From: Acidobacteriota bacterium | GTDB lineage: Bacteria > Acidobacteriota > Vicinamibacteria > Vicinamibacterales > 2-12-FULL-66-21 | Direction: 5' to 3' | Length of the DNA: 64,000 bases | Assembly: GCA_003222675.1 (NCBI GenBank) | Contig: QHWT01000061.1 | Location: 1-64,000 of the forward strand | In this document: one piece after another, positions 1 through 64,000 of the stretch | Numbering within the stretch: position 1 is the stretch's first letter | Layout of the letters: every line of letters starts with the position of its first letter | Position numbers and translations under genes: made by a program | Notes under the pieces: generated by a model | Seen by the model: the letters and a program-made list of their open reading frames with translations, nothing else | Database searches by the model: none | Told to the model about the DNA's origin: nothing

Positions 1-3000
1 TGTTCGTCATGTTATTGACGACGGTGTTCACGCCGTCGACCGGCGCGTCCGCCGAGATGAACGCGACGATCAACGCGTTGGCGGTCGTCGTGAAGGCCGG
101 GCTCGTGACCGTGAGGTTCGGCGCGCTCGCGTTGCGCACGAACGTCCCCGCGATCGTGGGAGCCGGCCCGATCGAGACGACCAGGTTAACTGCGCTTGCG
201 CCCGTGACACGCGTCCCTGCGGTCGGCGTCGTACTGATGATGCTGCCCGCCGGCACCGTCGCACTGGGCGCCGTCGTGACGGTACCAACCACCAGGCCGG
301 CACTCGTGATCGCCGTCGTCGCCGCCGCCTGCGTCAGGCCGACGACGTTCGGCACGCCCACGCCGGTCGAGACGACCAGGTTAACCGCGCTCCCCGTCGG
401 AATCTTCTTTCCGGCGACCGGATCCTGGCTGATGACCGTCCCCGGCGGGAAGATCAAGCTGCTCGCCGTGGTCACGACGCCAACCACCAGGCCAGCGCCC
501 GTGATCGAGGCCGTCGCAACCGCCTGCGTGAGGCCGATGACGCTCGGCACCACCGCGCGCGGTGCAATGGCGACCTCGAGGTTCACGCGGCCCCCAAGGG
601 TCAGCCTCGTACCGGCGGCGGGCGTCTGACCGAGGACGGTGCCCACCGCAACCGTCACGGTTTCGACGCCGACCGTGTCACCGACCAACAGGCCGACCGC
701 GGTGATCGCGTCCGCCGCCGCCGTGTCGATCAACCCGACGACGTTCGGGACGATCGCCGTGGCGACGAAGACCGGGACCGGGATCGTCATGTCGGTGAAC
801 TGCAGCTGCTCGATATTCCGCAGCGTGTCAGTCCCTTCGGCCGCCGGGATATCCTTCGCGAGGGCAGGTACGTGTGTGACTGTCACCGTGCCGTTCGCGT
901 TGGGGGTGATATCGTAATCGGCTCGTGGGAAGTTGAACACGGCCGTGTCGCAGTTGAGCGGCGCCGCTGCGCTGCAGTCGGCCGGCACCGCCGGCGGCGT
1001 CACGATGGTCTTCACGATCGTGATGCTGCCCGGGTTGAGCCGCTGCGGATCCGCGAACACGTCGTCGACGAGCGCCTGCGGGCTGTCGACCAGCTTGATG
1101 GTCGCGTCGTTCATGACCGCTCGGAGCTGGACGTTCAGCCACAGATCGCCGTCGATGAGGTCGTCACCCTTCTTGCCTTCCAGGATGTCGCTGCCGCGGC
1201 CGCCCAGAAGGATGTCGCCGCCCATGAAGCCCACGCCTTTGACGTCGGGGATGGCCGGGTCGTTGAGATCTGCGTTGAAGCCGGTCGGTCCCATCAGCTC
1301 GGTGAGGCCCGTGATCTTTGCCGCACCAGCCGCCGTCAGTTCCATGCCGACAACAAGACACTCCGCCACTTCACCCGGAGGTTCACACAGGACTTCGTTC
1401 GAGCCGGCGATGTGATCGTTGAGATCCCAACCCGACGCCCCGTCGACAAAACGGTACTTGCTGCGGAGGTCGTTGAAGTTGAGCGGGACGTTGGGCAGCG
1501 CGAGCAGGCCGAGCTCGATGAATTCCGGGAAGGGCCATCCGCGCAGGGTGATCCAGTCGAACCCGTAATCACCCATGAACTTGTTGCTGCCTTCGGACAT
1601 CAGGTAGACATCGTCACCGCCCTCGCCGAAGTGGTTGTCCTGTCCGGGACCGCCACCCATGACATCGTCGCCGCCGATCGCGCTCAGACCGGCGAGCAGG
1701 TCGAAGACGTTGCCGCCGTCGCCGAACATGCCGCCGTCGTGGCCCTCGCCGTCGTAGAGCCAGTCGTCGCCCTCTCCGCCCAGGATGGCTTCGGCCCGCA
1801 TCGCCCCGTCGACGATGATGTCGTTGCCGGGACCGGCGAAGAACTCACACCCGTCGTCGGCGCAGATCATGAAGTCGTTCCCGTTGCCGCCGATCAGGAG
1901 ATCGGCGCCAAACCCCGGCCCTGAGCTCATGGCATCGTTGCCGTCGCCGCCCTTGAGGACGTCGTCGCCGTTGCCGCCAAAGAGCTGGTCGTCGCCGCTG
2001 CCGCCATGCAGCGTGTCGTTGCCCTCGAAGCCGTCGAGACGATCGTCGCCGCCGTTGCCGTACATCGTGTCGTCACCGACGTCGCCGATGAATTTGTCTG
2101 TGCCCGCGCCGCCATTGAACTCGATATTCTTGCCGGTGTGCAGCGGATCGAAGAAGACCTTCGTGCCGTCCGGCATGGTGAAGAGCGACATGCCGTCACC
2201 GAGATCGATGGTCGCAGTACCGGTCAGGTCGGCGGAGTTGAAGATCAGGTCCGCCGTGTTGAAGATGACGTCCATGCCGCCCTGGAAGTCCGTGTTGCGC
2301 CGGATCAGCTCGGCAAACGAGTTGCCTTCGAGCTGCTGCACCAGGTTGAGGCCGTCGAGACGCTGCAGGTAATAGAACCGGTCGCCGTCCTGCAGGTTCT
2401 CGAGCTGCTTCTCGAACACGAAGTTGAAGGTCGAGCCGAGGAGACCGCCGAACACGGCCTGGCGCTCGGCCATGCCGCCGGGCCAGAAGTCCACCGTGTC
2501 GAGACCGCTCGTGGCGGCGGACTGGAACATGAACGGCCCGTTCGCGGCGACGAGCGCGAAGGCCGCGCTCCGTTTGCCAGCCAGAGTCGTTGCGCTCGTG
2601 ATGGTCGGATGGGTGCCGTATGCGGCCACGAAGTTGACCAGCGACTCGGCATGTTTGATGTTGAGGCCGAACTCGAACCAGTTCGCATAGGGCTTGACCG
2701 CCGTGTCGCGGGTTGCCGTGAAGAACTGCCGACGCGCGACGTTCAGCGGCGAGATGCCCTCGCTTCGGCCGCGCGCCATGTTGATCGCCGGCAGATCGAG
2801 GGGCAGGCCGAGCAGCTGGTTGCGCACCGACTCAGTGACGAACTCGTCGAGCTCGTTGCCGATGGATCGCGCCAGGCCGCGCACGATGCTGCCCGCGGCC
2901 TTGTCAGCCGTCAGCGGTCCGGCGGCGCCGCCGTCGTTGTACGACTGAGGAGCGAGGAACGCATCGAACAGCCTGATGTCGTTCGGGGATTCAACGCCGT

Positions 3001-4839
3001 TTACGACGTTGATGCGCGTCACGACCTCGGGCAGCATCGAGTGGCCGAGGCGATAGACGGTGTGCGCGAACTCGGCCACGATCGCTGCGTTGATCGACGT
3101 GAGGCCGCCGAGGAACGGGTTGATCAGGGGCTGAACCTTGCGCGCGAATTCCTCGAACACGAGGTGCTGGTACTGCATCTCGGTGCCGAACCGCGCGGCC
3201 TGGAACAGCCGTTCACCGTAATCCCAACCGGAGGGTGCGTGCACCGCGTGCCACGCCGCGATCTCTGCCGGCGTCAACAGCGCGTTGATCCGGCGGTCGA
3301 TATCGTGCGCGAGGCGGTTGTGCTCCGCGTGGAAGATCTGGTGCACCATCGTCAGCGCGATGTTCTCGTTGCCGCGTCCATCGCCCGTGATCATGTGAAT
3401 GTTCAGCAGCTCGTCGTCATAGGTGCCGGGATCCTGGACGCCGGTGCGGAAGTTGGTGATCGTGGCATTCGCATCCGGCGTGAGACCGGGCGCGGGCACC
3501 GCATTGTGCGCGATGTCGTTGAGGAACGCGTGACCGGTGCGGAAGGCGTTCGCCGGAATGAGGTCCGCAGAACGATCTGCGGGAAGCCGTTCGGACCGGG
3601 CTTGAAGCGCCCGTACGGATCCGTCAGCAGCAGCGGCACGTCGAAGAGGTCCGAGTCGAGCAGCTGAATGCCGAGCAGTCGCGCCGACTGCAACTTGACG
3701 TCGGCCCAGCTGCCGATGTTGCAGATGTTGTCGCCAGGGATGCCGGTTGGACGCGGCGCGCAGAAGGCGCCGTCAAGCACCAGGCCGGTCTGCACGGGTT
3801 TGCCCGCAGCGTTCTGCACGTACTCGCGCAGGAACACCTGATGTGACGGATGCGACGTGTAGGTCTGGTTCTGATCGACCCACGGCGTCGTCGTATTCTG
3901 CGCCTCCTGCACGTCGTCGAGGCTCTCGTCCTGCGGCGTGGCGGGGTTGTCACCGGTCACGCCGTCCGGTCCGGGCTGGTTGGTCGCGCGGGTCATGACC
4001 ATGAAGCGCTGGGCGACCGGGATGTCGTCAGCGTTGCCGAAGATATGGTCCGGCCCTGCGACGAGCGGATCATCATCGTTCAACGGCATGATGACCGTGC
4101 CGCCACCCTTGGTCACGAGATCCAACCCGTGATCGAAGAACTGGCCGAAGAACGTGAACATCAGGTTGAACGGCGCCGACAGACCGAAGTCCGGCGTGAT
4201 GTTCGGAATGAACAGCGCGCCCGATACAGGATCCGCCTCCCCCGCCGGTGAGCAGACGAATCCGCCCGAGCCGCAGGGATTCTGTGACGCGGCGAACGCG
4301 GCGGGGTTGGCAGCGGTCTGATCGAGGACCAGGTTGCTGACCACGCGCGGCTGGGGATCGCTGACGAATCCCTTCTTCTGTGCGTACGACGTCGCCTGGC
4401 CGGCAGCTTGTCCGCCAGGGCCGTCGGGGTCGAACCGCAGCGTCTCCGCGGAACGGAAGATCGGCGGCAGCAGGCGCGGGAAGACGAGATCGGCCTGGCC
4501 GAAATGCGTCTGACCGGGCACGAGGTTGTTGAACGATCCGTCGACCGTGCGCAGGCCGCGCGGCAGCTGCGGGTCGGAAACCTGGTTTGGCCCAGGCCCC
4601 AAGAGCGTTCCACCCGCCGCGTGATCCTGCGACACGAGGATCTGTTCATAGATGAACCGCAGGTCGCCGGCAGTAAGGTTGAACCCCTGGCTGACCGGGG
4701 CGGTCTGCTGCTGCGCGTGAACGGTCGGCTGGAATACCGGACGTCCAATTGGCGACAGGGTCATTGCGATCATCATCGCGACGGCCCAGCGTTTCGCTGA
4801 GCGCGAGCGACGACAGGTAAACGGCTGCTTCACTCTCAT
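1..4839 (-). CDS. Secreted animal-type haem peroxidase with RTX and PASTA repeats (partial, frameshifted)
   Basis: This is a large exported protein, with about 1,600 codons visible and the C-terminus beyond the left edge. The start is the ATG at 4839, because GGAGG lies just upstream; a TTG four codons earlier overlaps that ribosome site. A signal peptide ends near VHAQQ. The N-terminal part has the animal haem peroxidase distal region (GQFFDHGLDL) and, after a frameshift near 3561, REH-like EHNRLAHDI and the proximal RLGHSML. From about 2150 to 1620 and again near 1200 come RTX-type GGxGxD calcium-binding repeats. About 770 to 170 hold three PASTA-like repeats starting VPNVVGL, VPSVIGL and VPNVVGL. 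Reading continues in the shifted frame to base 1 without a stop at the points I checked. A one-base deletion, real or an assembly error, explains the shift. The family suggests peroxide-dependent oxidation at or outside the cell surface. Confidence 0.85.
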
Positions 4840-5098
4840 GGTTTCCTCCAATTAGTCCGTGTTGCCGCACTGACACACTTCGAGCTGCCCTGACCGATGG
4901 TCGTCATCGGACTCCTTTCCTTGCGTTACACGCGCGAACGAATTCCTGCTGAACGAGTGGAATCGCGGGAGCAGCTGAAGGCGCGTCCACGCGACACCTC
5001 CAGCGACACGACGTCCGTCGGCGAAAGCCGCGTACGCCCGTTTCGGCCACGAGGCCGAAGCTCGAGTCGCGGATTACGAGGCGTTGAGAAGGGAGCTG

Positions 5099-5674
5099 CT
5101 AGGGCGGCGCGCGAAGCGCACCACTGCCAATAGAAGCCGGGCGGAAGCAATCAACGCTGAAGGGAAAGTGAGGGTCGCGGCGGCTCGCCGCTGGAAGCGG
5201 AACCTGGTGGTGTGCCCTGAGACGCTCGTGGTCATCATCGGCCGGGCAGGCGTCAGATGATTTCTGATCGTCAGCTGGCGGGCCGCGGAGCGAATGCGCG
5301 TCTAACGGGCGGAACACCCGAGGGTCCGTCTGCACGTGAAACAAATGAAAGCTGTCGCTGAAATTTGCCGCGAGGCGCTCGCCAGCCGAGATCGCATGTC
5401 CGGAACCGCCGGACGAATCGTCGTCACCGTCGTCGTCGTCCTCGCCATCGTCATCGCAAGAATCCGGCGAATTGAGGCCGGCGTCATCCGTCCACTGATG
5501 ATCTCGGGAGGAATCAGGCGAGTCGGCGCAAACGGACGGATCGTCGGTCAAGGCGTCGTGATCTGACGAAACCGGGGCGGGCAGCAGCAACACCAGGCCA
5601 GCGCACACGACGAAGGTCGAGGCGAACTGGGCAAGCGCGGGCCCGGCGAACGACCGTCGTCGGATCGTTGTCAA
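5099..5674 (-). CDS. Hypothetical exported aspartate-rich protein
   Basis: The open frame gives about 191 residues if it starts at the TTG at 5674, which has AGGAG four bases upstream; the frame stays open to 5698. Residues 8-35 form a hydrophobic export or anchor segment (FVVCAGLVLLLPAPVSS). The middle is very acidic, with a run of D and E residues and the sequence DDDGEDDDDGDDDSSGG. The last 60 residues look low in complexity and may be read-through of non-coding DNA. I recognise no family. It lies between the peroxidase gene and a palindromic repeat cluster, with no clear operon partner. It could also be a chance open frame, since the region is GC-rich. Confidence 0.4.
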   Translation of the reverse strand: MTTIRRRSFAGPALAQFASTFVVCAGLVLLLPAPVSSDHDALTDDPSVCADSPDSSRDHQWTDDAGLNSPDSCDDDGEDDDDGDDDSSGGSGHAISAGERLAANFSDSFHLFHVQTDPRVFRPLDAHSLRGPPADDQKSSDACPADDDHERLRAHHQVPLPAASRRDPHFPFSVDCFRPASIGSGALRAPP

Positions 5675-5721
5675 TGCACTCCTGTCGACACCCACCAAAT
5701 GAGGGGGAACTGCGCGTGAGG

Positions 5722-5837
5722 CTAAAGGACGAGGCCAAAAATGAAAATGGCCCTTTAGTGGGGGACAAGGAGCAAGGAGCTAGGAGCTAGATCGAAATGA
5801 GACACGGATCGCTCTAACTCCCACCTCCTAGCTCCTT
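5722..5837. repeat. Palindromic repeat cluster
   Basis: Two nested dyads are visible. CTAAAGG (5722-5728) pairs with CCTTTAG (5752-5758) around an inner GGCCA/TGGCC stem. AAGGAGCTAGGAG (5774-5786) is exactly complementary to CTCCTAGCTCCTT (5825-5837). The cluster lies between a minus-strand hypothetical gene and the plus-strand ankyrin gene. It looks like a REP-type intergenic element rather than a simple terminator. Confidence 0.6.
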
Positions 5838-6002
5838 TCGAAGTCTGCTGGTTCAGCGATGAAAGTCTGCCGCGCCGCAACCTTCACGTGGAGAGCGATC
5901 GAAATACGCTGGCAAAACATGCGTCGATTCGCGCCGGACATGGAACACGCCCTGCTTCTCCCTCGACCCCGAGAACCGACACCACCAGGCAAGGAGCGAC
6001 GG

Positions 6003-6863
6003 ATGAACGGCAGGCTGACGATACGAACGGCTTTCCTTTTGCTGACACTTGTTCCCCTCGCGTGCAGCACCCCGAAGGAGCGCGCGCGGCAGAAGCTCGG
6101 CGAGATGAACATCACGTACGACCAGGAGACGTTCGTCGAGCGCGCGAAGGCAGGCGACGGCATCGTCGTGGCCCAGTTTCTCGCCGCCGGGATGAACCCC
6201 AACGCGAGGAACAGAGAGGGCAAGACGGCATTGATCGCCGCGTCGGAAACCGGCCGCACGGATCTGGCGCGGTTTCTCCTCGACAAGGGAGCGGCGGTGA
6301 ACGTGAGGGACGCGAAGTTCAATGCGACGCCGCTCATCTGGGCCGGGCTCTCGAACAACGGCCAGGTGACGAAACTGCTGCTCGAGCACGGCGCGGATCC
6401 CAAGGCGAGGGAAGCGCAGGGGGGCACGACCGCGCTCCATGCTGCGGCCGGACGAGGCAACCTCGAGACCGTCAAGCTGCTGCTCGGCAAGGGAGCCAAC
6501 ATCAACGACCGGGACAAAGGGGCTCGTACGCCGACGATGATTGCGGCGGCGAAGGGGCGCTCGAACATCGTGAAGTTGCTCGTCGAGAAGGGCGCCGACC
6601 TGAAGACCACCGACCGCGAGGGCAACACGTCCCTCATGTGGGCGGCCAAGGGCGGCAACATCGAAACCGTGAAGCTGCTGCTCGAAAAAGGCGCGAACGT
6701 CAGTGTGAAGAATTCCGGCGGCCTCAGCGCGCTCTCTCTCGCGCACACCGCCAACAGGACCGAGATGGAGGCGCTGCTCTTGAAAGCCGGCGCGCAAGAG
6801 GCGAAAGAGCCCGCAGGCAAGAAGAGCGGCGCCGATGCCCAGCCGGCGAGGCGATCACGATAA
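6003..6863 (+). CDS. Ankyrin-repeat lipoprotein
   Basis: A 286-residue protein. The ATG at 6003 was chosen because AGGAG precedes it and because it begins a lipoprotein signal peptide (hydrophobic core, then LVPLACS with the lipobox Cys near residue 21). From about residue 40 onward there are seven or so ankyrin repeats with typical TALHAAAGRGNLETVKLLL and LLEKGA patterns. The C-terminal 20 residues are Lys/Ala-rich and probably disordered. Ankyrin repeats bind other proteins. An exported, lipid-anchored version would do so in the periplasm or on the outer membrane; partner unknown. The reading frame is open upstream to 5859, but that part has no ribosome site and overlaps the repeat region. 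It appears to be monocistronic. Confidence 0.85.
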   Translation: MNGRLTIRTAFLLLTLVPLACSTPKERARQKLGEMNITYDQETFVERAKAGDGIVVAQFLAAGMNPNARNREGKTALIAASETGRTDLARFLLDKGAAVNVRDAKFNATPLIWAGLSNNGQVTKLLLEHGADPKAREAQGGTTALHAAAGRGNLETVKLLLGKGANINDRDKGARTPTMIAAAKGRSNIVKLLVEKGADLKTTDREGNTSLMWAAKGGNIETVKLLLEKGANVSVKNSGGLSALSLAHTANRTEMEALLLKAGAQEAKEPAGKKSGADAQPARRSR

Positions 6864-6988
6864 TCAATCCGGCTCACCGCTTATGGCTCAGCGCTCAGGC
6901 CGGCTCGAGCCAGGAGCCGGCGTGAGCGATGAGTCATGCTCACGCGTCGGACGACGACGACGAAGCAGACGAAGGGAACGGATCTCGG

Positions 6989-7303
6989 AAACGAAGCAAC
7001 GAAGGCAACGGAGGCCAACGAAGAAAGCCACACAAGAAAGTCAGGGTGACGCTGAGCCGCAGCCGCAAAGATACGCAGACGACACGTCTGCCACACGCGC
7101 TTCGCGCGGTAGAGGTCACGCGAGATCTGGAATACGAGCAACGTGTGATTCAGCGGTTGTTCGTATTCCAGATCTCGCGTGACCTCGTATGGGCCGGGCA
7201 CAGATACCAGAGCCCGGCCCGTGGCGGACGTGTCGTCTGCGTGTCTGCCCTGCTGTGCTGCGGCGTCTTCTTCGTTCCCTTCGTGGCCTTCGTTGCTTCG
7301 TTT
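6989..7303. repeat. Nested 315-bp inverted repeat
   Basis: Three arm pairs are nested around one centre. The outer arms AAACGAAGCAACGAAGGC (6989-7006) pair with 7286-7303. The middle arms 7073-7092 and 7223-7242 match at 19 of 20 bases. The inner arms 7112-7137 and 7161-7186 are a perfect 26-bp inverted repeat with a 23-base loop. The rest of 6864-7331 contains no gene I can support. The structure resembles a REP or MITE-like non-autonomous element. No terminal target duplication was recognised. Confidence 0.75.
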
Positions 7304-7331
7304 TGAGAATCCGTTACCTCCGTCAACCTCC

Positions 7332-9266
7332 TTACTTCCGTGGCACGCCCGGTACTGCGCTGCGCGCTTTGAGAGTGGCTGCGAGCGAGTGGAGGCGGAC
7401 CGCATCGACGCCGCTCGCCTCGCGGGCGTCCTGTTCGAGCTGAGCGGCGAGCGAGTCGAGCTGATCGAGCGCGCCGCGCGCGGGATGATCGCCACTCGCG
7501 CGATCGAGCGCGGTTTTGACGGCCCCCGCCCGCCCCGCCTCGATGCTGTTGCTCCGCCTGAGCTGATCGAGATACGCGCGCGCGACCGTCACGTTCGCCG
7601 GCCAGGTAACGCGCTGCTGATCCTGGACGTTCAGCTCGTCAACGCGCACCAGGCTTGCCGCAGCGATTTCGTTTTGCGAAAGATGTTCGCTCGGCAGGAG
7701 TCTGAACACGTCGATCCCGCGGGCAATCTCCGAACCGTAGATGCGGCCGTTGTACCAATACGCTGACCAGTACCCGCCGGTGATCAGGGTCTTTGCGTCG
7801 ATCGGCCCGCGATCGAAGAAGGCGATCTCGACGGGCTTGGCGGAATCGGTGAAATCGAACAGCGACACGCCGCCTTGATACCAGCCCTGGACCATGATGT
7901 CTCTGCCTGGCACCGGGACGATCGATCCGTTGTGCGCAACGCAGTTCTCCTGCTCGGTCTGCGCGGCCGGCATCTTGTAGTAGGAGCGGAACTGCAGTTT
8001 TTTATCGACGATGTCGAAGATCGCGTCGGCGCCCCAGTTCGGAAGGTCGGTGGCCCGGCATCGCGGGCGCGTGCCGCCGCCCCACTCGTCGGTGAAGATC
8101 ACCTTCGTGCCATCGTTGTTGAACGTGGCAGAGTGCCAGTACGCGAAGTTCTTGTCCGAGACCTGATCGAGGCGCACGGGGTGAACGGGATCCGAGATAT
8201 CCAGCAGGAGGCCGTTGCCCGAGCAGGCGCCCGCCGCAAGGCCGATTTCCGGAAACACCGTGATGTCGTGGCACTGGTTCGTCACGCGCGCGCGCTGCGT
8301 GCCCGGTCCCCGATCGCCGCCCGGTTCGAGACCGGCGATCGCGCCTGTCTGCACATCCGCGAAGATTCGCGGCCGATTGACGATGCGTGCTTTCTCGGGA
8401 GCCGCGAGCGGCACCTGGATCACATCGATGCTGAAGAGCGAGGTGTTCGGATCTTCCTTGGGATCCTTCGCAGAGCAGCCTTCGAGTTCTTCTCCGGGGC
8501 GCACCGAGCTCGTGCCGGACCCGTAGATGTAGAGGTTGGCCTTGTCTTTCGGATCCGTCACCAGCGTGTGCGTGTGCGAGCCGCGGCACGTCTGCACCGC
8601 CGCAACCTGCTTCGGCTTCGTGATGTCGCTGATGTCGAAGATGCGGACGCCGCGGAAGCGCTCCTTGCTGACTGTCTCGGTCACGCCCTCGGTTCCGCAA
8701 TCGAGGCGGCCCCGCGTCTGCTCGACCGACATGAACAGCATGTTGCCGTGGATGGACATATCGCCCTGGCCGCCAGGACACACGACCGAGGCAAGCAGCC
8801 GCGGCTTCTTTGGTGTCTCGATGTCGTAAGTATTGAATCCGTTGAAATTGCCGATGAACAGATCCGCACGTTGAAATGCGAGATCGGAGTTCGCGTAGCC
8901 GAGACCATTCGGGTTCTGCCCACGGCCTCCTCGTCCGTCCGGAGTTGCCGGCTGATCGGCGTTCGGCGTCGGCGGCAGCTCACGCCCTGCGTCAGCGGCC
9001 GCAGTTTCCGCGGGTGTCGGCGTGCGTTCGGGGCCGGTGGGCGGACCGGCGGGCTGCTTCGGATCGAAGAAGCCCTTCGGCTTTGGAAGGCTGGCGATCA
9101 GCTCCATGTTGCGAGCGGCAACCCCCGCGTCGTGAAAACCTGCCTTCAGGCCGACGCGAGGATCGGCCGGCGCGGACGAGGGCGGACGATCCTGCGCGCG
9201 CCCGGCAACAACGAGCGTCAGCACCACGGCGGAAAGACAGAGGACCCTGCTGGCAACCGGTTTCAT
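7332..9266 (-). CDS. LVIVD-repeat secreted beta-propeller-like protein
   Basis: A 644-residue exported protein. The ATG at 9266 is preceded by AAGGAG and overlaps the TGA of the DUF305 gene (ATGA), so the pair is translationally coupled. The frame stays open far upstream, but that stretch is merely antisense or out of frame to the DUF305 gene. A signal peptide ends at VAGRAQ. Repeats of the LVIVD type, such as GVRIFDISDITKPKQVA and GLLLDISDPVHPVRL, run through the middle and match the family of predicted cell-surface beta-propellers of unknown function. Several Cys/His-containing loops (GSHTHTL, NQCHDITVF) could bind metal. A helical C-terminus of about 110 residues follows. Its substrate is unknown. 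Confidence 0.85.
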   Translation of the reverse strand: MKPVASRVLCLSAVVLTLVVAGRAQDRPPSSAPADPRVGLKAGFHDAGVAARNMELIASLPKPKGFFDPKQPAGPPTGPERTPTPAETAAADAGRELPPTPNADQPATPDGRGGRGQNPNGLGYANSDLAFQRADLFIGNFNGFNTYDIETPKKPRLLASVVCPGGQGDMSIHGNMLFMSVEQTRGRLDCGTEGVTETVSKERFRGVRIFDISDITKPKQVAAVQTCRGSHTHTLVTDPKDKANLYIYGSGTSSVRPGEELEGCSAKDPKEDPNTSLFSIDVIQVPLAAPEKARIVNRPRIFADVQTGAIAGLEPGGDRGPGTQRARVTNQCHDITVFPEIGLAAGACSGNGLLLDISDPVHPVRLDQVSDKNFAYWHSATFNNDGTKVIFTDEWGGGTRPRCRATDLPNWGADAIFDIVDKKLQFRSYYKMPAAQTEQENCVAHNGSIVPVPGRDIMVQGWYQGGVSLFDFTDSAKPVEIAFFDRGPIDAKTLITGGYWSAYWYNGRIYGSEIARGIDVFRLLPSEHLSQNEIAAASLVRVDELNVQDQQRVTWPANVTVARAYLDQLRRSNSIEAGRAGAVKTALDRASGDHPARGALDQLDSLAAQLEQDAREASGVDAVRLHSLAATLKARSAVPGVPRK

Positions 9267-9928
9267 TTCTGAAGCTCCTTGAGCATGGCGTCCATGCGGT
9301 CGATCTCCATGCGCTGATCGGCGTCGACATCCGACGCAAATGCGAAAATCTCCGAGTCCTGTCCGGCGCCTGGCGTCGCGAACAGGTCCTGCACCATCGT
9401 GAGCGCGCCGCCGTGGTGCTTGATCATGCCCTCGAGAAAGAGACGATCGAACTCGGTCCCCTTCGCCTCGGCAAGGCGATTCATTTCTTCCGCGGTCAGC
9501 ATGCCGGGCATCAGCACCGCCCCGTGCATGTGCATGGCGTGCGGGCCGGGAACCTCCTGGCCCCGCGCCTCGAGCCAGTGCTGCATCATCTTGATCTCGT
9601 CTGCCTGCGAGACTTCGATCCGCATGGCGAGCTTCCGCATCTCCTCGCTGTTGGTCCGTGTGCGCAGCAGGTCGGTCATCTCGATGGCCTGCGCATGGTG
9701 GCCGATCATGCCCTGCATGAACCTGACATCGGCCGCGGTGAAACCGGGCTGTGGCAGGTCGGCCGCCTTCTCGGGAGGGAGCACGCGGCTCGATTCGCCG
9801 GGTGCACCGGGCTGAACGATCGGTGCAGTCGGCCGACTGGTGGACGAAGACGCGGTGCGGCAGGCGCTCACCATCATCAGCGGCAGAAGAACTATGGCGG
9901 CTCGATGCGCGAAAAGCCTGATCGTCAC
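9263..9928 (-). CDS. DUF305-family lipoprotein
   Basis: A 221-residue protein starting at GTG 9928. The N-terminus is a lipoprotein signal (LLPLMMVSAC). The DUF305 domain occupies about residues 60-215 and shows the paired helices typical of this ferritin-like family: MIGHHAQAIEM near residue 75 and MIKHHGGALTM near residue 170. It also has Met/His-rich motifs (MMQHW, HAMHMHG) suited to copper or other metal binding. The gene overlaps the LVIVD gene by four bases and probably shares its transcript. DUF305 proteins are often found with copper handling or oxidase genes, but the exact role is not established. The pairing with an LVIVD protein suggests a joint periplasmic function. Confidence 0.88.
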   Translation of the reverse strand: MTIRLFAHRAAIVLLPLMMVSACRTASSSTSRPTAPIVQPGAPGESSRVLPPEKAADLPQPGFTAADVRFMQGMIGHHAQAIEMTDLLRTRTNSEEMRKLAMRIEVSQADEIKMMQHWLEARGQEVPGPHAMHMHGAVLMPGMLTAEEMNRLAEAKGTEFDRLFLEGMIKHHGGALTMVQDLFATPGAGQDSEIFAFASDVDADQRMEIDRMDAMLKELQK

Positions 9929-10136
9929 GCGAGTAACTCTGACTGGCGGCCGCGTGTTCTGTCAAGCGTACGACGCGCTGAGAGGATCGTTCCAGAGCTG
10001 ATCGACCTTCATGCGCAACGCTGCGGCGAGGCCGTGTCAATTTCAAGCAGGTGACATGGCGCCAGGAAATGGAGAGGCCCGTCGCGCCGGCCGCGTGGCG
10101 GAACGCGATGGCGACAGCGAGGAGAGGTGAAGATGA

Positions 10137-10171
10137 AGATCGCGCCGTCTCACCCCGAGAAGGCGCGATCT
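10137..10171 (-). terminator. Hairpin downstream of the YceI remnant
   Basis: AGATCGCGCC (10137-10146) is exactly complementary to GGCGCGATCT (10162-10171) with a 15-base loop. It begins six bases beyond the stop of the YceI fragment. Only a weak T-rich tail follows on the minus strand, so it may be an intrinsic terminator or a mere hairpin. Confidence 0.45.
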
Positions 10172-10177
10172 TCCTGC

Positions 10178-10519
10178 CTATTGCACGGTCTTGAACGCGG
10201 TCTGCACGATCACCGCCTTCGAGAGTCGCGGGCGGCCCAGAAGACCTGGGTGTACGTCGCGTTCTGGCGGAACGATGTGCGCGTCGTCGGCGGTTCTGAC
10301 GCCGAGCTGCGATGGCTGTTCGATTCCGTACGTGCTCAACTTCACGATGCTGTGGCCCGACGGGTGGTACGAGCCTTTGTCTTCCGTCACCTTCAGCGCG
10401 ATCGTGAACGGCCGCGCCCTGCCGCGAATGACAAGGTCCCCGGCGAGCTGACACGTGCTCTGGTTACCGGACGCTTTCGAGCACGTCGCTTTCTCCGCCA
10501 GGAAGCGCACGTCGGGCAT
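10178..10519 (-). pseudogene. YceI-family C-terminal fragment
   Basis: About 113 codons encode the C-terminal half of a YceI-like lipocalin (polyisoprenoid-binding) domain. The segment LAGDLVIRGRARPFTIAL followed by KVTEDKGSYHPSGHSIVKLS is characteristic of the second half of this beta-barrel fold. The N-terminal strands and any signal peptide are missing. The 110 bases upstream show no in-frame continuation that I recognise, so this is probably a truncated remnant. The last 20 codons (RPRLSKAVIVQTAFKTVQ) still look like a coherent end. An intact YceI gene occurs at 34767-35372 but is a divergent paralogue. It could alternatively be a short functional protein without export. Confidence 0.6.
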
Positions 10520-10634
10520 TGCGATCTGAGCCCCACGCGGTCGTCGCGGGAATTACCTCAGAAATCGGAGCCGGCCGCGCGACCACGGCCGCGATCACGA
10601 CTTCGACGCAGTCCTCGGGTCCAATCGCACGGCC

Positions 10635-13289
10635 CTAATTCGCGCGCAGCACCTGCAGCGGATCCAGCCGCGACGCGCGGTACGCAGGTACCAGGCTCGC
10701 CATGACAGCTACGATGGCCAGCGTGCCGGCGACCGCCGCAAGCGTGAGCGGATCCGATGGGCTCACGCCGAACACGAGCCTCTGCATCACTCTCGCGGAC
10801 GCCAGGGCGGCCACGGCGCCGATGAGGATGCCGATGATGGTGGGGGTCATGCCTTCGCGGATCACCAGCCGTACGACATCCGCTGTCTGCGCGCCGAGGG
10901 CCGTCCTGATCCCGATCTCGCGGCTGCGGCCGCGAACGATATACGACAGGACGCTGTAAATGCCGACTGACGCGAGCGCCAGCGCCACGACCGCGAACAG
11001 TCCCAGAAGCAGCGCGCTGAAGCGCTGCGATGTCAACGTCTCATCCAGCACGCGGTCCATCGTCCGCATCTCCTCGATCGGCTGCTCCGGATCGATCGCG
11101 CGCACGACGCCGGCCGAAGCCTGCGCGAGCGAGAGCGGAGGGACCGCGGTTCGCACGGCAAATGCGAACGAGCTCCAGGTGTGCTCACGCGTGTATTCGT
11201 ACACGGTCGGCATCGCCTCTTCGGAGAGCTCTCCCTGCTTGACGTCGCCGACGATGCCGATCACCTGCTTCGCCGCGGTCTTCGATTCGAGCGGGAGCGT
11301 GACGCGGCGTCCGATCGGATCGGCATCACCCCACAGAAGCTTTGCGGCGGCGCGGCTGACGAGCATGACCGCGACGTCGCCGTCAGCGAAATCGCGCCCA
11401 CCGACGAGCGGGATGTTCATCGCGCGCAAGTACCCGGGTGTTGCTTTGCGCACCGCCACCGTCGGCTGATCGCGCGGCAGGAGCTCGGTGTGGCCTTCGA
11501 GCACGATCGGCTGCACGGAACCGCCCGTGACGGGGAGGTCATCGACGCCTCCCGCCGCCTGAACTCCCGGAAGCGCGCGGATGCGCTGCAGGGCGGTCTC
11601 GAAGAACGCACTGATCTCGGCGGGCGTCTTGTACTTCGTTTCCGGGAGCGACACCCGGAGCGTCAGCACGTTGCGCGGGTCGAATCCTGTGTCGACGTGC
11701 CGAAGCGCGAGCAGACTGCGCAGCATGACCGCCGCGCCCATCAGCAGCACCAGCGAGAGCGCGACCTCGCACACGATGAGGACGCGGCGCGTCCGGATGC
11801 CCACCGCGCTGTCGCTCCGTCCACCCTCTTTCAGCGCTGCGTTGAGATCCGACCTTCCGGCGCGCAGCGCGGGGACCGCCCCGGCGAGGATGCCGGTAAT
11901 GAACGATGCGGCGACGACGAACAGCAGCACGCGTGCGTCAACCGTCACCTCCTCGGCACGCGGCAGTTGATTGGCCAGCAGCGCGGCCCCCGCCGTGAGA
12001 CTGGTGCGCGCGAGCACCAGGCCCGCCAGGCCGCCTGCAATCGCGAGGACGAGCGCCTCAATCAGCAGTTGCTGGAATACCCGCGCGCGCCCCGCGCCGA
12101 GTGCCGAGCGAATCGCAAGCTCCTTGCGGCGCGCGAGCGCACGCGCGAAGAGCAGATTGCCCACGTTCGCGCACGCAATCAGCAGCACGAGCCCGACGGC
12201 GGCGAGCAACATCACGAGCGTCATGCGAATGTCGCCGACGATCAGCTCCTGCAGCGGGACGACCGTGGCCCCCCAGCCGGCGTTGGCCTGCGGGTATTGC
12301 TGCTCCAGCCGCTTCGAGATCACATCCATTTCCGTTTGCGCCTGCGTCACGCTCACGCCGGGTGTCAGGCGCGCGATTACCTGAGCGTTGTGGTTTTCGC
12401 GAACGGCGCGCTGTGCCTCGGTGTAGGCGAGCGGAACCCACATGTCGCGCGCGGTGATTGCCCACGACGCGACCGAGAAGCGCACAGGCATCACGCCGAT
12501 GACGGTGTACGGTTCGCTGTCGAGCCTGAGCGTGCGGCCGACCACGTCCCGCGCGCCGGCAAAATGGCTCTTCCAGAAACCATCACTGAGAACCACGACA
12601 TGTGCGCGTGCGGGGTCGTCTTCTTCGGTAACGAATACCCGCCCCATGGCAGGCCGCGCGCGCGCCACCTGGAAGAAATCGGCGCCGACCGCTCCGGCGA
12701 CGACGGCCTCGGCATTCCCGCCGCCGGTCAGCGTGAACTGGCGGAACCGGTAGATGGCCATGCTGTCGAACAGCCGCGCGTCGTGCTTCCAGTCGTAAAA
12801 GTTCGCCGGCGACACCGAGAAGCGATGAATGCCTGGAAAGGCGGCCTGCGGCGGTTCGTGAAACAGCCGTACCAGCCGATCGGGTTCGTCGAACGACAGC
12901 GGACGGAGCAGCACGGCATTCACGATGCTGAAGATCGCCGTGTTGGCGCCAATTCCAACCGCCAGAACGGCGATCACCGCAAGGGCAAATGACGGCGCTC
13001 GAAACAGGACGCGGACGGCGTACCGCAAATCGGCAGCGAGCGTGCGCAAAATGGAGTCTCCCTTTGGACCCGGCGAGTACAAGAATGATGAGGAATGGCT
13101 GCGGACGCGCGGCGGCCGCGCGAGACAGCGAATCGTCTGTCGCCAGTACCAGCGCCACGCGCCGACCGGCGACGCCGCACTGCGGTTCTGGAACTCTTCT
13201 TCAAGATCGCCCACCACGAAGTCGCGCCATTCAGCTGGGAGCCGGCGCGTGAGCAGCCACGAGGCGAGCCGCGGCGGAGACGATTTCAC
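10635..13289 (-). CDS. ADOP-type permease with N-terminal prefix domain
   Basis: An 884-residue membrane protein of the acidobacterial duplicated orphan permease type. Residues 1-75 form the soluble prefix domain (LPAEWRDFVVGDLEEEF) found in one ADOP class. A transmembrane helix near 100-125 (VLAVGIGANTAIFSIVNAVLL) leads into a MacB-like periplasmic domain, then an FtsX transmembrane block near 360-470, a second periplasmic domain and a final FtsX block near 750-870. It ends with the usual RASRLDPLQVLRAN. The ATG overlaps the TGA of the PadR gene by four bases, so the two are coupled. No ATPase gene is adjacent, as is normal for orphan permeases. Transport substrate unknown; a role in stress or antibiotic tolerance is only a guess from MacB relatives. 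Confidence 0.93.
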   Translation of the reverse strand: MKSSPPRLASWLLTRRLPAEWRDFVVGDLEEEFQNRSAASPVGAWRWYWRQTIRCLARPPRVRSHSSSFLYSPGPKGDSILRTLAADLRYAVRVLFRAPSFALAVIAVLAVGIGANTAIFSIVNAVLLRPLSFDEPDRLVRLFHEPPQAAFPGIHRFSVSPANFYDWKHDARLFDSMAIYRFRQFTLTGGGNAEAVVAGAVGADFFQVARARPAMGRVFVTEEDDPARAHVVVLSDGFWKSHFAGARDVVGRTLRLDSEPYTVIGVMPVRFSVASWAITARDMWVPLAYTEAQRAVRENHNAQVIARLTPGVSVTQAQTEMDVISKRLEQQYPQANAGWGATVVPLQELIVGDIRMTLVMLLAAVGLVLLIACANVGNLLFARALARRKELAIRSALGAGRARVFQQLLIEALVLAIAGGLAGLVLARTSLTAGAALLANQLPRAEEVTVDARVLLFVVAASFITGILAGAVPALRAGRSDLNAALKEGGRSDSAVGIRTRRVLIVCEVALSLVLLMGAAVMLRSLLALRHVDTGFDPRNVLTLRVSLPETKYKTPAEISAFFETALQRIRALPGVQAAGGVDDLPVTGGSVQPIVLEGHTELLPRDQPTVAVRKATPGYLRAMNIPLVGGRDFADGDVAVMLVSRAAAKLLWGDADPIGRRVTLPLESKTAAKQVIGIVGDVKQGELSEEAMPTVYEYTREHTWSSFAFAVRTAVPPLSLAQASAGVVRAIDPEQPIEEMRTMDRVLDETLTSQRFSALLLGLFAVVALALASVGIYSVLSYIVRGRSREIGIRTALGAQTADVVRLVIREGMTPTIIGILIGAVAALASARVMQRLVFGVSPSDPLTLAAVAGTLAIVAVMASLVPAYRASRLDPLQVLRAN

Positions 13290-13627
13290 TTCGTTTCCAG
13301 ACGCCGCTCGAGGCCGTGGGCCATTGCGGTGAACGCACGATACGCGTGGCCGAGCGCCGCAACGCCCGCGGGACGCAGCGCGTAGAACTTCCGGCGTCTG
13401 CCGCCGCGCTGCGGCGTCGGTTCACCCACCCACGATCGCAGCAACCCCTTCGCTTCGAGCCGATCCAGCGTCGTATACACGGCGTTGATCGACACGTCGC
13501 GTCCCGATCGCGCGTGAATCTCCTGCCGTATGGCCGCGCCATACGCATCCTCATCGAGGCGCAGAACGCCAAAAAGGACGAGCTGTTCGAAGTCGCCAAG
13601 TGCCGACGCTTTAGATTTAAACCACAT
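13286..13627 (-). CDS. PadR-family transcriptional regulator
   Basis: A 113-residue winged-helix regulator. The PadR domain spans about residues 10-90, with DFEQLVLFGVLRLDEDAYGA as the first helices, VSINAVYTTLDRLEAKGLL as the recognition helix and RRRKFYALRPAGVAAL as the wing. Its stop codon overlaps the start of the ADOP permease (ATGA), so it almost certainly controls that permease and itself. The C-terminal dimerisation helix is short, as in PadR subfamily 2. The start ATG at 13627 has no obvious Shine-Dalgarno sequence but has a TAATAT -10-like element only nine bases upstream. The mRNA may be nearly leaderless. Confidence 0.9.
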   Translation of the reverse strand: MWFKSKASALGDFEQLVLFGVLRLDEDAYGAAIRQEIHARSGRDVSINAVYTTLDRLEAKGLLRSWVGEPTPQRGGRRRKFYALRPAGVAALGHAYRAFTAMAHGLERRLETK

Positions 13628-13641
13628 TGTGGGTGATATTA
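13622..13641 (-). promoter_or_regulatory. Possible PadR promoter and operator at the start codon
   Basis: On the minus strand TAATAT (13641-13636) lies nine bases before the PadR ATG. The palindrome CCACATTGTGG (13622-13632) covers the start codon. A -35 element is not clear. The arrangement would allow the repressor to block its own initiation; this is inference. Confidence 0.35.
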
Positions 13642-13731
13642 CGACAACAGGAGGTTAGACGGAAATCCAGCGCCAAGGGTTTAAGGACCCACCTGAGTGG
13701 CCGGCTTCAGCCGGAAGTTCAAGAACTGTGA

Positions 13732-16188
13732 CTACTCGGATCGCAGCGCCTGGATGACGTCGACCCGCGATGCGCGCGCCGCCGGCATCAGCGACGCGAG
13801 GACCGCCGCCGCGATCAGAATCGATGCGGCGCCGGCCACCGGCAGCGCTCCCGGAATCCTGACGTCATGAATGTAGGTGCCCGCCAATCGTGCCAGCGCC
13901 ATGCCGCCTGCTGCGCCGGCAACGATGCCGGCGCAGGCAATCACCGCGCCTTCTCCCAGCACGCGCGTCAGCAGGTGGCGCGGCGCCGAGCCAATCGCGA
14001 GGCGGATGCCGAACTCGCGCGTCCGCGCGCTGACCGAGAACGCCAGCACGCCGGCAACGCCGACAACCGCGATCGTGAGCGCCACACCGGCGAATCCGCC
14101 GAATACGAGCGCGTTCAACCGATCGGGCGCGAGGACCTCGGCGCGCACGTCTTCCAGCGTTGCGGCGCGCTCGACGGGCTGCTCCGCGGACAGCTCGCGA
14201 ATGATGCGTGTGATCGATGGCACCAGCGCGTACGGGTTGCCGCGCGCGTGGACGAAGAGGCGGCCGCCGCCGATCTCCTGCTCGAAGGGATGATAGACGC
14301 TGAGCGCCGGTCCAGGCACGACGTTCTCGTCGTCGATGTCAGCCGCAATGCCGACGATGCGCCGCGGGCCGGTACTCACGTCGATGAACTTCATGACGGG
14401 ATCGGTCCACATGAAGTTGCGGTTCAGCGCATCCTGATTCGGGAACATCCGCTGCGCCAGGCTCTGGCTCACGATGACGACGCGTTCAGCGCCGCTCCGA
14501 TCGATGTCCGTGAAGTCGCGGCCGGCGATGATCGGGACGCCCAGCGACGCGAAGAACCCTGGCGAAATCGTGCGAAACCGCGCGCGCGGATCTTCTTCGC
14601 CGTTCTCGCGGCGGTAACCCTCGACAGAGAACTGAAAGCCGGGACCGAAGGCGCCGGCGTCACGCCACGGCACCACGGTGCCGACGGCGACGCGCTCCAC
14701 GCCGGGTAGTTGCGTGATGCGGTGCATCGCTTCCTTGTAGAACACGGCGAGCTCATTCGGCGCGCGCTGGTACGACACGACGGGCACGTTCAAGGCGAGC
14801 ACGTGGCTCATGTCAAAGCCGGTGCGCGTCGCCTGCAGCGCCATCAGCGTCGTCAGCAACATTCCGGCACCGGCAAGGAGCACGAACGACGCCGCGATCT
14901 GCGTCACCGCGAACAGGCGGAGGCGGCGGTTCGTGCCCGACGTAATCCTCACGTTTCCGCTCGACAGCCCGAAGCCGTTCGCGGCGTCCGTCGATGGCAG
15001 GCGTGGCACGAAGGCGAGGAGAACCGCCGCGGCCACGGCGAGGCCCGCGCCGACCCACAAGGGGCTGGCGTCGACGGTGAGGTCCAGCGCCCGTACTGAA
15101 AAGCGTGCGGCGTACCGGGCAAGAATTGCGACCATCGGCCGCGCGATCACGACGCCCAGCAACGCGCCCGCGCCGCAGAGCAGCAGGCTCTCAGCGAGGA
15201 GCGTTCGTCGAAGCGCGCGTGTACTCGCACCGAGCGCCGCCCGAATCGCGAGCTCACCCTCGCGGCGCACCGAGCGCGCAAGGATCAGGTTCGCCACGTT
15301 CGAGCACGCGATGATGAAGACCAGCACCGAGGCCGCGAGAAGCACCAGCAGGACCGTCCGCGCCGACGAGGTGATCTGATCCCGCAGCCCGAACGCATCG
15401 ATTCGAAAGTCTGCGTTCTGCGGATAGGACTCGGGGTGTGCCTTGACCATCGCACCGTGCACAACGCGCAGCTCGGCGCGCGCGGCGTCGAGATCCGCTC
15501 CGGGAGCGAGGCGGCCGAACAGCTCCGTCATTCGATGCACACGGCCAGTCACCATCGTCGCCGACAGATGATGGGGACTCGTCACGACGTTTGCGATGAT
15601 CTCCGTCTCGGACGGATAAGGGACCGACGGCTCGAGCACGCCGACGATGGTCGCGGGGCGATCGCCAAGTCTCACGGCCTTGCCGATGACGGAGCGGTCG
15701 CTGCCGAGCGACGTGGACCAGAATCGATACGTCAGCACCGCCGCGCCGGCTGCGTTCGGCCCATCGTCGGTCGGGTCGAGCAGGCGGCCCAGAATGGGGC
15801 GAAGGCCCATGACGTCGAAGTACGAGCCGCCCACGACGCCGGCGCGGACCACGCGTGGCTCTCCCAGGCCGACCATGGTGAACTCGATGGTCGAGAAGTC
15901 GCCAAACGCCGTCAGCGTCCTGATGCCCGAGCGCAGGTCCTGAATCTCCGGCACCGAGAAATTGGCATTCTCGGCGCCGATCCCCCGCGCGCTCTGGCGG
16001 ATGTAGATGAGCCGATCCTCATCGCGGTTTGCGAGCGGCCGCAGGAGCACGCCGCGGACGACGGTGAAGATGGCCGCGTTGGCGCCAATCCCGAGCGCGA
16101 GCGTGGCAATCACGGTAAAGGCGAGACCCTTGACCCTGCCGAGGGATCGCAGCGCGAATCGAATGTCGGTGATGAGCCTCATATCCAT
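13732..16188 (-). CDS. ADOP-type permease without prefix domain
   Basis: An 818-residue orphan permease of the FtsX/MacB type. It starts directly with DIRFALRSLGRVKGLAFTV, a transmembrane helix near residues 20-45 (LALGIGANAAIFTVVRGVLL), then a MacB-like periplasmic domain, an FtsX block near 270-370, a second periplasmic domain and a final FtsX block near 690-810 ending ARASRVDVIQALRSE. It lacks the N-terminal prefix domain of the neighbouring permease, so the two are different ADOP classes. It lies about 100 bases upstream of the PadR gene on the same strand but is not coupled to it. ATG 16188 was chosen as the first start in frame; a second ATG two codons on is also possible. Confidence 0.92.
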   Translation of the reverse strand: MDMRLITDIRFALRSLGRVKGLAFTVIATLALGIGANAAIFTVVRGVLLRPLANRDEDRLIYIRQSARGIGAENANFSVPEIQDLRSGIRTLTAFGDFSTIEFTMVGLGEPRVVRAGVVGGSYFDVMGLRPILGRLLDPTDDGPNAAGAAVLTYRFWSTSLGSDRSVIGKAVRLGDRPATIVGVLEPSVPYPSETEIIANVVTSPHHLSATMVTGRVHRMTELFGRLAPGADLDAARAELRVVHGAMVKAHPESYPQNADFRIDAFGLRDQITSSARTVLLVLLAASVLVFIIACSNVANLILARSVRREGELAIRAALGASTRALRRTLLAESLLLCGAGALLGVVIARPMVAILARYAARFSVRALDLTVDASPLWVGAGLAVAAAVLLAFVPRLPSTDAANGFGLSSGNVRITSGTNRRLRLFAVTQIAASFVLLAGAGMLLTTLMALQATRTGFDMSHVLALNVPVVSYQRAPNELAVFYKEAMHRITQLPGVERVAVGTVVPWRDAGAFGPGFQFSVEGYRRENGEEDPRARFRTISPGFFASLGVPIIAGRDFTDIDRSGAERVVIVSQSLAQRMFPNQDALNRNFMWTDPVMKFIDVSTGPRRIVGIAADIDDENVVPGPALSVYHPFEQEIGGGRLFVHARGNPYALVPSITRIIRELSAEQPVERAATLEDVRAEVLAPDRLNALVFGGFAGVALTIAVVGVAGVLAFSVSARTREFGIRLAIGSAPRHLLTRVLGEGAVIACAGIVAGAAGGMALARLAGTYIHDVRIPGALPVAGAASILIAAAVLASLMPAARASRVDVIQALRSE

Positions 16189-16392
16189 CCTATTATGCGT
16201 TTGCAGACGGTTCGTGGAGTCAGCGGCCGATAATCATGACCACTTCCTCCATCCGGCGACAAGGCCATTGCCGAGGAGGCCGCGAACCGACCGGTGCTGC
16301 TGGCTGGTCGAACGGCAAGGCGCCGGATCGACATCTCGGGATCACGGAACCCTGTCGATCTTGCGCTGTTCGGGGTGAAGATGGTGTGATCG

Positions 16393-17646
16393 GTGGCGGT
16401 GGTCGCAATCGATCCCGTGCTCGAGACGGTGAATGCCGTCTATCTCTCCGACTCCCGCCGCGTGCTCGCCACGCTGATCCGGCTGCTCGGCGATTTCGAC
16501 GTCGCGGAAGAAGCGCTGCACGATGCCTTCAGGGCGGCGCTGGAGCAGTGGCCGGGCGAAGGCGTCCCGGCCAATCCTCGCGCGTGGCTCGTGTCGACCG
16601 GACGCTTCAAGGCGATTGACGGGATGCGCCGTCGGGCGCGGTTCGACGCGCTCGACGATGTCGGCAGCAAAGCTGACGTCGCCGTCATCGATGCCGGCGC
16701 GTGGGCCGATGAAGAGAGCGTCGAGGACGACCGGCTCCGCCTGATCTTCACGTGCTGCCACCCGGCATTATCGCCCGATGCGCAGGTCGCGCTCACGCTG
16801 CGCGAGGTGTGCGGGCTCACCACCGAAGAGATCGGCCGCGCGTTTTTGACGCCTGCGCCCACGCTGGCGCAGCGTATCGTGCGCGCGAAGTCCAAGATCC
16901 GGGATGCACGGATTCCGTATCAGGTGCCCACGCAGGCGGAGCTGCCCGAACGGCTCGACGCGGTGCTGCGCGTCATCTATCTCGTCTTCAACGAGGGCTA
17001 CGCCGCCTCGTCGGGCGCATCCGTCACGCGGCACGATCTGTCGGCGGAGGCGATTCGCCTCGGACGGCTGCTCGTCAAGCTGCTGCCCGAACCAGAGGCG
17101 GTTGGACTGCTCGCGCTGATGCTGCTGCACGAGTCCCGGCGCGCGGCGCGGATGTCGGCCTCCGGTGAGTTGATCCTGCTCGACGAGCAGGATCGATCGC
17201 GGTGGAACCGCGATCAGATCGCGGAAGGCATACGGCTGGTCGAGCAGGCGCTCGCGGGACGGCGCGCGGGACCATACGCGATTCAGGCGGCAATTGCCGC
17301 CGTCCACGCCGAGGCGTCCAGCGCGAAGGCAACCGACTGGGAGGAGATCGTCGGCCTCTATGACGCATTATTGCGCGCGGCGCCGTCTCCCGTGATTGAG
17401 CTGAACAGGGCCGTGGCGCTGGCGATGCGCGACGGACCCGCGGCCGGCCTGGACGTCATCGACGGGATTCTCGCGCGCGGGGACCTGCTGGACTATCGTC
17501 TCGCGCACGCGGCGCGCGCGGATCTCTGCCGCCGGCTCGGTCGGACCGCGGACGCACGCGCGTCGTACGAGCGCGCGCTCGAGCTCACGCGTCAGGAGCC
17601 GGAGCGGCGATTTCTCGAGCGGCGTCTCGGCGAACTCTCCACATGA
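16393..17646 (+). CDS. ECF42-type RNA polymerase sigma factor with C-terminal extension
   Basis: A 417-residue sigma-70 family protein. Region 2 lies at about residues 10-85 (LIRLLGDFDVAEEALHDAF, then AWLVSTGRFKAIDGMRRR). Region 4 lies at about 115-165 (VALTLREVCGLTTEEIGRAF followed by LAQRIVRAKSKI). From about residue 180 a 235-residue extension contains FNEGYAAS and TPR-like helices (SPVIELNRAVALAM). This architecture (DUF6596 type) defines ECF42, whose members lack a classic anti-sigma factor and usually sit beside DGPF/YCII proteins. Two such genes lie at 19162 and 20607. The start is a GTG at 16393 with a second GTG six bases on. The TGA overlaps the ATG of the next gene (ATGA). Confidence 0.9.
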   Translation: MAVVAIDPVLETVNAVYLSDSRRVLATLIRLLGDFDVAEEALHDAFRAALEQWPGEGVPANPRAWLVSTGRFKAIDGMRRRARFDALDDVGSKADVAVIDAGAWADEESVEDDRLRLIFTCCHPALSPDAQVALTLREVCGLTTEEIGRAFLTPAPTLAQRIVRAKSKIRDARIPYQVPTQAELPERLDAVLRVIYLVFNEGYAASSGASVTRHDLSAEAIRLGRLLVKLLPEPEAVGLLALMLLHESRRAARMSASGELILLDEQDRSRWNRDQIAEGIRLVEQALAGRRAGPYAIQAAIAAVHAEASSAKATDWEEIVGLYDALLRAAPSPVIELNRAVALAMRDGPAAGLDVIDGILARGDLLDYRLAHAARADLCRRLGRTADARASYERALELTRQEPERRFLERRLGELST

Positions 17647-19043
17647 TCGACAGGAGGCGTACTCGATTGTTACGTTCATTACCGTCAGCACTTGCGGAGC
17701 GCACACGCACATCGCGGTGGTTCGAACCGGTCGATGCCGCGTCCCTCGTGGCGTTCCGGATCGCCTTCGGCCTCTTGATGTTTGTAGAGGTGATTCGCTA
17801 CTTTTACCACGGCTGGATAGGCCGCAACTTCATCGTCCCCACATTTCATTTCACGTATTTTGGGTTCGACTGGGTGCGGCCGTGGGCCGGGCCAGGCATG
17901 CATGTCCACTTCGCGGCGCTCGGAATCCTGGCGCTGTTCGTCGCGGCAGGAATCTGGTACCGGGCGTCTGCCGCCCTGTTCTTCGTCGGGTTCACGCACG
18001 TCTTCCTGCTCGATCAGGCGCGCTACCTGAATCACTTCTACCTGATCTGCCTACTGAGCTTCCTGCTGGTGTTCGTGCCCGCCCACCGGTCGTTTTCCGT
18101 TGATGCCTGGCGTCGTTCGGAGATTCGGTCGGACGTCGTCCCGGCATGGACCGTGAACCTGCTCCGAGCGCAGATCGGGATACCGTATTTCTACGCCGGT
18201 GTCGCAAAACTCAACGTGGACTGGCTCGCCGGCAATCCGCTGCGCGGCTGGCTGGCGGCCGCGAGCGATTTTCCGGTCCTCGGATCGCTCTTGGTGTATG
18301 AACCGATCGTGACGGTCTTTGCGTTCGGCGCGGTTCTGTTCGACCTGTTCATAGTCCCTCTCCTCTTATCGCACCGAACCAGACCAGTGGGATTCAGCCT
18401 CGCCGTGATCTTCCACGCGATCAATTGGCATCTCTTCGAGATCGGAATCTTCCCGCCGCTGATGATCGCCGCGACGTGTTTGTTTTTCCATCCCGAGTGG
18501 CCGCGGCGGCTCTGGCGGCGAGTTCGGCGTTCAACAGCACCGGCGACGGAACAACCCAGCGCGCGTGTGCAATGGTGGTCGCCCAGCCGGCTCACGACGG
18601 CGTTGGTTGCCGTCTACCTGATCGTGCAGATCACTGTGCCGCTCAGGCATTTTCTCTATCCGGGTGACGTGAACTGGACCGAGGAAGGACACCGATTCTC
18701 ATGGCGCATGATGCTGCGCGAGAAAACCGGCGAGGTCGAGTTTATTGCGAGACAGCCGGCGACGGGGGTCTCGTTTCCGGTGGATCCTCGAGCGTACCTG
18801 ACGCGCTCGCAGATTGACGTCATGAAGTCGCGGCCGGATATGATCCTGCAGTTCTGCCATTGGGCGGCGGAGGATCTGACTCGCAAGATGGGCCCGGTCG
18901 AGATTCGAGTGAGAGCGTGGCTTTCTCTCAATGGACGACCCGAGCAGTGGCTCATCGATCCCGACGTGAACCTCGCGGAACAGCCTCGCAGTCTCTGGCC
19001 CGCGCCGTGGATCGTGCCGCTTGCCGCGCCTTCAACCGATTGA
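17643..19043 (+). CDS. Vitamin K-dependent gamma-carboxylase-like (HTTM) membrane protein
   Basis: A 466-residue protein with several membrane spans (about residues 32-55, 88-106, 108-145, 215-245 and 250-285). It matches the HTTM/VKGC family: PYFYAGVAKLNVDWL near residue 181-195 keeps the Lys (about 189) that aligns by motif with the catalytic base Lys218 of human gamma-glutamyl carboxylase (AGVKKLDADW). IFHAINWHLFEIGIFP and FFHPEWPRRL also mirror the human motifs. The C-terminal 150 residues look periplasmic. Bacterial members are poorly characterised and may carboxylate Glu or use another quinone-dependent chemistry. Translational coupling to the sigma factor (ATGA) is notable. The propeptide-binding part of the animal enzyme is not evident. 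Confidence 0.82.
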   Translation: MIDRRRTRLLRSLPSALAERTRTSRWFEPVDAASLVAFRIAFGLLMFVEVIRYFYHGWIGRNFIVPTFHFTYFGFDWVRPWAGPGMHVHFAALGILALFVAAGIWYRASAALFFVGFTHVFLLDQARYLNHFYLICLLSFLLVFVPAHRSFSVDAWRRSEIRSDVVPAWTVNLLRAQIGIPYFYAGVAKLNVDWLAGNPLRGWLAAASDFPVLGSLLVYEPIVTVFAFGAVLFDLFIVPLLLSHRTRPVGFSLAVIFHAINWHLFEIGIFPPLMIAATCLFFHPEWPRRLWRRVRRSTAPATEQPSARVQWWSPSRLTTALVAVYLIVQITVPLRHFLYPGDVNWTEEGHRFSWRMMLREKTGEVEFIARQPATGVSFPVDPRAYLTRSQIDVMKSRPDMILQFCHWAAEDLTRKMGPVEIRVRAWLSLNGRPEQWLIDPDVNLAEQPRSLWPAPWIVPLAAPSTD

Positions 19044-19161
19044 GTGACAAGGAACGATTCCGACCACCAGCCCCACGTCCTGTCGATCTGAGGCGCGCTC
19101 GGCCGACTACCTGTAGGCCGGAGCGATGACGAAACCTTTCGAACCAACACCCCGGAGCGGT

Positions 19162-19494
19162 ATGAAGTACTTGTGTCTCGTCTATCTCGAGCAACAGAAG
19201 CTGCACGCGGTACCGGATCGCGAGTGCGCCGCATGCGGCGCCGGCCTCAGGGAGAGCGGCGTTCTCGTGGCTGCCGAGGCGCTGGAGCCCGTTGAGACCG
19301 CCACGACCGTGCGAATACGGAACGGCAAGGTATCCGTCACCGACGGCCCTTTCGCCGAGACGAAAGAGCAGTTGGCAGGCTTCTACCTCATCGACGCGAG
19401 AGATTTGAACGAAGCGATTCAGGTCGCCGCGAAGATTCCCCCCGCACGCGAGGGGAGCGTTGAAGTACGTCCGGTGCGGGAGTTGCGCCCATGA
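19162..19494 (+). CDS. YCII/DGPF-domain protein
   Basis: A 110-residue alpha/beta protein with the YCII-related fold. It carries the signature TDGPFAETKEQLAGF near residues 61-75, which gives the DGPF family its name. The ATG at 19162 has GGAG ten bases upstream and begins with the typical MKYLCLVYLE strand; an earlier ATG at 19126 would add an atypical 12 residues. DGPF proteins accompany ECF42 sigma factors, and one such sigma gene lies 1.5 kb upstream on the same strand. They may belong to the regulon or take part in signal sensing. No catalytic activity is established. Confidence 0.88.
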   Translation: MKYLCLVYLEQQKLHAVPDRECAACGAGLRESGVLVAAEALEPVETATTVRIRNGKVSVTDGPFAETKEQLAGFYLIDARDLNEAIQVAAKIPPAREGSVEVRPVRELRP

Positions 19495-19559
19495 AGTGCG
19501 GTCGCGACGACTCGGCTCGCAGGCCGACATATTCGGGCACGTGACCGCGGAGCCGCGCG

Positions 19560-20516
19560 CTATTGCGCTGCCAGCTGCGCGAGATAATGCGTCATGAACT
19601 CGTTGCGTTTCGGCTCGAGGCACACGGCCACGGCCCGGCCGGCCGCCTTGTCCACGCGTGTAAACCCGTCATCGTCGACGCGGATTGGCAGCGGATCGCA
19701 GCGTCCGAAAAACCGTCCCGGGTGCTGCGCTTCGGCGAGCGCCATCTGATCGTGCAGCGTCATGCGGCTCGATGGACCCGCCGTCCAGAGACGCAGCAGC
19801 GCTTCCAGCGCGATGACGAGCGGCGTTCCGGACTTGCGCAGCGTCTCGCGCTCCTGATCCTCGAGCCGCACGTAGGTCGTCGAATCGAGCGGCACGGTCG
19901 TCACCGGCCAGGCGGCCGAGTACACCGCCTGCGCCTCCGGAATGGCCAGCCTGACGTTCCACTCCGGCATTGCCGACGAACTCCACGCGTTCTGTCCAAC
20001 GGAACCGCTCATGAGCACGACGCGTTTGACCAGAGGAACGACGTCAGGATGCAGCCGGACGAGGTCCCCGATGTTCTGAAGCGGGCCGACGGCGATGAGC
20101 GTGATCTGTCCGGGATTCCGGTGGATGATATCCGCCAGGAATTCGACTGCAGGCGTCTCCACTGGTTTGTAGGCCTGAAAGTCCTCGGCCCACGTGAACT
20201 GGTAATCAACCCGATCGGGAGGAACGGCGGCCGTCTTCCGTCCGACGGCGACGGGCACGTCTGTGCGGCCGAGCCGGTAGAGCAGCTTGCATGCGAGCCT
20301 GGCGCGCTGTGGCGTATCGGCGTCGGTAACGGTGACGCCGAGCAGCTCGAACGACGGGCTCTTCAACGCGTAGCCGAGCGCCCACGCATCATCGATGTCC
20401 GTCCCGATGTCGGTGTCCAGTACGACTTTCATGCGCGCCTGTTGTGCTGACGCGGGGGTCCACGCGGCCAGCAGCGAGACGAGCACCAGCGCCATTCGCG
20501 TTCGGTAAGACATCAT
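19560..20516 (-). CDS. Exported nucleoside hydrolase (IUNH family)
   Basis: A 318-residue inosine-uridine-preferring nucleoside hydrolase-like protein that would cleave the N-glycosidic bond of ribonucleosides. It has the calcium-binding signature LDTDIGTDIDDAWAL at about residues 33-47, ITLIAVGPLQNIG near 135, and MSGSVGQ with PEWNVRLAIPEAQAV around 165-190. In the last motif Ile-Pro replaces the common Asp-Pro. A signal peptide (ALVLVSLLAAWTPASAQ) makes it periplasmic, which suits nucleoside salvage from outside. It is flanked by YCII genes on the opposite strand. The ATG at 20516 was chosen, with AGGT upstream; a GTG at 20519 is also possible. Confidence 0.9.
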   Translation of the reverse strand: MMSYRTRMALVLVSLLAAWTPASAQQARMKVVLDTDIGTDIDDAWALGYALKSPSFELLGVTVTDADTPQRARLACKLLYRLGRTDVPVAVGRKTAAVPPDRVDYQFTWAEDFQAYKPVETPAVEFLADIIHRNPGQITLIAVGPLQNIGDLVRLHPDVVPLVKRVVLMSGSVGQNAWSSSAMPEWNVRLAIPEAQAVYSAAWPVTTVPLDSTTYVRLEDQERETLRKSGTPLVIALEALLRLWTAGPSSRMTLHDQMALAEAQHPGRFFGRCDPLPIRVDDDGFTRVDKAAGRAVAVCLEPKRNEFMTHYLAQLAAQ

Positions 20517-20606
20517 CACGACCTTTTGTGCTGAGTGTGAACGTGTCGATTCTGCCGCACGTCATTCGACGACCGAGTGAAGCGCTGATTCCAACAGGAG
20601 ATAGAC

Positions 20607-21026
20607 ATGCGATTCATGGTCATTGTCAAGGCGAACAAGGATTCGGAAGCGGGCGTGATGCCCGACCGGAAGATCCTCGAGGGCATGGGCAAATACAACG
20701 AGGAGCTCGCGAAAGCGGGCGTGATGCTTGCGGGGGAGGGGCTGCACCCGACGTCGAGAGGCAAGCGCGTCAGGTTTTCCGGGAGCCAGCGGACGGTGCT
20801 GGACGGGCCGTTCGCCGAAACGAAGGAGCTCATCGCCGGGTTCTGGCTGTTCCAGGCGAAATCGATGGACGAGGCTGTCGACTGGGTCAAGCGTGCGCCG
20901 TTCGACGGAGGAACCGAGATCGAGATTCGGCAGATATTCGAAGCGGAGGACTTCGGCGCTGAGCTCACTCCCGAGCTGCGGCGTCAAGAGGAGACGCTGC
21001 GCGCAAAAATCGCCGAGAAGAAGTAG
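20607..21026 (+). CDS. YCII/DGPF-domain protein
   Basis: A 139-residue YCII-related protein that starts at ATG 20607 behind AGGAG. It begins MRFMVIVKANKDSEAGVMP and has the DGPF signature VLDGPFAETKELIAGFW near residues 63-79, with a final acidic and basic helix (LRRQEETLRAKIAEKK). It is longer than the first YCII protein at 19162 and diverges from it. Like that protein it probably belongs to the ECF42 system starting at 16393. It is followed by a strong hairpin terminator 45 bases after the stop. Confidence 0.9.
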   Translation: MRFMVIVKANKDSEAGVMPDRKILEGMGKYNEELAKAGVMLAGEGLHPTSRGKRVRFSGSQRTVLDGPFAETKELIAGFWLFQAKSMDEAVDWVKRAPFDGGTEIEIRQIFEAEDFGAELTPELRRQEETLRAKIAEKK

Positions 21027-21070
21027 GTGTGGCGGGCGGCCGGACGTTGCGGCCTCGATGTCGACATGGA

Positions 21071-21103
21071 AGACGCCCTCGGCACAAATTGCCGAGGGCG
21101 TTT
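21071..21103. terminator. Bidirectional intrinsic terminator
   Basis: CGCCCTCGGC (21074-21083) and GCCGAGGGCG (21091-21100) form a perfect 10-bp GC-rich stem with a seven-base loop and flanking A and T tracts (AGA left, TTT right). It lies between the convergent YCII gene (plus) and the Ig-repeat gene (minus) and can serve both. Confidence 0.85.
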
Positions 21104-21130
21104 CACGATCGCGACTCGGATCCGACGCTA

Positions 21131-22786
21131 TTACTGCTTCGCCCCGTAAAGGACGATCCAGTCATAGATGATTTGCGCTCTGCCCACCGAATCCGGCTGG
21201 AGGTAGCCGTGCATCGGTGCGCCGGGCTTCGTCATCTGGATGAGCCTGGAGTTCGGATCGCCCGGCGTGACGACCGACATGACACCCTGGTAGGTCGAGA
21301 AATCACGTCCGGCTGTCGGCTGCGATCCGCCATGGCACATGATGCAGTTGCCGTCCATGATCGTCTTGATTGACGAACCCCCGCTGGCGTTCGTCAGGTA
21401 CGTGATCGCCGGTGCCGGCGCCGTGACCGTCACCGTCGCGGTCTTCGTCACCGATCCCGTGGCGTTCCTCGCGATCAGCGTGTAGGTCATCGTCGCCGCT
21501 GGCGATACGGACTGCATTCCCGTCACGGGGACTGTCGAGCCGTTGAGCGTGACCGTCGCCGCATCGGTCGTGTTCCACGACAGCGTTGACGAGCTGCCGC
21601 TCAGAATGCTCGAGGGGGACGCCGTCAGCGAAGCCGTCGGCATCGGCACCGGCGGGGGCTGGACTGCATTCACCGTGACGGTTGCCGTCCTGGTGACGGA
21701 ACCGGTGGAGTTGGTCGCCACGAGCGTGTAGGTGGTCGTGCCGGCCGGAGAGTACGACTGCGTTCCGCTGGCCGCGACGGCACTCCCGTTCATCGTGACC
21801 GACGCGGCATTTGTTGTGTTCCACGTCAGCGTGGACGACTGACCGGCGGTGATGGTCGTCGGGTTCGCGGCAAGCGACGCCGTCGGCATCGGCACCGTCG
21901 GCGGAGCGGCGCTCACCGTCACCGTTGCCGTCTTCGTCGTGGATCCGGCGGCGCTGGTGGCCACCAGCGTATACGACGTCGTCGCCGCCGGCGAGAGTGT
22001 CTGCGTTCCGTCGAGCGAGACCGCATTTCCATTCAAGGTGACCGAGGTGGCATCGGTCGTGTTCCAGACCAGCGTGGAGGACTGGCCACTCTGGATCGAC
22101 GATGGCGTCGCCGTGAACGTCGCCGTCGGCATTGGGGCGGGAGCGGGTGTCGTGCCCGACACCGTGACCGTGGCGCTCGACGTCGCACGGTGGTCTTCAT
22201 GGACGGCGACCAGCGCGTAAGTCGTAGTCGCCGTGGGATACACGTTCTTCGATCCGCTGCTGGATACGGAGACACCATTCAGGTACACATTGTCGGCCCC
22301 GGCGGTGGTCCAGGTCAGCGTCGAATATTGGCCGGCCTGTATCGTCGTTGGACTTGCCGTGAGGCGCGCGCTAATCGAATCGTCGGTTGTACTGCCTGAC
22401 ACTGTCACCGTCGCGCTCGACGTTGCACGGTTGTAGTCGTGGACGGCGACCAAGGTGTGAGTCGTGGTGGCAGTAGGATAGACGTTCTTCGATCCGTTTC
22501 TGTCCACAGCGACGCCGTTGAGGTACACGTTTTCTGCTTCACTCGTGGTCCACGTCAGCGTCGAGTACTCTCCCTTTTGGATCGTCGTAGGACTCGCTGT
22601 CAGCTGCGCACGAATTCCACTAGACGATTCGTCCGATTCGTCGTTTACTCCGCTCGCAGGCGTTGAAACTGCGCTGCCAGGTTTCGAATCATTACTGCTC
22701 CCGCTCGGCGCGGTTGGCGTCCTGCTCTCACACGCCGTCAAGCTGATCGCCGCGAACCACAATACGGCTAATCCGACACGCTTCAT
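21131..22786 (-). CDS. Ig-like-repeat lipoprotein with C-terminal mono-haem cytochrome domain
   Basis: A 551-residue protein starting at ATG 22786 behind AAGGAGGG. A lipoprotein signal (AAISLTACES) is followed by five tandem Ig-like domains of about 75-85 residues from residue 58 to about 455, each with the pattern TASPTTIQxGxxSTLTW and a closing ATVTVS strand. The first two repeats are close copies (NVYLNGV, SKNVYPTATTT). The last 90 residues are a cytochrome c-like domain with one haem site CIMCH and a possible Met ligand in GAPMHGY. The design places a haem on a long stalk away from the membrane anchor. It lies on the same strand just downstream of the multihaem operon and could pass electrons at the cell surface. 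Confidence 0.85.
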   Translation of the reverse strand: MKRVGLAVLWFAAISLTACESRTPTAPSGSSNDSKPGSAVSTPASGVNDESDESSSGIRAQLTASPTTIQKGEYSTLTWTTSEAENVYLNGVAVDRNGSKNVYPTATTTHTLVAVHDYNRATSSATVTVSGSTTDDSISARLTASPTTIQAGQYSTLTWTTAGADNVYLNGVSVSSSGSKNVYPTATTTYALVAVHEDHRATSSATVTVSGTTPAPAPMPTATFTATPSSIQSGQSSTLVWNTTDATSVTLNGNAVSLDGTQTLSPAATTSYTLVATSAAGSTTKTATVTVSAAPPTVPMPTASLAANPTTITAGQSSTLTWNTTNAASVTMNGSAVAASGTQSYSPAGTTTYTLVATNSTGSVTRTATVTVNAVQPPPVPMPTASLTASPSSILSGSSSTLSWNTTDAATVTLNGSTVPVTGMQSVSPAATMTYTLIARNATGSVTKTATVTVTAPAPAITYLTNASGGSSIKTIMDGNCIMCHGGSQPTAGRDFSTYQGVMSVVTPGDPNSRLIQMTKPGAPMHGYLQPDSVGRAQIIYDWIVLYGAKQ

Positions 22787-22956
22787 TGGGACCCTCCTTG
22801 TTGGGCCGCGTCCAGTGATCGCCCACGATGCGACGTCGCGCGCTGGACGTGCCGCGCGTTTTTCCGAGATCAGCGCACAACCGCGTCAGACGTGACTGTG
22901 AAACCGCTGCGTCAACTGTCCGTTCGAGCGAGGCGCGCACAAAAAGCCCTATCGAC

Positions 22957-23070
22957 TCAACGCGTCTGAGTCAGGAACACCACTGTCTCGAGTCCAAAAA
23001 ATACGAGGAGGGTCCACCCGACGAAGGTGATCCCGCCGAGGATGTACCAGTGATACGGTCGGACGGTCAT
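22957..23070 (-). CDS. 37-residue single-span membrane peptide
   Basis: The minus strand encodes a 37-residue peptide starting MTVRPYHWYILGGITFVG and ending in a TGA. Residues 8-33 are one hydrophobic helix (YILGGITFVGWTLLVFFG). AAGG lies about ten bases before the ATG. Nothing else codes here, and the peptide has clean membrane-protein composition, so it is likely real. It lies between the 12-haem cytochrome gene and the Ig/haem lipoprotein gene on the same strand. Small single-span proteins often stabilise respiratory complexes, which would fit here, but no family was recognised. Confidence 0.6.
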   Translation of the reverse strand: MTVRPYHWYILGGITFVGWTLLVFFGLETVVFLTQTR

Positions 23071-23567
23071 CGGGCACCGTGCCTTTCAGCCTGCGACTGC
23101 GCTGACGCGCGGATCCCCGCGCCGGGTTCGAAGGGCGGACCCGAGCGGCACGCTCGCGTCTCAAACATCTACCGCTCCCCTCGATGTGACTGTGAAACTT
23201 CAGGCGATCAGCCTTCGCGCACCACTCTCACGAGCCATCGCAACTGATATGCCAGTTCATCTGCGTCATGCGACCCCTCGGGCGATACCGGCCAAACTGA
23301 TTCGCGCTCTGTCACTTGCGCCGGTAAAGCGAACGCGTCGCAACGCGCGCCCGACAACGACAGGCGTGGCAAGCTCGCGATCCGATCACGACAATCGATC
23401 CGAAAGAACAAAAATCGCCGCGTCGCGTGATGCTGTCGCACGAATCATGCGGACCCTGTGAAGACACCTCGTGCCTAACGTCGCGCCGGTGAACACACTT
23501 CACGGGTAACGTCGCGGACAAGATTGTCGCGCGACGATCGATCTGATCGTCTTCGTGCCGACGAACG
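23071..23567. other. Gap without a recognisable gene
   Basis: About 500 bases between the 12-haem cytochrome gene and the small membrane peptide. Short open frames exist on both strands, but none has family motifs, a convincing ribosome site or a signal peptide. I see no terminator-grade hairpin. Confidence 0.5.
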
Positions 23568-25364
23568 TCAGTAGGCGAGTGGGTTGTGTTCGATGCCATG
23601 ACAACTCAGGTAGCAGCGGCCGCTCCCGGGGCCGGTCGCCTCGAACCGAAGCAGCCCGCTCGCGTTTGGCGACACGACTCGCGTGTCGAAGTTGATCAGG
23701 CTGCTGTTGTTGGTCGTGTTGCCCTGCGTGGCGCTGACGCCGTGCGGGTCGTGGCACACCGAGCACGGCGCGGCGGCGTTCGTCAGGTGCCTGTTGTGCC
23801 GCTTGAATGAGACGTCGGAGATGATGCTCGTCCGACTGTGGCACTTGTAGCAGAGCGCGTAAGCGGCCGGTGACTCGACGTTGGTGCCGAGGTCCATGTC
23901 GTAGCGCGCCACCAGCAGGTGCTTGTAATTGGACCCGTGCGGCCCGGCCGGACCGCTTCCTGGCGTCGGCGCCTTCGGCCCGCTGTCGTTGTCGTGGCAG
24001 TCCGTGCAATAGATGATGCTGTTCGTGGTCCACGGCGCGATCAGGCTGGGTACGAACGTACTGCGGCCGGCGGCGGCGATCGGGTGATACGACGGGTTGG
24101 CCGGATCGAACTGCAGGCGCTTGTTGAACTGCGGCGCCTGACGATTCGTGTACGGCGGATACGGGCCGGCCTGCTGCGGCTTGTTCGCTGAGTCGCCGTG
24201 ACATTTGAAGCAGATTTCGTATTCGCGCACCGAAGGCGGCGCGCCGTTCGGGTCCACCCGCAGGCCATTGCTGTCGATGCCCCATACCCCCGCCAGCCGA
24301 CCGGACCCTTTCGGCGCGGTCGCCGCCTCAGCATCGCTCGCGTGCGGGTTGTGACAGTCGGCACACTCTGCGTGACGCGGGCTGGTCGCGCTGACCTCCG
24401 GCAACTTGAATCGGACCGATGACGGCGACTCTGAGGCGTCGTGCACCGATGGTGTGACGCTGTAGACCGGATGCCGGTAGATCTTGTTGAATTCAGCGCT
24501 GATGTTCGTCGATGCGACACCGCTCAGCCCGTGGCACGCGGCGCACGTCTTCTCCTCGACATCCTTCAGCATCCGGCTCGCGCCCGGCGCCGTGTGCGGC
24601 TTGTGGCAGCTCTCGCATCCGTTGCTCTCCACGGTCGTGTACCCGGTGTGCGCTCCCTGCAGCGCCGTGAACGGTCGCGTCGAGGTCCGATGCGAGCTCG
24701 GCGTCGTTGACCAGAACGTCTTCTGATGGCACGTGAGGCACAGTGCCGACTGCGCATTCGACTTGACCAGGAACTTCTGCGTGACCGAATCGAGGTCCTG
24801 CTGATGGGGGTCGTGGCAGCTGCGGCACTGCAGCTCGCCATGAGCGTCGAGCTTCACCGGGTCCCCCGCCGCCGGATTGACGATCTGTGGCCCGGTCACG
24901 GGCACGAAGGAGATCGGATGATCGTCCGAGAGGTTCGCACCGAGCGCGGTGCCGCCGACCAGCTGTGCGGCCGCGTTCAGTCCCGTCATGGCGATCGAGC
25001 CTCGCGACAGCGTTGCGCCCACCGCCACGGTCCCGTCGTGACAGCTCAGACACAGCTTCGCCGATCCCGTCGGCGCGCCCGGCGATGCGGCCATCGTCGT
25101 GCTGCTGTATGGCGTGTAGGTCACGCCCGACTGCGCCTGGTTCCAGAGCGGCGGCGCGGGACTCGCGTTGTGCGGCGCGTGACAGAAGATACAGATCTCG
25201 GTGGTGCCCGTCGCGCGCACGGGACCTGGCCCGCTCACCGACAGGTTGTGCTTGTTCGCGGGTGACGACACCGGCGCCTGCGCCTTCGTCGTTATCTGAA
25301 AGATGACGGCCATGACCAGGAAGAGCAGCGCAGGCGGCACGAGCCGCGCTGGCGCGTGCCTCAT
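23568..25364 (-). CDS. 12-haem c-type cytochrome
   Basis: A 598-residue exported cytochrome. The ATG at 25364 follows AGGAGG and overlaps the TGA of the NHL gene upstream (ATGA); the open frame extends further but lacks a site. A signal peptide runs to TTKAQA. Eleven CxxCH motifs (CIFCH, CLSCH, CRSCH, CLTCH, CESCH, CAACH, CADCH, CFKCH, CTDCH, CYKCH, CSVCH) are followed by a twelfth, atypical CX3CH (CYLSCH) close to the C-terminus. Several are followed by P-H, as in doubled CxxCH-type domains. Many isolated His residues can act as distal ligands. It is the last multihaem gene of the operon and is probably an extracellular or outer-membrane electron carrier. No enzymatic motif was seen. Confidence 0.92.
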   Translation of the reverse strand: MRHAPARLVPPALLFLVMAVIFQITTKAQAPVSSPANKHNLSVSGPGPVRATGTTEICIFCHAPHNASPAPPLWNQAQSGVTYTPYSSTTMAASPGAPTGSAKLCLSCHDGTVAVGATLSRGSIAMTGLNAAAQLVGGTALGANLSDDHPISFVPVTGPQIVNPAAGDPVKLDAHGELQCRSCHDPHQQDLDSVTQKFLVKSNAQSALCLTCHQKTFWSTTPSSHRTSTRPFTALQGAHTGYTTVESNGCESCHKPHTAPGASRMLKDVEEKTCAACHGLSGVASTNISAEFNKIYRHPVYSVTPSVHDASESPSSVRFKLPEVSATSPRHAECADCHNPHASDAEAATAPKGSGRLAGVWGIDSNGLRVDPNGAPPSVREYEICFKCHGDSANKPQQAGPYPPYTNRQAPQFNKRLQFDPANPSYHPIAAAGRSTFVPSLIAPWTTNSIIYCTDCHDNDSGPKAPTPGSGPAGPHGSNYKHLLVARYDMDLGTNVESPAAYALCYKCHSRTSIISDVSFKRHNRHLTNAAAPCSVCHDPHGVSATQGNTTNNSSLINFDTRVVSPNASGLLRFEATGPGSGRCYLSCHGIEHNPLAY

Positions 25365-26419
25365 CGCTCCTCCTTCAGGTACTCGAACACCTGTACGCGG
25401 CCATTCGAGGAGTCGGCGACATAGATGCGGTCGTCGACGATGGCAATACCGGTCGCGAGCCACAGTTCGCCGTCGCCGTGTCCCGGCTCCGCGAAACTGA
25501 GGAGGAAGCGCCCCTCGCGATCGAAGATCTGCACCACGTCCTGCAGTCCCTCGACGACATAGACGTGGCCGTCGCTGTCGACGGCGATGCCCTTGGGCCG
25601 ATTGAAGTCGCCCGATCCGTCGCCAAGCTGTCCGAACGAGGAGATGTAGCGTCCCTGCGGCGTGAAGATCTGGATCCGGAAGTTCATGCTGTCGGCGACG
25701 TACAGCTGCCCTTCCCGGTCGCGTGCGATGTTCGTCGGGTAATTGAACTGCCCGGGCTCGGCGCCGCGCGAGCCGAAAGAGCCGAGCACGCGTCCCTCGG
25801 GACTGAGGGTGACAATGCGGTGTCCCACCGTGTCGACGACATGCAGCCGATCGTCCGCCGCGACAATGCCGGTCGGCCGCTGTAGTCCGGCCTCAGCGCC
25901 TGTCGCCCACTGCCTCCGTCCGGCGCTGTTGAGGCAGATCACCCGGCCGCCAACGGAATCAGTGACAAAGAGGCGGCCGCCGAGCGCGGCCACGCCGATC
26001 AGCGATTCCCCCTCGACGTTGATCTTCGAGTAGCCCCCCTCGCGCACGTCATAGACGTGGACCGCGTGACCTGCCGTGTCCGCCACGTACAGACGCCCCA
26101 GCGGTCCCATCGCGATGCCGTAGGGCTGCGTCATCACCGGCGCGTCACCGCCGCCGGAAACGGCACGCCACACTTTGCGGAGGAACGAGCGCTTGACGGA
26201 GGTCTGCGGCGCAAGCGAGGTGAGGAAGCGGACACGCCCCTGCGCCGGCGGCTCGGGCCAGACGCGCTCCACACGTCGCACCGCGCGACGCTTGCCGGAC
26301 TGCGGCGCGGCGCGATCCTCCGCCGTGCTCTCGGCGCGCGGCGCCGCGGCGCCCGCCGCGATTGCCAACGCTGCGAGAGCAGCAGCCAACAGCCGGAGAT
26401 GCACGGAGCGGAGCGTCAC
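25361..26419 (-). CDS. NHL-repeat six-bladed beta-propeller, exported
   Basis: A 352-residue protein starting at GTG 26419; the GTGA overlaps the stop of the beta-barrel gene. A signal peptide (LAALAIAAGAAAPRAES) is followed by a Lys/Arg-rich linker and about six NHL repeats from residue 95 to the end, such as GRLYVADTAGHAVHVYD, GQLYVADSMNFRIQIF and DRIYVADSSNGRVQVF. NHL propellers bind proteins or glycans. Its stop overlaps the start of the 12-haem cytochrome gene, which ties it to cytochrome handling. It is a paralogue of the NHL protein at 30201-31265. A propeller protein (OscD) is part of the Geobacter OmcS-companion set as I recall it. Confidence 0.9.
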   Translation of the reverse strand: MTLRSVHLRLLAAALAALAIAAGAAAPRAESTAEDRAAPQSGKRRAVRRVERVWPEPPAQGRVRFLTSLAPQTSVKRSFLRKVWRAVSGGGDAPVMTQPYGIAMGPLGRLYVADTAGHAVHVYDVREGGYSKINVEGESLIGVAALGGRLFVTDSVGGRVICLNSAGRRQWATGAEAGLQRPTGIVAADDRLHVVDTVGHRIVTLSPEGRVLGSFGSRGAEPGQFNYPTNIARDREGQLYVADSMNFRIQIFTPQGRYISSFGQLGDGSGDFNRPKGIAVDSDGHVYVVEGLQDVVQIFDREGRFLLSFAEPGHGDGELWLATGIAIVDDRIYVADSSNGRVQVFEYLKEER

Positions 26420-28215
26420 GGCGTGAACCCGAACCTTCTGCCAACGCGGAACAGAATCTGGTTGCCGGTGAACGTCAGCGGGTCGATTCGACCGGCGGTG
26501 CTGAGCGAGAGGTTCGTATATCGGTGCTCGAGGCTGAAGGTGAACAGACGCACGCGGTAGTCGATCACGCCGCTCGTGTAGTAGCCGTCCTGATCGAGAC
26601 GCACGACCGTGGACGTCGTGTGCTCGCGCCGCGCCGTCACGGAGATATGGAGCGGACCGATCAGCGCGCCGTCGAAGACAAGGCCGACATACTCGTTCGC
26701 GTCGTCCGCGGCGGATGCACGGTTCTGGAATCGGCCGGCCGTCAATGCCAGACGCCGCTCGCGTGCGAGTTCGAACGCGGTCGACGCCGTCGCCTGCGTG
26801 TAGCGGGTCTGGAACAACAGCGGCGCGATACCGCGATCGATCGACGCGACTTCATAGCTGGCATCGACGGTGATGCGACGGGTCAGCGTGCTTCGGGCGC
26901 TCGCGTGCGTGCGCTCCTGCCACTGGTTGCCGAACGTCAGCAGTTCGTCGCGCGATCGCCCGCGCTCGTGCCCGACGCTCAGCTGGACGAAATGAAGAAT
27001 CTCTGTGGACGCGTCTAGGCGACCGTGCCACGTGCGCGACTCCCCCTCCACGCCTCGATCGCTCCGGTTCCAGCCGCGGCCCGCGTCGTAGCCCGCCGTC
27101 GCACGGATGAAACGGGACGTCAACGAGTACTCGGCGCCCCCCCGGGCGCCGCGCGTCAGCACGAGCACTCGTGTGTCGGCGAACTCCTGACCGCGCTCGC
27201 CATAGGTTCCGCTGCCGTGCAGCACGAGGCCGCCAAACGGGTGGTACCGCGTCCCTGCCGTCGCGAGCAGCGCGCTCGTGCCGCCGGCCGCGGAACGCTC
27301 GCGATCGAAGCCGACGCTCATGTCGGCTGAGAGGCCGGCCGCTGCCTGGTGGGCGAGCGTGGCCATGCCGTAATCGAGTGTGACTTCGCCGCCAGGCGGC
27401 GGGCGGTATCCGTCGACACCGATGTCGGTGAACTGGTCGGGCACGTCAAACCGCGAGAAGGTCGTCCGCCGGCCAGCGCGTGCCGTGCCCCACGTCCGGT
27501 CGGTGGCCTTTGCCACGAGCTCGTACCCCAGTTCGCGGTATTGCTGGCGGAATGCCTGCGAGAGGCCGGTGTCGAACCCGTTCCGCTGATAGCGCAGGGT
27601 GTTGCTCAGGCGAGGGCTCTCACGCGCCACCAGCGCCTGCATGGAGCTCTGACGCTGGAGCGCGGAGAGCGAGCCGGCGGCGACCTTCGCCGATGAGTCC
27701 TGGTAACTCAGCTCGACGCGCGGCAGCGATTTCGACGCGAGCTGCCAGTTCATGCCGAACTCGGATTTCGCGGTCTTCAGCTCCGGCGCCGAGCCGGCCG
27801 GCAACGTGAGACCGCCGCGGACGGTGCTCGACTCCGGATAGTTGGCCGACTCGCCGCCGAAGCCCCGCGACCCGCTGATCGATCCGCGAAACGGCCGCGT
27901 GGCGAAGAGGTTCGCCGTGCCTTTGAAGCCGGTCTGCTGCGAACTGCTGGCGTCGGGACCGAACGTCAGCGCGTTCCGGTTGAACGTCAGCTCGCCCGCG
28001 TAGGTAAGAAAGCGGGGATCCCACAGGATCGATCGGTAACCAAGCGTGTACGCCTGCGTGAAAGACGCATTGGTCGTCTGCTGATCGCCGGTCTCGTAGG
28101 TCGAGCGGCCGTAGCCCCAATCGACGGTGCCGTCCACACTCTGCGCGGCGGCGGCCGCCGGCATGAGCAGCAGCACGCAAGGCACGGACGCGCGAAGCAA
28201 CAGCACTTCGCTCAA
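26416..28215 (-). CDS. Large outer-membrane beta-barrel protein
   Basis: A 599-residue protein. The start is TTG 28215, whose TTGA overlaps the stop of the prolyl isomerase gene; a GTG at 28206 is an alternative. A signal peptide (VLLLMPAAAAAQS) is followed by long alternating amphipathic strands throughout (for example SFTQAYTLGYRSILWDPRF, ATAGYDAGRGWNRS), with an aromatic and Arg-rich C-terminal strand ending VGRRFGFTP. The size would suit a barrel of about 20 or more strands, comparable to MtrB-like porins that sheathe multihaem cytochromes, though I see no sequence motif proving that relation. It is placed between the chaperone and propeller genes of the cytochrome operon. It is the likely channel through the outer membrane. 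Confidence 0.85.
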   Translation of the reverse strand: MSEVLLLRASVPCVLLLMPAAAAAQSVDGTVDWGYGRSTYETGDQQTTNASFTQAYTLGYRSILWDPRFLTYAGELTFNRNALTFGPDASSSQQTGFKGTANLFATRPFRGSISGSRGFGGESANYPESSTVRGGLTLPAGSAPELKTAKSEFGMNWQLASKSLPRVELSYQDSSAKVAAGSLSALQRQSSMQALVARESPRLSNTLRYQRNGFDTGLSQAFRQQYRELGYELVAKATDRTWGTARAGRRTTFSRFDVPDQFTDIGVDGYRPPPGGEVTLDYGMATLAHQAAAGLSADMSVGFDRERSAAGGTSALLATAGTRYHPFGGLVLHGSGTYGERGQEFADTRVLVLTRGARGGAEYSLTSRFIRATAGYDAGRGWNRSDRGVEGESRTWHGRLDASTEILHFVQLSVGHERGRSRDELLTFGNQWQERTHASARSTLTRRITVDASYEVASIDRGIAPLLFQTRYTQATASTAFELARERRLALTAGRFQNRASAADDANEYVGLVFDGALIGPLHISVTARREHTTSTVVRLDQDGYYTSGVIDYRVRLFTFSLEHRYTNLSLSTAGRIDPLTFTGNQILFRVGRRFGFTP

Positions 28216-29330
28216 CCCGCAAACTTTCCGCCGGCCACGCGGCTCTCGACGATCTCGACCCGCGCCGCGGCGCGCAGCCGCTTCGACCAGTCGGCGCTCG
28301 CCTGGCTGCAGCGCGTCTGGGTGAGGTCTCGCACGATCGTCGCTCTCATGTCCGCGAGCGACTTCTGCGCGGCCGGACGGACCTCGATGAGCCGCAGCAG
28401 ATGAAAGCCGTAAATCGTCTGAATCACCGGCGTCACCTTGCCCGGCCCGAGACCCTTCAGCGCGCGCTCGAATTCCTCAATCAGCTGCCCTCGGTGGACG
28501 AAGCCCAGATCGCCGCCTTTGAGCTTGCTGGCATCGGTTGAGAATTCGCGTGCGAGCGCGTCGAACGACGCCCCGGCCGCTATCCGCCGTGCGACGCTGT
28601 CCGCCTTCTGCCGCGCACGGTCCCAGGCCGGCCGTCGCGCCGACGGATCGACGCCGATGGTGATGAGAGAAACGCGCACCTGCTCCGGCACCACGAAACG
28701 GCCGGTGTTCTCGCGGTAGTAAGCCGCCGCATCTGCCTCCGTGATCAGGCAGCGGGAGGTCACGACCTCGCCGTATGCCTTCTGGATCATGAGCGCGCGC
28801 AAGATGCTCGCGCGCAGCTGCGCCAGCGTCGCGCCCGAGGCGCGTCGCGCGCGCTCGAATGCCTCGGGATCGCGATAGGCCTTTCGCGCACGGTCGAGCG
28901 CCTGCTCGACTTCCATGGGCGGCACGCGGACGTCCAGTCGGACCGCGTCCTGGTACCGCAGTTCCTCGTCGATCAATCCGTCGAGCGCCTGCTTGCGCAG
29001 GTCCTGCAGCTTCTCGGGCTTGACGTTCTGGTGATACGAGCTGAGCGGGATCACCGTATTCAGCGCAGCCTCGAGATCGCCGGCGCCGATCGATGCACCG
29101 TTGACGCGCGCGACCACCGCCGGCTCCGTCGAAGGCGGCCGGCTCGACTGGTGCGCCGGCATCGGCGCGCTCGGCCGGTGCGACGGGACGGGCGCGAGCT
29201 GCTCCGCCAGCGGCACGCTGACGAAGAGCAGCAGCACGCCGATGTGAAGACCCACGACACGACGGGTTCGGGGAGGAGCCTTGCGCTCCTCCCCCTCCCT
29301 CGCTGTGCTGCCCGAAGTCCGCACCGTCAT
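28212..29330 (-). CDS. Parvulin-type (SurA/PpiC-like) periplasmic prolyl isomerase
   Basis: A 372-residue protein. ATG 29330 overlaps the TGA of the 4-haem cytochrome gene. One N-terminal hydrophobic segment (LHIGVLLLFVSVPLAEQL) exports or anchors it. Residues 75-205 resemble the SurA N-terminal chaperone region (VVARVNGASIGAGDLEAAL, ALDGLIDEELRYQDAVRL). Residues 215-325 form the PpiC rotamase domain (FDALAREFSTDASKLKGGDL, GFVHRGQLIEEF, YGFHLLRLIEVRP). SurA-like proteins help fold outer-membrane barrels and secreted proteins. The next gene encodes a barrel, and cytochromes flank both, so a dedicated chaperone role is likely. A prolyl isomerase chaperone (OscH) occurs in the Geobacter nanowire cluster. 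Confidence 0.92.
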   Translation of the reverse strand: MTVRTSGSTAREGEERKAPPRTRRVVGLHIGVLLLFVSVPLAEQLAPVPSHRPSAPMPAHQSSRPPSTEPAVVARVNGASIGAGDLEAALNTVIPLSSYHQNVKPEKLQDLRKQALDGLIDEELRYQDAVRLDVRVPPMEVEQALDRARKAYRDPEAFERARRASGATLAQLRASILRALMIQKAYGEVVTSRCLITEADAAAYYRENTGRFVVPEQVRVSLITIGVDPSARRPAWDRARQKADSVARRIAAGASFDALAREFSTDASKLKGGDLGFVHRGQLIEEFERALKGLGPGKVTPVIQTIYGFHLLRLIEVRPAAQKSLADMRATIVRDLTQTRCSQASADWSKRLRAAARVEIVESRVAGGKFAG

Positions 29331-30061
29331 TTGATGTGGCACGTGAGGCACATCGCGCTGCCGGCATTGGATTTCCGGAGGAAGAAGCCGCGGGCGTTGT
29401 TGTGCGGATTGTGGCAGCTCGCGCACTCCACGGTGGCCGTGGCGGTCGACGCGCCGTACAGCGGCAGCGGCTCGGTCGTGCCAACGGTGATCTTCGTGCC
29501 CGAGATCGCCTGCGTGACGAACTCAGTCGGCGTCGCAGCGCGGGCGGTCTCGTAGATGATGGTGATCGGATGGTCGTTGCGCAGATCGGTGCCGAGGAAC
29601 GGCGCGCCACCGTTGAGCACGTTGCTGGTGCCGGTGCCGCTCGCTCCGTAGGTCGCCTTCGCCGTCGCCTGCCGTGTGAACGCGACGCTTGCGGCGTGCG
29701 CCACGCCGGAGAGGTTAGCCAGCACGTCAACCGCTATGCTGCCGTCGTGGCAGCTCATACACGCGCCCGTCACGCCGCTCTGGATTTGCGCCGACGTCGG
29801 AGCGGCCGCGTCCATCGTCGAGCTCGCATACACCTGATACGTGCTCGTGGCGGTACTGCGGTTCCACAGCGGGACGGTCGGACTGCCCTCGTGTGGCGTG
29901 TGGCAGAAGACACACGTCTGCCCGTTGATGCTCGCGTCGGTGTTGCGAATGGCGGACCCCGCACTGAGGTCGTGCGGACCGAATGCCACGGTGCTCTGCG
30001 CCGCCGCGCTGCCGGCCCCGCCGAGCACGATCAGTGCGGCGCCGAATAATGCCCTTCTCAT
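29327..30061 (-). CDS. Tetrahaem c-type cytochrome
   Basis: A 244-residue exported cytochrome starting at ATG 30061, preceded by GGGAG. A signal peptide ends at GSAAAQS. Four haem motifs are present: CVFCH, CMSCH, CASCH and CLTCH. The arrangement CVFCHTPHEGSPTVPLWNR followed by ACMSCHDGS is closely similar to the first two sites of the 12-haem protein (CIFCHAPHNAS, LCLSCHDGT), so the two share a common module. The stop overlaps the prolyl isomerase start. Size and haem number would fit a repeating unit of an extracellular cytochrome chain or a periplasmic shuttle; which one is unknown. Confidence 0.92.
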   Translation of the reverse strand: MRRALFGAALIVLGGAGSAAAQSTVAFGPHDLSAGSAIRNTDASINGQTCVFCHTPHEGSPTVPLWNRSTATSTYQVYASSTMDAAAPTSAQIQSGVTGACMSCHDGSIAVDVLANLSGVAHAASVAFTRQATAKATYGASGTGTSNVLNGGAPFLGTDLRNDHPITIIYETARAATPTEFVTQAISGTKITVGTTEPLPLYGASTATATVECASCHNPHNNARGFFLRKSNAGSAMCLTCHIK

Positions 30062-30200
30062 AAGTTGCTCTCCCTTAGTTGATGAACTGGTACCACTCTC
30101 CTCGCCTGCTCGATCCGCGGCGCGGATCGCGCGGCGAGTGTCTCCCCACGTGCTGGCGGCGGACCGCGGCCCCCGATCATGCGAGCCGCGGCTCTCGCCA

Positions 30201-31265
30201 TTACTTCGGCCGCACATCCGCGCTCACGCGCTGGAACACCTGCACACGCGCATTCCCCTGATCGGCGATGTAGATGCGATCCTCGTCGTCCACGAAGAGG
30301 CCGGCGGGCAGCAGAAACTCTCCGGGCCCGGTGCCGGTTGCGCCCACGAACAGCAGGATCTGGCCGTCGGCGTCGAAGATCTGGAAGTTGTTGAACGACG
30401 TGTCGGCGACATAGATGTGCCCCTCGCTGTCCACGCCGACGCCCTTGGCGCGGTTCAGGTGTCCGGGTCCGTCCCCCTGGCTGCCGATGCTCTTCACGAA
30501 CGTGCCGGCGGCGTCGAACACCTGGATGCGAAAGTTGAGCGTGTCGGCGACGTACAGCCGCCCCTCCCGATCGACCGTCAGGTTCGTCGGGAAGTTGAAC
30601 TCGCCGTGTTCCACGCCGCGTTTGCCGATGGCGCGGATGAAGCGGCCGTCGGCGGCGGAGTAGCAGAGCACCTGGTGTTTCTTCGCGTCCGCGACATACA
30701 GCTGCCGCCGTTGGCGATCGATGGCGAGGCCGGACGGATTCTGCAGCTCGCCCTCGTGGCCGATCGCAATCGCCAGCTGCCCGTCGGGCGCGTAGCCGAA
30801 GACGCGCTTCAGCGTCGCGTCGGCGACAAACGCGGTGCCGCTATCGTCGACGGCGACGCCCACCGGCTTCGAAATCTTGCCGGCGCCGTTCTCGCCGATG
30901 AACCCGACCGATCGTGCCTTGGGATCGAAGACGAACACACGACGTGCCGCCGTGTCGGTGACGAACACCCGGCCGTCCCGCGCGGCGGCCACGCCGTACG
31001 GCTTCATGAGGCGATCGACGTGCTGCTCCTGGTCGGGACCGAGCAGCATCGATTTCCAACGGCCGTTCTTCTTCTTGAAGTCGTTGATGCCGTAGTAGGC
31101 CGTCACGAACCGGATGCGGGGCGGATCCGGAGGGAGCGGCCACACCAATGTCGGTGCGGCGGCCGCGGATGCCTTCTTCTTGTCGGATGCCCCGACGCCC
31201 ACGTGGGACGAGGCCAGAATCAGTCCCGCCATGAGCGCCATGGATGGGACGTTGCGCGCATTCAT
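30201..31265 (-). CDS. NHL-repeat six-bladed beta-propeller, exported
   Basis: A 354-residue protein starting at ATG 31265 with AAGG and GAG upstream. A signal peptide (MALMAGLILASSHVGVGA) is followed by PLPPDPPRIRFVTAYYG, a short N-terminal extension also seen in many cytochrome-associated propellers, then six NHL repeats (KPVGVAVDDSGTAFVADATL, GRLYVADTLNFRIQVFD, GHIYVADTSFNNFQIF, DRIYIADQGNARVQVFQ). It lies 17 bases after the 9-haem cytochrome gene and 139 bases before the tetrahaem gene. It is a paralogue of the propeller at 25361. Probable role: docking or shaping of secreted cytochromes, by analogy. Confidence 0.9.
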   Translation of the reverse strand: MNARNVPSMALMAGLILASSHVGVGASDKKKASAAAAPTLVWPLPPDPPRIRFVTAYYGINDFKKKNGRWKSMLLGPDQEQHVDRLMKPYGVAAARDGRVFVTDTAARRVFVFDPKARSVGFIGENGAGKISKPVGVAVDDSGTAFVADATLKRVFGYAPDGQLAIAIGHEGELQNPSGLAIDRQRRQLYVADAKKHQVLCYSAADGRFIRAIGKRGVEHGEFNFPTNLTVDREGRLYVADTLNFRIQVFDAAGTFVKSIGSQGDGPGHLNRAKGVGVDSEGHIYVADTSFNNFQIFDADGQILLFVGATGTGPGEFLLPAGLFVDDEDRIYIADQGNARVQVFQRVSADVRPK

Positions 31266-31282
31266 ATCGTCTCGACCCTTCC

Positions 31283-32173
31283 TCAAAACGTGTGGCACCG
31301 GACGCACAGCGAGCTGACGCCCGTCGCACCGAAGCGAAACAGCTTCGCTCCCATCGAGCCATGTGGGTTGTGGCAACTCGCGCATCGAAGTGTTCGTCCT
31401 TGTTCGTTAGGATCCGGCCGCCCGCCCACGGGATGCCCGATCGTCGGATGGCCCGACAGTAGCGACGGATCGAGAAGAATTCTCGGCCCGGTCCTCGCGA
31501 GGCGGTCGAGGTCCGCCGGCGGATGCCTGCCGAAGAGGCCCTGATCGATGACTGCGGCATCCACCGGCGCGTCGACGTGACAGGCGAGACAGACCGTGTT
31601 GCTGGCGGCGCGGAGCTGCGACGGATGCTCGGCGGCGTGCGGGTCGTGGCAGATCTGGCACGACGCGGCGGCCGGCGAGTGCACGTGGGCCTGCGCAAGC
31701 GCCTGCGCGATGTCGTCGTGACAGCTCGTGCAGGCGCGGTTGCCGTCGGCCGCCAGCTGAAACCGAAATGGCGAGCCATGCGGATCGTGACACGCCGTAC
31801 AATTGCCGGCCGCCACCGGCGCGTGCCGGTGCGGCTGCTTCAGTCGATCGCCGATCTCCTCGTGGCACGTGATGCACAACGTGGCGGTGTCGCGGCTCGA
31901 TGCGCCGGCTTTCAATCCCACGCGCCGACGCCCGGCGACGGTGCCGACAACGTGGCACGTGCTGCACCGGCCTGCGGCAACCGGGCCGTGCATCACACGA
32001 CGCTTCGTGACCTCGTCATGACAGGTGGTGCACGCCGCTCCATCGCCGCCGGTGACCGGCGGATGCTCTGCCGCCGCCGACGAGCGGGCGGCGAGGCGCG
32101 ATCCGTGCGCGCCGGGCAACGATTGAGCCGCCAGAGTGAGAGCGAAGAGCATGAGTCGTACGGTCCGGGGCAT
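31283..32173 (-). CDS. 9-haem c-type cytochrome
   Basis: A 296-residue exported cytochrome. ATG 32173 shares one base with the TAA of the thioredoxin/TPR gene (TAATG). The signal peptide covers about residues 1-24. Nine CxxCH motifs occur: CTTCH, CSTCH, CITCH, CTACH, CTSCH, CQICH, CLACH, CASCH and CVRCH. That is one haem per about 33 residues, a very dense packing. Spacers carry HxPVAAG and CHDPHG repeats like those of the 13-haem protein, so the two probably share ancestry (doubled CxxCH motif type). It is likely a periplasmic or outer-membrane wire. The last motif is at the extreme C-terminus. Confidence 0.93.
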   Translation of the reverse strand: MPRTVRLMLFALTLAAQSLPGAHGSRLAARSSAAAEHPPVTGGDGAACTTCHDEVTKRRVMHGPVAAGRCSTCHVVGTVAGRRRVGLKAGASSRDTATLCITCHEEIGDRLKQPHRHAPVAAGNCTACHDPHGSPFRFQLAADGNRACTSCHDDIAQALAQAHVHSPAAASCQICHDPHAAEHPSQLRAASNTVCLACHVDAPVDAAVIDQGLFGRHPPADLDRLARTGPRILLDPSLLSGHPTIGHPVGGRPDPNEQGRTLRCASCHNPHGSMGAKLFRFGATGVSSLCVRCHTF

Positions 32174-33237
32174 TACCGCCTCCCCGGAGCGACCTCCCGG
32201 CGATATGCGGTCATGGCCTTTGCAGCCGCGCCGGCCGGAGACGGGTCCATGGCTCCGTACGATCGCGGGTCGACGCCGCTGATTTCTTTCGCGCGATCGA
32301 AGGCCGTCATGGCGCGCCGATCGTCGCCCGCGGCATGCAGCAGGTAGCCGAGATACGCCGCCGTAGTCGAATCGCCGCCCTTCGCGATCAGCTCTTCGAG
32401 CGCGGCCTGCGCCGGGACGATCTGGCCCGTGAGCGCGGCGAGCCGCGCGCGCTCGCGCTGAACGCCCACGTGGGCGGCATCCAGGGCCGTGGCGCGATCC
32501 AGCAGCTCGCGCGCCCCGCGAAAATCATTCGAGTCGAGCGCCAGCGCGGCGAGCTCTACGAGCGGATCCGGAAACGTCGCGTCGGCCTTGACCGCTTCCT
32601 CGAAGCTGCTTCGCGCCGGAGCCTCGTGCCCCTGCGAGAGCTGCAGCCGTCCGAGCTGCACGCGGCGGAGCGCCGCGGGGGCGGCTTTCAAGGCCGCAGC
32701 CGGTGCTGGCTTTCGCGCAATGCCGGCAATGGCGTCGATCGCATCGAACAGTTCCTCACGCTGCTCGTGCGAGTAGCCGAACAGAAAATACGAAAGCCGT
32801 CCGTTGGCATCGACGACGGCGGTCGAGGGAATCGTGACGACGCCGTAGGCGTGAAACAGCTCGAGACCGCGGTCGACGAACACCGGCACGCGCAGGTTGA
32901 GCCGCTGCACGCGATCGTGCAGCCGAGTCTTCTCTGCTTCGTCGAGGTCGAAGCGTTCGACGCTCACCGCGGCGACCGCGACACCGTGCGCCGCCATCTC
33001 TGGCGCGACGTCGTCGAGCCGCCGCAGCTCCTCGATCGATCGCTCGCTCCACCCGGCCCAGAAGAGCACGACCAGGCCGCGGTGGCCCGCCAGCTGCTTG
33101 AGCGATCGCTCGCTGCCCGCCAGGTCGCGCACCACAGGAAGGGGCGCCGCCGCGCCGATCGCCGGACGCTGACCGGCGGCGGTGGAGGCCCCGACAAGCA
33201 GGAGCGCGGCGGCGAAGCTGGAGATCGCGAGGCGCAT
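32173..33237 (-). CDS. Thioredoxin-fold (TlpA-like) protein lacking the CxxC, with TPR domain
   Basis: A 354-residue exported protein starting at ATG 33237 behind GGAGGTGAG. A signal peptide (AAALLLVGASTAAGQ) leads into a TlpA/AhpC-like thioredoxin domain at about residues 27-175. At the active-site position the sequence is FWAGWSERSIEEL, so both catalytic cysteines are absent (WSERS at about 63-67), while the cis-Pro loop VVTIPSTAVVDANG is kept. A TPR-like helical half follows from about 190 to 335. It may act as a binding scaffold rather than a disulfide reductase in cytochrome maturation or assembly. It lies between the 13- and 9-haem cytochrome genes. Confidence 0.87.
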   Translation of the reverse strand: MRLAISSFAAALLLVGASTAAGQRPAIGAAAPLPVVRDLAGSERSLKQLAGHRGLVVLFWAGWSERSIEELRRLDDVAPEMAAHGVAVAAVSVERFDLDEAEKTRLHDRVQRLNLRVPVFVDRGLELFHAYGVVTIPSTAVVDANGRLSYFLFGYSHEQREELFDAIDAIAGIARKPAPAAALKAAPAALRRVQLGRLQLSQGHEAPARSSFEEAVKADATFPDPLVELAALALDSNDFRGARELLDRATALDAAHVGVQRERARLAALTGQIVPAQAALEELIAKGGDSTTAAYLGYLLHAAGDDRRAMTAFDRAKEISGVDPRSYGAMDPSPAGAAAKAMTAYRREVAPGRR

Positions 33238-33242
33238 GGATC

Positions 33243-34496
33243 TCACCTCCCCGCCGTTCCAACCGGGCCCGTCGGTTTCCGGCTGTACTTCGCCGGCAGA
33301 TGACAGCCCGGCGTGCAGCGGCCGCCGTCGGCGGTCTGTTGAAATCCAACGGGCAGCTGCCACTCGCCAAATGGCACACTTTCACGCAGGTGCTTCGGGA
33401 TGCTGCTCGAGTGCGCCTCGTGGCACGCGCGACAGGTGCGCCCCTTTTCCACACGATTCACGTGCAGGAAGTGCAGGTTGCGGTCGCCGTCGCGGAAACC
33501 GGTCACCGTCGTCGAGCGCTCCACCTTGGCCATGTCGGGCTCATGGCACATGAAGCACAGCTCGTAATTCTTCGGATCGAACGGACTGTAGAACTTTTCC
33601 GGGTAGTCCTTCTTCAGCAGGCGGAAATGCTCCGAATCGTGCGGCAGATGGCAGCCGACGCAGTCCTGCTGACGGATGGGTCCGTGGAGATCGTTGTGGG
33701 TCTCGAGCCACGACTTGATGTTCTGCACGTTGCCGCTCGGCGCGTCCACCTCGCGGTCGTGGCAGGAGAGGCACAACTTCATCGAGGTGCCCTTCAACTG
33801 CTTGCCGAGATCGCTGGCGTGCGGGTCATGGCAGTTGAGGCACTGGCGATCCACCGACATGGCCTCGTGCTGCACGCGCGCGGTCACCAGTTCCTTTCTC
33901 AGGGTCTTGTGACACGCCAGGCACTGCTCGGCGCCGTCGTTGCGAATCTGGTATTTCGTGGGCGACGCGTGCGGGTTGTGGCACGTGGCGCAGTCTTCTT
34001 TGGCGGGCGCGTGCGCGAACCGCTGCTCCGCAAGCCTCGCCTTCATGTCGACGTGGCACTTCTCGCAGAGCTCCGAGCCGAAGACGCGCACCAGCTGGGG
34101 CTCGTCGGTGCCATGCGGGTCGTGACACGTGAGGCACTCGCCGGCCGCGACGGGTCCGTGCACGAACTTGTCGGCCGGCTTCACCATCTGATGGCATGCG
34201 GTGCACTGCTTCACCGTGAACATGTGAGCGTCACGTTCTGTCGGCACGTGACAGGTCGCGCAGTCAGTCGACTTGGGATGGACAACCGTGTGCTTGGTGA
34301 TCGATGCATGGCATTGCAGGCAAGTGCCGGCCGCCGCTTTCGCCGGCGCCACCGCATGTGGAGCGGGGGCGACCGCGCGAGCGGGCGCAGCCTGCGGCAG
34401 GCCTGATGCGCGGACGACCGCCGTAATGAGCGCGATCGAGACACACGCAGCCAAGCCAAGCGCAAACGAATTGGAAGAGCCGGCACTCATCCTCAT
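33243..34496 (-). CDS. 13-haem c-type cytochrome
   Basis: A 417-residue exported cytochrome and the first gene of the operon. The signal peptide covers about residues 1-31. Twelve CxxCH sites (CLQCH, CATCH, CTACH, CLTCH, CEKCH, CATCH, CLACH, CLNCH, CLSCH, CVGCH, CFMCH, CRACH) are followed by a thirteenth CX3CH site (CTPGCH) near the C-terminus. CHDPHG and CHNPHAS pairs recur as in decahaem and doubled-CxxCH families. The gene ends five bases before the next start. About 270 bases of non-coding DNA upstream (34497-34766) must hold the operon promoter, but I could not place it with confidence. Probable role: envelope electron transfer. Confidence 0.93.
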   Translation of the reverse strand: MRMSAGSSNSFALGLAACVSIALITAVVRASGLPQAAPARAVAPAPHAVAPAKAAAGTCLQCHASITKHTVVHPKSTDCATCHVPTERDAHMFTVKQCTACHQMVKPADKFVHGPVAAGECLTCHDPHGTDEPQLVRVFGSELCEKCHVDMKARLAEQRFAHAPAKEDCATCHNPHASPTKYQIRNDGAEQCLACHKTLRKELVTARVQHEAMSVDRQCLNCHDPHASDLGKQLKGTSMKLCLSCHDREVDAPSGNVQNIKSWLETHNDLHGPIRQQDCVGCHLPHDSEHFRLLKKDYPEKFYSPFDPKNYELCFMCHEPDMAKVERSTTVTGFRDGDRNLHFLHVNRVEKGRTCRACHEAHSSSIPKHLRESVPFGEWQLPVGFQQTADGGRCTPGCHLPAKYSRKPTGPVGTAGR

Positions 34497-34766
34497 CGGC
34501 GATTGGTCCAGACGTGTATTAGGAGCGGTCTTCTGGACCGCTCACGAAACGAATTTACTTGAGAAGGATTTGCTCAACGCTTGCGCCGGCGCCTCGAGCT
34601 GGGAGCTCTCGATCGCGCGCCGGCGTGCCGCGGCGTTTCGAACGCGTATAGCGCTGCCCGTGGACGGATCGCGATCAGCCTTCCCGCTGACGCGAGCCCC
34701 CCGAGCAGTGGCGGTCGAAACGCCTCGGACTTTGTCTAACTGTCTATGTACGTGTGATTTGGTTTT

Positions 34767-35372
34767 CTACCTGCTGCCTGACGCAGGCGCGCTGGTCGCC
34801 GTCGCCGCCGCCGGCGCTGCAACCAGGTTTACTTGAACCGTGATTTCGTCTTTCACGCCGACACCCAGATATGTCGGCTCTGGAATCTGGAACGCAGAGA
34901 TCTGTAGCGGAAACGTGGCCTGGACACGATACGCCTTGCCGTCCTGCTGTACGTCCGCGGTGCCGCTGACGTCGTGGTGCTGGCCGTGCAGCGTCATCGT
35001 GCCCTTGAACGTGGTCTTGCCCGACAGCTTTTCCACTCTGATGTTCTCCAGCTTCGCCGCTGCGAACTCCGGTCCCTTCTGCACTTCGAGATAGTTGTTG
35101 CGCAGGTGCCGATTGCGCAGGCTGATGCCGGTGTCGAGATTGATGAGATCGACGATGAGCGCGCCCTTCATCGTGCCGCCGCTCGCCGGCGTCACGCTGC
35201 CACTGAGCGCCGTTGTCTTCGCTTCAAAACTGCCACCTATGGTCATAGGACACACGACCGTCACGTCGCCGCCCGTAATCCGTAACGCGTCCTGCGCCCG
35301 TGCTGAGAGCGGAAGAGCAGCCACACACCCCATCAGGGCAAACGTTACCCGTGCAAACCCGTTGATACGCAT
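34767..35372 (-). CDS. YceI-family exported lipocalin-like protein
   Basis: A 201-residue protein starting at ATG 35372 with AGGAG upstream. A signal peptide (GCVAALPLSARAQ) is followed by a full YceI domain at about residues 28-175: GGDVTVVCPMTIGGSFEAKT, LDTGISLRNRHLRNNYLEVQ and TMTLHGQHHDVSGTADV. YceI proteins bind polyisoprenoids or quinone-like lipids in the periplasm, which would fit a quinone-linked electron pathway next door, although this link is inference. An Ala/Thr-rich tail ends the protein. It lies just upstream of the cytochrome operon on the same strand but is separated from it by 270 bases. Confidence 0.88.
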   Translation of the reverse strand: MRINGFARVTFALMGCVAALPLSARAQDALRITGGDVTVVCPMTIGGSFEAKTTALSGSVTPASGGTMKGALIVDLINLDTGISLRNRHLRNNYLEVQKGPEFAAAKLENIRVEKLSGKTTFKGTMTLHGQHHDVSGTADVQQDGKAYRVQATFPLQISAFQIPEPTYLGVGVKDEITVQVNLVAAPAAATATSAPASGSR

Positions 35373-35888
35373 TAATGTCTCCTTAGAGAGCGAGCGGAGA
35401 GGCTCGCCGTCTCGTCAGCAACTGAGATGCCACAAATGCTGCGCGGCATGAAATAACCGCACTCCCTCTTTGATTATGGAGCGCAATTCCGATCGACGAG
35501 TGCCTCCAGCGACGATCGTGAACCGCACGCGTGAAGAACGCGATAACGATCCTGGAATGACGCGCACGAAAGCGAAAGCGACTCGAACGAGCACGACATA
35601 GTAAGGAGTCATTTGTCATCCGCGGACCCGCGCCGTCGGATCCTGTCTTCGCGCACCGGTATCCATCTAGAGAACAGGGCTTACGTACTGAAGAGCGATC
35701 TGCGGCGGCAAAATATTTCTGGCGAGAGTTGATTGCGACAAACTCTCTGTGAGTACTTTCGTACTTGCCGGTTCATTAGTGTCAATGATTGCGTGAGTTC
35801 ATTTCACGCTAACACGCGCGCGATCCGTGACGCGCGTCGCGTCTCCATACACTAAGTGTAGAAATTTCTACACTGTGGAGAATCACGC
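35373..35888. other. Non-coding stretch upstream of the YceI gene
   Basis: No gene that I can support. It is lower in GC than its surroundings near 35640-35800, and contains the palindrome described separately. It may hold the promoters of the divergent YceI gene (minus) and the small plus-strand gene. Confidence 0.5.
35855..35874. promoter_or_regulatory. Perfect 20-bp palindrome, likely operator
   Basis: The sequence AGTGTAGAAATTTCTACACT is a perfect dyad. A further half-site (ACACT, 35850-35854) abuts it on the left. It ends 14 bases before a small plus-strand open frame and overlaps its probable promoter or leader. The design fits a winged-helix repressor site such as BlaI-type TACA/TGTA operators. 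No regulator gene lies next to it. Confidence 0.55.
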
Positions 35889-36095
35889 ATGACGATTTCC
35901 CGCGATAAACAGAGGATTCGGAACGAAGGATTGCCTTCCATCGAGAAATTGCATTCGCCGCAGCCTCGCCGGTCAACCTATCAGCTATGTAGCCAATATG
36001 TTGCCCGATGCATCGGTCGTGCGGAATGGTCGATCACGCGTGCGCTGAAGATGGCGATGCGATCGATGGTTCATCGTGATGTGTGCGCTCGATGA
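35889..36095 (+). CDS. Small hypothetical protein
   Basis: A 68-codon open frame beginning at ATG 35889 with GGAG eight bases upstream. The palindrome at 35855-35874 lies just before it. The product is basic (many R, K and H) and starts MTISRDKQRIRNEGLPS. I recognise no family and no membrane segment. The composition could suit a small nucleic-acid-binding protein, but it may be a chance frame. The main support is the ribosome site and the operator-like sequence in front. Confidence 0.35.
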   Translation: MTISRDKQRIRNEGLPSIEKLHSPQPRRSTYQLCSQYVARCIGRAEWSITRALKMAMRSMVHRDVCAR

Positions 36096-36322
36096 TCGTG
36101 ATTGAGATTCGGATCGCACGTGCACCGTCGTGCGTGGTGCAGATCAAAGAGGTGCAGATCAGAATCACCGATGCGCCGATCGAGAGTGGTGCGTCAGCGA
36201 GTCCAGTCGTCCGCGCCCGCGCGGCGCCGAAGTTCACTGACAGGTACTTTCGTCATGTTCCGGCCGACGCGTCCGGCGAAAAAGTTCGCCTTTCATGACC
36301 GCGCGTTCGGTATACTTGGGCG

Positions 36323-36850
36323 ATGCGCATGCAGTGGCTTTTCGTGTTGCCGTTCGTGTTCACCGTCAGTGTGTTCGCCGAATCTGCCGCGGGCGTGCGT
36401 TGGACAGCGCCCGCAGGCTGGAAGACCGAAGGCGCGAGACCCATGCGTGCCGCCACGTACGTCGTTGCGCCTGCGACGGCGGATCAGACCAGCGCCGAGT
36501 GTGCCGTGTATTTTTTTGGTCCGGGCCAGGGCGGCACCGTCGATGCCAACATCGATCGGTGGAAGGGCCAGTTTCGAGATCGCGCAGGTAAACCCGCCGC
36601 CGCGCAGGTCGCAAGACGTACGTCGCATGGCTTGGCGATCACCACGATCGATGTGGCCGGCGAGTACTCAGGAATGGGGGGACCGATGTCCCGCGAACAG
36701 ACGATCGCGTCCGGCTACCGGCTGCTTGGTGCGATCGTGGAAGGACCGCGCGGCACCATCTTCGTCAAGTTCATTGGACCCGCGAACACCGTTGCCGCGA
36801 ACCAGAAGAAGTTCGAGCAGCTTCTCGCATCGTTTCAACCCGAGCGCTGA
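36323..36850 (+). CDS. Exported hypothetical protein
   Basis: A 175-residue protein with a signal peptide (WLFVLPFVFTVSVFAESA) and a single compact domain. Motifs include VRWTAPAGWKTEG, ATYVVAPA, ECAVYFFGPGQGG and FVKFIGPANTVAANQKKFEQLLASF. Proteins with this beta-rich pattern occur widely as uncharacterised secreted proteins in Acidobacteria and other bacteria. A typical reading is that it fits a PsbP/MOG1-like or lipoprotein-associated fold, but I cannot confirm this. It is convergent with the DUF1552 gene, with a nested palindrome between them. Confidence 0.75.
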   Translation: MRMQWLFVLPFVFTVSVFAESAAGVRWTAPAGWKTEGARPMRAATYVVAPATADQTSAECAVYFFGPGQGGTVDANIDRWKGQFRDRAGKPAAAQVARRTSHGLAITTIDVAGEYSGMGGPMSREQTIASGYRLLGAIVEGPRGTIFVKFIGPANTVAANQKKFEQLLASFQPER

Positions 36851-36857
36851 CGTTCGC

Positions 36858-36908
36858 GCTGACGCCAGCTACCAGCTTCCAGCTGGAAGAAGGCTGGACG
36901 CTGTCAGC
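36858..36908. repeat. Nested palindrome between convergent genes
   Basis: GCTGAC (36858-36863) pairs with GTCAGC (36903-36908), CCAGC with GCTGG inside it, and CTTCCAGCTGGAAG (36876-36889) is a perfect central palindrome. It may act as a bidirectional terminator but lacks a T tract, and its nested form resembles the other REP-like elements here. Confidence 0.55.
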
Positions 36909-36915
36909 TTGTTTG

Positions 36916-38292
36916 TCAGACGCCGGTGAGGTGTTCGACCTCACCGGTACTGTCGCCGATCTGTTCCGCGTGCACGCCCATGCGATCGAGCAGCGTCAGG
37001 TAGAGATTGGTCATGGGAGTGTCCTTCGGATAGACGACGTGCCGGCCGAGACGCAAGTCGCCGCCGCCGCCGACGATCAGGACGGGCAGGTCGTCATGCG
37101 TGTGCCGGTTTCCGTCGCTCAGGCCGCTGCCATAGACGAGCACCGAGTGATCGAGGAGCGTGCCGTCGCCGTCGGGCGTATCTTTCAGCTTCTTGACGAA
37201 GGCGGCGAACAACTCCATGTGCATCGAGTTCACCTTGGTGACCTTCTCGATCCATTCAGGATTCCCGCGATGGTGCGTCAAGGGGTGATGTGGATCGGGA
37301 ACGCCGATTTCCGGATACGTCCGCAGGCTGCCTTCGCGCCCCATCATCATCGTGACCACGCGGGTCGAGTCTGTCTGAAACGCGACGATCTGCAGATCGA
37401 ACATCAGGTTCACGTAGTCGGCGTACTGAACCGGAATCCCCGTCGGCTTGTCGATCGTCGGCGTGAGGCCACTGAGGTCCCGCTCGGCCCTCTCGATGCG
37501 CTGCTCGATCTCGCGAATCGACGAAAGGTATTCATCGAGCTTCCGCCGATCGGACGGGCCGAGATCGGCCATGAGCTCGGTCGTGCGCGCGCTGACGAGG
37601 TCGAGGATGCTCCTGCGGTGAACGAGACGCCGCGTTCGCGTTTCCTGCGGGACGCTCGTGTCGATATCGCCAAACAGCCGTTCGAATACGAGGCGCGGGT
37701 TCGTTTCCGGAGGCATGGGCGTCGCGGGCCCGCGCCAGGCGAGGCTATTGGTGTACGCGCACGAGTAGCCGGAGTCGCAGTTGCCGATCGTCCGCGAGTC
37801 GTCGCATCCGAGTTCGAGGGACGGAAAGCGCGTCTGGCCCGCCAGCTGTTGCGCCGCGATCTGATCGACGGAAATGCCGTTCTGAATATCGGCGCCGGCG
37901 GTTTTCCGCGGGTGCACGCCCGTCAGGTACGAAGCAGCCGCACGTGCATGATCGCCAGGGCCATCGCCCAGCGCCGCGCCGTTCTTATGCGCGAGACCGG
38001 ACAGGACCAGCGTCTCTTCGCGAAATGGTTCGAGCGGCTTGAGGATCCGCGAGAACTCGAAGCCAGAGCCGTCGCCCGTCGGCGTCCAGTCTGCCATCGT
38101 CACGCCATTCGGAACGTACGTGAAGGCAAGGCGAAGCGGCTGCCTGCCCGCGCGCGCCCGGGCGGACCCTGCTCCGCCGAAGCGGACTGCCGCGAAGGCG
38201 GGCGTCATCGCATCGAGCGCTGGCAGCGCGATAGCCGCTCCGATGCCTCTCAGAAACGTGCGACGTGGCAGATGTCGGCGCGTGGCGATCAT
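36916..38292 (-). CDS. DUF1552 secreted protein (Tat-exported)
   Basis: A 458-residue protein of the DUF1552 family. It begins with a Tat signal (RRHLPRRTFLRGIGAAIALPAL). The body carries the family hallmarks YVPNGVTMADWTP, GDHARAAASYLTGVHP, NGISVDQIAAQQL and GNRHTHDDLPVLIVGGGG. DUF1552 proteins resemble the DUF1501 sulfatase-like group and are nearly always encoded beside DUF1592/DUF1588 proteins, as here: its ATG overlaps the stop of that gene (ATGA). The function is unknown. Both are thought to act outside the cytoplasm on polymers or in redox processes. Confidence 0.93.
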   Translation of the reverse strand: MIATRRHLPRRTFLRGIGAAIALPALDAMTPAFAAVRFGGAGSARARAGRQPLRLAFTYVPNGVTMADWTPTGDGSGFEFSRILKPLEPFREETLVLSGLAHKNGAALGDGPGDHARAAASYLTGVHPRKTAGADIQNGISVDQIAAQQLAGQTRFPSLELGCDDSRTIGNCDSGYSCAYTNSLAWRGPATPMPPETNPRLVFERLFGDIDTSVPQETRTRRLVHRRSILDLVSARTTELMADLGPSDRRKLDEYLSSIREIEQRIERAERDLSGLTPTIDKPTGIPVQYADYVNLMFDLQIVAFQTDSTRVVTMMMGREGSLRTYPEIGVPDPHHPLTHHRGNPEWIEKVTKVNSMHMELFAAFVKKLKDTPDGDGTLLDHSVLVYGSGLSDGNRHTHDDLPVLIVGGGGDLRLGRHVVYPKDTPMTNLYLTLLDRMGVHAEQIGDSTGEVEHLTGV

Positions 38293-40850
38293 GGAGTTCC
38301 TCGTAGTTCGGTGCTGTTGGCGACGCGCGAAGGCCTGCGTGACTGGAAGGGCAGGCTGTTGACGATCTCCAGCACGAGAGCCGAGAACCTGTAGTTGCGC
38401 GCGGGCAACCGGCTCGCGATCTGCTTCACCGTGCGCGAATCGTAGCGCTCGAGGCCGCGGCCGAGCGCATATGTGAGCAGCTTCGAGGTGAGGCAGCGCG
38501 CGAACGCGTTCGGCTGATGCCTGAGAACGCCTCGTAGCCCCTCCGGCCCATCGAATTCATCGCCGTCCGGGAGATAACCCGTTGCGTCGATCGGGAACTT
38601 CCCGTCCGTGGTTCGCCACGCGCCGACGGCATCGAAGTTCTCCAGGCCGAATCCAAGCGGATCCATCTTTCGATGGCACGACGCGCAGGTCGGATCTTTC
38701 CGATGCGCCTCGAGCTGTTCGCGCAGCGACGCCGAGGTGCCGACAGCCGCTTCATCGAGATTGGGCACGTCTGGCGGCGGCACCGGAGGCGGCGCGTTGA
38801 GCAGGTTCTCCAGGATCCATTTTCCACGCAGCACCGGCGATGTTCGAGTGGCGTAGGAAGACACGGTCAGCACGCTCGCCTGTGTGAGCACGCCTCCGCG
38901 CGGCGTGCCGGTCAAATCGACGCGGCGGAATTCTGGTCCGGAGACGCCCGCGATCCCGTAATGCCGCGCCAGGCGCTCATTGACGAACGAGTACTTGGCG
39001 TCGATGAAGTCCAGGATGCTGCGGTCCTCGCGGATGACGTGCGCGATGAACAGCTCCGTTTCCTTGCGCATCGAAAGCCGCAGATAATCCTCGAAGTCCG
39101 GAAAGCGTTCGCGGTTGCGCGTGATCGATTCGAGCGCGCGGAACTGAAGCCACTGGCCGCCAAACTGCTCCGCGAGCGCTCTGGCCTTCGGATCGCGCAG
39201 CATGCGACGGACCTGCGCCGTCAGAACGCGCGGCTCCCGCAACGTTCCAGCATCTGCGGCGCGGCGAAGGGTCTCGTCCGGCATGCTCGCCCAGAGAAAG
39301 TACGACAGCCGCGTCGCCAGCTCGTGCTGCGTGATCTTCTGCACGTACAGCGATTGCGCAGCCTGGCGATTGCGCTCGATACGATAGAGAAAGTCCGGCG
39401 AGACGAGGAGCGCTTGAATCCCGACCGCCAGGCCCTCGTCGAAAGACTGTTCGTCCTGCTGCGCCTGGTGCACGAGCGCGACGTACTTTTCGATCTCACT
39501 CGCGGCAATCGGCCGACGAAAGGCGCGCCGTGCGAGGTCGGTCATGATGCGCGAGACGCACCAGCGCTGGTGTTCACCGTTGCGATGCCCGCAGGTGTAG
39601 ATTTTTTCCGTGCTCTGGCGGGACCGTCCCGTCGCCTGCGCATACGGCCCGCCGATCTCGACCGAGCTCACGCGCACGCCGTTCAGCGGAATCTTCTGCA
39701 GCTCCGCCTCAGTTTCGTCGAACCGCTTTCGCAGCTGCGCGATGCGTTCGGGCGAGGCGTCCGCTGGTGGCGTGAACTGCTTCCGCGGCGGCTCCTGACG
39801 CCTGGATGGACTCGGACCGCCATAGCGCGCCGGCAGTCCTTCGTAAATGCGCGGAATCGCGACGGCCAACCGGTGTTCCCCCGACGGCAGTCTCACGCGG
39901 AACTCCGCCGACTGCCCGCCGAAATCCTGGCGATCCTCATCGAACCTCGCGGCGCGCTCTGGATCGTGGACCAGCGACGCCATCTCTCGATCGTCCATCC
40001 ACAACGTCACCGTGATTGGTTCGGAGCCAGCCGGACGCACGCCGCCGAGAACCACGCGGACAACGTATTCCCCTTCGACCGGAACACGATGCACGGCGTG
40101 AAACGCGTTCGAGACGCTCAGGCCGGTGCGATCGTACTCTGCAGGAAACGTTCGCGCATCGCCGGTCCGCCGGCCGTCGGATCTGAGCTTGGTCAGCGTC
40201 GGCGGGAGCACTGGCGACCCAAAGATCGCAAGGCGCGCGATCCTGTCGGCCGCCGACATGTATTTCTCCATGAGCGCCGGCGAGAGCGACAGCACGTCGC
40301 CGATGTTGTCGAAGCCGTAGCCCGAGTCATCCTGCGGGAAGTCGTCGGCTGGACGCTCGTCGACTCCCAGCAGATCGCGGATCGTGTTGTTGTATTCCGC
40401 GCGGTTCAACCGTCGCGCAGTGACGTGTCCGGGATCCGGCGGGGTCAGTCGATCGATCCGCGCGAGTTCACGCGCCAGCCATCCGGCCACCGCCTGCCGC
40501 TGATGCTCCGGCGGCTGCGGCTCATCGTCGGGTGGCATCTCCCGGTGACGCAGCTTCAGCACGACCTCGTCCCAGCGATCGCGATCGTCGACTAACGTTG
40601 CCACCGATGTGAAGGACTCGAAATTCAGCTCTCGTTTGTGCTTCTCCTTGCCATGACAGGTCACGCAATTCTTCGCCAGAAACGGCTTGACGATCGTTTC
40701 GAATCCGCTCTCGGAGGCCGTGGTCAATATCGGCGGATGTTGAGGCGCAGCGGGCGGCCGTGCGCCTGCGGCGGCCGATTGCTCGGCTTGCTGAGCAAGG
40801 CCGAGAACCGCCGTCAAGACGAGCAACCCGCTGACGAGCAGCGCACCCAT
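38289..40850 (-). CDS. PSD-domain protein (DUF1587-DUF1592-DUF1588-DUF1585) with cytochrome c site
   Basis: An 853-residue exported protein. After a signal peptide (LLVLTAVLGLAQQ) a cytochrome c-like domain holds one haem site (NCVTCHG, near residue 60) and HREMPPDDEPQP. The domains that follow are DUF1587 (TARRLNRAEYNNTIRDLLG), DUF1595 and DUF1592 (ATRLSYFLWASMPDETL, LAEQFGGQWLQFR), DUF1588 (VLTQASVLTVSSYATRTSPV, RGKWILENLLNAPPPVPPP) and DUF1585 (LTYALGRGLERYD). This architecture is common in planctomycetes and Acidobacteria. A second CxxCH (ASCHRKMDPLG, Cys-Ala-Ser-Cys-His) lies in the DUF1588 part. It is coupled to the DUF1552 gene. The role is unknown. Confidence 0.94.
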   Translation of the reverse strand: MGALLVSGLLVLTAVLGLAQQAEQSAAAGARPPAAPQHPPILTTASESGFETIVKPFLAKNCVTCHGKEKHKRELNFESFTSVATLVDDRDRWDEVVLKLRHREMPPDDEPQPPEHQRQAVAGWLARELARIDRLTPPDPGHVTARRLNRAEYNNTIRDLLGVDERPADDFPQDDSGYGFDNIGDVLSLSPALMEKYMSAADRIARLAIFGSPVLPPTLTKLRSDGRRTGDARTFPAEYDRTGLSVSNAFHAVHRVPVEGEYVVRVVLGGVRPAGSEPITVTLWMDDREMASLVHDPERAARFDEDRQDFGGQSAEFRVRLPSGEHRLAVAIPRIYEGLPARYGGPSPSRRQEPPRKQFTPPADASPERIAQLRKRFDETEAELQKIPLNGVRVSSVEIGGPYAQATGRSRQSTEKIYTCGHRNGEHQRWCVSRIMTDLARRAFRRPIAASEIEKYVALVHQAQQDEQSFDEGLAVGIQALLVSPDFLYRIERNRQAAQSLYVQKITQHELATRLSYFLWASMPDETLRRAADAGTLREPRVLTAQVRRMLRDPKARALAEQFGGQWLQFRALESITRNRERFPDFEDYLRLSMRKETELFIAHVIREDRSILDFIDAKYSFVNERLARHYGIAGVSGPEFRRVDLTGTPRGGVLTQASVLTVSSYATRTSPVLRGKWILENLLNAPPPVPPPDVPNLDEAAVGTSASLREQLEAHRKDPTCASCHRKMDPLGFGLENFDAVGAWRTTDGKFPIDATGYLPDGDEFDGPEGLRGVLRHQPNAFARCLTSKLLTYALGRGLERYDSRTVKQIASRLPARNYRFSALVLEIVNSLPFQSRRPSRVANSTELRGTP

Positions 40851-40961
40851 GTACTGGAATTATCGAGAGGGCCCGCGCGTAAGATCAAGGACATTCATCT
40901 TGCCTCAGCGCGGCCGTTGGACTTGGGCCGTTCACGAGCCCTGCGGTGATACCCTCGCGCG

Positions 40962-41405
40962 GTGATCATCCGTTCCATGGCGCGAAGCGACGCCGATCGC
41001 GTTGCCGTCCTGACCGGCGAGCTTGGCTATCCGGCGACAGGCGAGCAGATCGGTCGCCGCTTCGGGCGAATTACTGGGCATCCTGACGAGATCGTCTTCG
41101 TCGCGGAGGACGGCGGTGTCGTCATCGCGTGGCTGCACGTGGGCGTACATGGCTACCTGGAGAGTGACGCGTTTGCCGAGATCCTCGGGTTGGTGGTCGC
41201 AGAAGGCCACCGCGGCCGCGGCATCGGCCACGCTCTCGTGATCGCCGCAGAGCAGTGGGCGCGGTCCTGCGGTTGCGCGACGATCCGCGTGCGATCGCGG
41301 ATTGCGCGAGAACGCGCGCACGCGTTCTATGAGCGCGACGGGTTTCGCCGCGTGAAGACGCAGCACTGTTTCGAGAAGACGATTAGCTATGATCAGGCCT
41401 CGTGA
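40962..41405 (+). CDS. GNAT-family N-acetyltransferase
   Basis: A 147-residue GNAT protein starting at GTG 40962. It has a beta-strand start (IIRSMARSDADRVAVL), the acetyl-CoA binding segment VVAEGHRGRGIGHALV near residues 78-93 with the R/Q-x-x-G-x-G/A pattern, and the closing helix ARERAHAFYERDGFRRV. The substrate cannot be predicted from sequence. Its 3' end overlaps the 3' end of the convergent flavin oxidoreductase gene by 13 bases. Confidence 0.9.
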   Translation: MIIRSMARSDADRVAVLTGELGYPATGEQIGRRFGRITGHPDEIVFVAEDGGVVIAWLHVGVHGYLESDAFAEILGLVVAEGHRGRGIGHALVIAAEQWARSCGCATIRVRSRIARERAHAFYERDGFRRVKTQHCFEKTISYDQAS

Positions 41406-42850
41406 ATCGCCTCAGCGACGCGATTGGCCGACCGCGTAGCCGCCTCCATGCCCCAATTCAGATTGTCCGCGTAAGCTCCTGCAAAATGAATCCGGCCGTG
41501 GGGTTCGATGAGGATCGGCCAGAACTTCGCCAGCTCACCTGGCGGGTACGACGTTCGTTCGCACGCCGATGCCCAGGGATCGAGAGCCCATACGACGACA
41601 TGCGCCTTTTCGATGTCCTCGGAGCGGCCCGGGTAGAACTTTCTGAACGTGGCGAGCGCTCGATCTGCTGTGCCCGCGCCTGATGCCGTTCCGACGAGCA
41701 TCCCGCGGCTCGTCTGCACGTCCTCGCATGTGCGCCACACGTGGTAGAGCGGACTCTCGCCGAATTCCATGTTCGGACTCATGCCGTCGCGCTCCCAGAA
41801 TCGGCTGCGGGTCTGGAAGATCACGCGAGTGTCGTGATAGTACGGCACGTTAGCGATGGCGTACGTCTTCGCGTCAGGCCATGCTGGCGTGACCGGCAGC
41901 AGCCGGAGCATCCTCGCGGACATGGCACACACGAGATAGTCTCCTTCCAGCCGGGTCGATTGTGTGCCGTCGCGACACGTCACTCGGACACCCGTGTCGC
42001 CGTGCTCAATCGCGCTGACGGGGCACCGGAGATGGATGCGGTCTCCCAAACGCTCCGCGAATGCGTCGGTCAACTTCTGATTGCCGCCCAGGAGTCGATA
42101 CACCTTTGGTGGAAACAGCGGGACACCCCGTCGCTTCAGGATCGCCGCATGCCAGACGGCCTGCAGCGCCGATCCATTCCCGCCGATGAAGGTGAGCGCG
42201 GCAGCCGACGCGCCGTCCTTTTTGAATAGGTCCGTCGCGCTGATCTTGTCGAGTGCATTCAGTCCCGCATCGAAAGGGCGGTACTCGTCTGCAAAGCTGT
42301 CGACATACGCGGCAAAATAAAGCGACGCCAGCTCGGGGAACGCATGTTTCGTCAGGTACTCGATCTCGCGGCTGTTCAAGCCGAGTGTGCCGAGCACCTT
42401 GCGATCCGTCAGCATCTCGGGCGTGTAGCTTCGACCGCCGATCCATCGGACGATGTGCTCGCGGCGCGGGTAGTAAACGTGTGGCAGGCTGAACTCGCGC
42501 ACGTACTCCCGATAACGGTCGTATCCAGGCTGGGTGAAGTGCTCGGCGCCGCCATCGGCATACAGCCCGTCGTCGAGGTCATCGCGGAAGGTGAACACGT
42601 GTCCTCCCGTCCGCGCGGCTGCTTCGACGACCGTCACGTCGTGTCCGCGACGAACCAGCTCCCACGCGCAACTCAATCCGGCGATGCCCGCGCCGGCGAT
42701 GATGATCTTCTTGACGCGCGCCTGGCGCAGAGCACCCTGCGGCAGGAGTACGGCTGCCGCGAGCTTCAGTGCGTCACGACGGGTCATGGCTGTATGCGTC
42801 GGCGCATCTGTGGTTGACACTCCGTCTTCGTTGTCACGCTGTGCAGCCAT
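41393..42850 (-). CDS. FAD-dependent amine oxidase-like oxidoreductase
   Basis: A 485-residue flavoprotein. The N-terminus has a Tat-like signal (MTRRDALKLAAAVLLPQGAL) that starts at residue 22. A Rossmann FAD motif follows, GAGIAGLSCAWELVRRGHDV, with the acidic VVEAAARTGGHVFTF end typical of the amine oxidase/NAD(P)-binding-8 family. The C-terminal FAD motif is GRIHFAGAYADNLNWGMEAA. Relatives include monoamine oxidase, protoporphyrinogen oxidase and carotenoid desaturase-like enzymes. The substrate is unknown. It is convergent with the acetyltransferase gene and divergent from the ACT gene. Confidence 0.9.
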   Translation of the reverse strand: MAAQRDNEDGVSTTDAPTHTAMTRRDALKLAAAVLLPQGALRQARVKKIIIAGAGIAGLSCAWELVRRGHDVTVVEAAARTGGHVFTFRDDLDDGLYADGGAEHFTQPGYDRYREYVREFSLPHVYYPRREHIVRWIGGRSYTPEMLTDRKVLGTLGLNSREIEYLTKHAFPELASLYFAAYVDSFADEYRPFDAGLNALDKISATDLFKKDGASAAALTFIGGNGSALQAVWHAAILKRRGVPLFPPKVYRLLGGNQKLTDAFAERLGDRIHLRCPVSAIEHGDTGVRVTCRDGTQSTRLEGDYLVCAMSARMLRLLPVTPAWPDAKTYAIANVPYYHDTRVIFQTRSRFWERDGMSPNMEFGESPLYHVWRTCEDVQTSRGMLVGTASGAGTADRALATFRKFYPGRSEDIEKAHVVVWALDPWASACERTSYPPGELAKFWPILIEPHGRIHFAGAYADNLNWGMEAATRSANRVAEAIHEA

Positions 42851-42986
42851 AGCGACCTCCAGTGCACCGCCATCCTACTCCCGGCTCATGCCATGCGGCG
42901 CGGCCTTTGCTGCGATTTATTGCTTACTTTGCGGCAACATTTCCTCTGATACACTGCGCCTCTCGTTCTCGTTCAGGGAGGCGTCC

Positions 42987-43364
42987 ATGAAGGATTTCGC
43001 GGTCCGCCTGACCCACCGTCCCGGCGAGCTGGCGCGCGTCGCCAATATGCTCTCGCGCTACGGTGTCAACCTGAAGTCCGTTGCCGCTCTCGCGATCGAC
43101 GGGCAGGCCTCGGTCCACATCCTGCCCGACGATGCGGAGCCGGCGCGAGCGGCGCTCGAGAAGAACGGCATTCCATTCGAAGAGAGCGAAGTCGTCACGG
43201 TGTTGCTGGAGAACAGGGCCGGCGAGTTGGCGAGCCTGAGCGGAAAGCTGAGCGAAGCAGGCGTCAACGTACGCGCGATCTACGTCACTGGCGTCGTGGA
43301 CAATCTCGTCGAATTGGCAGTCGTGTCGGATAACGTGGAGCGGGCGCGCGCGGCGCTCGAGTGA
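42987..43364 (+). CDS. Double ACT-domain protein
   Basis: A 125-residue protein starting at ATG 42987 behind GGGAGG. It consists of two ACT domains, residues 1-66 (LTHRPGELARVANMLSRYGV) and 68-125 (LLENRAGELASLSGKLSEAG), each with the G-x-L ligand-loop pattern. ACT domains bind amino acids and regulate metabolism. A stand-alone pair is likely a regulatory subunit or ligand sensor. The frame is open further upstream, but there it is only antisense to the flavin oxidoreductase. The 3' end overlaps the antisense frame carrying the citrate synthase remnant. Confidence 0.88.
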   Translation: MKDFAVRLTHRPGELARVANMLSRYGVNLKSVAALAIDGQASVHILPDDAEPARAALEKNGIPFEESEVVTVLLENRAGELASLSGKLSEAGVNVRAIYVTGVVDNLVELAVVSDNVERARAALE

Positions 43365-43705
43365 CGGTCCGCCGCAGGTGCTAGCACGCGATAGAGAAAA
43401 TTCGCGGCATGGCCCAGGTCGAAGCGCGGCGCGAGCGGCTCGGCTCCGTGGCGCAAGCGCCGGAACGTCGCGACGATGGTTGGAAACCGCGCCACAATCG
43501 CGCTCGCGGCGTCCGACGTCATCGACATCGCTCCGGCGGCGATGCGGAGCGCATCCATCGTCAATGCCGCGATGCGCGCACTCTCGAAGCAACGCGACCA
43601 TTGCGGGGAGCAACAGCCGGCAATGATCAGCTCACCCTTTTCGCCGTTGACGTCACTGAGACGCGTCGTTGCGGCGACAGCCCCTTCCAGCCCGCTGTTG
43701 ACCAT
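43280..43705 (-). pseudogene. Citrate synthase remnant with internal deletion
   Basis: From ATG 43705 the translation begins MVNSGLEGAVAATTRLSDVN and GEKGELIIAG, which is the N-terminal start of the citrate/2-methylcitrate synthase family. It then jumps to AALTMDALRIAAGAMSM and IVARFPTIVATFRRLRHG, ending PRFDLGHAANFLYRVLAP, which are family motifs from about 50 residues later. So roughly 50 residues are missing inside, and the whole catalytic C-terminal two-thirds is absent; homology ends near 43385, although the frame runs to 43280. It is a clear gene remnant at the end of the 43.7-50.8 kb operon. Confidence 0.75.
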
Positions 43706-43742
43706 GGCCGAAACGTAGCGCCCATGTATGATCGTGTCGACA

Positions 43743-44258
43743 TCAGATCCAACCCGCGCGCGTGAGGAGCTCGGTCGCCACGTCGGTGACCGAGCGATCG
43801 TCGTTGACGAGCGTGAAGTCTTCCAGCCGAACACGGTCAAGGCTCTTTTCGAGCTCCGCCACACGAGCGACGAGCGTGTCGTGCAGAATTCCCGGCTCAC
43901 GCACCGAGACGCGCTGTTCCATCGTCTCCAGCGCCGCCTTCAGTCGGCTCACGACGATCGCTGACCCAGGTATCACGTCACGGATGCGATTGAGTTCGGC
44001 GAGGCTCTCGATTGCCCCTGCCAGCAGGAGCCTTGTGATGCCCAGCGCGGCATAGTTCGTCCAGACCGACGCGAGGTTGCGGTACGCGATATCTATCAAT
44101 GCGTTGTCGGGGACATGCGCAATGCCTAAAGCATCCAGGTCGATTGCGGCATGCATGACGCCACGCGCCGTCAGAATGTCCGCCGCTTCGGCCATGACGG
44201 TCGTCTTGCCGGAACCCATCGTTCCCGTGACGACGATCACGCGCACCTCAGCGCTCAT
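43743..44258 (-). CDS. P-loop NTPase / small-molecule kinase-like protein
   Basis: A 171-residue protein with a Walker A motif at residues 10-19 (VTGTMGSGKTTVM) and a kinase-like core (AAIDLDALGIAH as the substrate aspartate strand, ITRLLLAGAIES). The size and layout match the APS-kinase, gluconate-kinase or zeta-toxin type of P-loop kinases. The substrate is unknown. It starts 33 bases after the PQQ dehydrogenase stop on the same strand and probably ends the operon. The closing helices are ELEKSLDRVRLEDFTLVNDD and VTDVATELLTRAG. Confidence 0.85.
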   Translation of the reverse strand: MSAEVRVIVVTGTMGSGKTTVMAEAADILTARGVMHAAIDLDALGIAHVPDNALIDIAYRNLASVWTNYAALGITRLLLAGAIESLAELNRIRDVIPGSAIVVSRLKAALETMEQRVSVREPGILHDTLVARVAELEKSLDRVRLEDFTLVNDDRSVTDVATELLTRAGWI

Positions 44259-44291
44259 GACGCCGACGCCGAGCCGCCGGACCGACCACGT

Positions 44292-45855
44292 TCATTTCAA
44301 ACGCGGTGCATTCGCGGGCGCCGGATTCAGAACGAAGCTCCAGAGGGTGTCGTCAGCGGCAGCGACGACGTACTGGCGGCCGTCGAGCTCGTAGGTGATG
44401 GGTCCGTTGGTGACAGAACCATTTAGAAACGCGTGCCATAGCGCCTGGCCAGTCGTGGCGTCGAGCGCGACGAGATCGTCGGACGGACCGCCCGAAAAAA
44501 GCACGTTACCGGCCGTGCTCACCAGCCCCGATCGCACGTTGTCTTCCCACTTATGGGTCCAACGGATTTTTCCGGTCTTGTACTCAATGGCCTGGATCAT
44601 CGACTCCGACCAGCCGCCGCGCTCTCCGCCGCCCCAGCCCATTGGATTGTCGCTGGTGTCGTACAAATAATAGATGCTGTAGCCACGCACCGCGCTCACA
44701 TAGAACAGTCCGGTGAGCGGGCTGAAACTCGGCGACTGCCAGTTCGACGCACCACCTACGTTCGGCGTGACGAGCGTGCCGTCGACCTGCGGCATCTTCG
44801 CCGGATCGGGGATTGGCTGGCCCTGGCCGTCGTACCCTTTCGCCCAGTTCGTCTTGACGAATTCCGCTGATACCAGCGATGTGCCGGCGACCCGATCGAG
44901 CAGAAAGTACTGACCATTGCGCGCCGCCTGCGCGAGCAGTTTCCGTTTCTGCCCATTCACCTCGTCGTCGATCAACACGGCCGTCTCCGTGGAGTCCCAG
45001 TCGTGCGTATAGTGCGGCGATGACTGGTGGTACCACATCATCTTGCCGGTGCATGACCGGCTGCGGATTGCCGGTGGTGACGTACACATAGTTGAGATCC
45101 GGATCGTAGGTGACGGGTGTCCACGTCATGCCGCCGCCATGTCTCATCGCCTCTTCGTTCGGCCATGTTTCCGCCCCTGGATCCTGTTTCGTCTGCGGCA
45201 CCGTGTACCAGCGCCACTGCATGGCACCGGTCTCGAGGTCATGCGCCTGAAGGTAACCGGGGATGTCGAAGTCGTCGCCGCTGACGCCGACGATCAGGCG
45301 ATCCTTGATGACGACGGGGGCGGCCGAGGCGTAATAGAAGCGATCCATGTCGCAGATCTGTCTGCGCCACCGTTCCTTTCCGTCCTCGATCGTCAGAGAG
45401 ACCAGATAGCAGTCGGGCGTCTCGAAATACAGCCAGTCCTGATAGACCGCGACGCCACGGTTCGCAAGGTGGTTGCCACCGGTCGTCGGCCATTGATAGT
45501 GCCAGAGCTCGCGTCCGGTGCGCGCGTCAACGGCCCACACGTGATCCGGCACGGTGAAATAGATCACACCATTAATCTGCAGCGGCGTGCTCTTGATGGC
45601 GCCGAGCGCCGATCCCGTCGAACCGATGCGATGCATCCAGGCGAGGCTCAACTGATGAACGTTACCGGTGTCGATCTTCGTGAGCGTGCTGAAGCGGCGG
45701 CCGGAATAATCGCCGTTGAACGTCGGCCAGCCGTCGGTGCGCGGCTTCAGCAGCGCGGCAGGATCGAGCCGTCCCTGCGCGAGGAGCGTCACCGACGCGA
45801 GCAGTGCGCTCGTCGCGATACCGGTGAGAAGCCTGCGAGCCACACGACCCCTCAT
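44292..45855 (-). pseudogene. PQQ-dependent dehydrogenase, disrupted by an out-of-frame deletion
   Basis: The reading starts at ATG 45855 (overlapping the cytochrome stop, ATGA) with a signal peptide (TSALLASVTLLAQG). It follows the PQQ quinoprotein fold (DGWPTFNGDYSGRRFSTL, FTVPDHVWAVDARTGRELWH) up to VTTGNPQPV at about 45055. At that point the frame changes and resumes as TGKMMWYHQSSPHYTHDWDS and runs to LWSFVLNPAPANAPRLK at 44292. The usual 22 or so residues between these motifs (a glycine-rich loop and a strand) are missing, so about 65-68 bases were lost out of frame. Both halves otherwise look intact. The protein would have oxidised alcohols or aldehydes in the periplasm using the neighbouring cytochrome c. 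Confidence 0.85.
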
Positions 45856-46955
45856 TTGAGTGTCTCGAGATACGCGACGACATCGTGCATCGCTGTGTCC
45901 GTGAGCCGATCCAGCAGCTCCACATGCGCCGCATACGGATCGTGCTTGACGATCTTCATTCCAGCCGTCCGCGTGAGCGATCGATACTCTCCTGAGCCAT
46001 CACGCAGCGCGACGTGGAAGTCATCGAGGCTGACGAGGACGCCGTCAATCCGCGCGTTGTCGGGCATGGTGACGGTCACCGTGACTTTCGGCCGCGTGGC
46101 CGCGCTTCCACCGCGTCCCGTCGCGGTCGACGGAAACACGAATCGCTGCTGGATGTCGACGGGCCGATAGCGCGCGCCATAGCCCGCGAGATCTCCTGAC
46201 GGCGAGTGACAGCGGCTGCAGCGTCCTTCCCCGTTGAAGTACGCCTGGCCGGCATTCGGATCGCCGGTCAGCACGTCTCTCACCTCGTACGCGGGTGAAC
46301 CCTGAAGCGTGTCGTTGATCCGCTGCCAGATGTAGTGCGACAGATCGGTGATCTGGCTGTCGGTCAAGCTGCCGCTCGGCGCGGCAGTCGGCGTTGGATG
46401 TCCCCTCTTGAGAAGAGGTCCAATGGCGCTGCCGTAGCGATCGCGGAGCATCAGCGGCGACCGGATCAGATTCGCACCTTTGCTCGTTCCGCGCGCGCCC
46501 GGTCCATGGCAGCTCGCACACTCGGCGGCATACGTGATCTGTCCGCGCTCGGCCGCCACATCGTCGACGCGATGCCTGTCCGCCGCGCCCACATGCGATC
46601 GGGGTCCGCGTGCGCCGGGCTGCCCCGCACGGCCGCCGGCGCCGGGAATGACGACCGACTGCCGGCCGAAGTGCTTCGAGAGATAGTCGAGCACGGTGTC
46701 GAACTCCTCCGGCGTGATCACGGCGCCGCGCGCCGTCTGCATCGAGATGATGGTGGCTTCCCACTGCGATCGCGATCGTCCTTCTGCGGTCGCGCGCTCG
46801 GCAGGGTGGCACTTCGTGCAGACGCGGACAAACGTGTCGTGTGCCTTGATGTCGTCAGCGGTCTCCGGTGCCTGTGCCGCAGGCTGCTGCGCCGGCACCG
46901 CCGTCCGCAGAAACACGACAAGTGACAATCCGAGAAGTGCGTGATTGCGTGACAT
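45852..46955 (-). CDS. Tri-haem cytochrome c
   Basis: A 367-residue exported cytochrome. ATG 46955 shares a base with the amidohydrolase stop (TGATG). After the signal peptide (LLGLSLVVFLRTAVPAQ) a first haem domain has CTKCH near residue 43 and a MQTARG segment, the second has CASCHGPGARGT near 145 and the third CSRCHSPSGD near 242. The last 100 residues (VTVTVTMPDNARIDGVLVSL) form a beta-rich tail with no haem. The stop overlaps the PQQ dehydrogenase start. Together they form a quinoprotein-cytochrome pair passing electrons to the respiratory chain. Confidence 0.9.
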   Translation of the reverse strand: MSRNHALLGLSLVVFLRTAVPAQQPAAQAPETADDIKAHDTFVRVCTKCHPAERATAEGRSRSQWEATIISMQTARGAVITPEEFDTVLDYLSKHFGRQSVVIPGAGGRAGQPGARGPRSHVGAADRHRVDDVAAERGQITYAAECASCHGPGARGTSKGANLIRSPLMLRDRYGSAIGPLLKRGHPTPTAAPSGSLTDSQITDLSHYIWQRINDTLQGSPAYEVRDVLTGDPNAGQAYFNGEGRCSRCHSPSGDLAGYGARYRPVDIQQRFVFPSTATGRGGSAATRPKVTVTVTMPDNARIDGVLVSLDDFHVALRDGSGEYRSLTRTAGMKIVKHDPYAAHVELLDRLTDTAMHDVVAYLETLK

Positions 46956-48682
46956 CACTTTGCCGTCGATCGATCGAACGCGACGCGGCCGCCAACGACG
47001 GTGATCTCCGGTCGAATGCCGCGCAGGCGGTCGGGAGAACACGTGAGGATGTCCTCGTCGAGGACGACGAAGTCGGCGAGCTTGCCGGGCTCGATCGAGC
47101 CGCGCGTCTTTTCGTCGAAGCTGAAACGCGCGGCAACGCTGGTCATCATCCGGAGCGCCTCCTGACGCGAGACGGCCTCGTCGCCGCCGATGACCTGTCC
47201 CGATTCCGTGCGCCTGGTCGTTGCCGCGTAGATCGTCAGGAACGGATTGAAGGGATTCAGCGCCTGGTCGCGGTCGAGGCCGAACATGTGATCCGTATTG
47301 ATGGCGACGTCGACGCCAGCCTGCCGCAACGTCCGCAGTCCGATGAAATGCGCGAGACGCTCGGGGCCGAGACCGGTCGCCAGGGCATCGGCATCCTTGT
47401 AGTACCAGGCGGGCTGCGTGTCCACGAGCACGCCAAGGCGAGCGGCGCGCGCGGCGGTTTCGGGGTGAACGAAGTACGCGTGGATCAGTGTGTGCCGCCG
47501 GTCCGGCGCTGGCTGCGCCTTCTGTGCCGCTTCGAACGCGTCGAGCACGACGTCGACGCCCGCGTCGCCCGTCACGTGCGCGACCATCTGCCAGCCGTGC
47601 GTATGCCCGATCAGGATCGCAGATGCAATCTGCGCCGGCGTGAGCGTCAGAAACCCTCGGTAACGCGGATCGTCGACGGCGTACAACTGGTGCGCACCGG
47701 GACCGTAAGGCTCGCGCATGAACGCGGTGCCAATCAGGATTCCGCCATCGGTGAAAATCTTCAGCGGCCCGACTTTCAACCAGTCGTCACCGCTGCCGAA
47801 ACGAAACGGCAGACCGCTGACGAAGCGCTCGACCTCCGCGGAGTCGTCAGGACGAGGGATGCGGATTGTGACCGTCGCCCGCACCTTCAAACGGTCCCCG
47901 CGCTTCAGCGCCTCGTAGGCGCGGTACCCCTCAACCGTCGCGGCGCGCTCGATCACGCTGGTGATGCCAGTGGCAACGTACTGCTCGTGCACGCGCTGGA
48001 GTATGTCGAGTGGAGGGACCGCGGAAGCTTCCGTGTGGAAGCGCGCGAGCAGCGCGCCGACATTCCTCAACAGTCCGGTCGGCTCGCCGGCACCATCTTT
48101 GACGATGGCTCCGCCCGGCGGATCGGTCGAGTCGCGCGTGATGCCGGCAGCGCGGAGCGCGGCCGTGTTGAGCGACAGCGCGTAGGCGCCGTCGACGGCC
48201 ACCGGGTGCTGTGGCGCCGCGGCGTCCAGTTCCTTACGGGTGGGGAAGCGGCGCTCGCGCAACCGGGTCGGATACACACGCGGCGTCCAGATCCAGCTCT
48301 CCGGCGGCCGGCGGCTCGCGTCGGTGCGTATCCACTCCTGCAACTCCGCGATCGACCGCAGATTGCGGAACGGCTGCTCTGCCTCCGTCGCGGCGACGCC
48401 GAGCGCATGGACGTGCGTGTCGATCAGCCCGGGGATCACGGTTCGTCCGTGTCCCTGCAGGACGCGCGTCGTGCTCCCGACGTAAGCACGCATCTCCTCG
48501 TTCGTTCCCACCGCCACGAACCGCCCATCGCGAACGGCGAGCGCACGCGCCTCGCTGAACCGCTCGTCGACCGTCAGAATTTTTGCGTCGCGCAACACGA
48601 GGTCGGCCGGCGGCGGAGCCTGCCTGCCTATGCCTGTGCCGAACGGCGCGAGCAACAGGACGAGAGCTACGCGTCTCAACAT
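46955..48682 (-). CDS. Exported amidohydrolase (family 3, YtcJ-like)
   Basis: A 575-residue metal-dependent hydrolase. ATG 48682 was chosen because GAGGAG lies eight bases upstream; a GTG at 48691 also overlaps the gene above. The signal peptide is VALVLLLAPFGTGIG. Metal-binding motifs of the superfamily are present: GLIDTHVHALG near residue 90, MVAHVTGDAGVD, TLIHAYFVHPE and INTDHMFG, and the last domain starts KLADFVVLDEDIL. YtcJ-like enzymes hydrolyse amide or related bonds in small molecules; the substrate is unknown. It lies in a coupled operon with the DapA-like gene upstream and the cytochrome c gene downstream. Confidence 0.92.
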   Translation of the reverse strand: MLRRVALVLLLAPFGTGIGRQAPPPADLVLRDAKILTVDERFSEARALAVRDGRFVAVGTNEEMRAYVGSTTRVLQGHGRTVIPGLIDTHVHALGVAATEAEQPFRNLRSIAELQEWIRTDASRRPPESWIWTPRVYPTRLRERRFPTRKELDAAAPQHPVAVDGAYALSLNTAALRAAGITRDSTDPPGGAIVKDGAGEPTGLLRNVGALLARFHTEASAVPPLDILQRVHEQYVATGITSVIERAATVEGYRAYEALKRGDRLKVRATVTIRIPRPDDSAEVERFVSGLPFRFGSGDDWLKVGPLKIFTDGGILIGTAFMREPYGPGAHQLYAVDDPRYRGFLTLTPAQIASAILIGHTHGWQMVAHVTGDAGVDVVLDAFEAAQKAQPAPDRRHTLIHAYFVHPETAARAARLGVLVDTQPAWYYKDADALATGLGPERLAHFIGLRTLRQAGVDVAINTDHMFGLDRDQALNPFNPFLTIYAATTRRTESGQVIGGDEAVSRQEALRMMTSVAARFSFDEKTRGSIEPGKLADFVVLDEDILTCSPDRLRGIRPEITVVGGRVAFDRSTAK

Positions 48683-49740
48683 CGCATCCACTCCTCGAGA
48701 TGTGCCGCAACGAACTCATCGTCGGCCAGGTGCGGGTACGCGCAGCGGACGCGATCGATCTCGGCGGCCTGGCCGCGGCTGAGCGTCTCGCGCGGATTCA
48801 GACACCGGGCGCTTGCGAGGAGTCCCTGGCGTCGCAATACTTCCTGAATGCCGGCAATACATCCGGCAAAGCCATTCGCGGCATCGAAAAACGCCGCGTT
48901 CGCATCGGTGATCTGCGTACCGCGCTGCAACAGCGTCGCGGGGACGTGTTCCGCGCGAACCGCGGAATGACAATCCGCGAGCAGCGTCACGGCCGGTCGG
49001 GTCCACACGGCCCAGTGGCCGAGCAGGCCGCCGACGATCCGGCGCTCTGTGGTTGCACCGTTCGCGTGAAATTGGAATGGCGTCACGAGATCGCTGACGA
49101 TCGAGTCGTCGTTGCCCGTGTAGAGCGCGATGTCATCGCGATGCGCGTCGACGACCGCGCGGACGACATCAAGCGTTTGATAACGATTGAACGGGGCGAT
49201 CTTGATGGCGATGACGGAGGGAATCTCGGCAAACCGCCTCCAGAATTCGTACGACAGCGGGCGGCCGCCGACCGATGGCTGGAGATAGAACCCGACGAGT
49301 GGAATCCGCTCGCCCACCGCCTGCGAGTGCGCGATGAGCGCCGCGGCATCGGCGTCGACGAGCGCCGCAAGACTGAGCAGCCCCGCATGGTAGCCGAGCC
49401 GCGCGAGCAGGTCTGCCTCACGAAGCGCCTGATCGGTCCGACCCGCGATACCGCCAATGCGGATCAGCGGCTCGCGCCCGCGCGCATCGGCGCGATCCAT
49501 TTCCTCGGCTGCGATCGCCAGGACAGGCTCGAAGAGTCCCACACTGGGATCGCGGATGGCGAACTGCGTCGTGTGCACGCCGACGGCGAGTCCGCCGGCG
49601 CCCGCCGCGGCATAGTAACGCGTCAGCGCCCGCTGCCGCCGCTCGTCGAACGCGCCGTTGCCATCGAGGGCGAGCGGATGCGCGGGAATGACCCTGCCGT
49701 CCTGCAGCGCTCGTCGAACGCTACTGTGCATCTCGTGCAT
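48676..49740 (-). CDS. DapA-family (dihydrodipicolinate synthase-like) aldolase
   Basis: A 354-residue TIM-barrel protein starting at ATG 49740, which overlaps the epimerase stop (TGATG). Family marks are PAHPLALDGNGAFDERRQRA at the start, the strand VGFYLQPSVGG and the Schiff-base Lys in VIAIKIAPFNRYQT near residue 160. This subgroup of DapA-like proteins includes aldolases of sugar acids and unusual amino acids as well as the lysine pathway enzyme. The setting, with a sugar-nucleotide-type epimerase and a hydrolase, favours catabolism over lysine synthesis. The C-terminus overlaps the start region of the amidohydrolase gene. Confidence 0.88.
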   Translation of the reverse strand: MHEMHSSVRRALQDGRVIPAHPLALDGNGAFDERRQRALTRYYAAAGAGGLAVGVHTTQFAIRDPSVGLFEPVLAIAAEEMDRADARGREPLIRIGGIAGRTDQALREADLLARLGYHAGLLSLAALVDADAAALIAHSQAVGERIPLVGFYLQPSVGGRPLSYEFWRRFAEIPSVIAIKIAPFNRYQTLDVVRAVVDAHRDDIALYTGNDDSIVSDLVTPFQFHANGATTERRIVGGLLGHWAVWTRPAVTLLADCHSAVRAEHVPATLLQRGTQITDANAAFFDAANGFAGCIAGIQEVLRRQGLLASARCLNPRETLSRGQAAEIDRVRCAYPHLADDEFVAAHLEEWMRC

Positions 49741-50774
49741 CAGAACTGCCCGGCGCGTGACTCGAAATGCGTAGGCTTGTCGAGAGTCTCGCCGCCCCGC
49801 CGGACCCAGTCGGCCGTCCATGCGAGCAGCTGCTCAGCGTCGACACGCGGCTTGCCGAACAGCGACCACCCGCGCGTGCCGTTGCTCAGGAGCGCGTCTT
49901 CCGCTTCGCGATTGATGAACGATACGTCGAGATCCTGTCGCCGCGCGAGCTCGGCGGAGACCGCGCGCACGCTCAGTTCTTCGGGACCCGCAATATTCAC
50001 CATCAGCGGCGGCGTCGACGTGTGTTCCAGCGCGGCGAGCGCCATCGCGTTGGCATCGGCCTGCCAGATGACGTTGAAGTATCCCATCGTCAGGTCGATC
50101 GGCTCGCGCCTCGACACGCGCCCGGCGAGATCGGCCAGCACGCCATACCGCATTTCGACGGCGTAGTTCAGGCGAAGAATGGCGACCGGAATTTCGTACG
50201 CGCGGCTGAAGTACTGAAACATCCGTTCGCGGCCGAGACAGCTCATCGCATACTCGCCAATCGGCGCAGGCGAATCTTCTTCGCGTGATCCGCCGCGGCC
50301 GTGCGGCGTAAGGCCGTACACGTTACCCGTCGAGAAGGCGACGATCCCGCTTCTCCGATACCGATCGCAGACCATGGCCGGGAGATGCGCGTTCATCGCC
50401 CAGGTCAGCGGCTCGTCGCCCATGGAGCCAAACTTCCGCCCGGCCATGAATATGACATTCGGCGCCTCGGGCAGGCGCGCGAGCGCGGCTTCGTCGAGCA
50501 GATCGCAGCGAATCGTCTCGATTCCGTGCGCCTCGAGCGCGTGCTGCTGATCCGGCGACGAGAAGCGCGATACGCCAATCACGCGATGCGACAGGCCGGC
50601 GGCGTCCATCGCGCGCCGCGCCATGCGGGCGAGCGTCGGGCCCATCTTGCCCGCAACGCCCAGCACAACCAGATCGCCGTCCGCTCGGCCGATCGCCTCG
50701 ATTGCGGCGGGAGTGGGCTCACTCAGCAGCTCCTCGAGATGCGCGACGTCGCGGATCTTCGTGGGAACCTCCAT
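49740..50774 (-). CDS. NAD-dependent epimerase/dehydratase-like protein
   Basis: A 344-residue Rossmann-fold protein that begins at ATG 50774. The nucleotide-binding glycine loop is VVLGVAGKMGPTLARMA near residue 35-51. IVAFSTGNVYGL, with the S and Y, and a later K-like position match the extended SDR family, although the usual YxxxK is not obvious (EYAMSCLGRERMF may hold it). It is first in a minus-strand operon with DapA-like, amidohydrolase, cytochrome and PQQ genes. The divergent acetyltransferase gene starts 86 bases away, so the promoter lies in 50775-50859. Confidence 0.87.
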   Translation of the reverse strand: MEVPTKIRDVAHLEELLSEPTPAAIEAIGRADGDLVVLGVAGKMGPTLARMARRAMDAAGLSHRVIGVSRFSSPDQQHALEAHGIETIRCDLLDEAALARLPEAPNVIFMAGRKFGSMGDEPLTWAMNAHLPAMVCDRYRRSGIVAFSTGNVYGLTPHGRGGSREEDSPAPIGEYAMSCLGRERMFQYFSRAYEIPVAILRLNYAVEMRYGVLADLAGRVSRREPIDLTMGYFNVIWQADANAMALAALEHTSTPPLMVNIAGPEELSVRAVSAELARRQDLDVSFINREAEDALLSNGTRGWSLFGKPRVDAEQLLAWTADWVRRGGETLDKPTHFESRAGQF

Positions 50775-50859
50775 TCCGTCACTATTATCATGCGACCGCA
50801 GATGAGCGGGGTGCCGCAAAGTACCGGCAAAGGGCTGCAACAGGCCGCTCGCGAGAACA

Positions 50860-51765
50860 ATGATTTCCATCCGGGCGATGACAGCAGGCGACATTCCTGC
50901 CGGACTCCTGCTCTGCCGCGCGAGCGGATGGAATCAGACCGAACGCGACTGGCAGTACTTTCTGACGGCCGCTCCCGACGGCGCTCTGGTAGCAGAGGAG
51001 AACGGGATCGTGATCGGCACGGTGGCGACGCTGCCTTATGGTCCGTTCGCGTGGATCGCGATGGTGCTCGTCGATCCGAAGGCCCGAGGCAGAGGAGTCG
51101 GGACGTTGCTGCTCCACCGGGGAGTGGCGCTCGTACCAAAAGGTGCGGCGGCGCGGCTCGATGCAACGCCGGCGGGCGAGGCGCTGTATCGGCAGCTCGG
51201 GTTCGTGGCCGAGTACGGCCTCGCGCGGTGGTTTCTTGACGCCAGCGCGTCACGTCTGGTGCATGCGTCCGGAGCGCGCCGATTCGAGCGATCCGACTGG
51301 CCGGCTGTTCGCGCCCTGGATTTGCGCGCATTCGGAGCATCGCGCGTAGGCCTGCTGGAGCGCCTCGCCGAGGAGGCGCCGCAGTACGCCTGGGTGCTCG
51401 AAGGCAACAGGGGTGGCCTGCGCGGATTCCTGTTCGGCCGTCACGGGCATGTGCGTGAGCACCTCGGGCCGCTGGTTGCGGACAGCCACGAAAGCGCCCG
51501 CCTGCTCCTCGAGTCGTGCCTCGCCTCCCAGCCCGATCGCGCCGTCTTTATCGACGTACCCGCGTTGGGGCCAGATCTCGATTTTTCATCATTGTCGAAA
51601 AATCGAGATCTGACCCCGGTAGACGATCACGCGGCATGGAGGGACGCCCTGTCGCTGGCGGGCTTTACCGTGGAGCGTCCCTTCGTACGGATGTACCGCG
51701 GCCAATTGACCGCCCGGGGAGATCCGTCGCTCAGCTTCGCGATCTGCGGGCCGGAGTTCGGCTGA
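50860..51765 (+). CDS. Two-domain GNAT acetyltransferase containing an in-frame palindromic repeat
   Basis: A 301-residue protein with two GNAT modules. The first (residues 1-130) has the acetyl-CoA loop DPKARGRGVGTLLLHRG near residues 73-89. The second half (about 150-301) resembles the degenerate C-terminal GNAT domain of YitH-like proteins. Residues about 236-253 (GPDLDFSSLSKNRDLTP) are encoded by a near-perfect inverted repeat at 51567-51617 that has inserted without breaking the frame. That segment lies in a loop before AAWRDALSLAGF and is absent from what I expect of the family. Substrate unknown. It is divergent from the epimerase operon. Confidence 0.87.
   Translation: MISIRAMTAGDIPAGLLLCRASGWNQTERDWQYFLTAAPDGALVAEENGIVIGTVATLPYGPFAWIAMVLVDPKARGRGVGTLLLHRGVALVPKGAAARLDATPAGEALYRQLGFVAEYGLARWFLDASASRLVHASGARRFERSDWPAVRALDLRAFGASRVGLLERLAEEAPQYAWVLEGNRGGLRGFLFGRHGHVREHLGPLVADSHESARLLLESCLASQPDRAVFIDVPALGPDLDFSSLSKNRDLTPVDDHAAWRDALSLAGFTVERPFVRMYRGQLTARGDPSLSFAICGPEFG
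51567..51617. repeat. REP-like inverted repeat inside the GNAT gene
   Basis: The left arm 51567-51587 (ggggccagatctcgattttt plus c) and the right arm 51597-51617 are complementary at 20 of 21 bases, with a nine-base spacer. The GGGGTCAGA/TCTGACCCC ends match the core of the short repeats at 59616-59713, so it belongs to the same family. Confidence 0.8.
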
Positions 51766-51766
51766 A

Positions 51767-52189
51767 TCACTGCGCCGTCAGCGGAACTTTCACGATCGCC
51801 ACGGCGACCTGACGTTCCCGCTCCATTCTCGCCGCCGTGAGCGGGATTTCACGCTCGATGGCATATCCGTCAGTGATTCGGAAGAGGAAGTTCTGCCCTT
51901 CGAAGCGTTTGAACACCAGTTCCGGCTGTGCGGGCGCCTTGCCCGAATCACTGTTCGTCAGGACGAAGACGTGACGCCGGCTGTCCGCGCTCCTGATTGC
52001 CAGAACGCCAGGCGTAGATGTCTGGCTGACGACGTAGCTGCCTGCGGGGAGCCGCAGGTCGCCGACAACGAAATCGAACGGGACTCTCGCCGTCAGCCGT
52101 TCATCGGCGCGCGCTGGACTCGCCGTCGCGACGCCGATCATTGTCAATGCCATCGCCATCCACCCCCTCAGACTCAGATGTCCTGTCAT
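51767..52189 (-). CDS. Small exported beta-sandwich protein of an acidobacterial type
   Basis: A 140-residue protein. ATG 52189 has GAGG five bases upstream; an earlier ATG at 52273 gives an atypical N-terminus. The signal peptide (MAMALTMIGVATASPARAD) is followed by about 110 residues with motifs VPFDFVVGDLRLPAGSYVVS, GVLAIRSADSRRHVFVLTN and LVFKRFEGQNFLFRI. This secreted family with an F-x-V-G-x-x-x-L-P-A-G-x-Y signature is common in Acidobacteria, usually without assigned function. It lies between two plus-strand genes, convergent with the GNAT gene. Confidence 0.8.
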   Translation of the reverse strand: MTGHLSLRGWMAMALTMIGVATASPARADERLTARVPFDFVVGDLRLPAGSYVVSQTSTPGVLAIRSADSRRHVFVLTNSDSGKAPAQPELVFKRFEGQNFLFRITDGYAIEREIPLTAARMERERQVAVAIVKVPLTAQ

Positions 52190-52330
52190 ACCGACCTCAT
52201 TTCCTCGCAGGGCGCCGACTTCATTGGTGATAGACGGGCAAATGTTTGCGAGGATGTGGCGCAGCCATGACATGACTGCGACTGAACGGTGCAGCAGTCG
52301 AGCTGCCGTCGATTCGTTATGTCAAAAACC

Positions 52331-52359
52331 TTGACTTTGTAAAGAATCTGTAGCTAGTA
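52331..52359 (+). promoter_or_regulatory. Possible sigma-70-type promoter of the TonB receptor gene
   Basis: TTGACT at 52331-52336 is followed 17 bases later by CTAGTA (52354-52359), or 14 bases later by TAGCTA. The distance to the ATG at 52426 is about 67-70 bases. Both elements are only partial matches. Confidence 0.3.
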
Positions 52360-52425
52360 CGGAAGAGCACCAGACTCGTCGAGACGCAACGGCTGTCCCG
52401 TAAATTCTTCCTCGGGAGGCGATTC

Positions 52426-55400
52426 ATGAAAATGTTGCGGGTGGGGGCGGCGCTGTCGTTGCTGGTGCTGGCAGGCGGAGTCTCGCTTGGCGCGCAGACT
52501 CACTTTGCCAGCTTTACCGGCACCATCAGCGGCAATGACGGTAAGCCTGTTCCGGACGTCGAGGTAGTCGCCACGAATGTCGCGACCCAGGTGACCTACA
52601 CGGCCCGAAGCAACGACAAGGGCCTCTACACCATCTCAGCACTGCCGATCGGCGCGTACAAGATTCGCGCGCAGGCGCAAGGCTTTCAGATCAACGAAAC
52701 GAACGAGATCACGCTCGAGTCGGGGCAGAACGCTCGTGTCGATATCACGATGCAGACCGGCTTGCAGGAGACCGTCGAGGTCACAGGCGTCAGTCCGATC
52801 CTTCAGACTCAGAACGCCGTCGTCGGTCAGGTGGTTTCGGAGACCACCATCAGAGGCATGCCCCTTAACGGGCGCAACTTCTCCCAGCTCTCGCTGCTGA
52901 TGCCCGGCGTTGCGACCACGGAACCAGACAGCTTCACCCAACCGAAGAACTTCGGCTCCGGACGGCCGTTCGTCAACGGGCAGCGGGAGCAGGAGAATAA
53001 CTACACGCTCGACGGCGTCGACATGAACGAGCCGATCGACAACCTGCTTCCCTACCAACCGAGCCCCGATGCATTGGCGGAGGTCCGGGTCGAGACCAAC
53101 AACTACTCCGCGGAGTTCGGCAACGTTGCCGGCGCGCTGATTGGCAGTACGATCAAGTCGGGCACCAACGACTTCCACGGAAACGGCTTCGAGTACTGGC
53201 GCGACAGCAGCATGGCCGCGAACACATGGGACAATAACCGTGTGACCCCCGCCGCGAAGAAGGCGGAGCTGTCGCAGCACATTTTCGGCGCCACCATCGG
53301 CGGCCCAGTCGCCAGGAACAAGGTCTTCTTCTTCGGCGATTACCAGGGCTTCCTTCGCGATCGGCCAGGCGAGTTGGTCAGAACCGTAGCGCCAGCGTCG
53401 TTTCGGCAAGGCGACTTCTCCAGTGTTGCCGTCACGATTCGGGATCCCGTCACCGGTCAGCCGTTCCCGGGCAACCAGATTCCCGTCGGACGTTTCAGCC
53501 CGATTGCGCGAGCGGTTCTCGCCAACCAGACGCTGTATCCACTTCCAAACCGGACCGGGGACACGAACAACCTCGTCGCGCCTTCCTCTGACAAGCAGAG
53601 AGTTCATCAGGGGGACTTCAAAGTCGACCTGAACGTGTCGGACCACGATCGTTTCTTCGGCCGCGTGTCGTACCAGCATTACAAATCGGAGCCGGATCGC
53701 GCGCCGATCGCCAGCAACCTGATTGCGACGAACGATTCGCCGTTTACCGGCCTTGCCTTCAACTGGAACCGCACGCTGTCGCCAACCGCCATCAACGAAC
53801 TGCTGGTTGGCTTCACCCACGTGAAGTTCCAGACCATTCCGGTGGACTGGGCGGGGATCGGCAAGGCCAACGCGAGCATCGGCATCGCGGGTGACCAGAC
53901 AATCAATGGATTGAGCGCCTTCAACATCGGCGACTTCGGGTTCGGCGATGCTGGCGGCTCGGAATTCAACAACATCAAGAGCTATCAGCTGAGTGAAAAA
54001 TACTCGTGGTTCAAGGGGCGCCATCAGTTCAAGTTCGGCGGCCGGTGGCTCTACCAGCGACAGGGCTTCTCCTACTCGGGTAACGAGGGGATCCTCGGTC
54101 ACTTCGAGTACAGCGGCGCCTTCACCGGGTTCAATTTCGCAGACTTCCTCCTGGATCAAGTGTCCGCGAAGGGCCGCGGCGGCCTGGTCGCCCCGTTCAC
54201 GCAGCTCGGACACCGCATTGCCGTCTTTGGTCAGGACGATTTCAGGGTCCGGGACGACCTCACGCTGAATCTCGGCATGACGTGGGAGTACACCTCGCCA
54301 TGGGTCGAGAAGGACAACCGGCAATCCAACATCGACCTCACGACGGGGCAACTGCTCCTGGCGGGCCAGAACGGCAATAGCCGGGCGCTCTTCAATCCGT
54401 TCTATGGCGGCTTCGAGCCGCGTGTCGGCGCCGCCTGGACCCCGACAGACAAGTGGGTCGTGCGCGGCGCGTTCGGGATCGTGCAATACATGGAAGGGAC
54501 CGGCAAGAACCTGAGACTTACACAGAACCCGCCGTTCAACTTCGAAGGTCGAAAGGTCTTCGACGCGACGACCGGGGCCGGCACCGCATCCACGGGGTTC
54601 AACGACATCATCCCCAACGTGAACGGCGGCGCGGGAACCCTCTACCGAATCTTCGCTCCGGACCTGCGCCCTCAGCTCACGAAGCAGTGGAACGTCTTCG
54701 TCGAACGCAAGCTGACGAACGCGCTCTCCGCCAACGTTGGTTACGTGGGCAGTCGCGCCAGCCACATGGTCGTGCCGTTCGACTTCAACCAGCCTGAACC
54801 TGATCCCGGCCCTGTCTCCACGTGGAGGCCGTTGGATCAGCGACGACCGCTCTTCGCGCTCAACCCGAACATCGGTGTCACGAGCGGCACGAACTCGATC
54901 GGCGTCGGCGCCTACGACGCCCTCCAGGCGAGCCTGCGCCAGCGTCCGACCGAGGGCCTGGAATTTCTCGCGTCGTACACCTACAGCAAGGCGCTCAGCG
55001 ACAATGTCGGATATTACGGCGTCGGCTGGAGTCAGACGGCGGGCCAGGGCTACTACTATCTCGACGGCTCGAATCCGCTGAAGGACTACGGACCGTCCCC
55101 TTACGACATGCGCCAGAACTTCAGCCTCGCGACGATCTACGAGCTGCCATTCGGAAGAGTGCGCGGCGGCAACGCGATGGGTGCGAAGAACGCTGTCCTG
55201 GGTGGCTGGACCCTGAACAGCATTTTCCAGGCGCACAGCGGCCTGCCAATCACCGTCTACGATGGTGCCGGGCAGTCGCTGCAGGCGACACGCTCACTCG
55301 AGCGGCCGAACCGCGTATGTAACGGCGCCATTTCTGGAGCGGGTGTCAATGACCCGTGGATCGACATCAGCTGCTTCCAGCACGCGCCCGCCGGGCAGTT

Positions 55401-55656
55401 CGGCGATTCCGGCGTCGGCATCCTGACTGGTCCGGGCTATTGGAACCTGGATCTCGGCCTGAGCAAGAACTTCTACGTCATCGACGACCGGAAGTACGTG
55501 ACGTTCAGGGTCGAGGCGTTCAACGTTCTGAACCATCCCAATTTCGCGATCCAGGCCGGATCCGCAGACATGTCGAGCCCGACAACGTTCGGGCGAATAC
55601 AGAACACGTTCTCAGCACCTAGAATCGTGGAGCTGGTACTGAAGTTCACTTACTAG
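52426..55656 (+). CDS. Oar-like TonB-dependent receptor with carboxypeptidase-regulatory domain
   Basis: A 1,076-residue outer-membrane receptor. ATG 52426 lies behind GGGAGG. A signal peptide (LVLAGGVSLGAQ) precedes a CarboxypepD_reg-like beta-sandwich at residues 25-110 (FTGTISGNDGKPVPDVEVVA). A plug domain follows at about 115-245 with ETVEVTGVSPILQTQNAVVG, MPLNGRNFSQLSLLMPGV and YTLDGVDMNEP. The rest is the large barrel, ending RIVELVLKFTY. This is the OAR-type family abundant in Acidobacteria, thought to import large or scarce compounds in a TonB-dependent way. The two CRTAC1-like genes follow on the same strand and are probable partners at the surface. Confidence 0.94.
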   Translation: MKMLRVGAALSLLVLAGGVSLGAQTHFASFTGTISGNDGKPVPDVEVVATNVATQVTYTARSNDKGLYTISALPIGAYKIRAQAQGFQINETNEITLESGQNARVDITMQTGLQETVEVTGVSPILQTQNAVVGQVVSETTIRGMPLNGRNFSQLSLLMPGVATTEPDSFTQPKNFGSGRPFVNGQREQENNYTLDGVDMNEPIDNLLPYQPSPDALAEVRVETNNYSAEFGNVAGALIGSTIKSGTNDFHGNGFEYWRDSSMAANTWDNNRVTPAAKKAELSQHIFGATIGGPVARNKVFFFGDYQGFLRDRPGELVRTVAPASFRQGDFSSVAVTIRDPVTGQPFPGNQIPVGRFSPIARAVLANQTLYPLPNRTGDTNNLVAPSSDKQRVHQGDFKVDLNVSDHDRFFGRVSYQHYKSEPDRAPIASNLIATNDSPFTGLAFNWNRTLSPTAINELLVGFTHVKFQTIPVDWAGIGKANASIGIAGDQTINGLSAFNIGDFGFGDAGGSEFNNIKSYQLSEKYSWFKGRHQFKFGGRWLYQRQGFSYSGNEGILGHFEYSGAFTGFNFADFLLDQVSAKGRGGLVAPFTQLGHRIAVFGQDDFRVRDDLTLNLGMTWEYTSPWVEKDNRQSNIDLTTGQLLLAGQNGNSRALFNPFYGGFEPRVGAAWTPTDKWVVRGAFGIVQYMEGTGKNLRLTQNPPFNFEGRKVFDATTGAGTASTGFNDIIPNVNGGAGTLYRIFAPDLRPQLTKQWNVFVERKLTNALSANVGYVGSRASHMVVPFDFNQPEPDPGPVSTWRPLDQRRPLFALNPNIGVTSGTNSIGVGAYDALQASLRQRPTEGLEFLASYTYSKALSDNVGYYGVGWSQTAGQGYYYLDGSNPLKDYGPSPYDMRQNFSLATIYELPFGRVRGGNAMGAKNAVLGGWTLNSIFQAHSGLPITVYDGAGQSLQATRSLERPNRVCNGAISGAGVNDPWIDISCFQHAPAGQFGDSGVGILTGPGYWNLDLGLSKNFYVIDDRKYVTFRVEAFNVLNHPNFAIQAGSADMSSPTTFGRIQNTFSAPRIVELVLKFTY

Positions 55657-55683
55657 GGGCTGTTGAAGAACCCGAGCCTCGGT

Positions 55684-55740
55684 GCCCAATGTCAGATGCG
55701 AAGTGTCAGATCTCCCTCCCCTTCGCATTCGACATTGGGC
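55684..55740. repeat. Inverted repeat at the 5' end of the CRTAC1 fusion gene
   Basis: GCCCAATGTCAGATGCGAAG (55684-55703) and CTTCGCATTCGACATTGGGC (55721-55740) are complementary at 18 of 20 bases with a 17-base spacer. It covers the first codons of the gene and so supplies its N-terminal residues. Confidence 0.75.
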
Positions 55741-58700
55741 GTTTAGCATTTGCTCTGCTGCTCCTGCTGCACGTCGCGCTCACGCGGGACGTGCTCGTGG
55801 CGCAAGGCACTTCGGGCGCCAACTCACAGCCGAACGCGGGCGGAGGCGGATACCGCTACCGCCCGACGAATCGCGTCCCCCCCTCGCTTGAATCCCTCTT
55901 CAAACAGCTCGCGCCTGGCAGCGATGAATTTCCTGACGAGAAAGAAGCGGAGGAACTGGCGCGCAGGCTCAGCGAGCTGAGCGCGCGTTTACGCGAGCAT
56001 CCGAATCGTGCGGCGGATGCCGCAGACTGGCTGCTCGCGCCCGAGTTCAAAGGGGGCCATCTGCTGCCGACCGATGAAGTCGCCAGCGGCAACAGCCCGC
56101 AGCTCGAGATCTTCCGCGCGAAGACCATCGCGCCGGATCTGAGCCTCGATCGCGTCGCGTTCCGCAAGGAGCTCGGCGCGCTGCTGGCCGCCTTCAATTC
56201 CCTTCAGACCACCGAGTTCCTCATCACACGAATCGAGGTCGACCGCGGGAGCGCTCCACGAGTCCGTACAACTGTGAGGTTCGATCTGAGCGGCGCGGCC
56301 GAGGGAGGATGGCGCGCGGAGCGGCTCGGGCACTGGCAGATGCGCTGGCAATACGCCTCTGACGGCTGGCGCGTGACTGAATGGACAACGCTCGACCACC
56401 TGCGCAGTCGCGCGCCGTCGCCGATCTTCACTGAGGTCACCGACGCGGCGCTCGGCCAGAATCCTTCATTTCGTCGCCAGCTCGTGCCAGGCCTCGATTA
56501 CTGGGCTTCGCATCTCGATGCCGTGTTCATGCCGCGCGGCATGGGGCATCACGGCGTGTCGGTTGGCGATTTCGACGGCGATGGTCTCGACGACCTGTAC
56601 GTCTCTCAACCGGAGGGGCTGCCCAACCGGCTCTTTCGCAACAAGGGAGACGGCACGTTTGAAGACGTAACCGAAGCCGCGGGACTCGCGATCCTCGACC
56701 GTACGTCGGAATCGCTCTTCGCTGACGTGGACAACGATGGTGACCAGGATCTGATCCTGCTGACGCGAAGCGGTCCCCTGCTGTTCTTGAATGACGGCAA
56801 GGGGCGCTTCACTCGCGATGCCGACGCCTTCCATTTCAAGCAGCCGCTGCAGGGATCGTTGACGTCGGCGGCGATGGCCGACTACGACCGTGACGGCTTC
56901 CTGGATCTGTATCTGTGCGCGTACGGCTATTACATCGGCGTGAGCGAGGACAAAGCCGGTCCGCCATCTCCTTACCATGATGCGCTGAACGGATCGCCCA
57001 ACGTGCTCCTTCGAAATGACGGCCACGGCCGGTTCGTAGAGGTCACCGATCAAGTCGGTCTCGACCAGAATAACGATCGCTTCAGTTTTGCGCCGGTGTG
57101 GGGCGATTACGATGAGGACGGCTGGCCCGATCTTCTCGTCGCGAACGACTTCGGCCGCAAGAACCTCTATCACAACGAAGGCCTGGTGAATGGACACCCG
57201 CATTTCAAAGATGTGGCGGCGCCGGCAGGTGTCGAGGATTACGGCGCGGGCATGAGCGCGACGTTCCTGGACTACGACAACGATGGGCACCTGGACATCT
57301 ACACCGGGAACATGTGGACGGCGGCGGGCCAGCGCGTGACGTCGGAGCCGGCGTTCAAGCGCGAGGCGCCGGAAGAGACTCGCGAGATCTACCGCCGGCA
57401 CACGCGCGGCAACTCGCTCTTCAAGAACCAGGGCAACGGCTCGTTCGCGGATGTGACGCTCCAGGCCGGGGCCGAGTTCGGCCGCTGGGCATGGTCCTCG
57501 GATGCATTCGACTTCGATAACGACGGCTGGGAAGATCTCTACATCGTCAACGGCATGTTCACGCGGGACGAGGACGAACCTGGCGTGGACGTGGACAGCT
57601 TCTTCTGGCGGCAGGTCGTCGCCAAGTCGCCGCTGACGAGGAAGCCGGGGACGGCGTACGACGATGGGTGGCGCGCGACCAACCGTCTTCTCGTCAGCAA
57701 CGGCGCGCAGGCGCAGCACGAGCGGAACGTGCTGCTGCGCAACAATGGCCACGGAGGGTTCGACGAGGTCTCGGGCACCGCGGGACTCGACGTCGATCAG
57801 GACGGACGGTCGTTCGCGGTGTTCGACTACGACCAGGACGGCGACGCCGACGTGATCCTGATGGCGCCTCGATCGTCGCCGCAGCTTCGGCTGTTCCGGA
57901 ATGACTACGCCGGGTCTAAAGACCCGGCCCACCCGGCCAATGCCGCGCTCACTATCCACCTCACCGGCACGAAGAGCAATCGTGATGCGGTTGGTGCGCG
58001 CGTGACCGTCGAGACCGATCAGATTCGCGCGACGCGGATCGTGATGGTGGGATCCGGTTTCCTGTCCCAGCGCTCGAAGGACTTGCTGTTTGGTCTGGGG
58101 AAGAGTCAGCGGATCGTGAAGGTCACAATCGCGTGGCCGAGCGGCACCGTGCAGACCTTCTCCGATCTCCCGTTGAATCATCGAGTCTGGATCGAGGAGG
58201 GCAGCGAGGCACTTCGCACTGAGCCCTTCCGAACCGCGAAGCCCGCCCCGGCGGCGGCTGTTGTGACCGCGAAAAGCCCTGCTCGCGACTTGCCATCTGC
58301 GGGGACCTGGCTCTATCGTCCGTTTCCTGCGCCCGGTTTCACGCTTCGCGATCTCGACGGTCAGGAGCGTTCGCTGTCCGGTCTGGCCGGTCACCCGGTG
58401 CTGGTGTACTTCTGGGCGACGTGGGCTCCGCCGTCGCGTGCAGCGCTCGAAGCAATCGCCCGCGAGCGCCAGAAGCTGACCGCTGCCGGCGCTTCGATTC
58501 TCGCACTTTCAGTTGACCCGATCGAGGATGCCGCGAAGGTCCGATCGGCCGGGCAGGGACTCGGTTTACCGGTGATGATCGCCACGGCAGAAACGGCGGG
58601 CACTTACAACATCCTCCATCGGTATCTGTTCGATCGACGCGAGGAACTGCCGTTGCCGAGTGCGTTCCTGGTGAGCGCGCAAGGCGAGATCGTCAAGTTC

Positions 58701-59576
58701 TACAGTGACCCGATTGCCGCCGGAAGGATCGTCCAGGACGTACAGAGCATCAATGCCTCGCCCGACGAGTGCCTGGCGCGCGCCGTTCCATTCGCGGGCA
58801 CGTTCACGTCTCCGCCGGGAGACCGCAGCTACTTCCAGTACGGTCTCGAGCTCTCCGAACAAGGTTTCGACAGGCCCGCATTGGATGCGTTCGAGCGTGT
58901 GGCAAAGGCGGACCCGAGCGCCATCACGTTCTACAACCTGGGGACGCTTTATATGAAGCTCGGGCAGCCCGCGGCCGCAAAAACGGCGCTCGAGCGGGCT
59001 CTCGCGTTGAACCCCGAATACGCGGACGCCAACAACACGCTCGGTGCGCTGCTCGCGCAGAATGGTGACATCGCCGCCGCGGTGGCGCACTTCCGGAGTG
59101 CGCTGAACACGAAGCCCGATTTCGCGGACGCGCTGAACAACCTCGGGTACACGCTGTTCCAGACGGGTCAGGCGCAGCAGGCGTACGAGCTGTACCAGCG
59201 GGCGCTTCAGCTTCGGCCGGACTTCCCCGAGGCGCTCAACAACGTCGGCATCTTCTTCGGTCAGCAGCGCGATCTCGAGCATGCCGAGATGTACTTCAGA
59301 CAGGCCGTCGAGAAGCGACCTGACTATGGCGAGGCCGCCAACAACCTGGCGCTCGTCGTGAACGCGCGAGGCGACGGCGCATCAGCGATTGCCTTGCTGG
59401 AGAAGTTACTGACGGCTGATCCGGCGTTCGAACCGGCATACGTCACGCTGTGCCGCCTGTACGTTGCGTCTGGACAACCACGACAAGCCGTCCAGGTGCT
59501 CGAGCGGCTGCTGCAGCGGAATCCGACGCACCCGCAAGGCCTCCAGTTGTTGAAGCAGCTGCAATCCGGGCGGTAA
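55689..59576 (+). CDS. CRTAC1-like FG-GAP/ASPIC-UnbV protein fused to Cys-less thioredoxin and TPR domains
   Basis: A 1,295-residue exported protein. The hydrophobic segment LAFALLLLLHVALTRDVLVAQ is a signal peptide; the residues before it come from a repeat element, so the natural start may differ. Residues 200-720 carry FG-GAP/VCBS calcium-binding repeats (GDFDGDGLDDLYVSQ, DVDNDGDQDLILL, DYDNDGHLDIYTGN). An ASPIC/UnbV domain follows at about 755-830 (RDAVGARVTVE). About 875-1020 is a TlpA-like domain with WATWAPPSRAA where CxxC is expected, so both cysteines are lost. From about 1040 to the end are seven TPRs (AAKTALERALALNPEYADAN). Likely a surface or periplasmic protein-interaction platform. 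Confidence 0.9.
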   Translation: MSDAKCQISLPFAFDIGRLAFALLLLLHVALTRDVLVAQGTSGANSQPNAGGGGYRYRPTNRVPPSLESLFKQLAPGSDEFPDEKEAEELARRLSELSARLREHPNRAADAADWLLAPEFKGGHLLPTDEVASGNSPQLEIFRAKTIAPDLSLDRVAFRKELGALLAAFNSLQTTEFLITRIEVDRGSAPRVRTTVRFDLSGAAEGGWRAERLGHWQMRWQYASDGWRVTEWTTLDHLRSRAPSPIFTEVTDAALGQNPSFRRQLVPGLDYWASHLDAVFMPRGMGHHGVSVGDFDGDGLDDLYVSQPEGLPNRLFRNKGDGTFEDVTEAAGLAILDRTSESLFADVDNDGDQDLILLTRSGPLLFLNDGKGRFTRDADAFHFKQPLQGSLTSAAMADYDRDGFLDLYLCAYGYYIGVSEDKAGPPSPYHDALNGSPNVLLRNDGHGRFVEVTDQVGLDQNNDRFSFAPVWGDYDEDGWPDLLVANDFGRKNLYHNEGLVNGHPHFKDVAAPAGVEDYGAGMSATFLDYDNDGHLDIYTGNMWTAAGQRVTSEPAFKREAPEETREIYRRHTRGNSLFKNQGNGSFADVTLQAGAEFGRWAWSSDAFDFDNDGWEDLYIVNGMFTRDEDEPGVDVDSFFWRQVVAKSPLTRKPGTAYDDGWRATNRLLVSNGAQAQHERNVLLRNNGHGGFDEVSGTAGLDVDQDGRSFAVFDYDQDGDADVILMAPRSSPQLRLFRNDYAGSKDPAHPANAALTIHLTGTKSNRDAVGARVTVETDQIRATRIVMVGSGFLSQRSKDLLFGLGKSQRIVKVTIAWPSGTVQTFSDLPLNHRVWIEEGSEALRTEPFRTAKPAPAAAVVTAKSPARDLPSAGTWLYRPFPAPGFTLRDLDGQERSLSGLAGHPVLVYFWATWAPPSRAALEAIARERQKLTAAGASILALSVDPIEDAAKVRSAGQGLGLPVMIATAETAGTYNILHRYLFDRREELPLPSAFLVSAQGEIVKFYSDPIAAGRIVQDVQSINASPDECLARAVPFAGTFTSPPGDRSYFQYGLELSEQGFDRPALDAFERVAKADPSAITFYNLGTLYMKLGQPAAAKTALERALALNPEYADANNTLGALLAQNGDIAAAVAHFRSALNTKPDFADALNNLGYTLFQTGQAQQAYELYQRALQLRPDFPEALNNVGIFFGQQRDLEHAEMYFRQAVEKRPDYGEAANNLALVVNARGDGASAIALLEKLLTADPAFEPAYVTLCRLYVASGQPRQAVQVLERLLQRNPTHPQGLQLLKQLQSGR

Positions 59577-59582
59577 TGCGCC

Positions 59583-61859
59583 ATGCTCCCAGGCTTACCC
59601 GCTCTCCGTTCCAGCCAGTGTGTAAACCAACTTCCGGGGTCTGACCCCAGTCAGTGTGTAAAGGAGCGTCCGGGGTCTGACCCCAGTCGCCGTGCCGTCC
59701 GGGGTCTGACCCCAGGGTGGGTATCTGCGGCGCTGCTGCTCGTGACGCTTCTTCTGCTCCTCCCGCCTCAAATCGCGACCGACGCTTCAACACGCCAGAA
59801 TCCAGCGTCATCACCTTCCTCGGATCCCGCGCGCGCCGAACGCGTGGCGCGTCAGGACAAGGTCCGAGAGATCCAGCGGAATGCGACCGCGCTGCTGAAG
59901 CGTGCGGCCGCGTCGCCGTCCGACAGCGGCGACAGGACGAAGCTGCTCAGTGACGCAGCGAGGCAGATTGAATCGCTCGCCTCCGACGTGTCGTCCCCCC
60001 CTGCGTTGCTGCCTGACGATCTTCGTGACGAGCTGCGACAGGCCGCCGCGGCGCTTCGAAAGGCGCCGTCATCGATCGAGCCATTTCTCGCGTTGCTGGG
60101 CCGCGTCGCGGCGCGGCTCGATGCTTCTCTCGATCTCGCCTTTCAGGGAAGCTACAGCCAGACGAAGGTGGCCGAACCTGTCTATGGCGGCCATGGCAGC
60201 GCGATGGGTCCGCCGCCGGATCTTCCTGCGTCCGGCGGCACGGCTTCGAGCATCACTTCGCCGATACAGTTCGAGGAAGTGCCCTGTATTCCGGTTAAGA
60301 CGTTCTGCGGGGGTCGCACGAAGGACCACATCGTGGAGTCCGGCGGGAGTGGCGTCGCCTTGTTCGACTACGACGGTGACGGCTTGCTGGATGTGTATGT
60401 CGTCAACGCATTCGAGCTCTCGGATGAACGCGAGAAAATCCCTCATCGCAACGCGCTGTTCAAAAATCTAGGGGGGTGGAAATTCAAGGACGTCTCGGCC
60501 GGGTCGGGCGTTGATGTTGCGGCGTGGGGCAACGGCGTCTGCGCCGGCGATTATGACGACGATGGCAAGCTCGATCTCTACGTCACGAATTTCGGCGCCA
60601 ACTTTCTGTTCCACAACAATGGTAACGGGACGTTCACGGACACCTCGGCCAAGGCCGGCGTGCAGGCGCCGGGATGGAGCACCGGCTGCGCGTTCTTCGA
60701 CGCCGATGGTGACGGCGATCTCGATCTTTATGTGGCGCGATACGTGACCGCGAGCTGGAGTGATGTCGTCCGAGCGGAGCGCACTCTCATCTGGCGTGGC
60801 GGTCCAAAGACGATGGTCGGACCGACAGGCATGACCGGCGAGGCCGATCTCTTCTTCGAGAACCGCGGCGATGGAACCTTCGCGGAAGCCACCGCCGCGC
60901 ATGGTCTCGTCGATGCCTCGAAGGCCTACGGCTTCGGCGTCGTCGCGACGGATTACGACGGTGATGGGTGGACCGATCTCTTCGTGGCCAACGACACGAA
61001 TCCTAATTTTCTTTATCACAACCTGGGTGATGGCCGCTTCGAGAGTGTCGGCCTCCTGAGCGGCGTGGCGCTCAACGCGGAAGGGCGCGCACAAGCTGGA
61101 ATGGGGGTCGACTCAGGGGACTACGACGGCGATGGCCGCCTCGATCTGATCGTCACCAACTTCGCGCAGGACAGCAACACGCTCTATCACAATCGCAATG
61201 GGACCTCGTTCGAGGACGTAACGACCGCAGTTGGTCTGGCGGGCCCGACCTTCGTACGCATGGGATGGGGCACGGCGTTTTTCGACGCGGATCTGGACGG
61301 CCATCTCGACCTGTTCTTCGCCAACGGGCATATCTACCCGAACGTCGATGAGTATCCGGCGCTCCACGAAAGCTTCCGTCAGAAGAATCAGTTCTTTCTC
61401 AATCGCCAAGGACGGTTCTTCGATGTGTCGGAGAGTGCGGGCGCCGGGCTGCAGGTTCTCAGCGCGAGCCGTGGACTTGCCATCGGAGATCTCGACAATG
61501 ATGGCGACCTCGATCTGGTGATCAGCAATATGGATGATGTGCCAACGGTGCTGAACAACCGTCAGACCACGGGGCACCACTGGGTGGCCGTCCAGGTCGA
61601 GAAGGGAGGCCGCAATCGCTTCTGCATTGGCGCGCGCGTCACCATCGACGCCGGCGGCACGCGACAGGTGCGGGAGATTCGGTCTGGTGGCAGCTACCTG
61701 TCTCAGAGCGATTTGCGCGCGCACTACGGACTTGGTTCGTACACCGGCCTGGTGGACGTGGAGGTCCGCATGCCAGGTGGACACACCTGGCAGTGGCGGC
61801 GTCAACCGATCGATCGGCTGATCAAGTTGACGATCGACGAAGGGTCACCGCAGCGGTAG
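59583..61859 (+). CDS. CRTAC1-like FG-GAP/ASPIC-UnbV protein
   Basis: A 758-residue exported protein. The first 45 codons are made largely of three short repeats (see the repeat at 59616-59713), so the true start is unsure. The signal segment is WVSAALLLVTLLLLLPPQIA. An N-terminal helical part (to about 200) precedes FG-GAP/VCBS repeats with D-x-D-G-D-G calcium loops (FDYDGDGLLDVYVVN, DYDDDGKLDLYVTNFGANFL, DADGDGDLDLYVARY) up to about residue 660. The final 90 residues are ASPIC/UnbV (RFCIGARVTIDAGGTRQ, GSYLSQSDLRAHYGLG). It is seven bases behind the preceding CRTAC1 fusion gene and shares a transcript. A role in binding extracellular polymers or proteins is likely. Confidence 0.88.
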   Translation: MLPGLPALRSSQCVNQLPGSDPSQCVKERPGSDPSRRAVRGLTPGWVSAALLLVTLLLLLPPQIATDASTRQNPASSPSSDPARAERVARQDKVREIQRNATALLKRAAASPSDSGDRTKLLSDAARQIESLASDVSSPPALLPDDLRDELRQAAAALRKAPSSIEPFLALLGRVAARLDASLDLAFQGSYSQTKVAEPVYGGHGSAMGPPPDLPASGGTASSITSPIQFEEVPCIPVKTFCGGRTKDHIVESGGSGVALFDYDGDGLLDVYVVNAFELSDEREKIPHRNALFKNLGGWKFKDVSAGSGVDVAAWGNGVCAGDYDDDGKLDLYVTNFGANFLFHNNGNGTFTDTSAKAGVQAPGWSTGCAFFDADGDGDLDLYVARYVTASWSDVVRAERTLIWRGGPKTMVGPTGMTGEADLFFENRGDGTFAEATAAHGLVDASKAYGFGVVATDYDGDGWTDLFVANDTNPNFLYHNLGDGRFESVGLLSGVALNAEGRAQAGMGVDSGDYDGDGRLDLIVTNFAQDSNTLYHNRNGTSFEDVTTAVGLAGPTFVRMGWGTAFFDADLDGHLDLFFANGHIYPNVDEYPALHESFRQKNQFFLNRQGRFFDVSESAGAGLQVLSASRGLAIGDLDNDGDLDLVISNMDDVPTVLNNRQTTGHHWVAVQVEKGGRNRFCIGARVTIDAGGTRQVREIRSGGSYLSQSDLRAHYGLGSYTGLVDVEVRMPGGHTWQWRRQPIDRLIKLTIDEGSPQR
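59616..59713. repeat. Tandem short palindromic repeats in the CRTAC1 5' end
   Basis: GGGGTCTGACCCC occurs at 59636-59648, 59672-59684 and 59701-59713. The unit CAGTGTGTAAA occurs at 59616-59626 and 59652-59662, giving a 36-base period for the first two units. All are within the open frame. It is the same repeat family as 51567-51617 (GGGGTCAGA core). Confidence 0.82.
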
Positions 61860-61862
61860 ACG

Positions 61863-63107
61863 ATGTCCGTTTCACGTCGCCAGTTTTGCCAATGGTTCGC
61901 GGGGAGCGGCCTCGCCAGACGTTCACTCCCGTTTGCACATGTCGATCCGCACGTCTTCACCGAAGGCCCGACAGCAGCCGCACAGACCGGATCGCATATC
62001 GGGAGTCTTTATCCTTTCGTCCAAAAGCAGGCTGATCGCTCCCCACTGGAACTTTCCTTCCTGCGACCCGAGTTTCGGGATCTGGAGAGTTGGCAGAAGA
62101 AGGCGAGGGCCATCGTACTCGAACACTTGTTTTACGCGCCCCCACCGGTTTCGCCGGCCGCTGATCTGATCCGTCGCACGGACCGAGGCGATTACGTCGA
62201 GGAGTACCTCACGTTTCAGACCACGCCCGACCTTCGCGTTCCGGCATACGTGCTCATACCAAAACAGACGAAACTTCCGGCGCCCGGAATAGTGGTGCTG
62301 CACTGTCATGGTGGCTTCTATGTCTGGGGCAAGGAAAAGCTGGTGGAGGTCGACAATGAGCCTGCGGCGCTGAGTGAGTACAAGAAGGACCTTTATGACG
62401 GCAAGAGCATCGCGACTGAGCTGGTTCGCCAGGGCCGTGTCGTCATCACGATCGACATGCTGTATTGGGGAGAGCGCCGGATGCTGCTCGACGACGACCC
62501 GCCGGCATATCGCGATCGCGGGAGAATGACGAAGGATGACGTCGCGGGTTTCAACCGGAGGTCCCAACAATCAGAGCAGTTGCTGGCGCGGAGCCTGTTC
62601 ACGGCGGGAATTACCTGGCCCGGAGTGATGCTGTGGGATGACCTCCGGACCGTTGATTATCTGGCTGCTCGTCCCGAGGTGGACGCTCGCCGCCTCGCAT
62701 GCGTAGGACTGTCTGTGGGAGGGTACCGCAGCTTCCTGCTCGCGGCTCTCGACCAGCGGATCAAAGTTGCGGTGAATGTGGGCTGGATGTCATCCCTCGG
62801 CTCGCATATCAGGCGCCACATCGTCAATTCGATCGGTCTCACATTCCAGATCATCGGACTCTACCGTTATCTGGATCTGCCCGATCTCGCCGCGTTGATT
62901 GCGCCGCGTTCGGTGCTCGTCATCAACGGATCCAGAGATCAGTTGTTCCCAAGGGAGGGTGTCGACGCGGCGTTCAAGAAAATCGAACAGTGCTTCCGCA
63001 AGGCAGGCGTGCCGGATCGCCAGCGATGCCGTCTCTACGATGCACCTCACCAGTTCAACGTCGCGATGCAGGCAGAGGCATGGGCATGGATCGCACGCTG
63101 GCTGTAA
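61863..63107 (+). CDS. Exported alpha/beta-hydrolase, acetyl-esterase-like
   Basis: A 414-residue protein starting at ATG 61863, three bases after the CRTAC1 stop. The N-terminus resembles a Tat signal (SRRQFCQWFAGSGLARR). The alpha/beta-hydrolase core shows GIVVLHCHGGFYVWGKEK as the oxyanion region, the nucleophile elbow GLSVGGYRS, the acid in VINGSRDQLFPREG and the catalytic His in DAPHQFN. This matches the dienelactone hydrolase/acetyl xylan esterase group (Abhydrolase_7 type). It probably deacetylates or de-esterifies polymer fragments in the periplasm or outside, fitting the TonB receptor cluster next to it. Confidence 0.87.
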   Translation: MSVSRRQFCQWFAGSGLARRSLPFAHVDPHVFTEGPTAAAQTGSHIGSLYPFVQKQADRSPLELSFLRPEFRDLESWQKKARAIVLEHLFYAPPPVSPAADLIRRTDRGDYVEEYLTFQTTPDLRVPAYVLIPKQTKLPAPGIVVLHCHGGFYVWGKEKLVEVDNEPAALSEYKKDLYDGKSIATELVRQGRVVITIDMLYWGERRMLLDDDPPAYRDRGRMTKDDVAGFNRRSQQSEQLLARSLFTAGITWPGVMLWDDLRTVDYLAARPEVDARRLACVGLSVGGYRSFLLAALDQRIKVAVNVGWMSSLGSHIRRHIVNSIGLTFQIIGLYRYLDLPDLAALIAPRSVLVINGSRDQLFPREGVDAAFKKIEQCFRKAGVPDRQRCRLYDAPHQFNVAMQAEAWAWIARWL

Positions 63108-63225
63108 GCCGTCATCACCAGGCGCGCACAGGCGGTTCCAATTCGCTCTTCGATCTAATGGTGCATCCGGTGGTGGCGCTGCCCTACGAGTGAGGCCGTG
63201 CCATAACGGCGCCGCTCCTCGCGGC

Positions 63226-64000
63226 TCACTCCTGCCGGAGCACAACCATCGGATCGACCGCACTGGCGCGCCGTGCCGGAAGCCACGCGGCGAGACATGC
63301 CACGACCAGCATCACCGTCGTGACTGCGGCAAGGATCCGCGGATCCGATGGGCTGACGTCGACGACGAGGCTGCGCGTCACACGTCCGGCTGCGAGCGCG
63401 GCGAAGAGTCCGATCGCCACACCGATGACCGCGAGGCGCAGTCCTTCGGCAACGACGAACCGCACGATGCGCTGCGGCGCGGCGCCGAGCGCCAGTCGCA
63501 CACCGATCTCTCGCAGGCGGGACGACACCGAGTACGACAGCATGCCGTAGACGCCAAGCGCCGCGATGAGCAGGGCGGCCGCGGCAAATCCGGCGACGAG
63601 CGCCGCGTTGAAGCGCGGACGCGAGAGCGCGCCGGCAATCCGGTCGTCGAGCGTGAGCACGTCATAGATCGGCAGCGCGGGATCGACCGAGGCCACGGCA
63701 CGCCGCATTGCAGGCACGAGCGACGCCGCGGCGCCGCGCGTCTTCACGATCATCATCGTGTCGGGGAAGGAGAACTGCAGGTACGACGTGTAGAACTCCG
63801 GTCGGCCCGTGCTGTTCGGCCAGTCCACCGCTTCGTACTTGACGTCGCCCACCACTCCGACGATCTCGACCGCCTGTGCCGGATCTGCGAACGGTCCGGT
63901 CGTGCTGCCAAACCACACGCGTTTGCCGAGCGGACTTTCGCCCGGCCAGAAGCGGCGCGCCGCGCTCTCGCTCACCACCGTTACCGGAGGACGGCCGGGG
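63226..64000 (-). CDS. ADOP-type permease, C-terminal part (truncated by the window edge)
   Basis: The last 257 codons of a third orphan permease; the 5' end lies beyond the right edge. The visible part begins GRPPVTVVSESAARRFWPGE (end of a MacB-like periplasmic domain), continues through a periplasmic segment and reaches the final FtsX block with LVAGFAAAALLIAALGVYGM and REIGVRLALGAAPQRIVRF, then ends ASAVDPMVVLRQE. This closing motif is shared with the ADOP genes at 10635 and 13732. No regulator is visible in the window. It is convergent with the esterase gene. Confidence 0.9.
   Translation of the reverse strand, partial: PGRPPVTVVSESAARRFWPGESPLGKRVWFGSTTGPFADPAQAVEIVGVVGDVKYEAVDWPNSTGRPEFYTSYLQFSFPDTMMIVKTRGAAASLVPAMRRAVASVDPALPIYDVLTLDDRIAGALSRPRFNAALVAGFAAAALLIAALGVYGMLSYSVSSRLREIGVRLALGAAPQRIVRFVVAEGLRLAVIGVAIGLFAALAAGRVTRSLVVDVSPSDPRILAAVTTVMLVVACLAAWLPARRASAVDPMVVLRQE

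Follow-up and report, generated by a model that had tools for sequence, protein, structure and literature searches.

The closest described counterpart of the locus examined here is the undecaheme electron transfer cluster (Uet, uetA–J; Eddie et al., 2022, cited in PMC10734462) of Tenderiales and Gallionella. As listed in PMC10734462, it encodes a tetraheme cytochrome (UetA), an isomerase (UetB), a barrel (UetC), triheme cytochromes (UetDEG), NHL proteins (UetHI), and an undecaheme cytochrome (UetJ); the same source describes the products as a porin–multiheme complex and makes no mention of a filament. A second point of reference is the set of omcS companion genes in Geobacter (osc; Shen et al., 2025), which are proposed to act in the folding, secretion, and morphology of OmcS (PMC13194489). 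The wire cytochrome OmcE polymerizes outside the cell, an interfacial heme being ligated by a histidine of the neighboring subunit (PMC12954529; PMC9473688). The physiological role of OmcE and OmcS filaments is disputed even in Geobacter (PMC11077965; PMC13194489), and how extracellular cytochrome filaments are attached and charged at the outer membrane is an open question; the OmcZ structure paper left possible tip proteins unconsidered (PMC9473688).

Here, we describe an operon from an Acidobacteriota genome (GCA_003222675.1), located in a 64,000-nucleotide stretch of contig QHWT01000061.1, referred to as the window. A putative wire subunit and an MtrA/MtrB-like conduit are combined in this compact unit with a third element, which appears to be half wire and half multiheme cytochrome, and the attachment question thereby becomes testable. 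The products of the operon probably comprise an electron conduit across the outer membrane, a cytochrome filament of the OmcE type that is joined to it, and assembly factors.

Gene content and organization of the operon

Nine genes with exported products run along the reverse strand from position 34496 to position 23568 (Table 1), in the order c1 (13 hemes), redoxin–TPR, c3 (9 hemes), NHL 1, c5 (4 hemes), SurA/PpiC isomerase, barrel, NHL 2, and c9 (12 hemes). Stop and start codons overlap between most neighboring pairs—from c5 through the isomerase, the barrel, and NHL 2 to c9, and between the redoxin–TPR gene and c3—which supports co-expression; scans for promoters and terminators yielded signals at chance level only. 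A signal-like or N-terminal hydrophobic segment is found in every product, and no lipobox was seen in the operon cytochromes. The four cytochromes hold 36 CXXCH and two CX3CH motifs, the latter at the ends of c1 and c9, and the total of 38 heme motifs is valid only with both of these counted. The operon contains neither a triheme gene, the 9- and 13-heme genes occurring instead, nor a six-heme cytochrome of the OmcS type. Elsewhere in the genome, paired-CXXCH domains are almost absent, with one further 10-heme gene on contig 123.

Table 1. Features of the locus, listed in the direction of transcription (positions refer to the window)
Feature	Coordinates	Strand	Basis
c1, 13-heme exported cytochrome (12 CXXCH + CX3CH), DmsE/MtrA-like repeats	33243..34496	-	Best solved-structure match MtrA 6r2q_A, E 1.2e-15
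Cys-less AhpC/TSA (TlpA/ResA-like) redoxin + TPR protein	32173..33237	-	Pfam; Cys count
c3, 9-heme MtrA-like cytochrome, candidate wire inside barrel	31283..32173	-	9 CXXCH; profile match to MtrA
Exported NHL beta-propeller 1, encoded just ahead of c5	30201..31265	-	Pfam NHL
c5, OmcE-type tetraheme putative filament subunit, 244 aa, 4 CXXCH	29327..30061	-	PDB 7tfs and 9yuq matches, full length
SurA_N + PpiC rotamase chaperone/isomerase, N-terminal hydrophobic segment	28212..29330	-	Pfam; ATG overlaps c5 stop codon
599-aa outer-membrane beta-barrel, MtrB-like predicted fold	26416..28215	-	28 predicted strands, pLDDT 81.6, Foldseek
Exported NHL beta-propeller 2, encoded just ahead of c9	25361..26419	-	Pfam NHL
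c9, 12-heme cytochrome, OmcE-like tetraheme module (residues ~27-215) + eight-heme C-terminal part, UetJ-like	23568..25364	-	11 CXXCH + 1 CX3CH; 7tfs match
Possible 37-aa membrane peptide ORF	22957..23070	-	Existence as gene uncertain
Lipoprotein, repeated Ig-like modules + one C-terminal CXXCH	21131..22786	-	~780 bp downstream of operon

Much of the initial annotation of this DNA, made from the letters and their open reading frames, is borne out by these results: the heme counts of 13, 9, 4, and 12, the nearly gapless arrangement on one strand, the two NHL propellers and the SurA/PpiC-like isomerase, an outer-membrane barrel of roughly 600 residues, and a thioredoxin/TPR protein without cysteine. 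Pfam cut-offs are exceeded for the NHL, PPIC-type PPIase, SurA_N, AhpC/TSA, TPR, and paired-CXXCH domains. The annotation had also placed a small membrane peptide and a heme-bearing lipoprotein after the operon; both are present in the DNA, each with a reservation. The peptide is a short ORF with a weak match in a single congener (L119; 50% over 28 aa, downstream of c9). The lipoprotein occurs in two other clusters (L003 and L004) and was not found in most of the rest; we rejected it as an operon member on account of this lack of conservation, and it is probably not part of the machine.

The redoxin–TPR protein contains no cysteine at all, and its catalytic positions likewise lack cysteine in all five aligned homologs, including those from Ignavibacteria (WSxxS or WxxDS). 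The absence of the active-site pair in these five homologs argues for a structural role.

An MtrA/MtrB-like pair and an OmcE-type subunit

Two independent comparisons, of c3 and of the barrel, lead to one and the same complex. The profile of the c3 family (A4) has MtrA as its best solved match (6r2q_A, E 2.7e-21; 6r2q is the Mtr complex, and the molecule name tabulated for this chain is apparently wrong), and c3 is MtrA-like by this measure. MtrA is also the best solved match of c1, whose orthologs adjoin the core in an Ignavibacteria locus (L009, 39%) and an acidobacterial one (L011, 60%). For the barrel, Foldseek placed MtrB (6r2q_B) first at E 5.5e-11, the next best match standing at 1.7e-8. 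Structural re-alignment with MtrB covered 499 residues, the longest alignment in the table, at an rmsd of 6.6 A. By Z (16.1), MtrB does not surpass TonB receptors and ties with other barrels. At the level of sequence, the barrel has no family match in Pfam or NCBIfam, including the MtrB/PioB family, and its profile found no relative among PDB sequences. The model nonetheless presents a large, plug-less, MtrB-like fold whose predicted strands suffice for a barrel that could hold a cytochrome, and c3 is the candidate that may lie inside it.

It is also conceivable that the barrel secretes the OmcE-type subunits, a channel function of the kind proposed for OscEFG in Geobacter, and that the MtrA-like cytochromes serve as stores or carriers in the periplasm. 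The barrel gene is flanked immediately by the OmcE/isomerase genes on one side and by the second NHL/c9 pair on the other, the role in OmcS secretion proposed for the osc genes offers a precedent, and some relatives keep OmcE and c9-type genes while showing little similarity in barrel sequence. We nevertheless consider a dedicated secretion channel unlikely: MtrB, a cytochrome holder, is the solved fold nearest to the model in both E-value and coverage, and an MtrA-like gene is a recurrent neighbor, although the two roles are compatible.

DmsE-family profiles match both c1 and c3 below cut-off (E 9.8e-23 for c3), and no quinol dehydrogenase of the NapC/NirT family was found in the window genome. 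Both observations would suit a cluster for non-extracellular redox chemistry, such as a DMSO- or nitrite-type periplasmic enzyme with an outer-membrane module; but the operon contains no molybdopterin or other catalytic subunit, and the OmcE homology and MtrB-like barrel favor electron export or uptake, so that an enzyme of this kind seems very improbable. NrfD genes are present in the genome; on contigs C98 and C37 they lie near C7-type cytochrome genes, which would fit ACIII-like quinol oxidoreductases able to supply the periplasm with electrons.

In a search of solved structures, c5 matched OmcE (PDB 7tfs) at E 2.6e-32, with residues 6-244 aligned to 7-232, and a second tetraheme structure (9yuq) at E 1.5e-26, in both cases over the full length. 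Among 41 free homologs, exactly eight histidines are conserved at 95-100% each: 54, 105, 217, and 242, and 30, 57, 164, and 220. These represent the histidines of the four CXXCH motifs and four distal ones, and their retention fits four hemes with four distal ligands. By sequence, then, c5 is a full-length OmcE homolog with all eight heme-ligating histidines, and it may form filaments as OmcE does. A surface lipoprotein of the OmcA/MtrC family was not encountered; the one related signal was a sub-cut-off match of TIGR03507 to c5.

The filament is the point at which a plainer reading of the locus diverges. Both c5 and c9 might remain surface monomers or oligomers, comparable with UetA and UetJ as terminal cytochromes, in a porin–cytochrome complex without a wire. 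The description of Uet cited above, with its silence on filaments, would agree with this, as would the single free OmcE-type gene in the window genome. We hold such a complex to be doubtful, since c5 is homologous over its full length to a filament-forming cytochrome and retains every ligand histidine, the four distal ones included.

The twelve-heme fusion and a proposed mechanism

The N-terminal module of c9 matches 7tfs at E 3.5e-22 alone and 8.2e-38 with a profile, and all eight ligand histidines of the module are kept in 28 homologs. Judged by these matches, c9 is an OmcE-like tetraheme module fused to an eight-heme part. Its CX3CH motif is probably a real heme motif, because it is kept in 96% of the 28 homologs. 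An apparent shortage of distal histidines in c9 (11 invariant for 12 hemes), with a ligand borrowed from OmcE, was considered and dropped, as four further histidines are conserved at 93-96% in the 28 sequences. We make no structural claim for c9 because its AlphaFold2 model, built with eight homologs, reached a pLDDT of only 28.5.

Among 79 modules placed in a tree, those that are fused stand apart from the free OmcE-type ones and from both PDB sequences. Several genomes (L063, L064, L072, and L108) carry a separate 4-heme gene beside a 7-heme gene; these split modules nest within the fused group, in a tree whose deep branches have low support, which indicates secondary splitting of the two halves. 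Some genomes have the eight-heme part only or encode the halves apart, and the fusion is therefore not essential everywhere.

If the operon forms a conduit joined to a filament, periplasmic electrons would enter the 13-heme c1 and the 9-heme, MtrA-like c3; c3, held within the 28-strand barrel, would hand them over, at the surface, to the eight-heme part of c9. The other part of this protein, the OmcE-like module, could then act as the first subunit, onto which c5 subunits would stack as a bis-His tetraheme wire. The SurA/PpiC protein may escort the barrel or the cytochromes across the periplasm, and each propeller, encoded just before one OmcE-module gene, probably aids the folding or export of that cytochrome or the shape of the wire. 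The redoxin–TPR protein would serve as a non-catalytic scaffold for c1. Electrons could flow either way, in respiratory export or in electron uptake.

The weakest link of this mechanism is the role of c9. We offer it as a tentative idea, held with clearly less confidence than the conduit as a whole, that proteins of the c9/UetJ type supply the base, missing until now, on which cytochrome nanowires stand: in them, an OmcE-like subunit is permanently fused to an eight-heme cytochrome that docks on an MtrAB-like barrel, and the outer-membrane conduit would be both the origin of the growing filament and its electrical connection. Free OmcE and the fused module would then be matched partners, with one propeller apiece, in several phyla. 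The fusion offers a testable answer to the question of how a filament is attached to the cell.

Distribution and relation to known systems

The core order MtrA-like–NHL–OmcE–(isomerase)–barrel-sized ORF–NHL–c9 recurs in Acidobacteriota, in Bacteroidota (Ignavibacteria), and in Myxococcota (Anaeromyxobacter-like), and a planctomycete has a divergent form of it; the isomerase is absent from some clusters (Ignavibacteria). The gene order is conserved across several phyla. OmcE-type matches were obtained in 54 of 396 Acidobacteriota genomes, and c9 matches in 26 of 195 genomes of the Anaeromyxobacter phylum and in four of 247 of the Ignavibacteria phylum; a search for c9 in viral contigs and plasmids found nothing. 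The barrel profile hit eight of the 396 acidobacterial genomes, every time on a contig with OmcE/c9 genes, and barrel sequence similarity is low in some relatives that carry OmcE and c9-type genes. In a sample of 38 c9-type genes, chosen by matches to these very genes, an NHL gene lies immediately upstream of 30, and an OmcE-type gene lies at most 9 kb upstream of 30. A locus tends to have two OmcE modules that match as a pair, one free and the other fused, and a separate NHL gene stands before each.

Closer to the window genome, seven of 100 relatives match (the window genome counted in): members of its own genus do, as do scattered members of the order, and none of ten other members of the family does. 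The locus is so patchy that loss or transfer may be envisaged. The window genome belongs to the same taxonomic order as MAGs labeled acidobacteria gp6 (L003 = G449:C30). Taken at sequence level, the locus would place nanowire capacity in an ordinary soil lineage, the gp6 acidobacteria, as part of a module distributed patchily over several phyla.

The initial proposal of an extracellular conduit and nanowire system is well supported by the OmcE homolog, the MtrA-like c3, the MtrB-like 28-strand barrel, and the conserved order. Its suggestion of an architecture of its own, with two propellers, fails: the Uet cluster already has two NHL proteins together with a tetraheme cytochrome, an isomerase, a barrel, and an undecaheme cytochrome. 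The thioredoxin–TPR protein, put forward as another feature of that architecture, is a real difference from the Uet gene list cited above, but it occurs in Ignavibacteria too. The following points appear to be new: the tetraheme protein is of the OmcE kind, the 12-heme protein contains a fused OmcE module, a cytochrome and the barrel make up an MtrA/MtrB-like pair, and the conserved order extends widely; these are stated in no paper found, in a search outside which the primary Uet, OmcE, and Osc reports lay, and priority is uncertain.

Uet remains the closest described system, alike in gene type by its tetraheme cytochrome, isomerase, barrel, two NHL proteins, and 11- or 12-heme cytochrome with doubled CXXCH. 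Where Uet has its three trihemes, the acidobacterial operon has MtrA-like 9- and 13-heme cytochromes and the Cys-less redoxin–TPR protein instead. The operon may work like Uet, but we do not file it as Uet, as the two are likened by gene types and one component is missing. With MtrAB(C) of Shewanella (6r2q) it shares the match of the c3 profile to MtrA and that of the barrel model to MtrB; it differs in that 28 strands are predicted for the barrel, in that an MtrC/OmcA-type surface lipoprotein is absent, c9 and OmcE taking the part at the surface, and in that the predicted barrel lacks a match to the MtrB sequence family. OmcE itself (GSU0618 of Geobacter sulfurreducens), like 9yuq, resembles c5 from end to end, with four CXXCH motifs and four distal histidines; OmcE is alignable also to the N-terminal module of c9, which differs by its fusion with eight further hemes. 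The analogy to the OmcS-companion set drawn at the outset holds in part and is indirect. From its description in PMC13194489, osc would be alike in function, with a wire cytochrome, a prolyl-isomerase chaperone, channel-like proteins, and a propeller; its wire, however, is the six-heme OmcS, whereas the solved-structure matches of c5 and c9 are of the OmcE type, and the acidobacterial operon pairs an OmcE-type wire with two propellers and a fused 12-heme cytochrome.

Genes upstream of the operon

The DUF1592/1588/1587/1585/1595 gene and the gene that follows it are probably unrelated to the putative conduit operon.

Genes upstream of the operon in the window
Product	Position	Strand	Remark
YceI-family exported protein	34767-35372	same as operon	just upstream of operon
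DUF1592/1588/1587/1585/1595 protein	38289-40850		planctomycete-type cytochrome
458-aa exported-looking protein	36916-38292		follows preceding row

Variant clusters in other genomes

In a related gp6 (acidobacteria) genome, the Ig-like/one-haem lipoprotein occurs twice after the cluster (L118:6825-10539; locus L118 is the same as L003). In gp6 MAG locus L004 (4714-6532), the barrel is apparently frameshifted, the lipoprotein directly follows it, and the second propeller and 12-haem gene are absent; this arrangement appears to reflect deletion, decay, or misassembly.

Further multihaem cytochromes

One acidobacterial genome (G005/G460) yields approximately ten OmcE-type matches, including several 5-haem variants, at L007/L054 (G005:C155) and on other contigs. 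Elsewhere in the Acidobacteriota (L060-L062 and L065; genomes G158, G166, G190, and G065), cytochromes of ~1030-1070 aa with 42-43 CXXCH motifs adjoin OmcE-type clusters, and the 12-haem cytochrome c9 is reduced to its 6- to 7-haem part alone. In the window genome itself, contig C123 carries an unusual combination (L074; 3675-9823): a 10-haem cytochrome is grouped with a NuoF-like protein and with an Fe-S protein that contains cyclic-nucleotide-binding domains.
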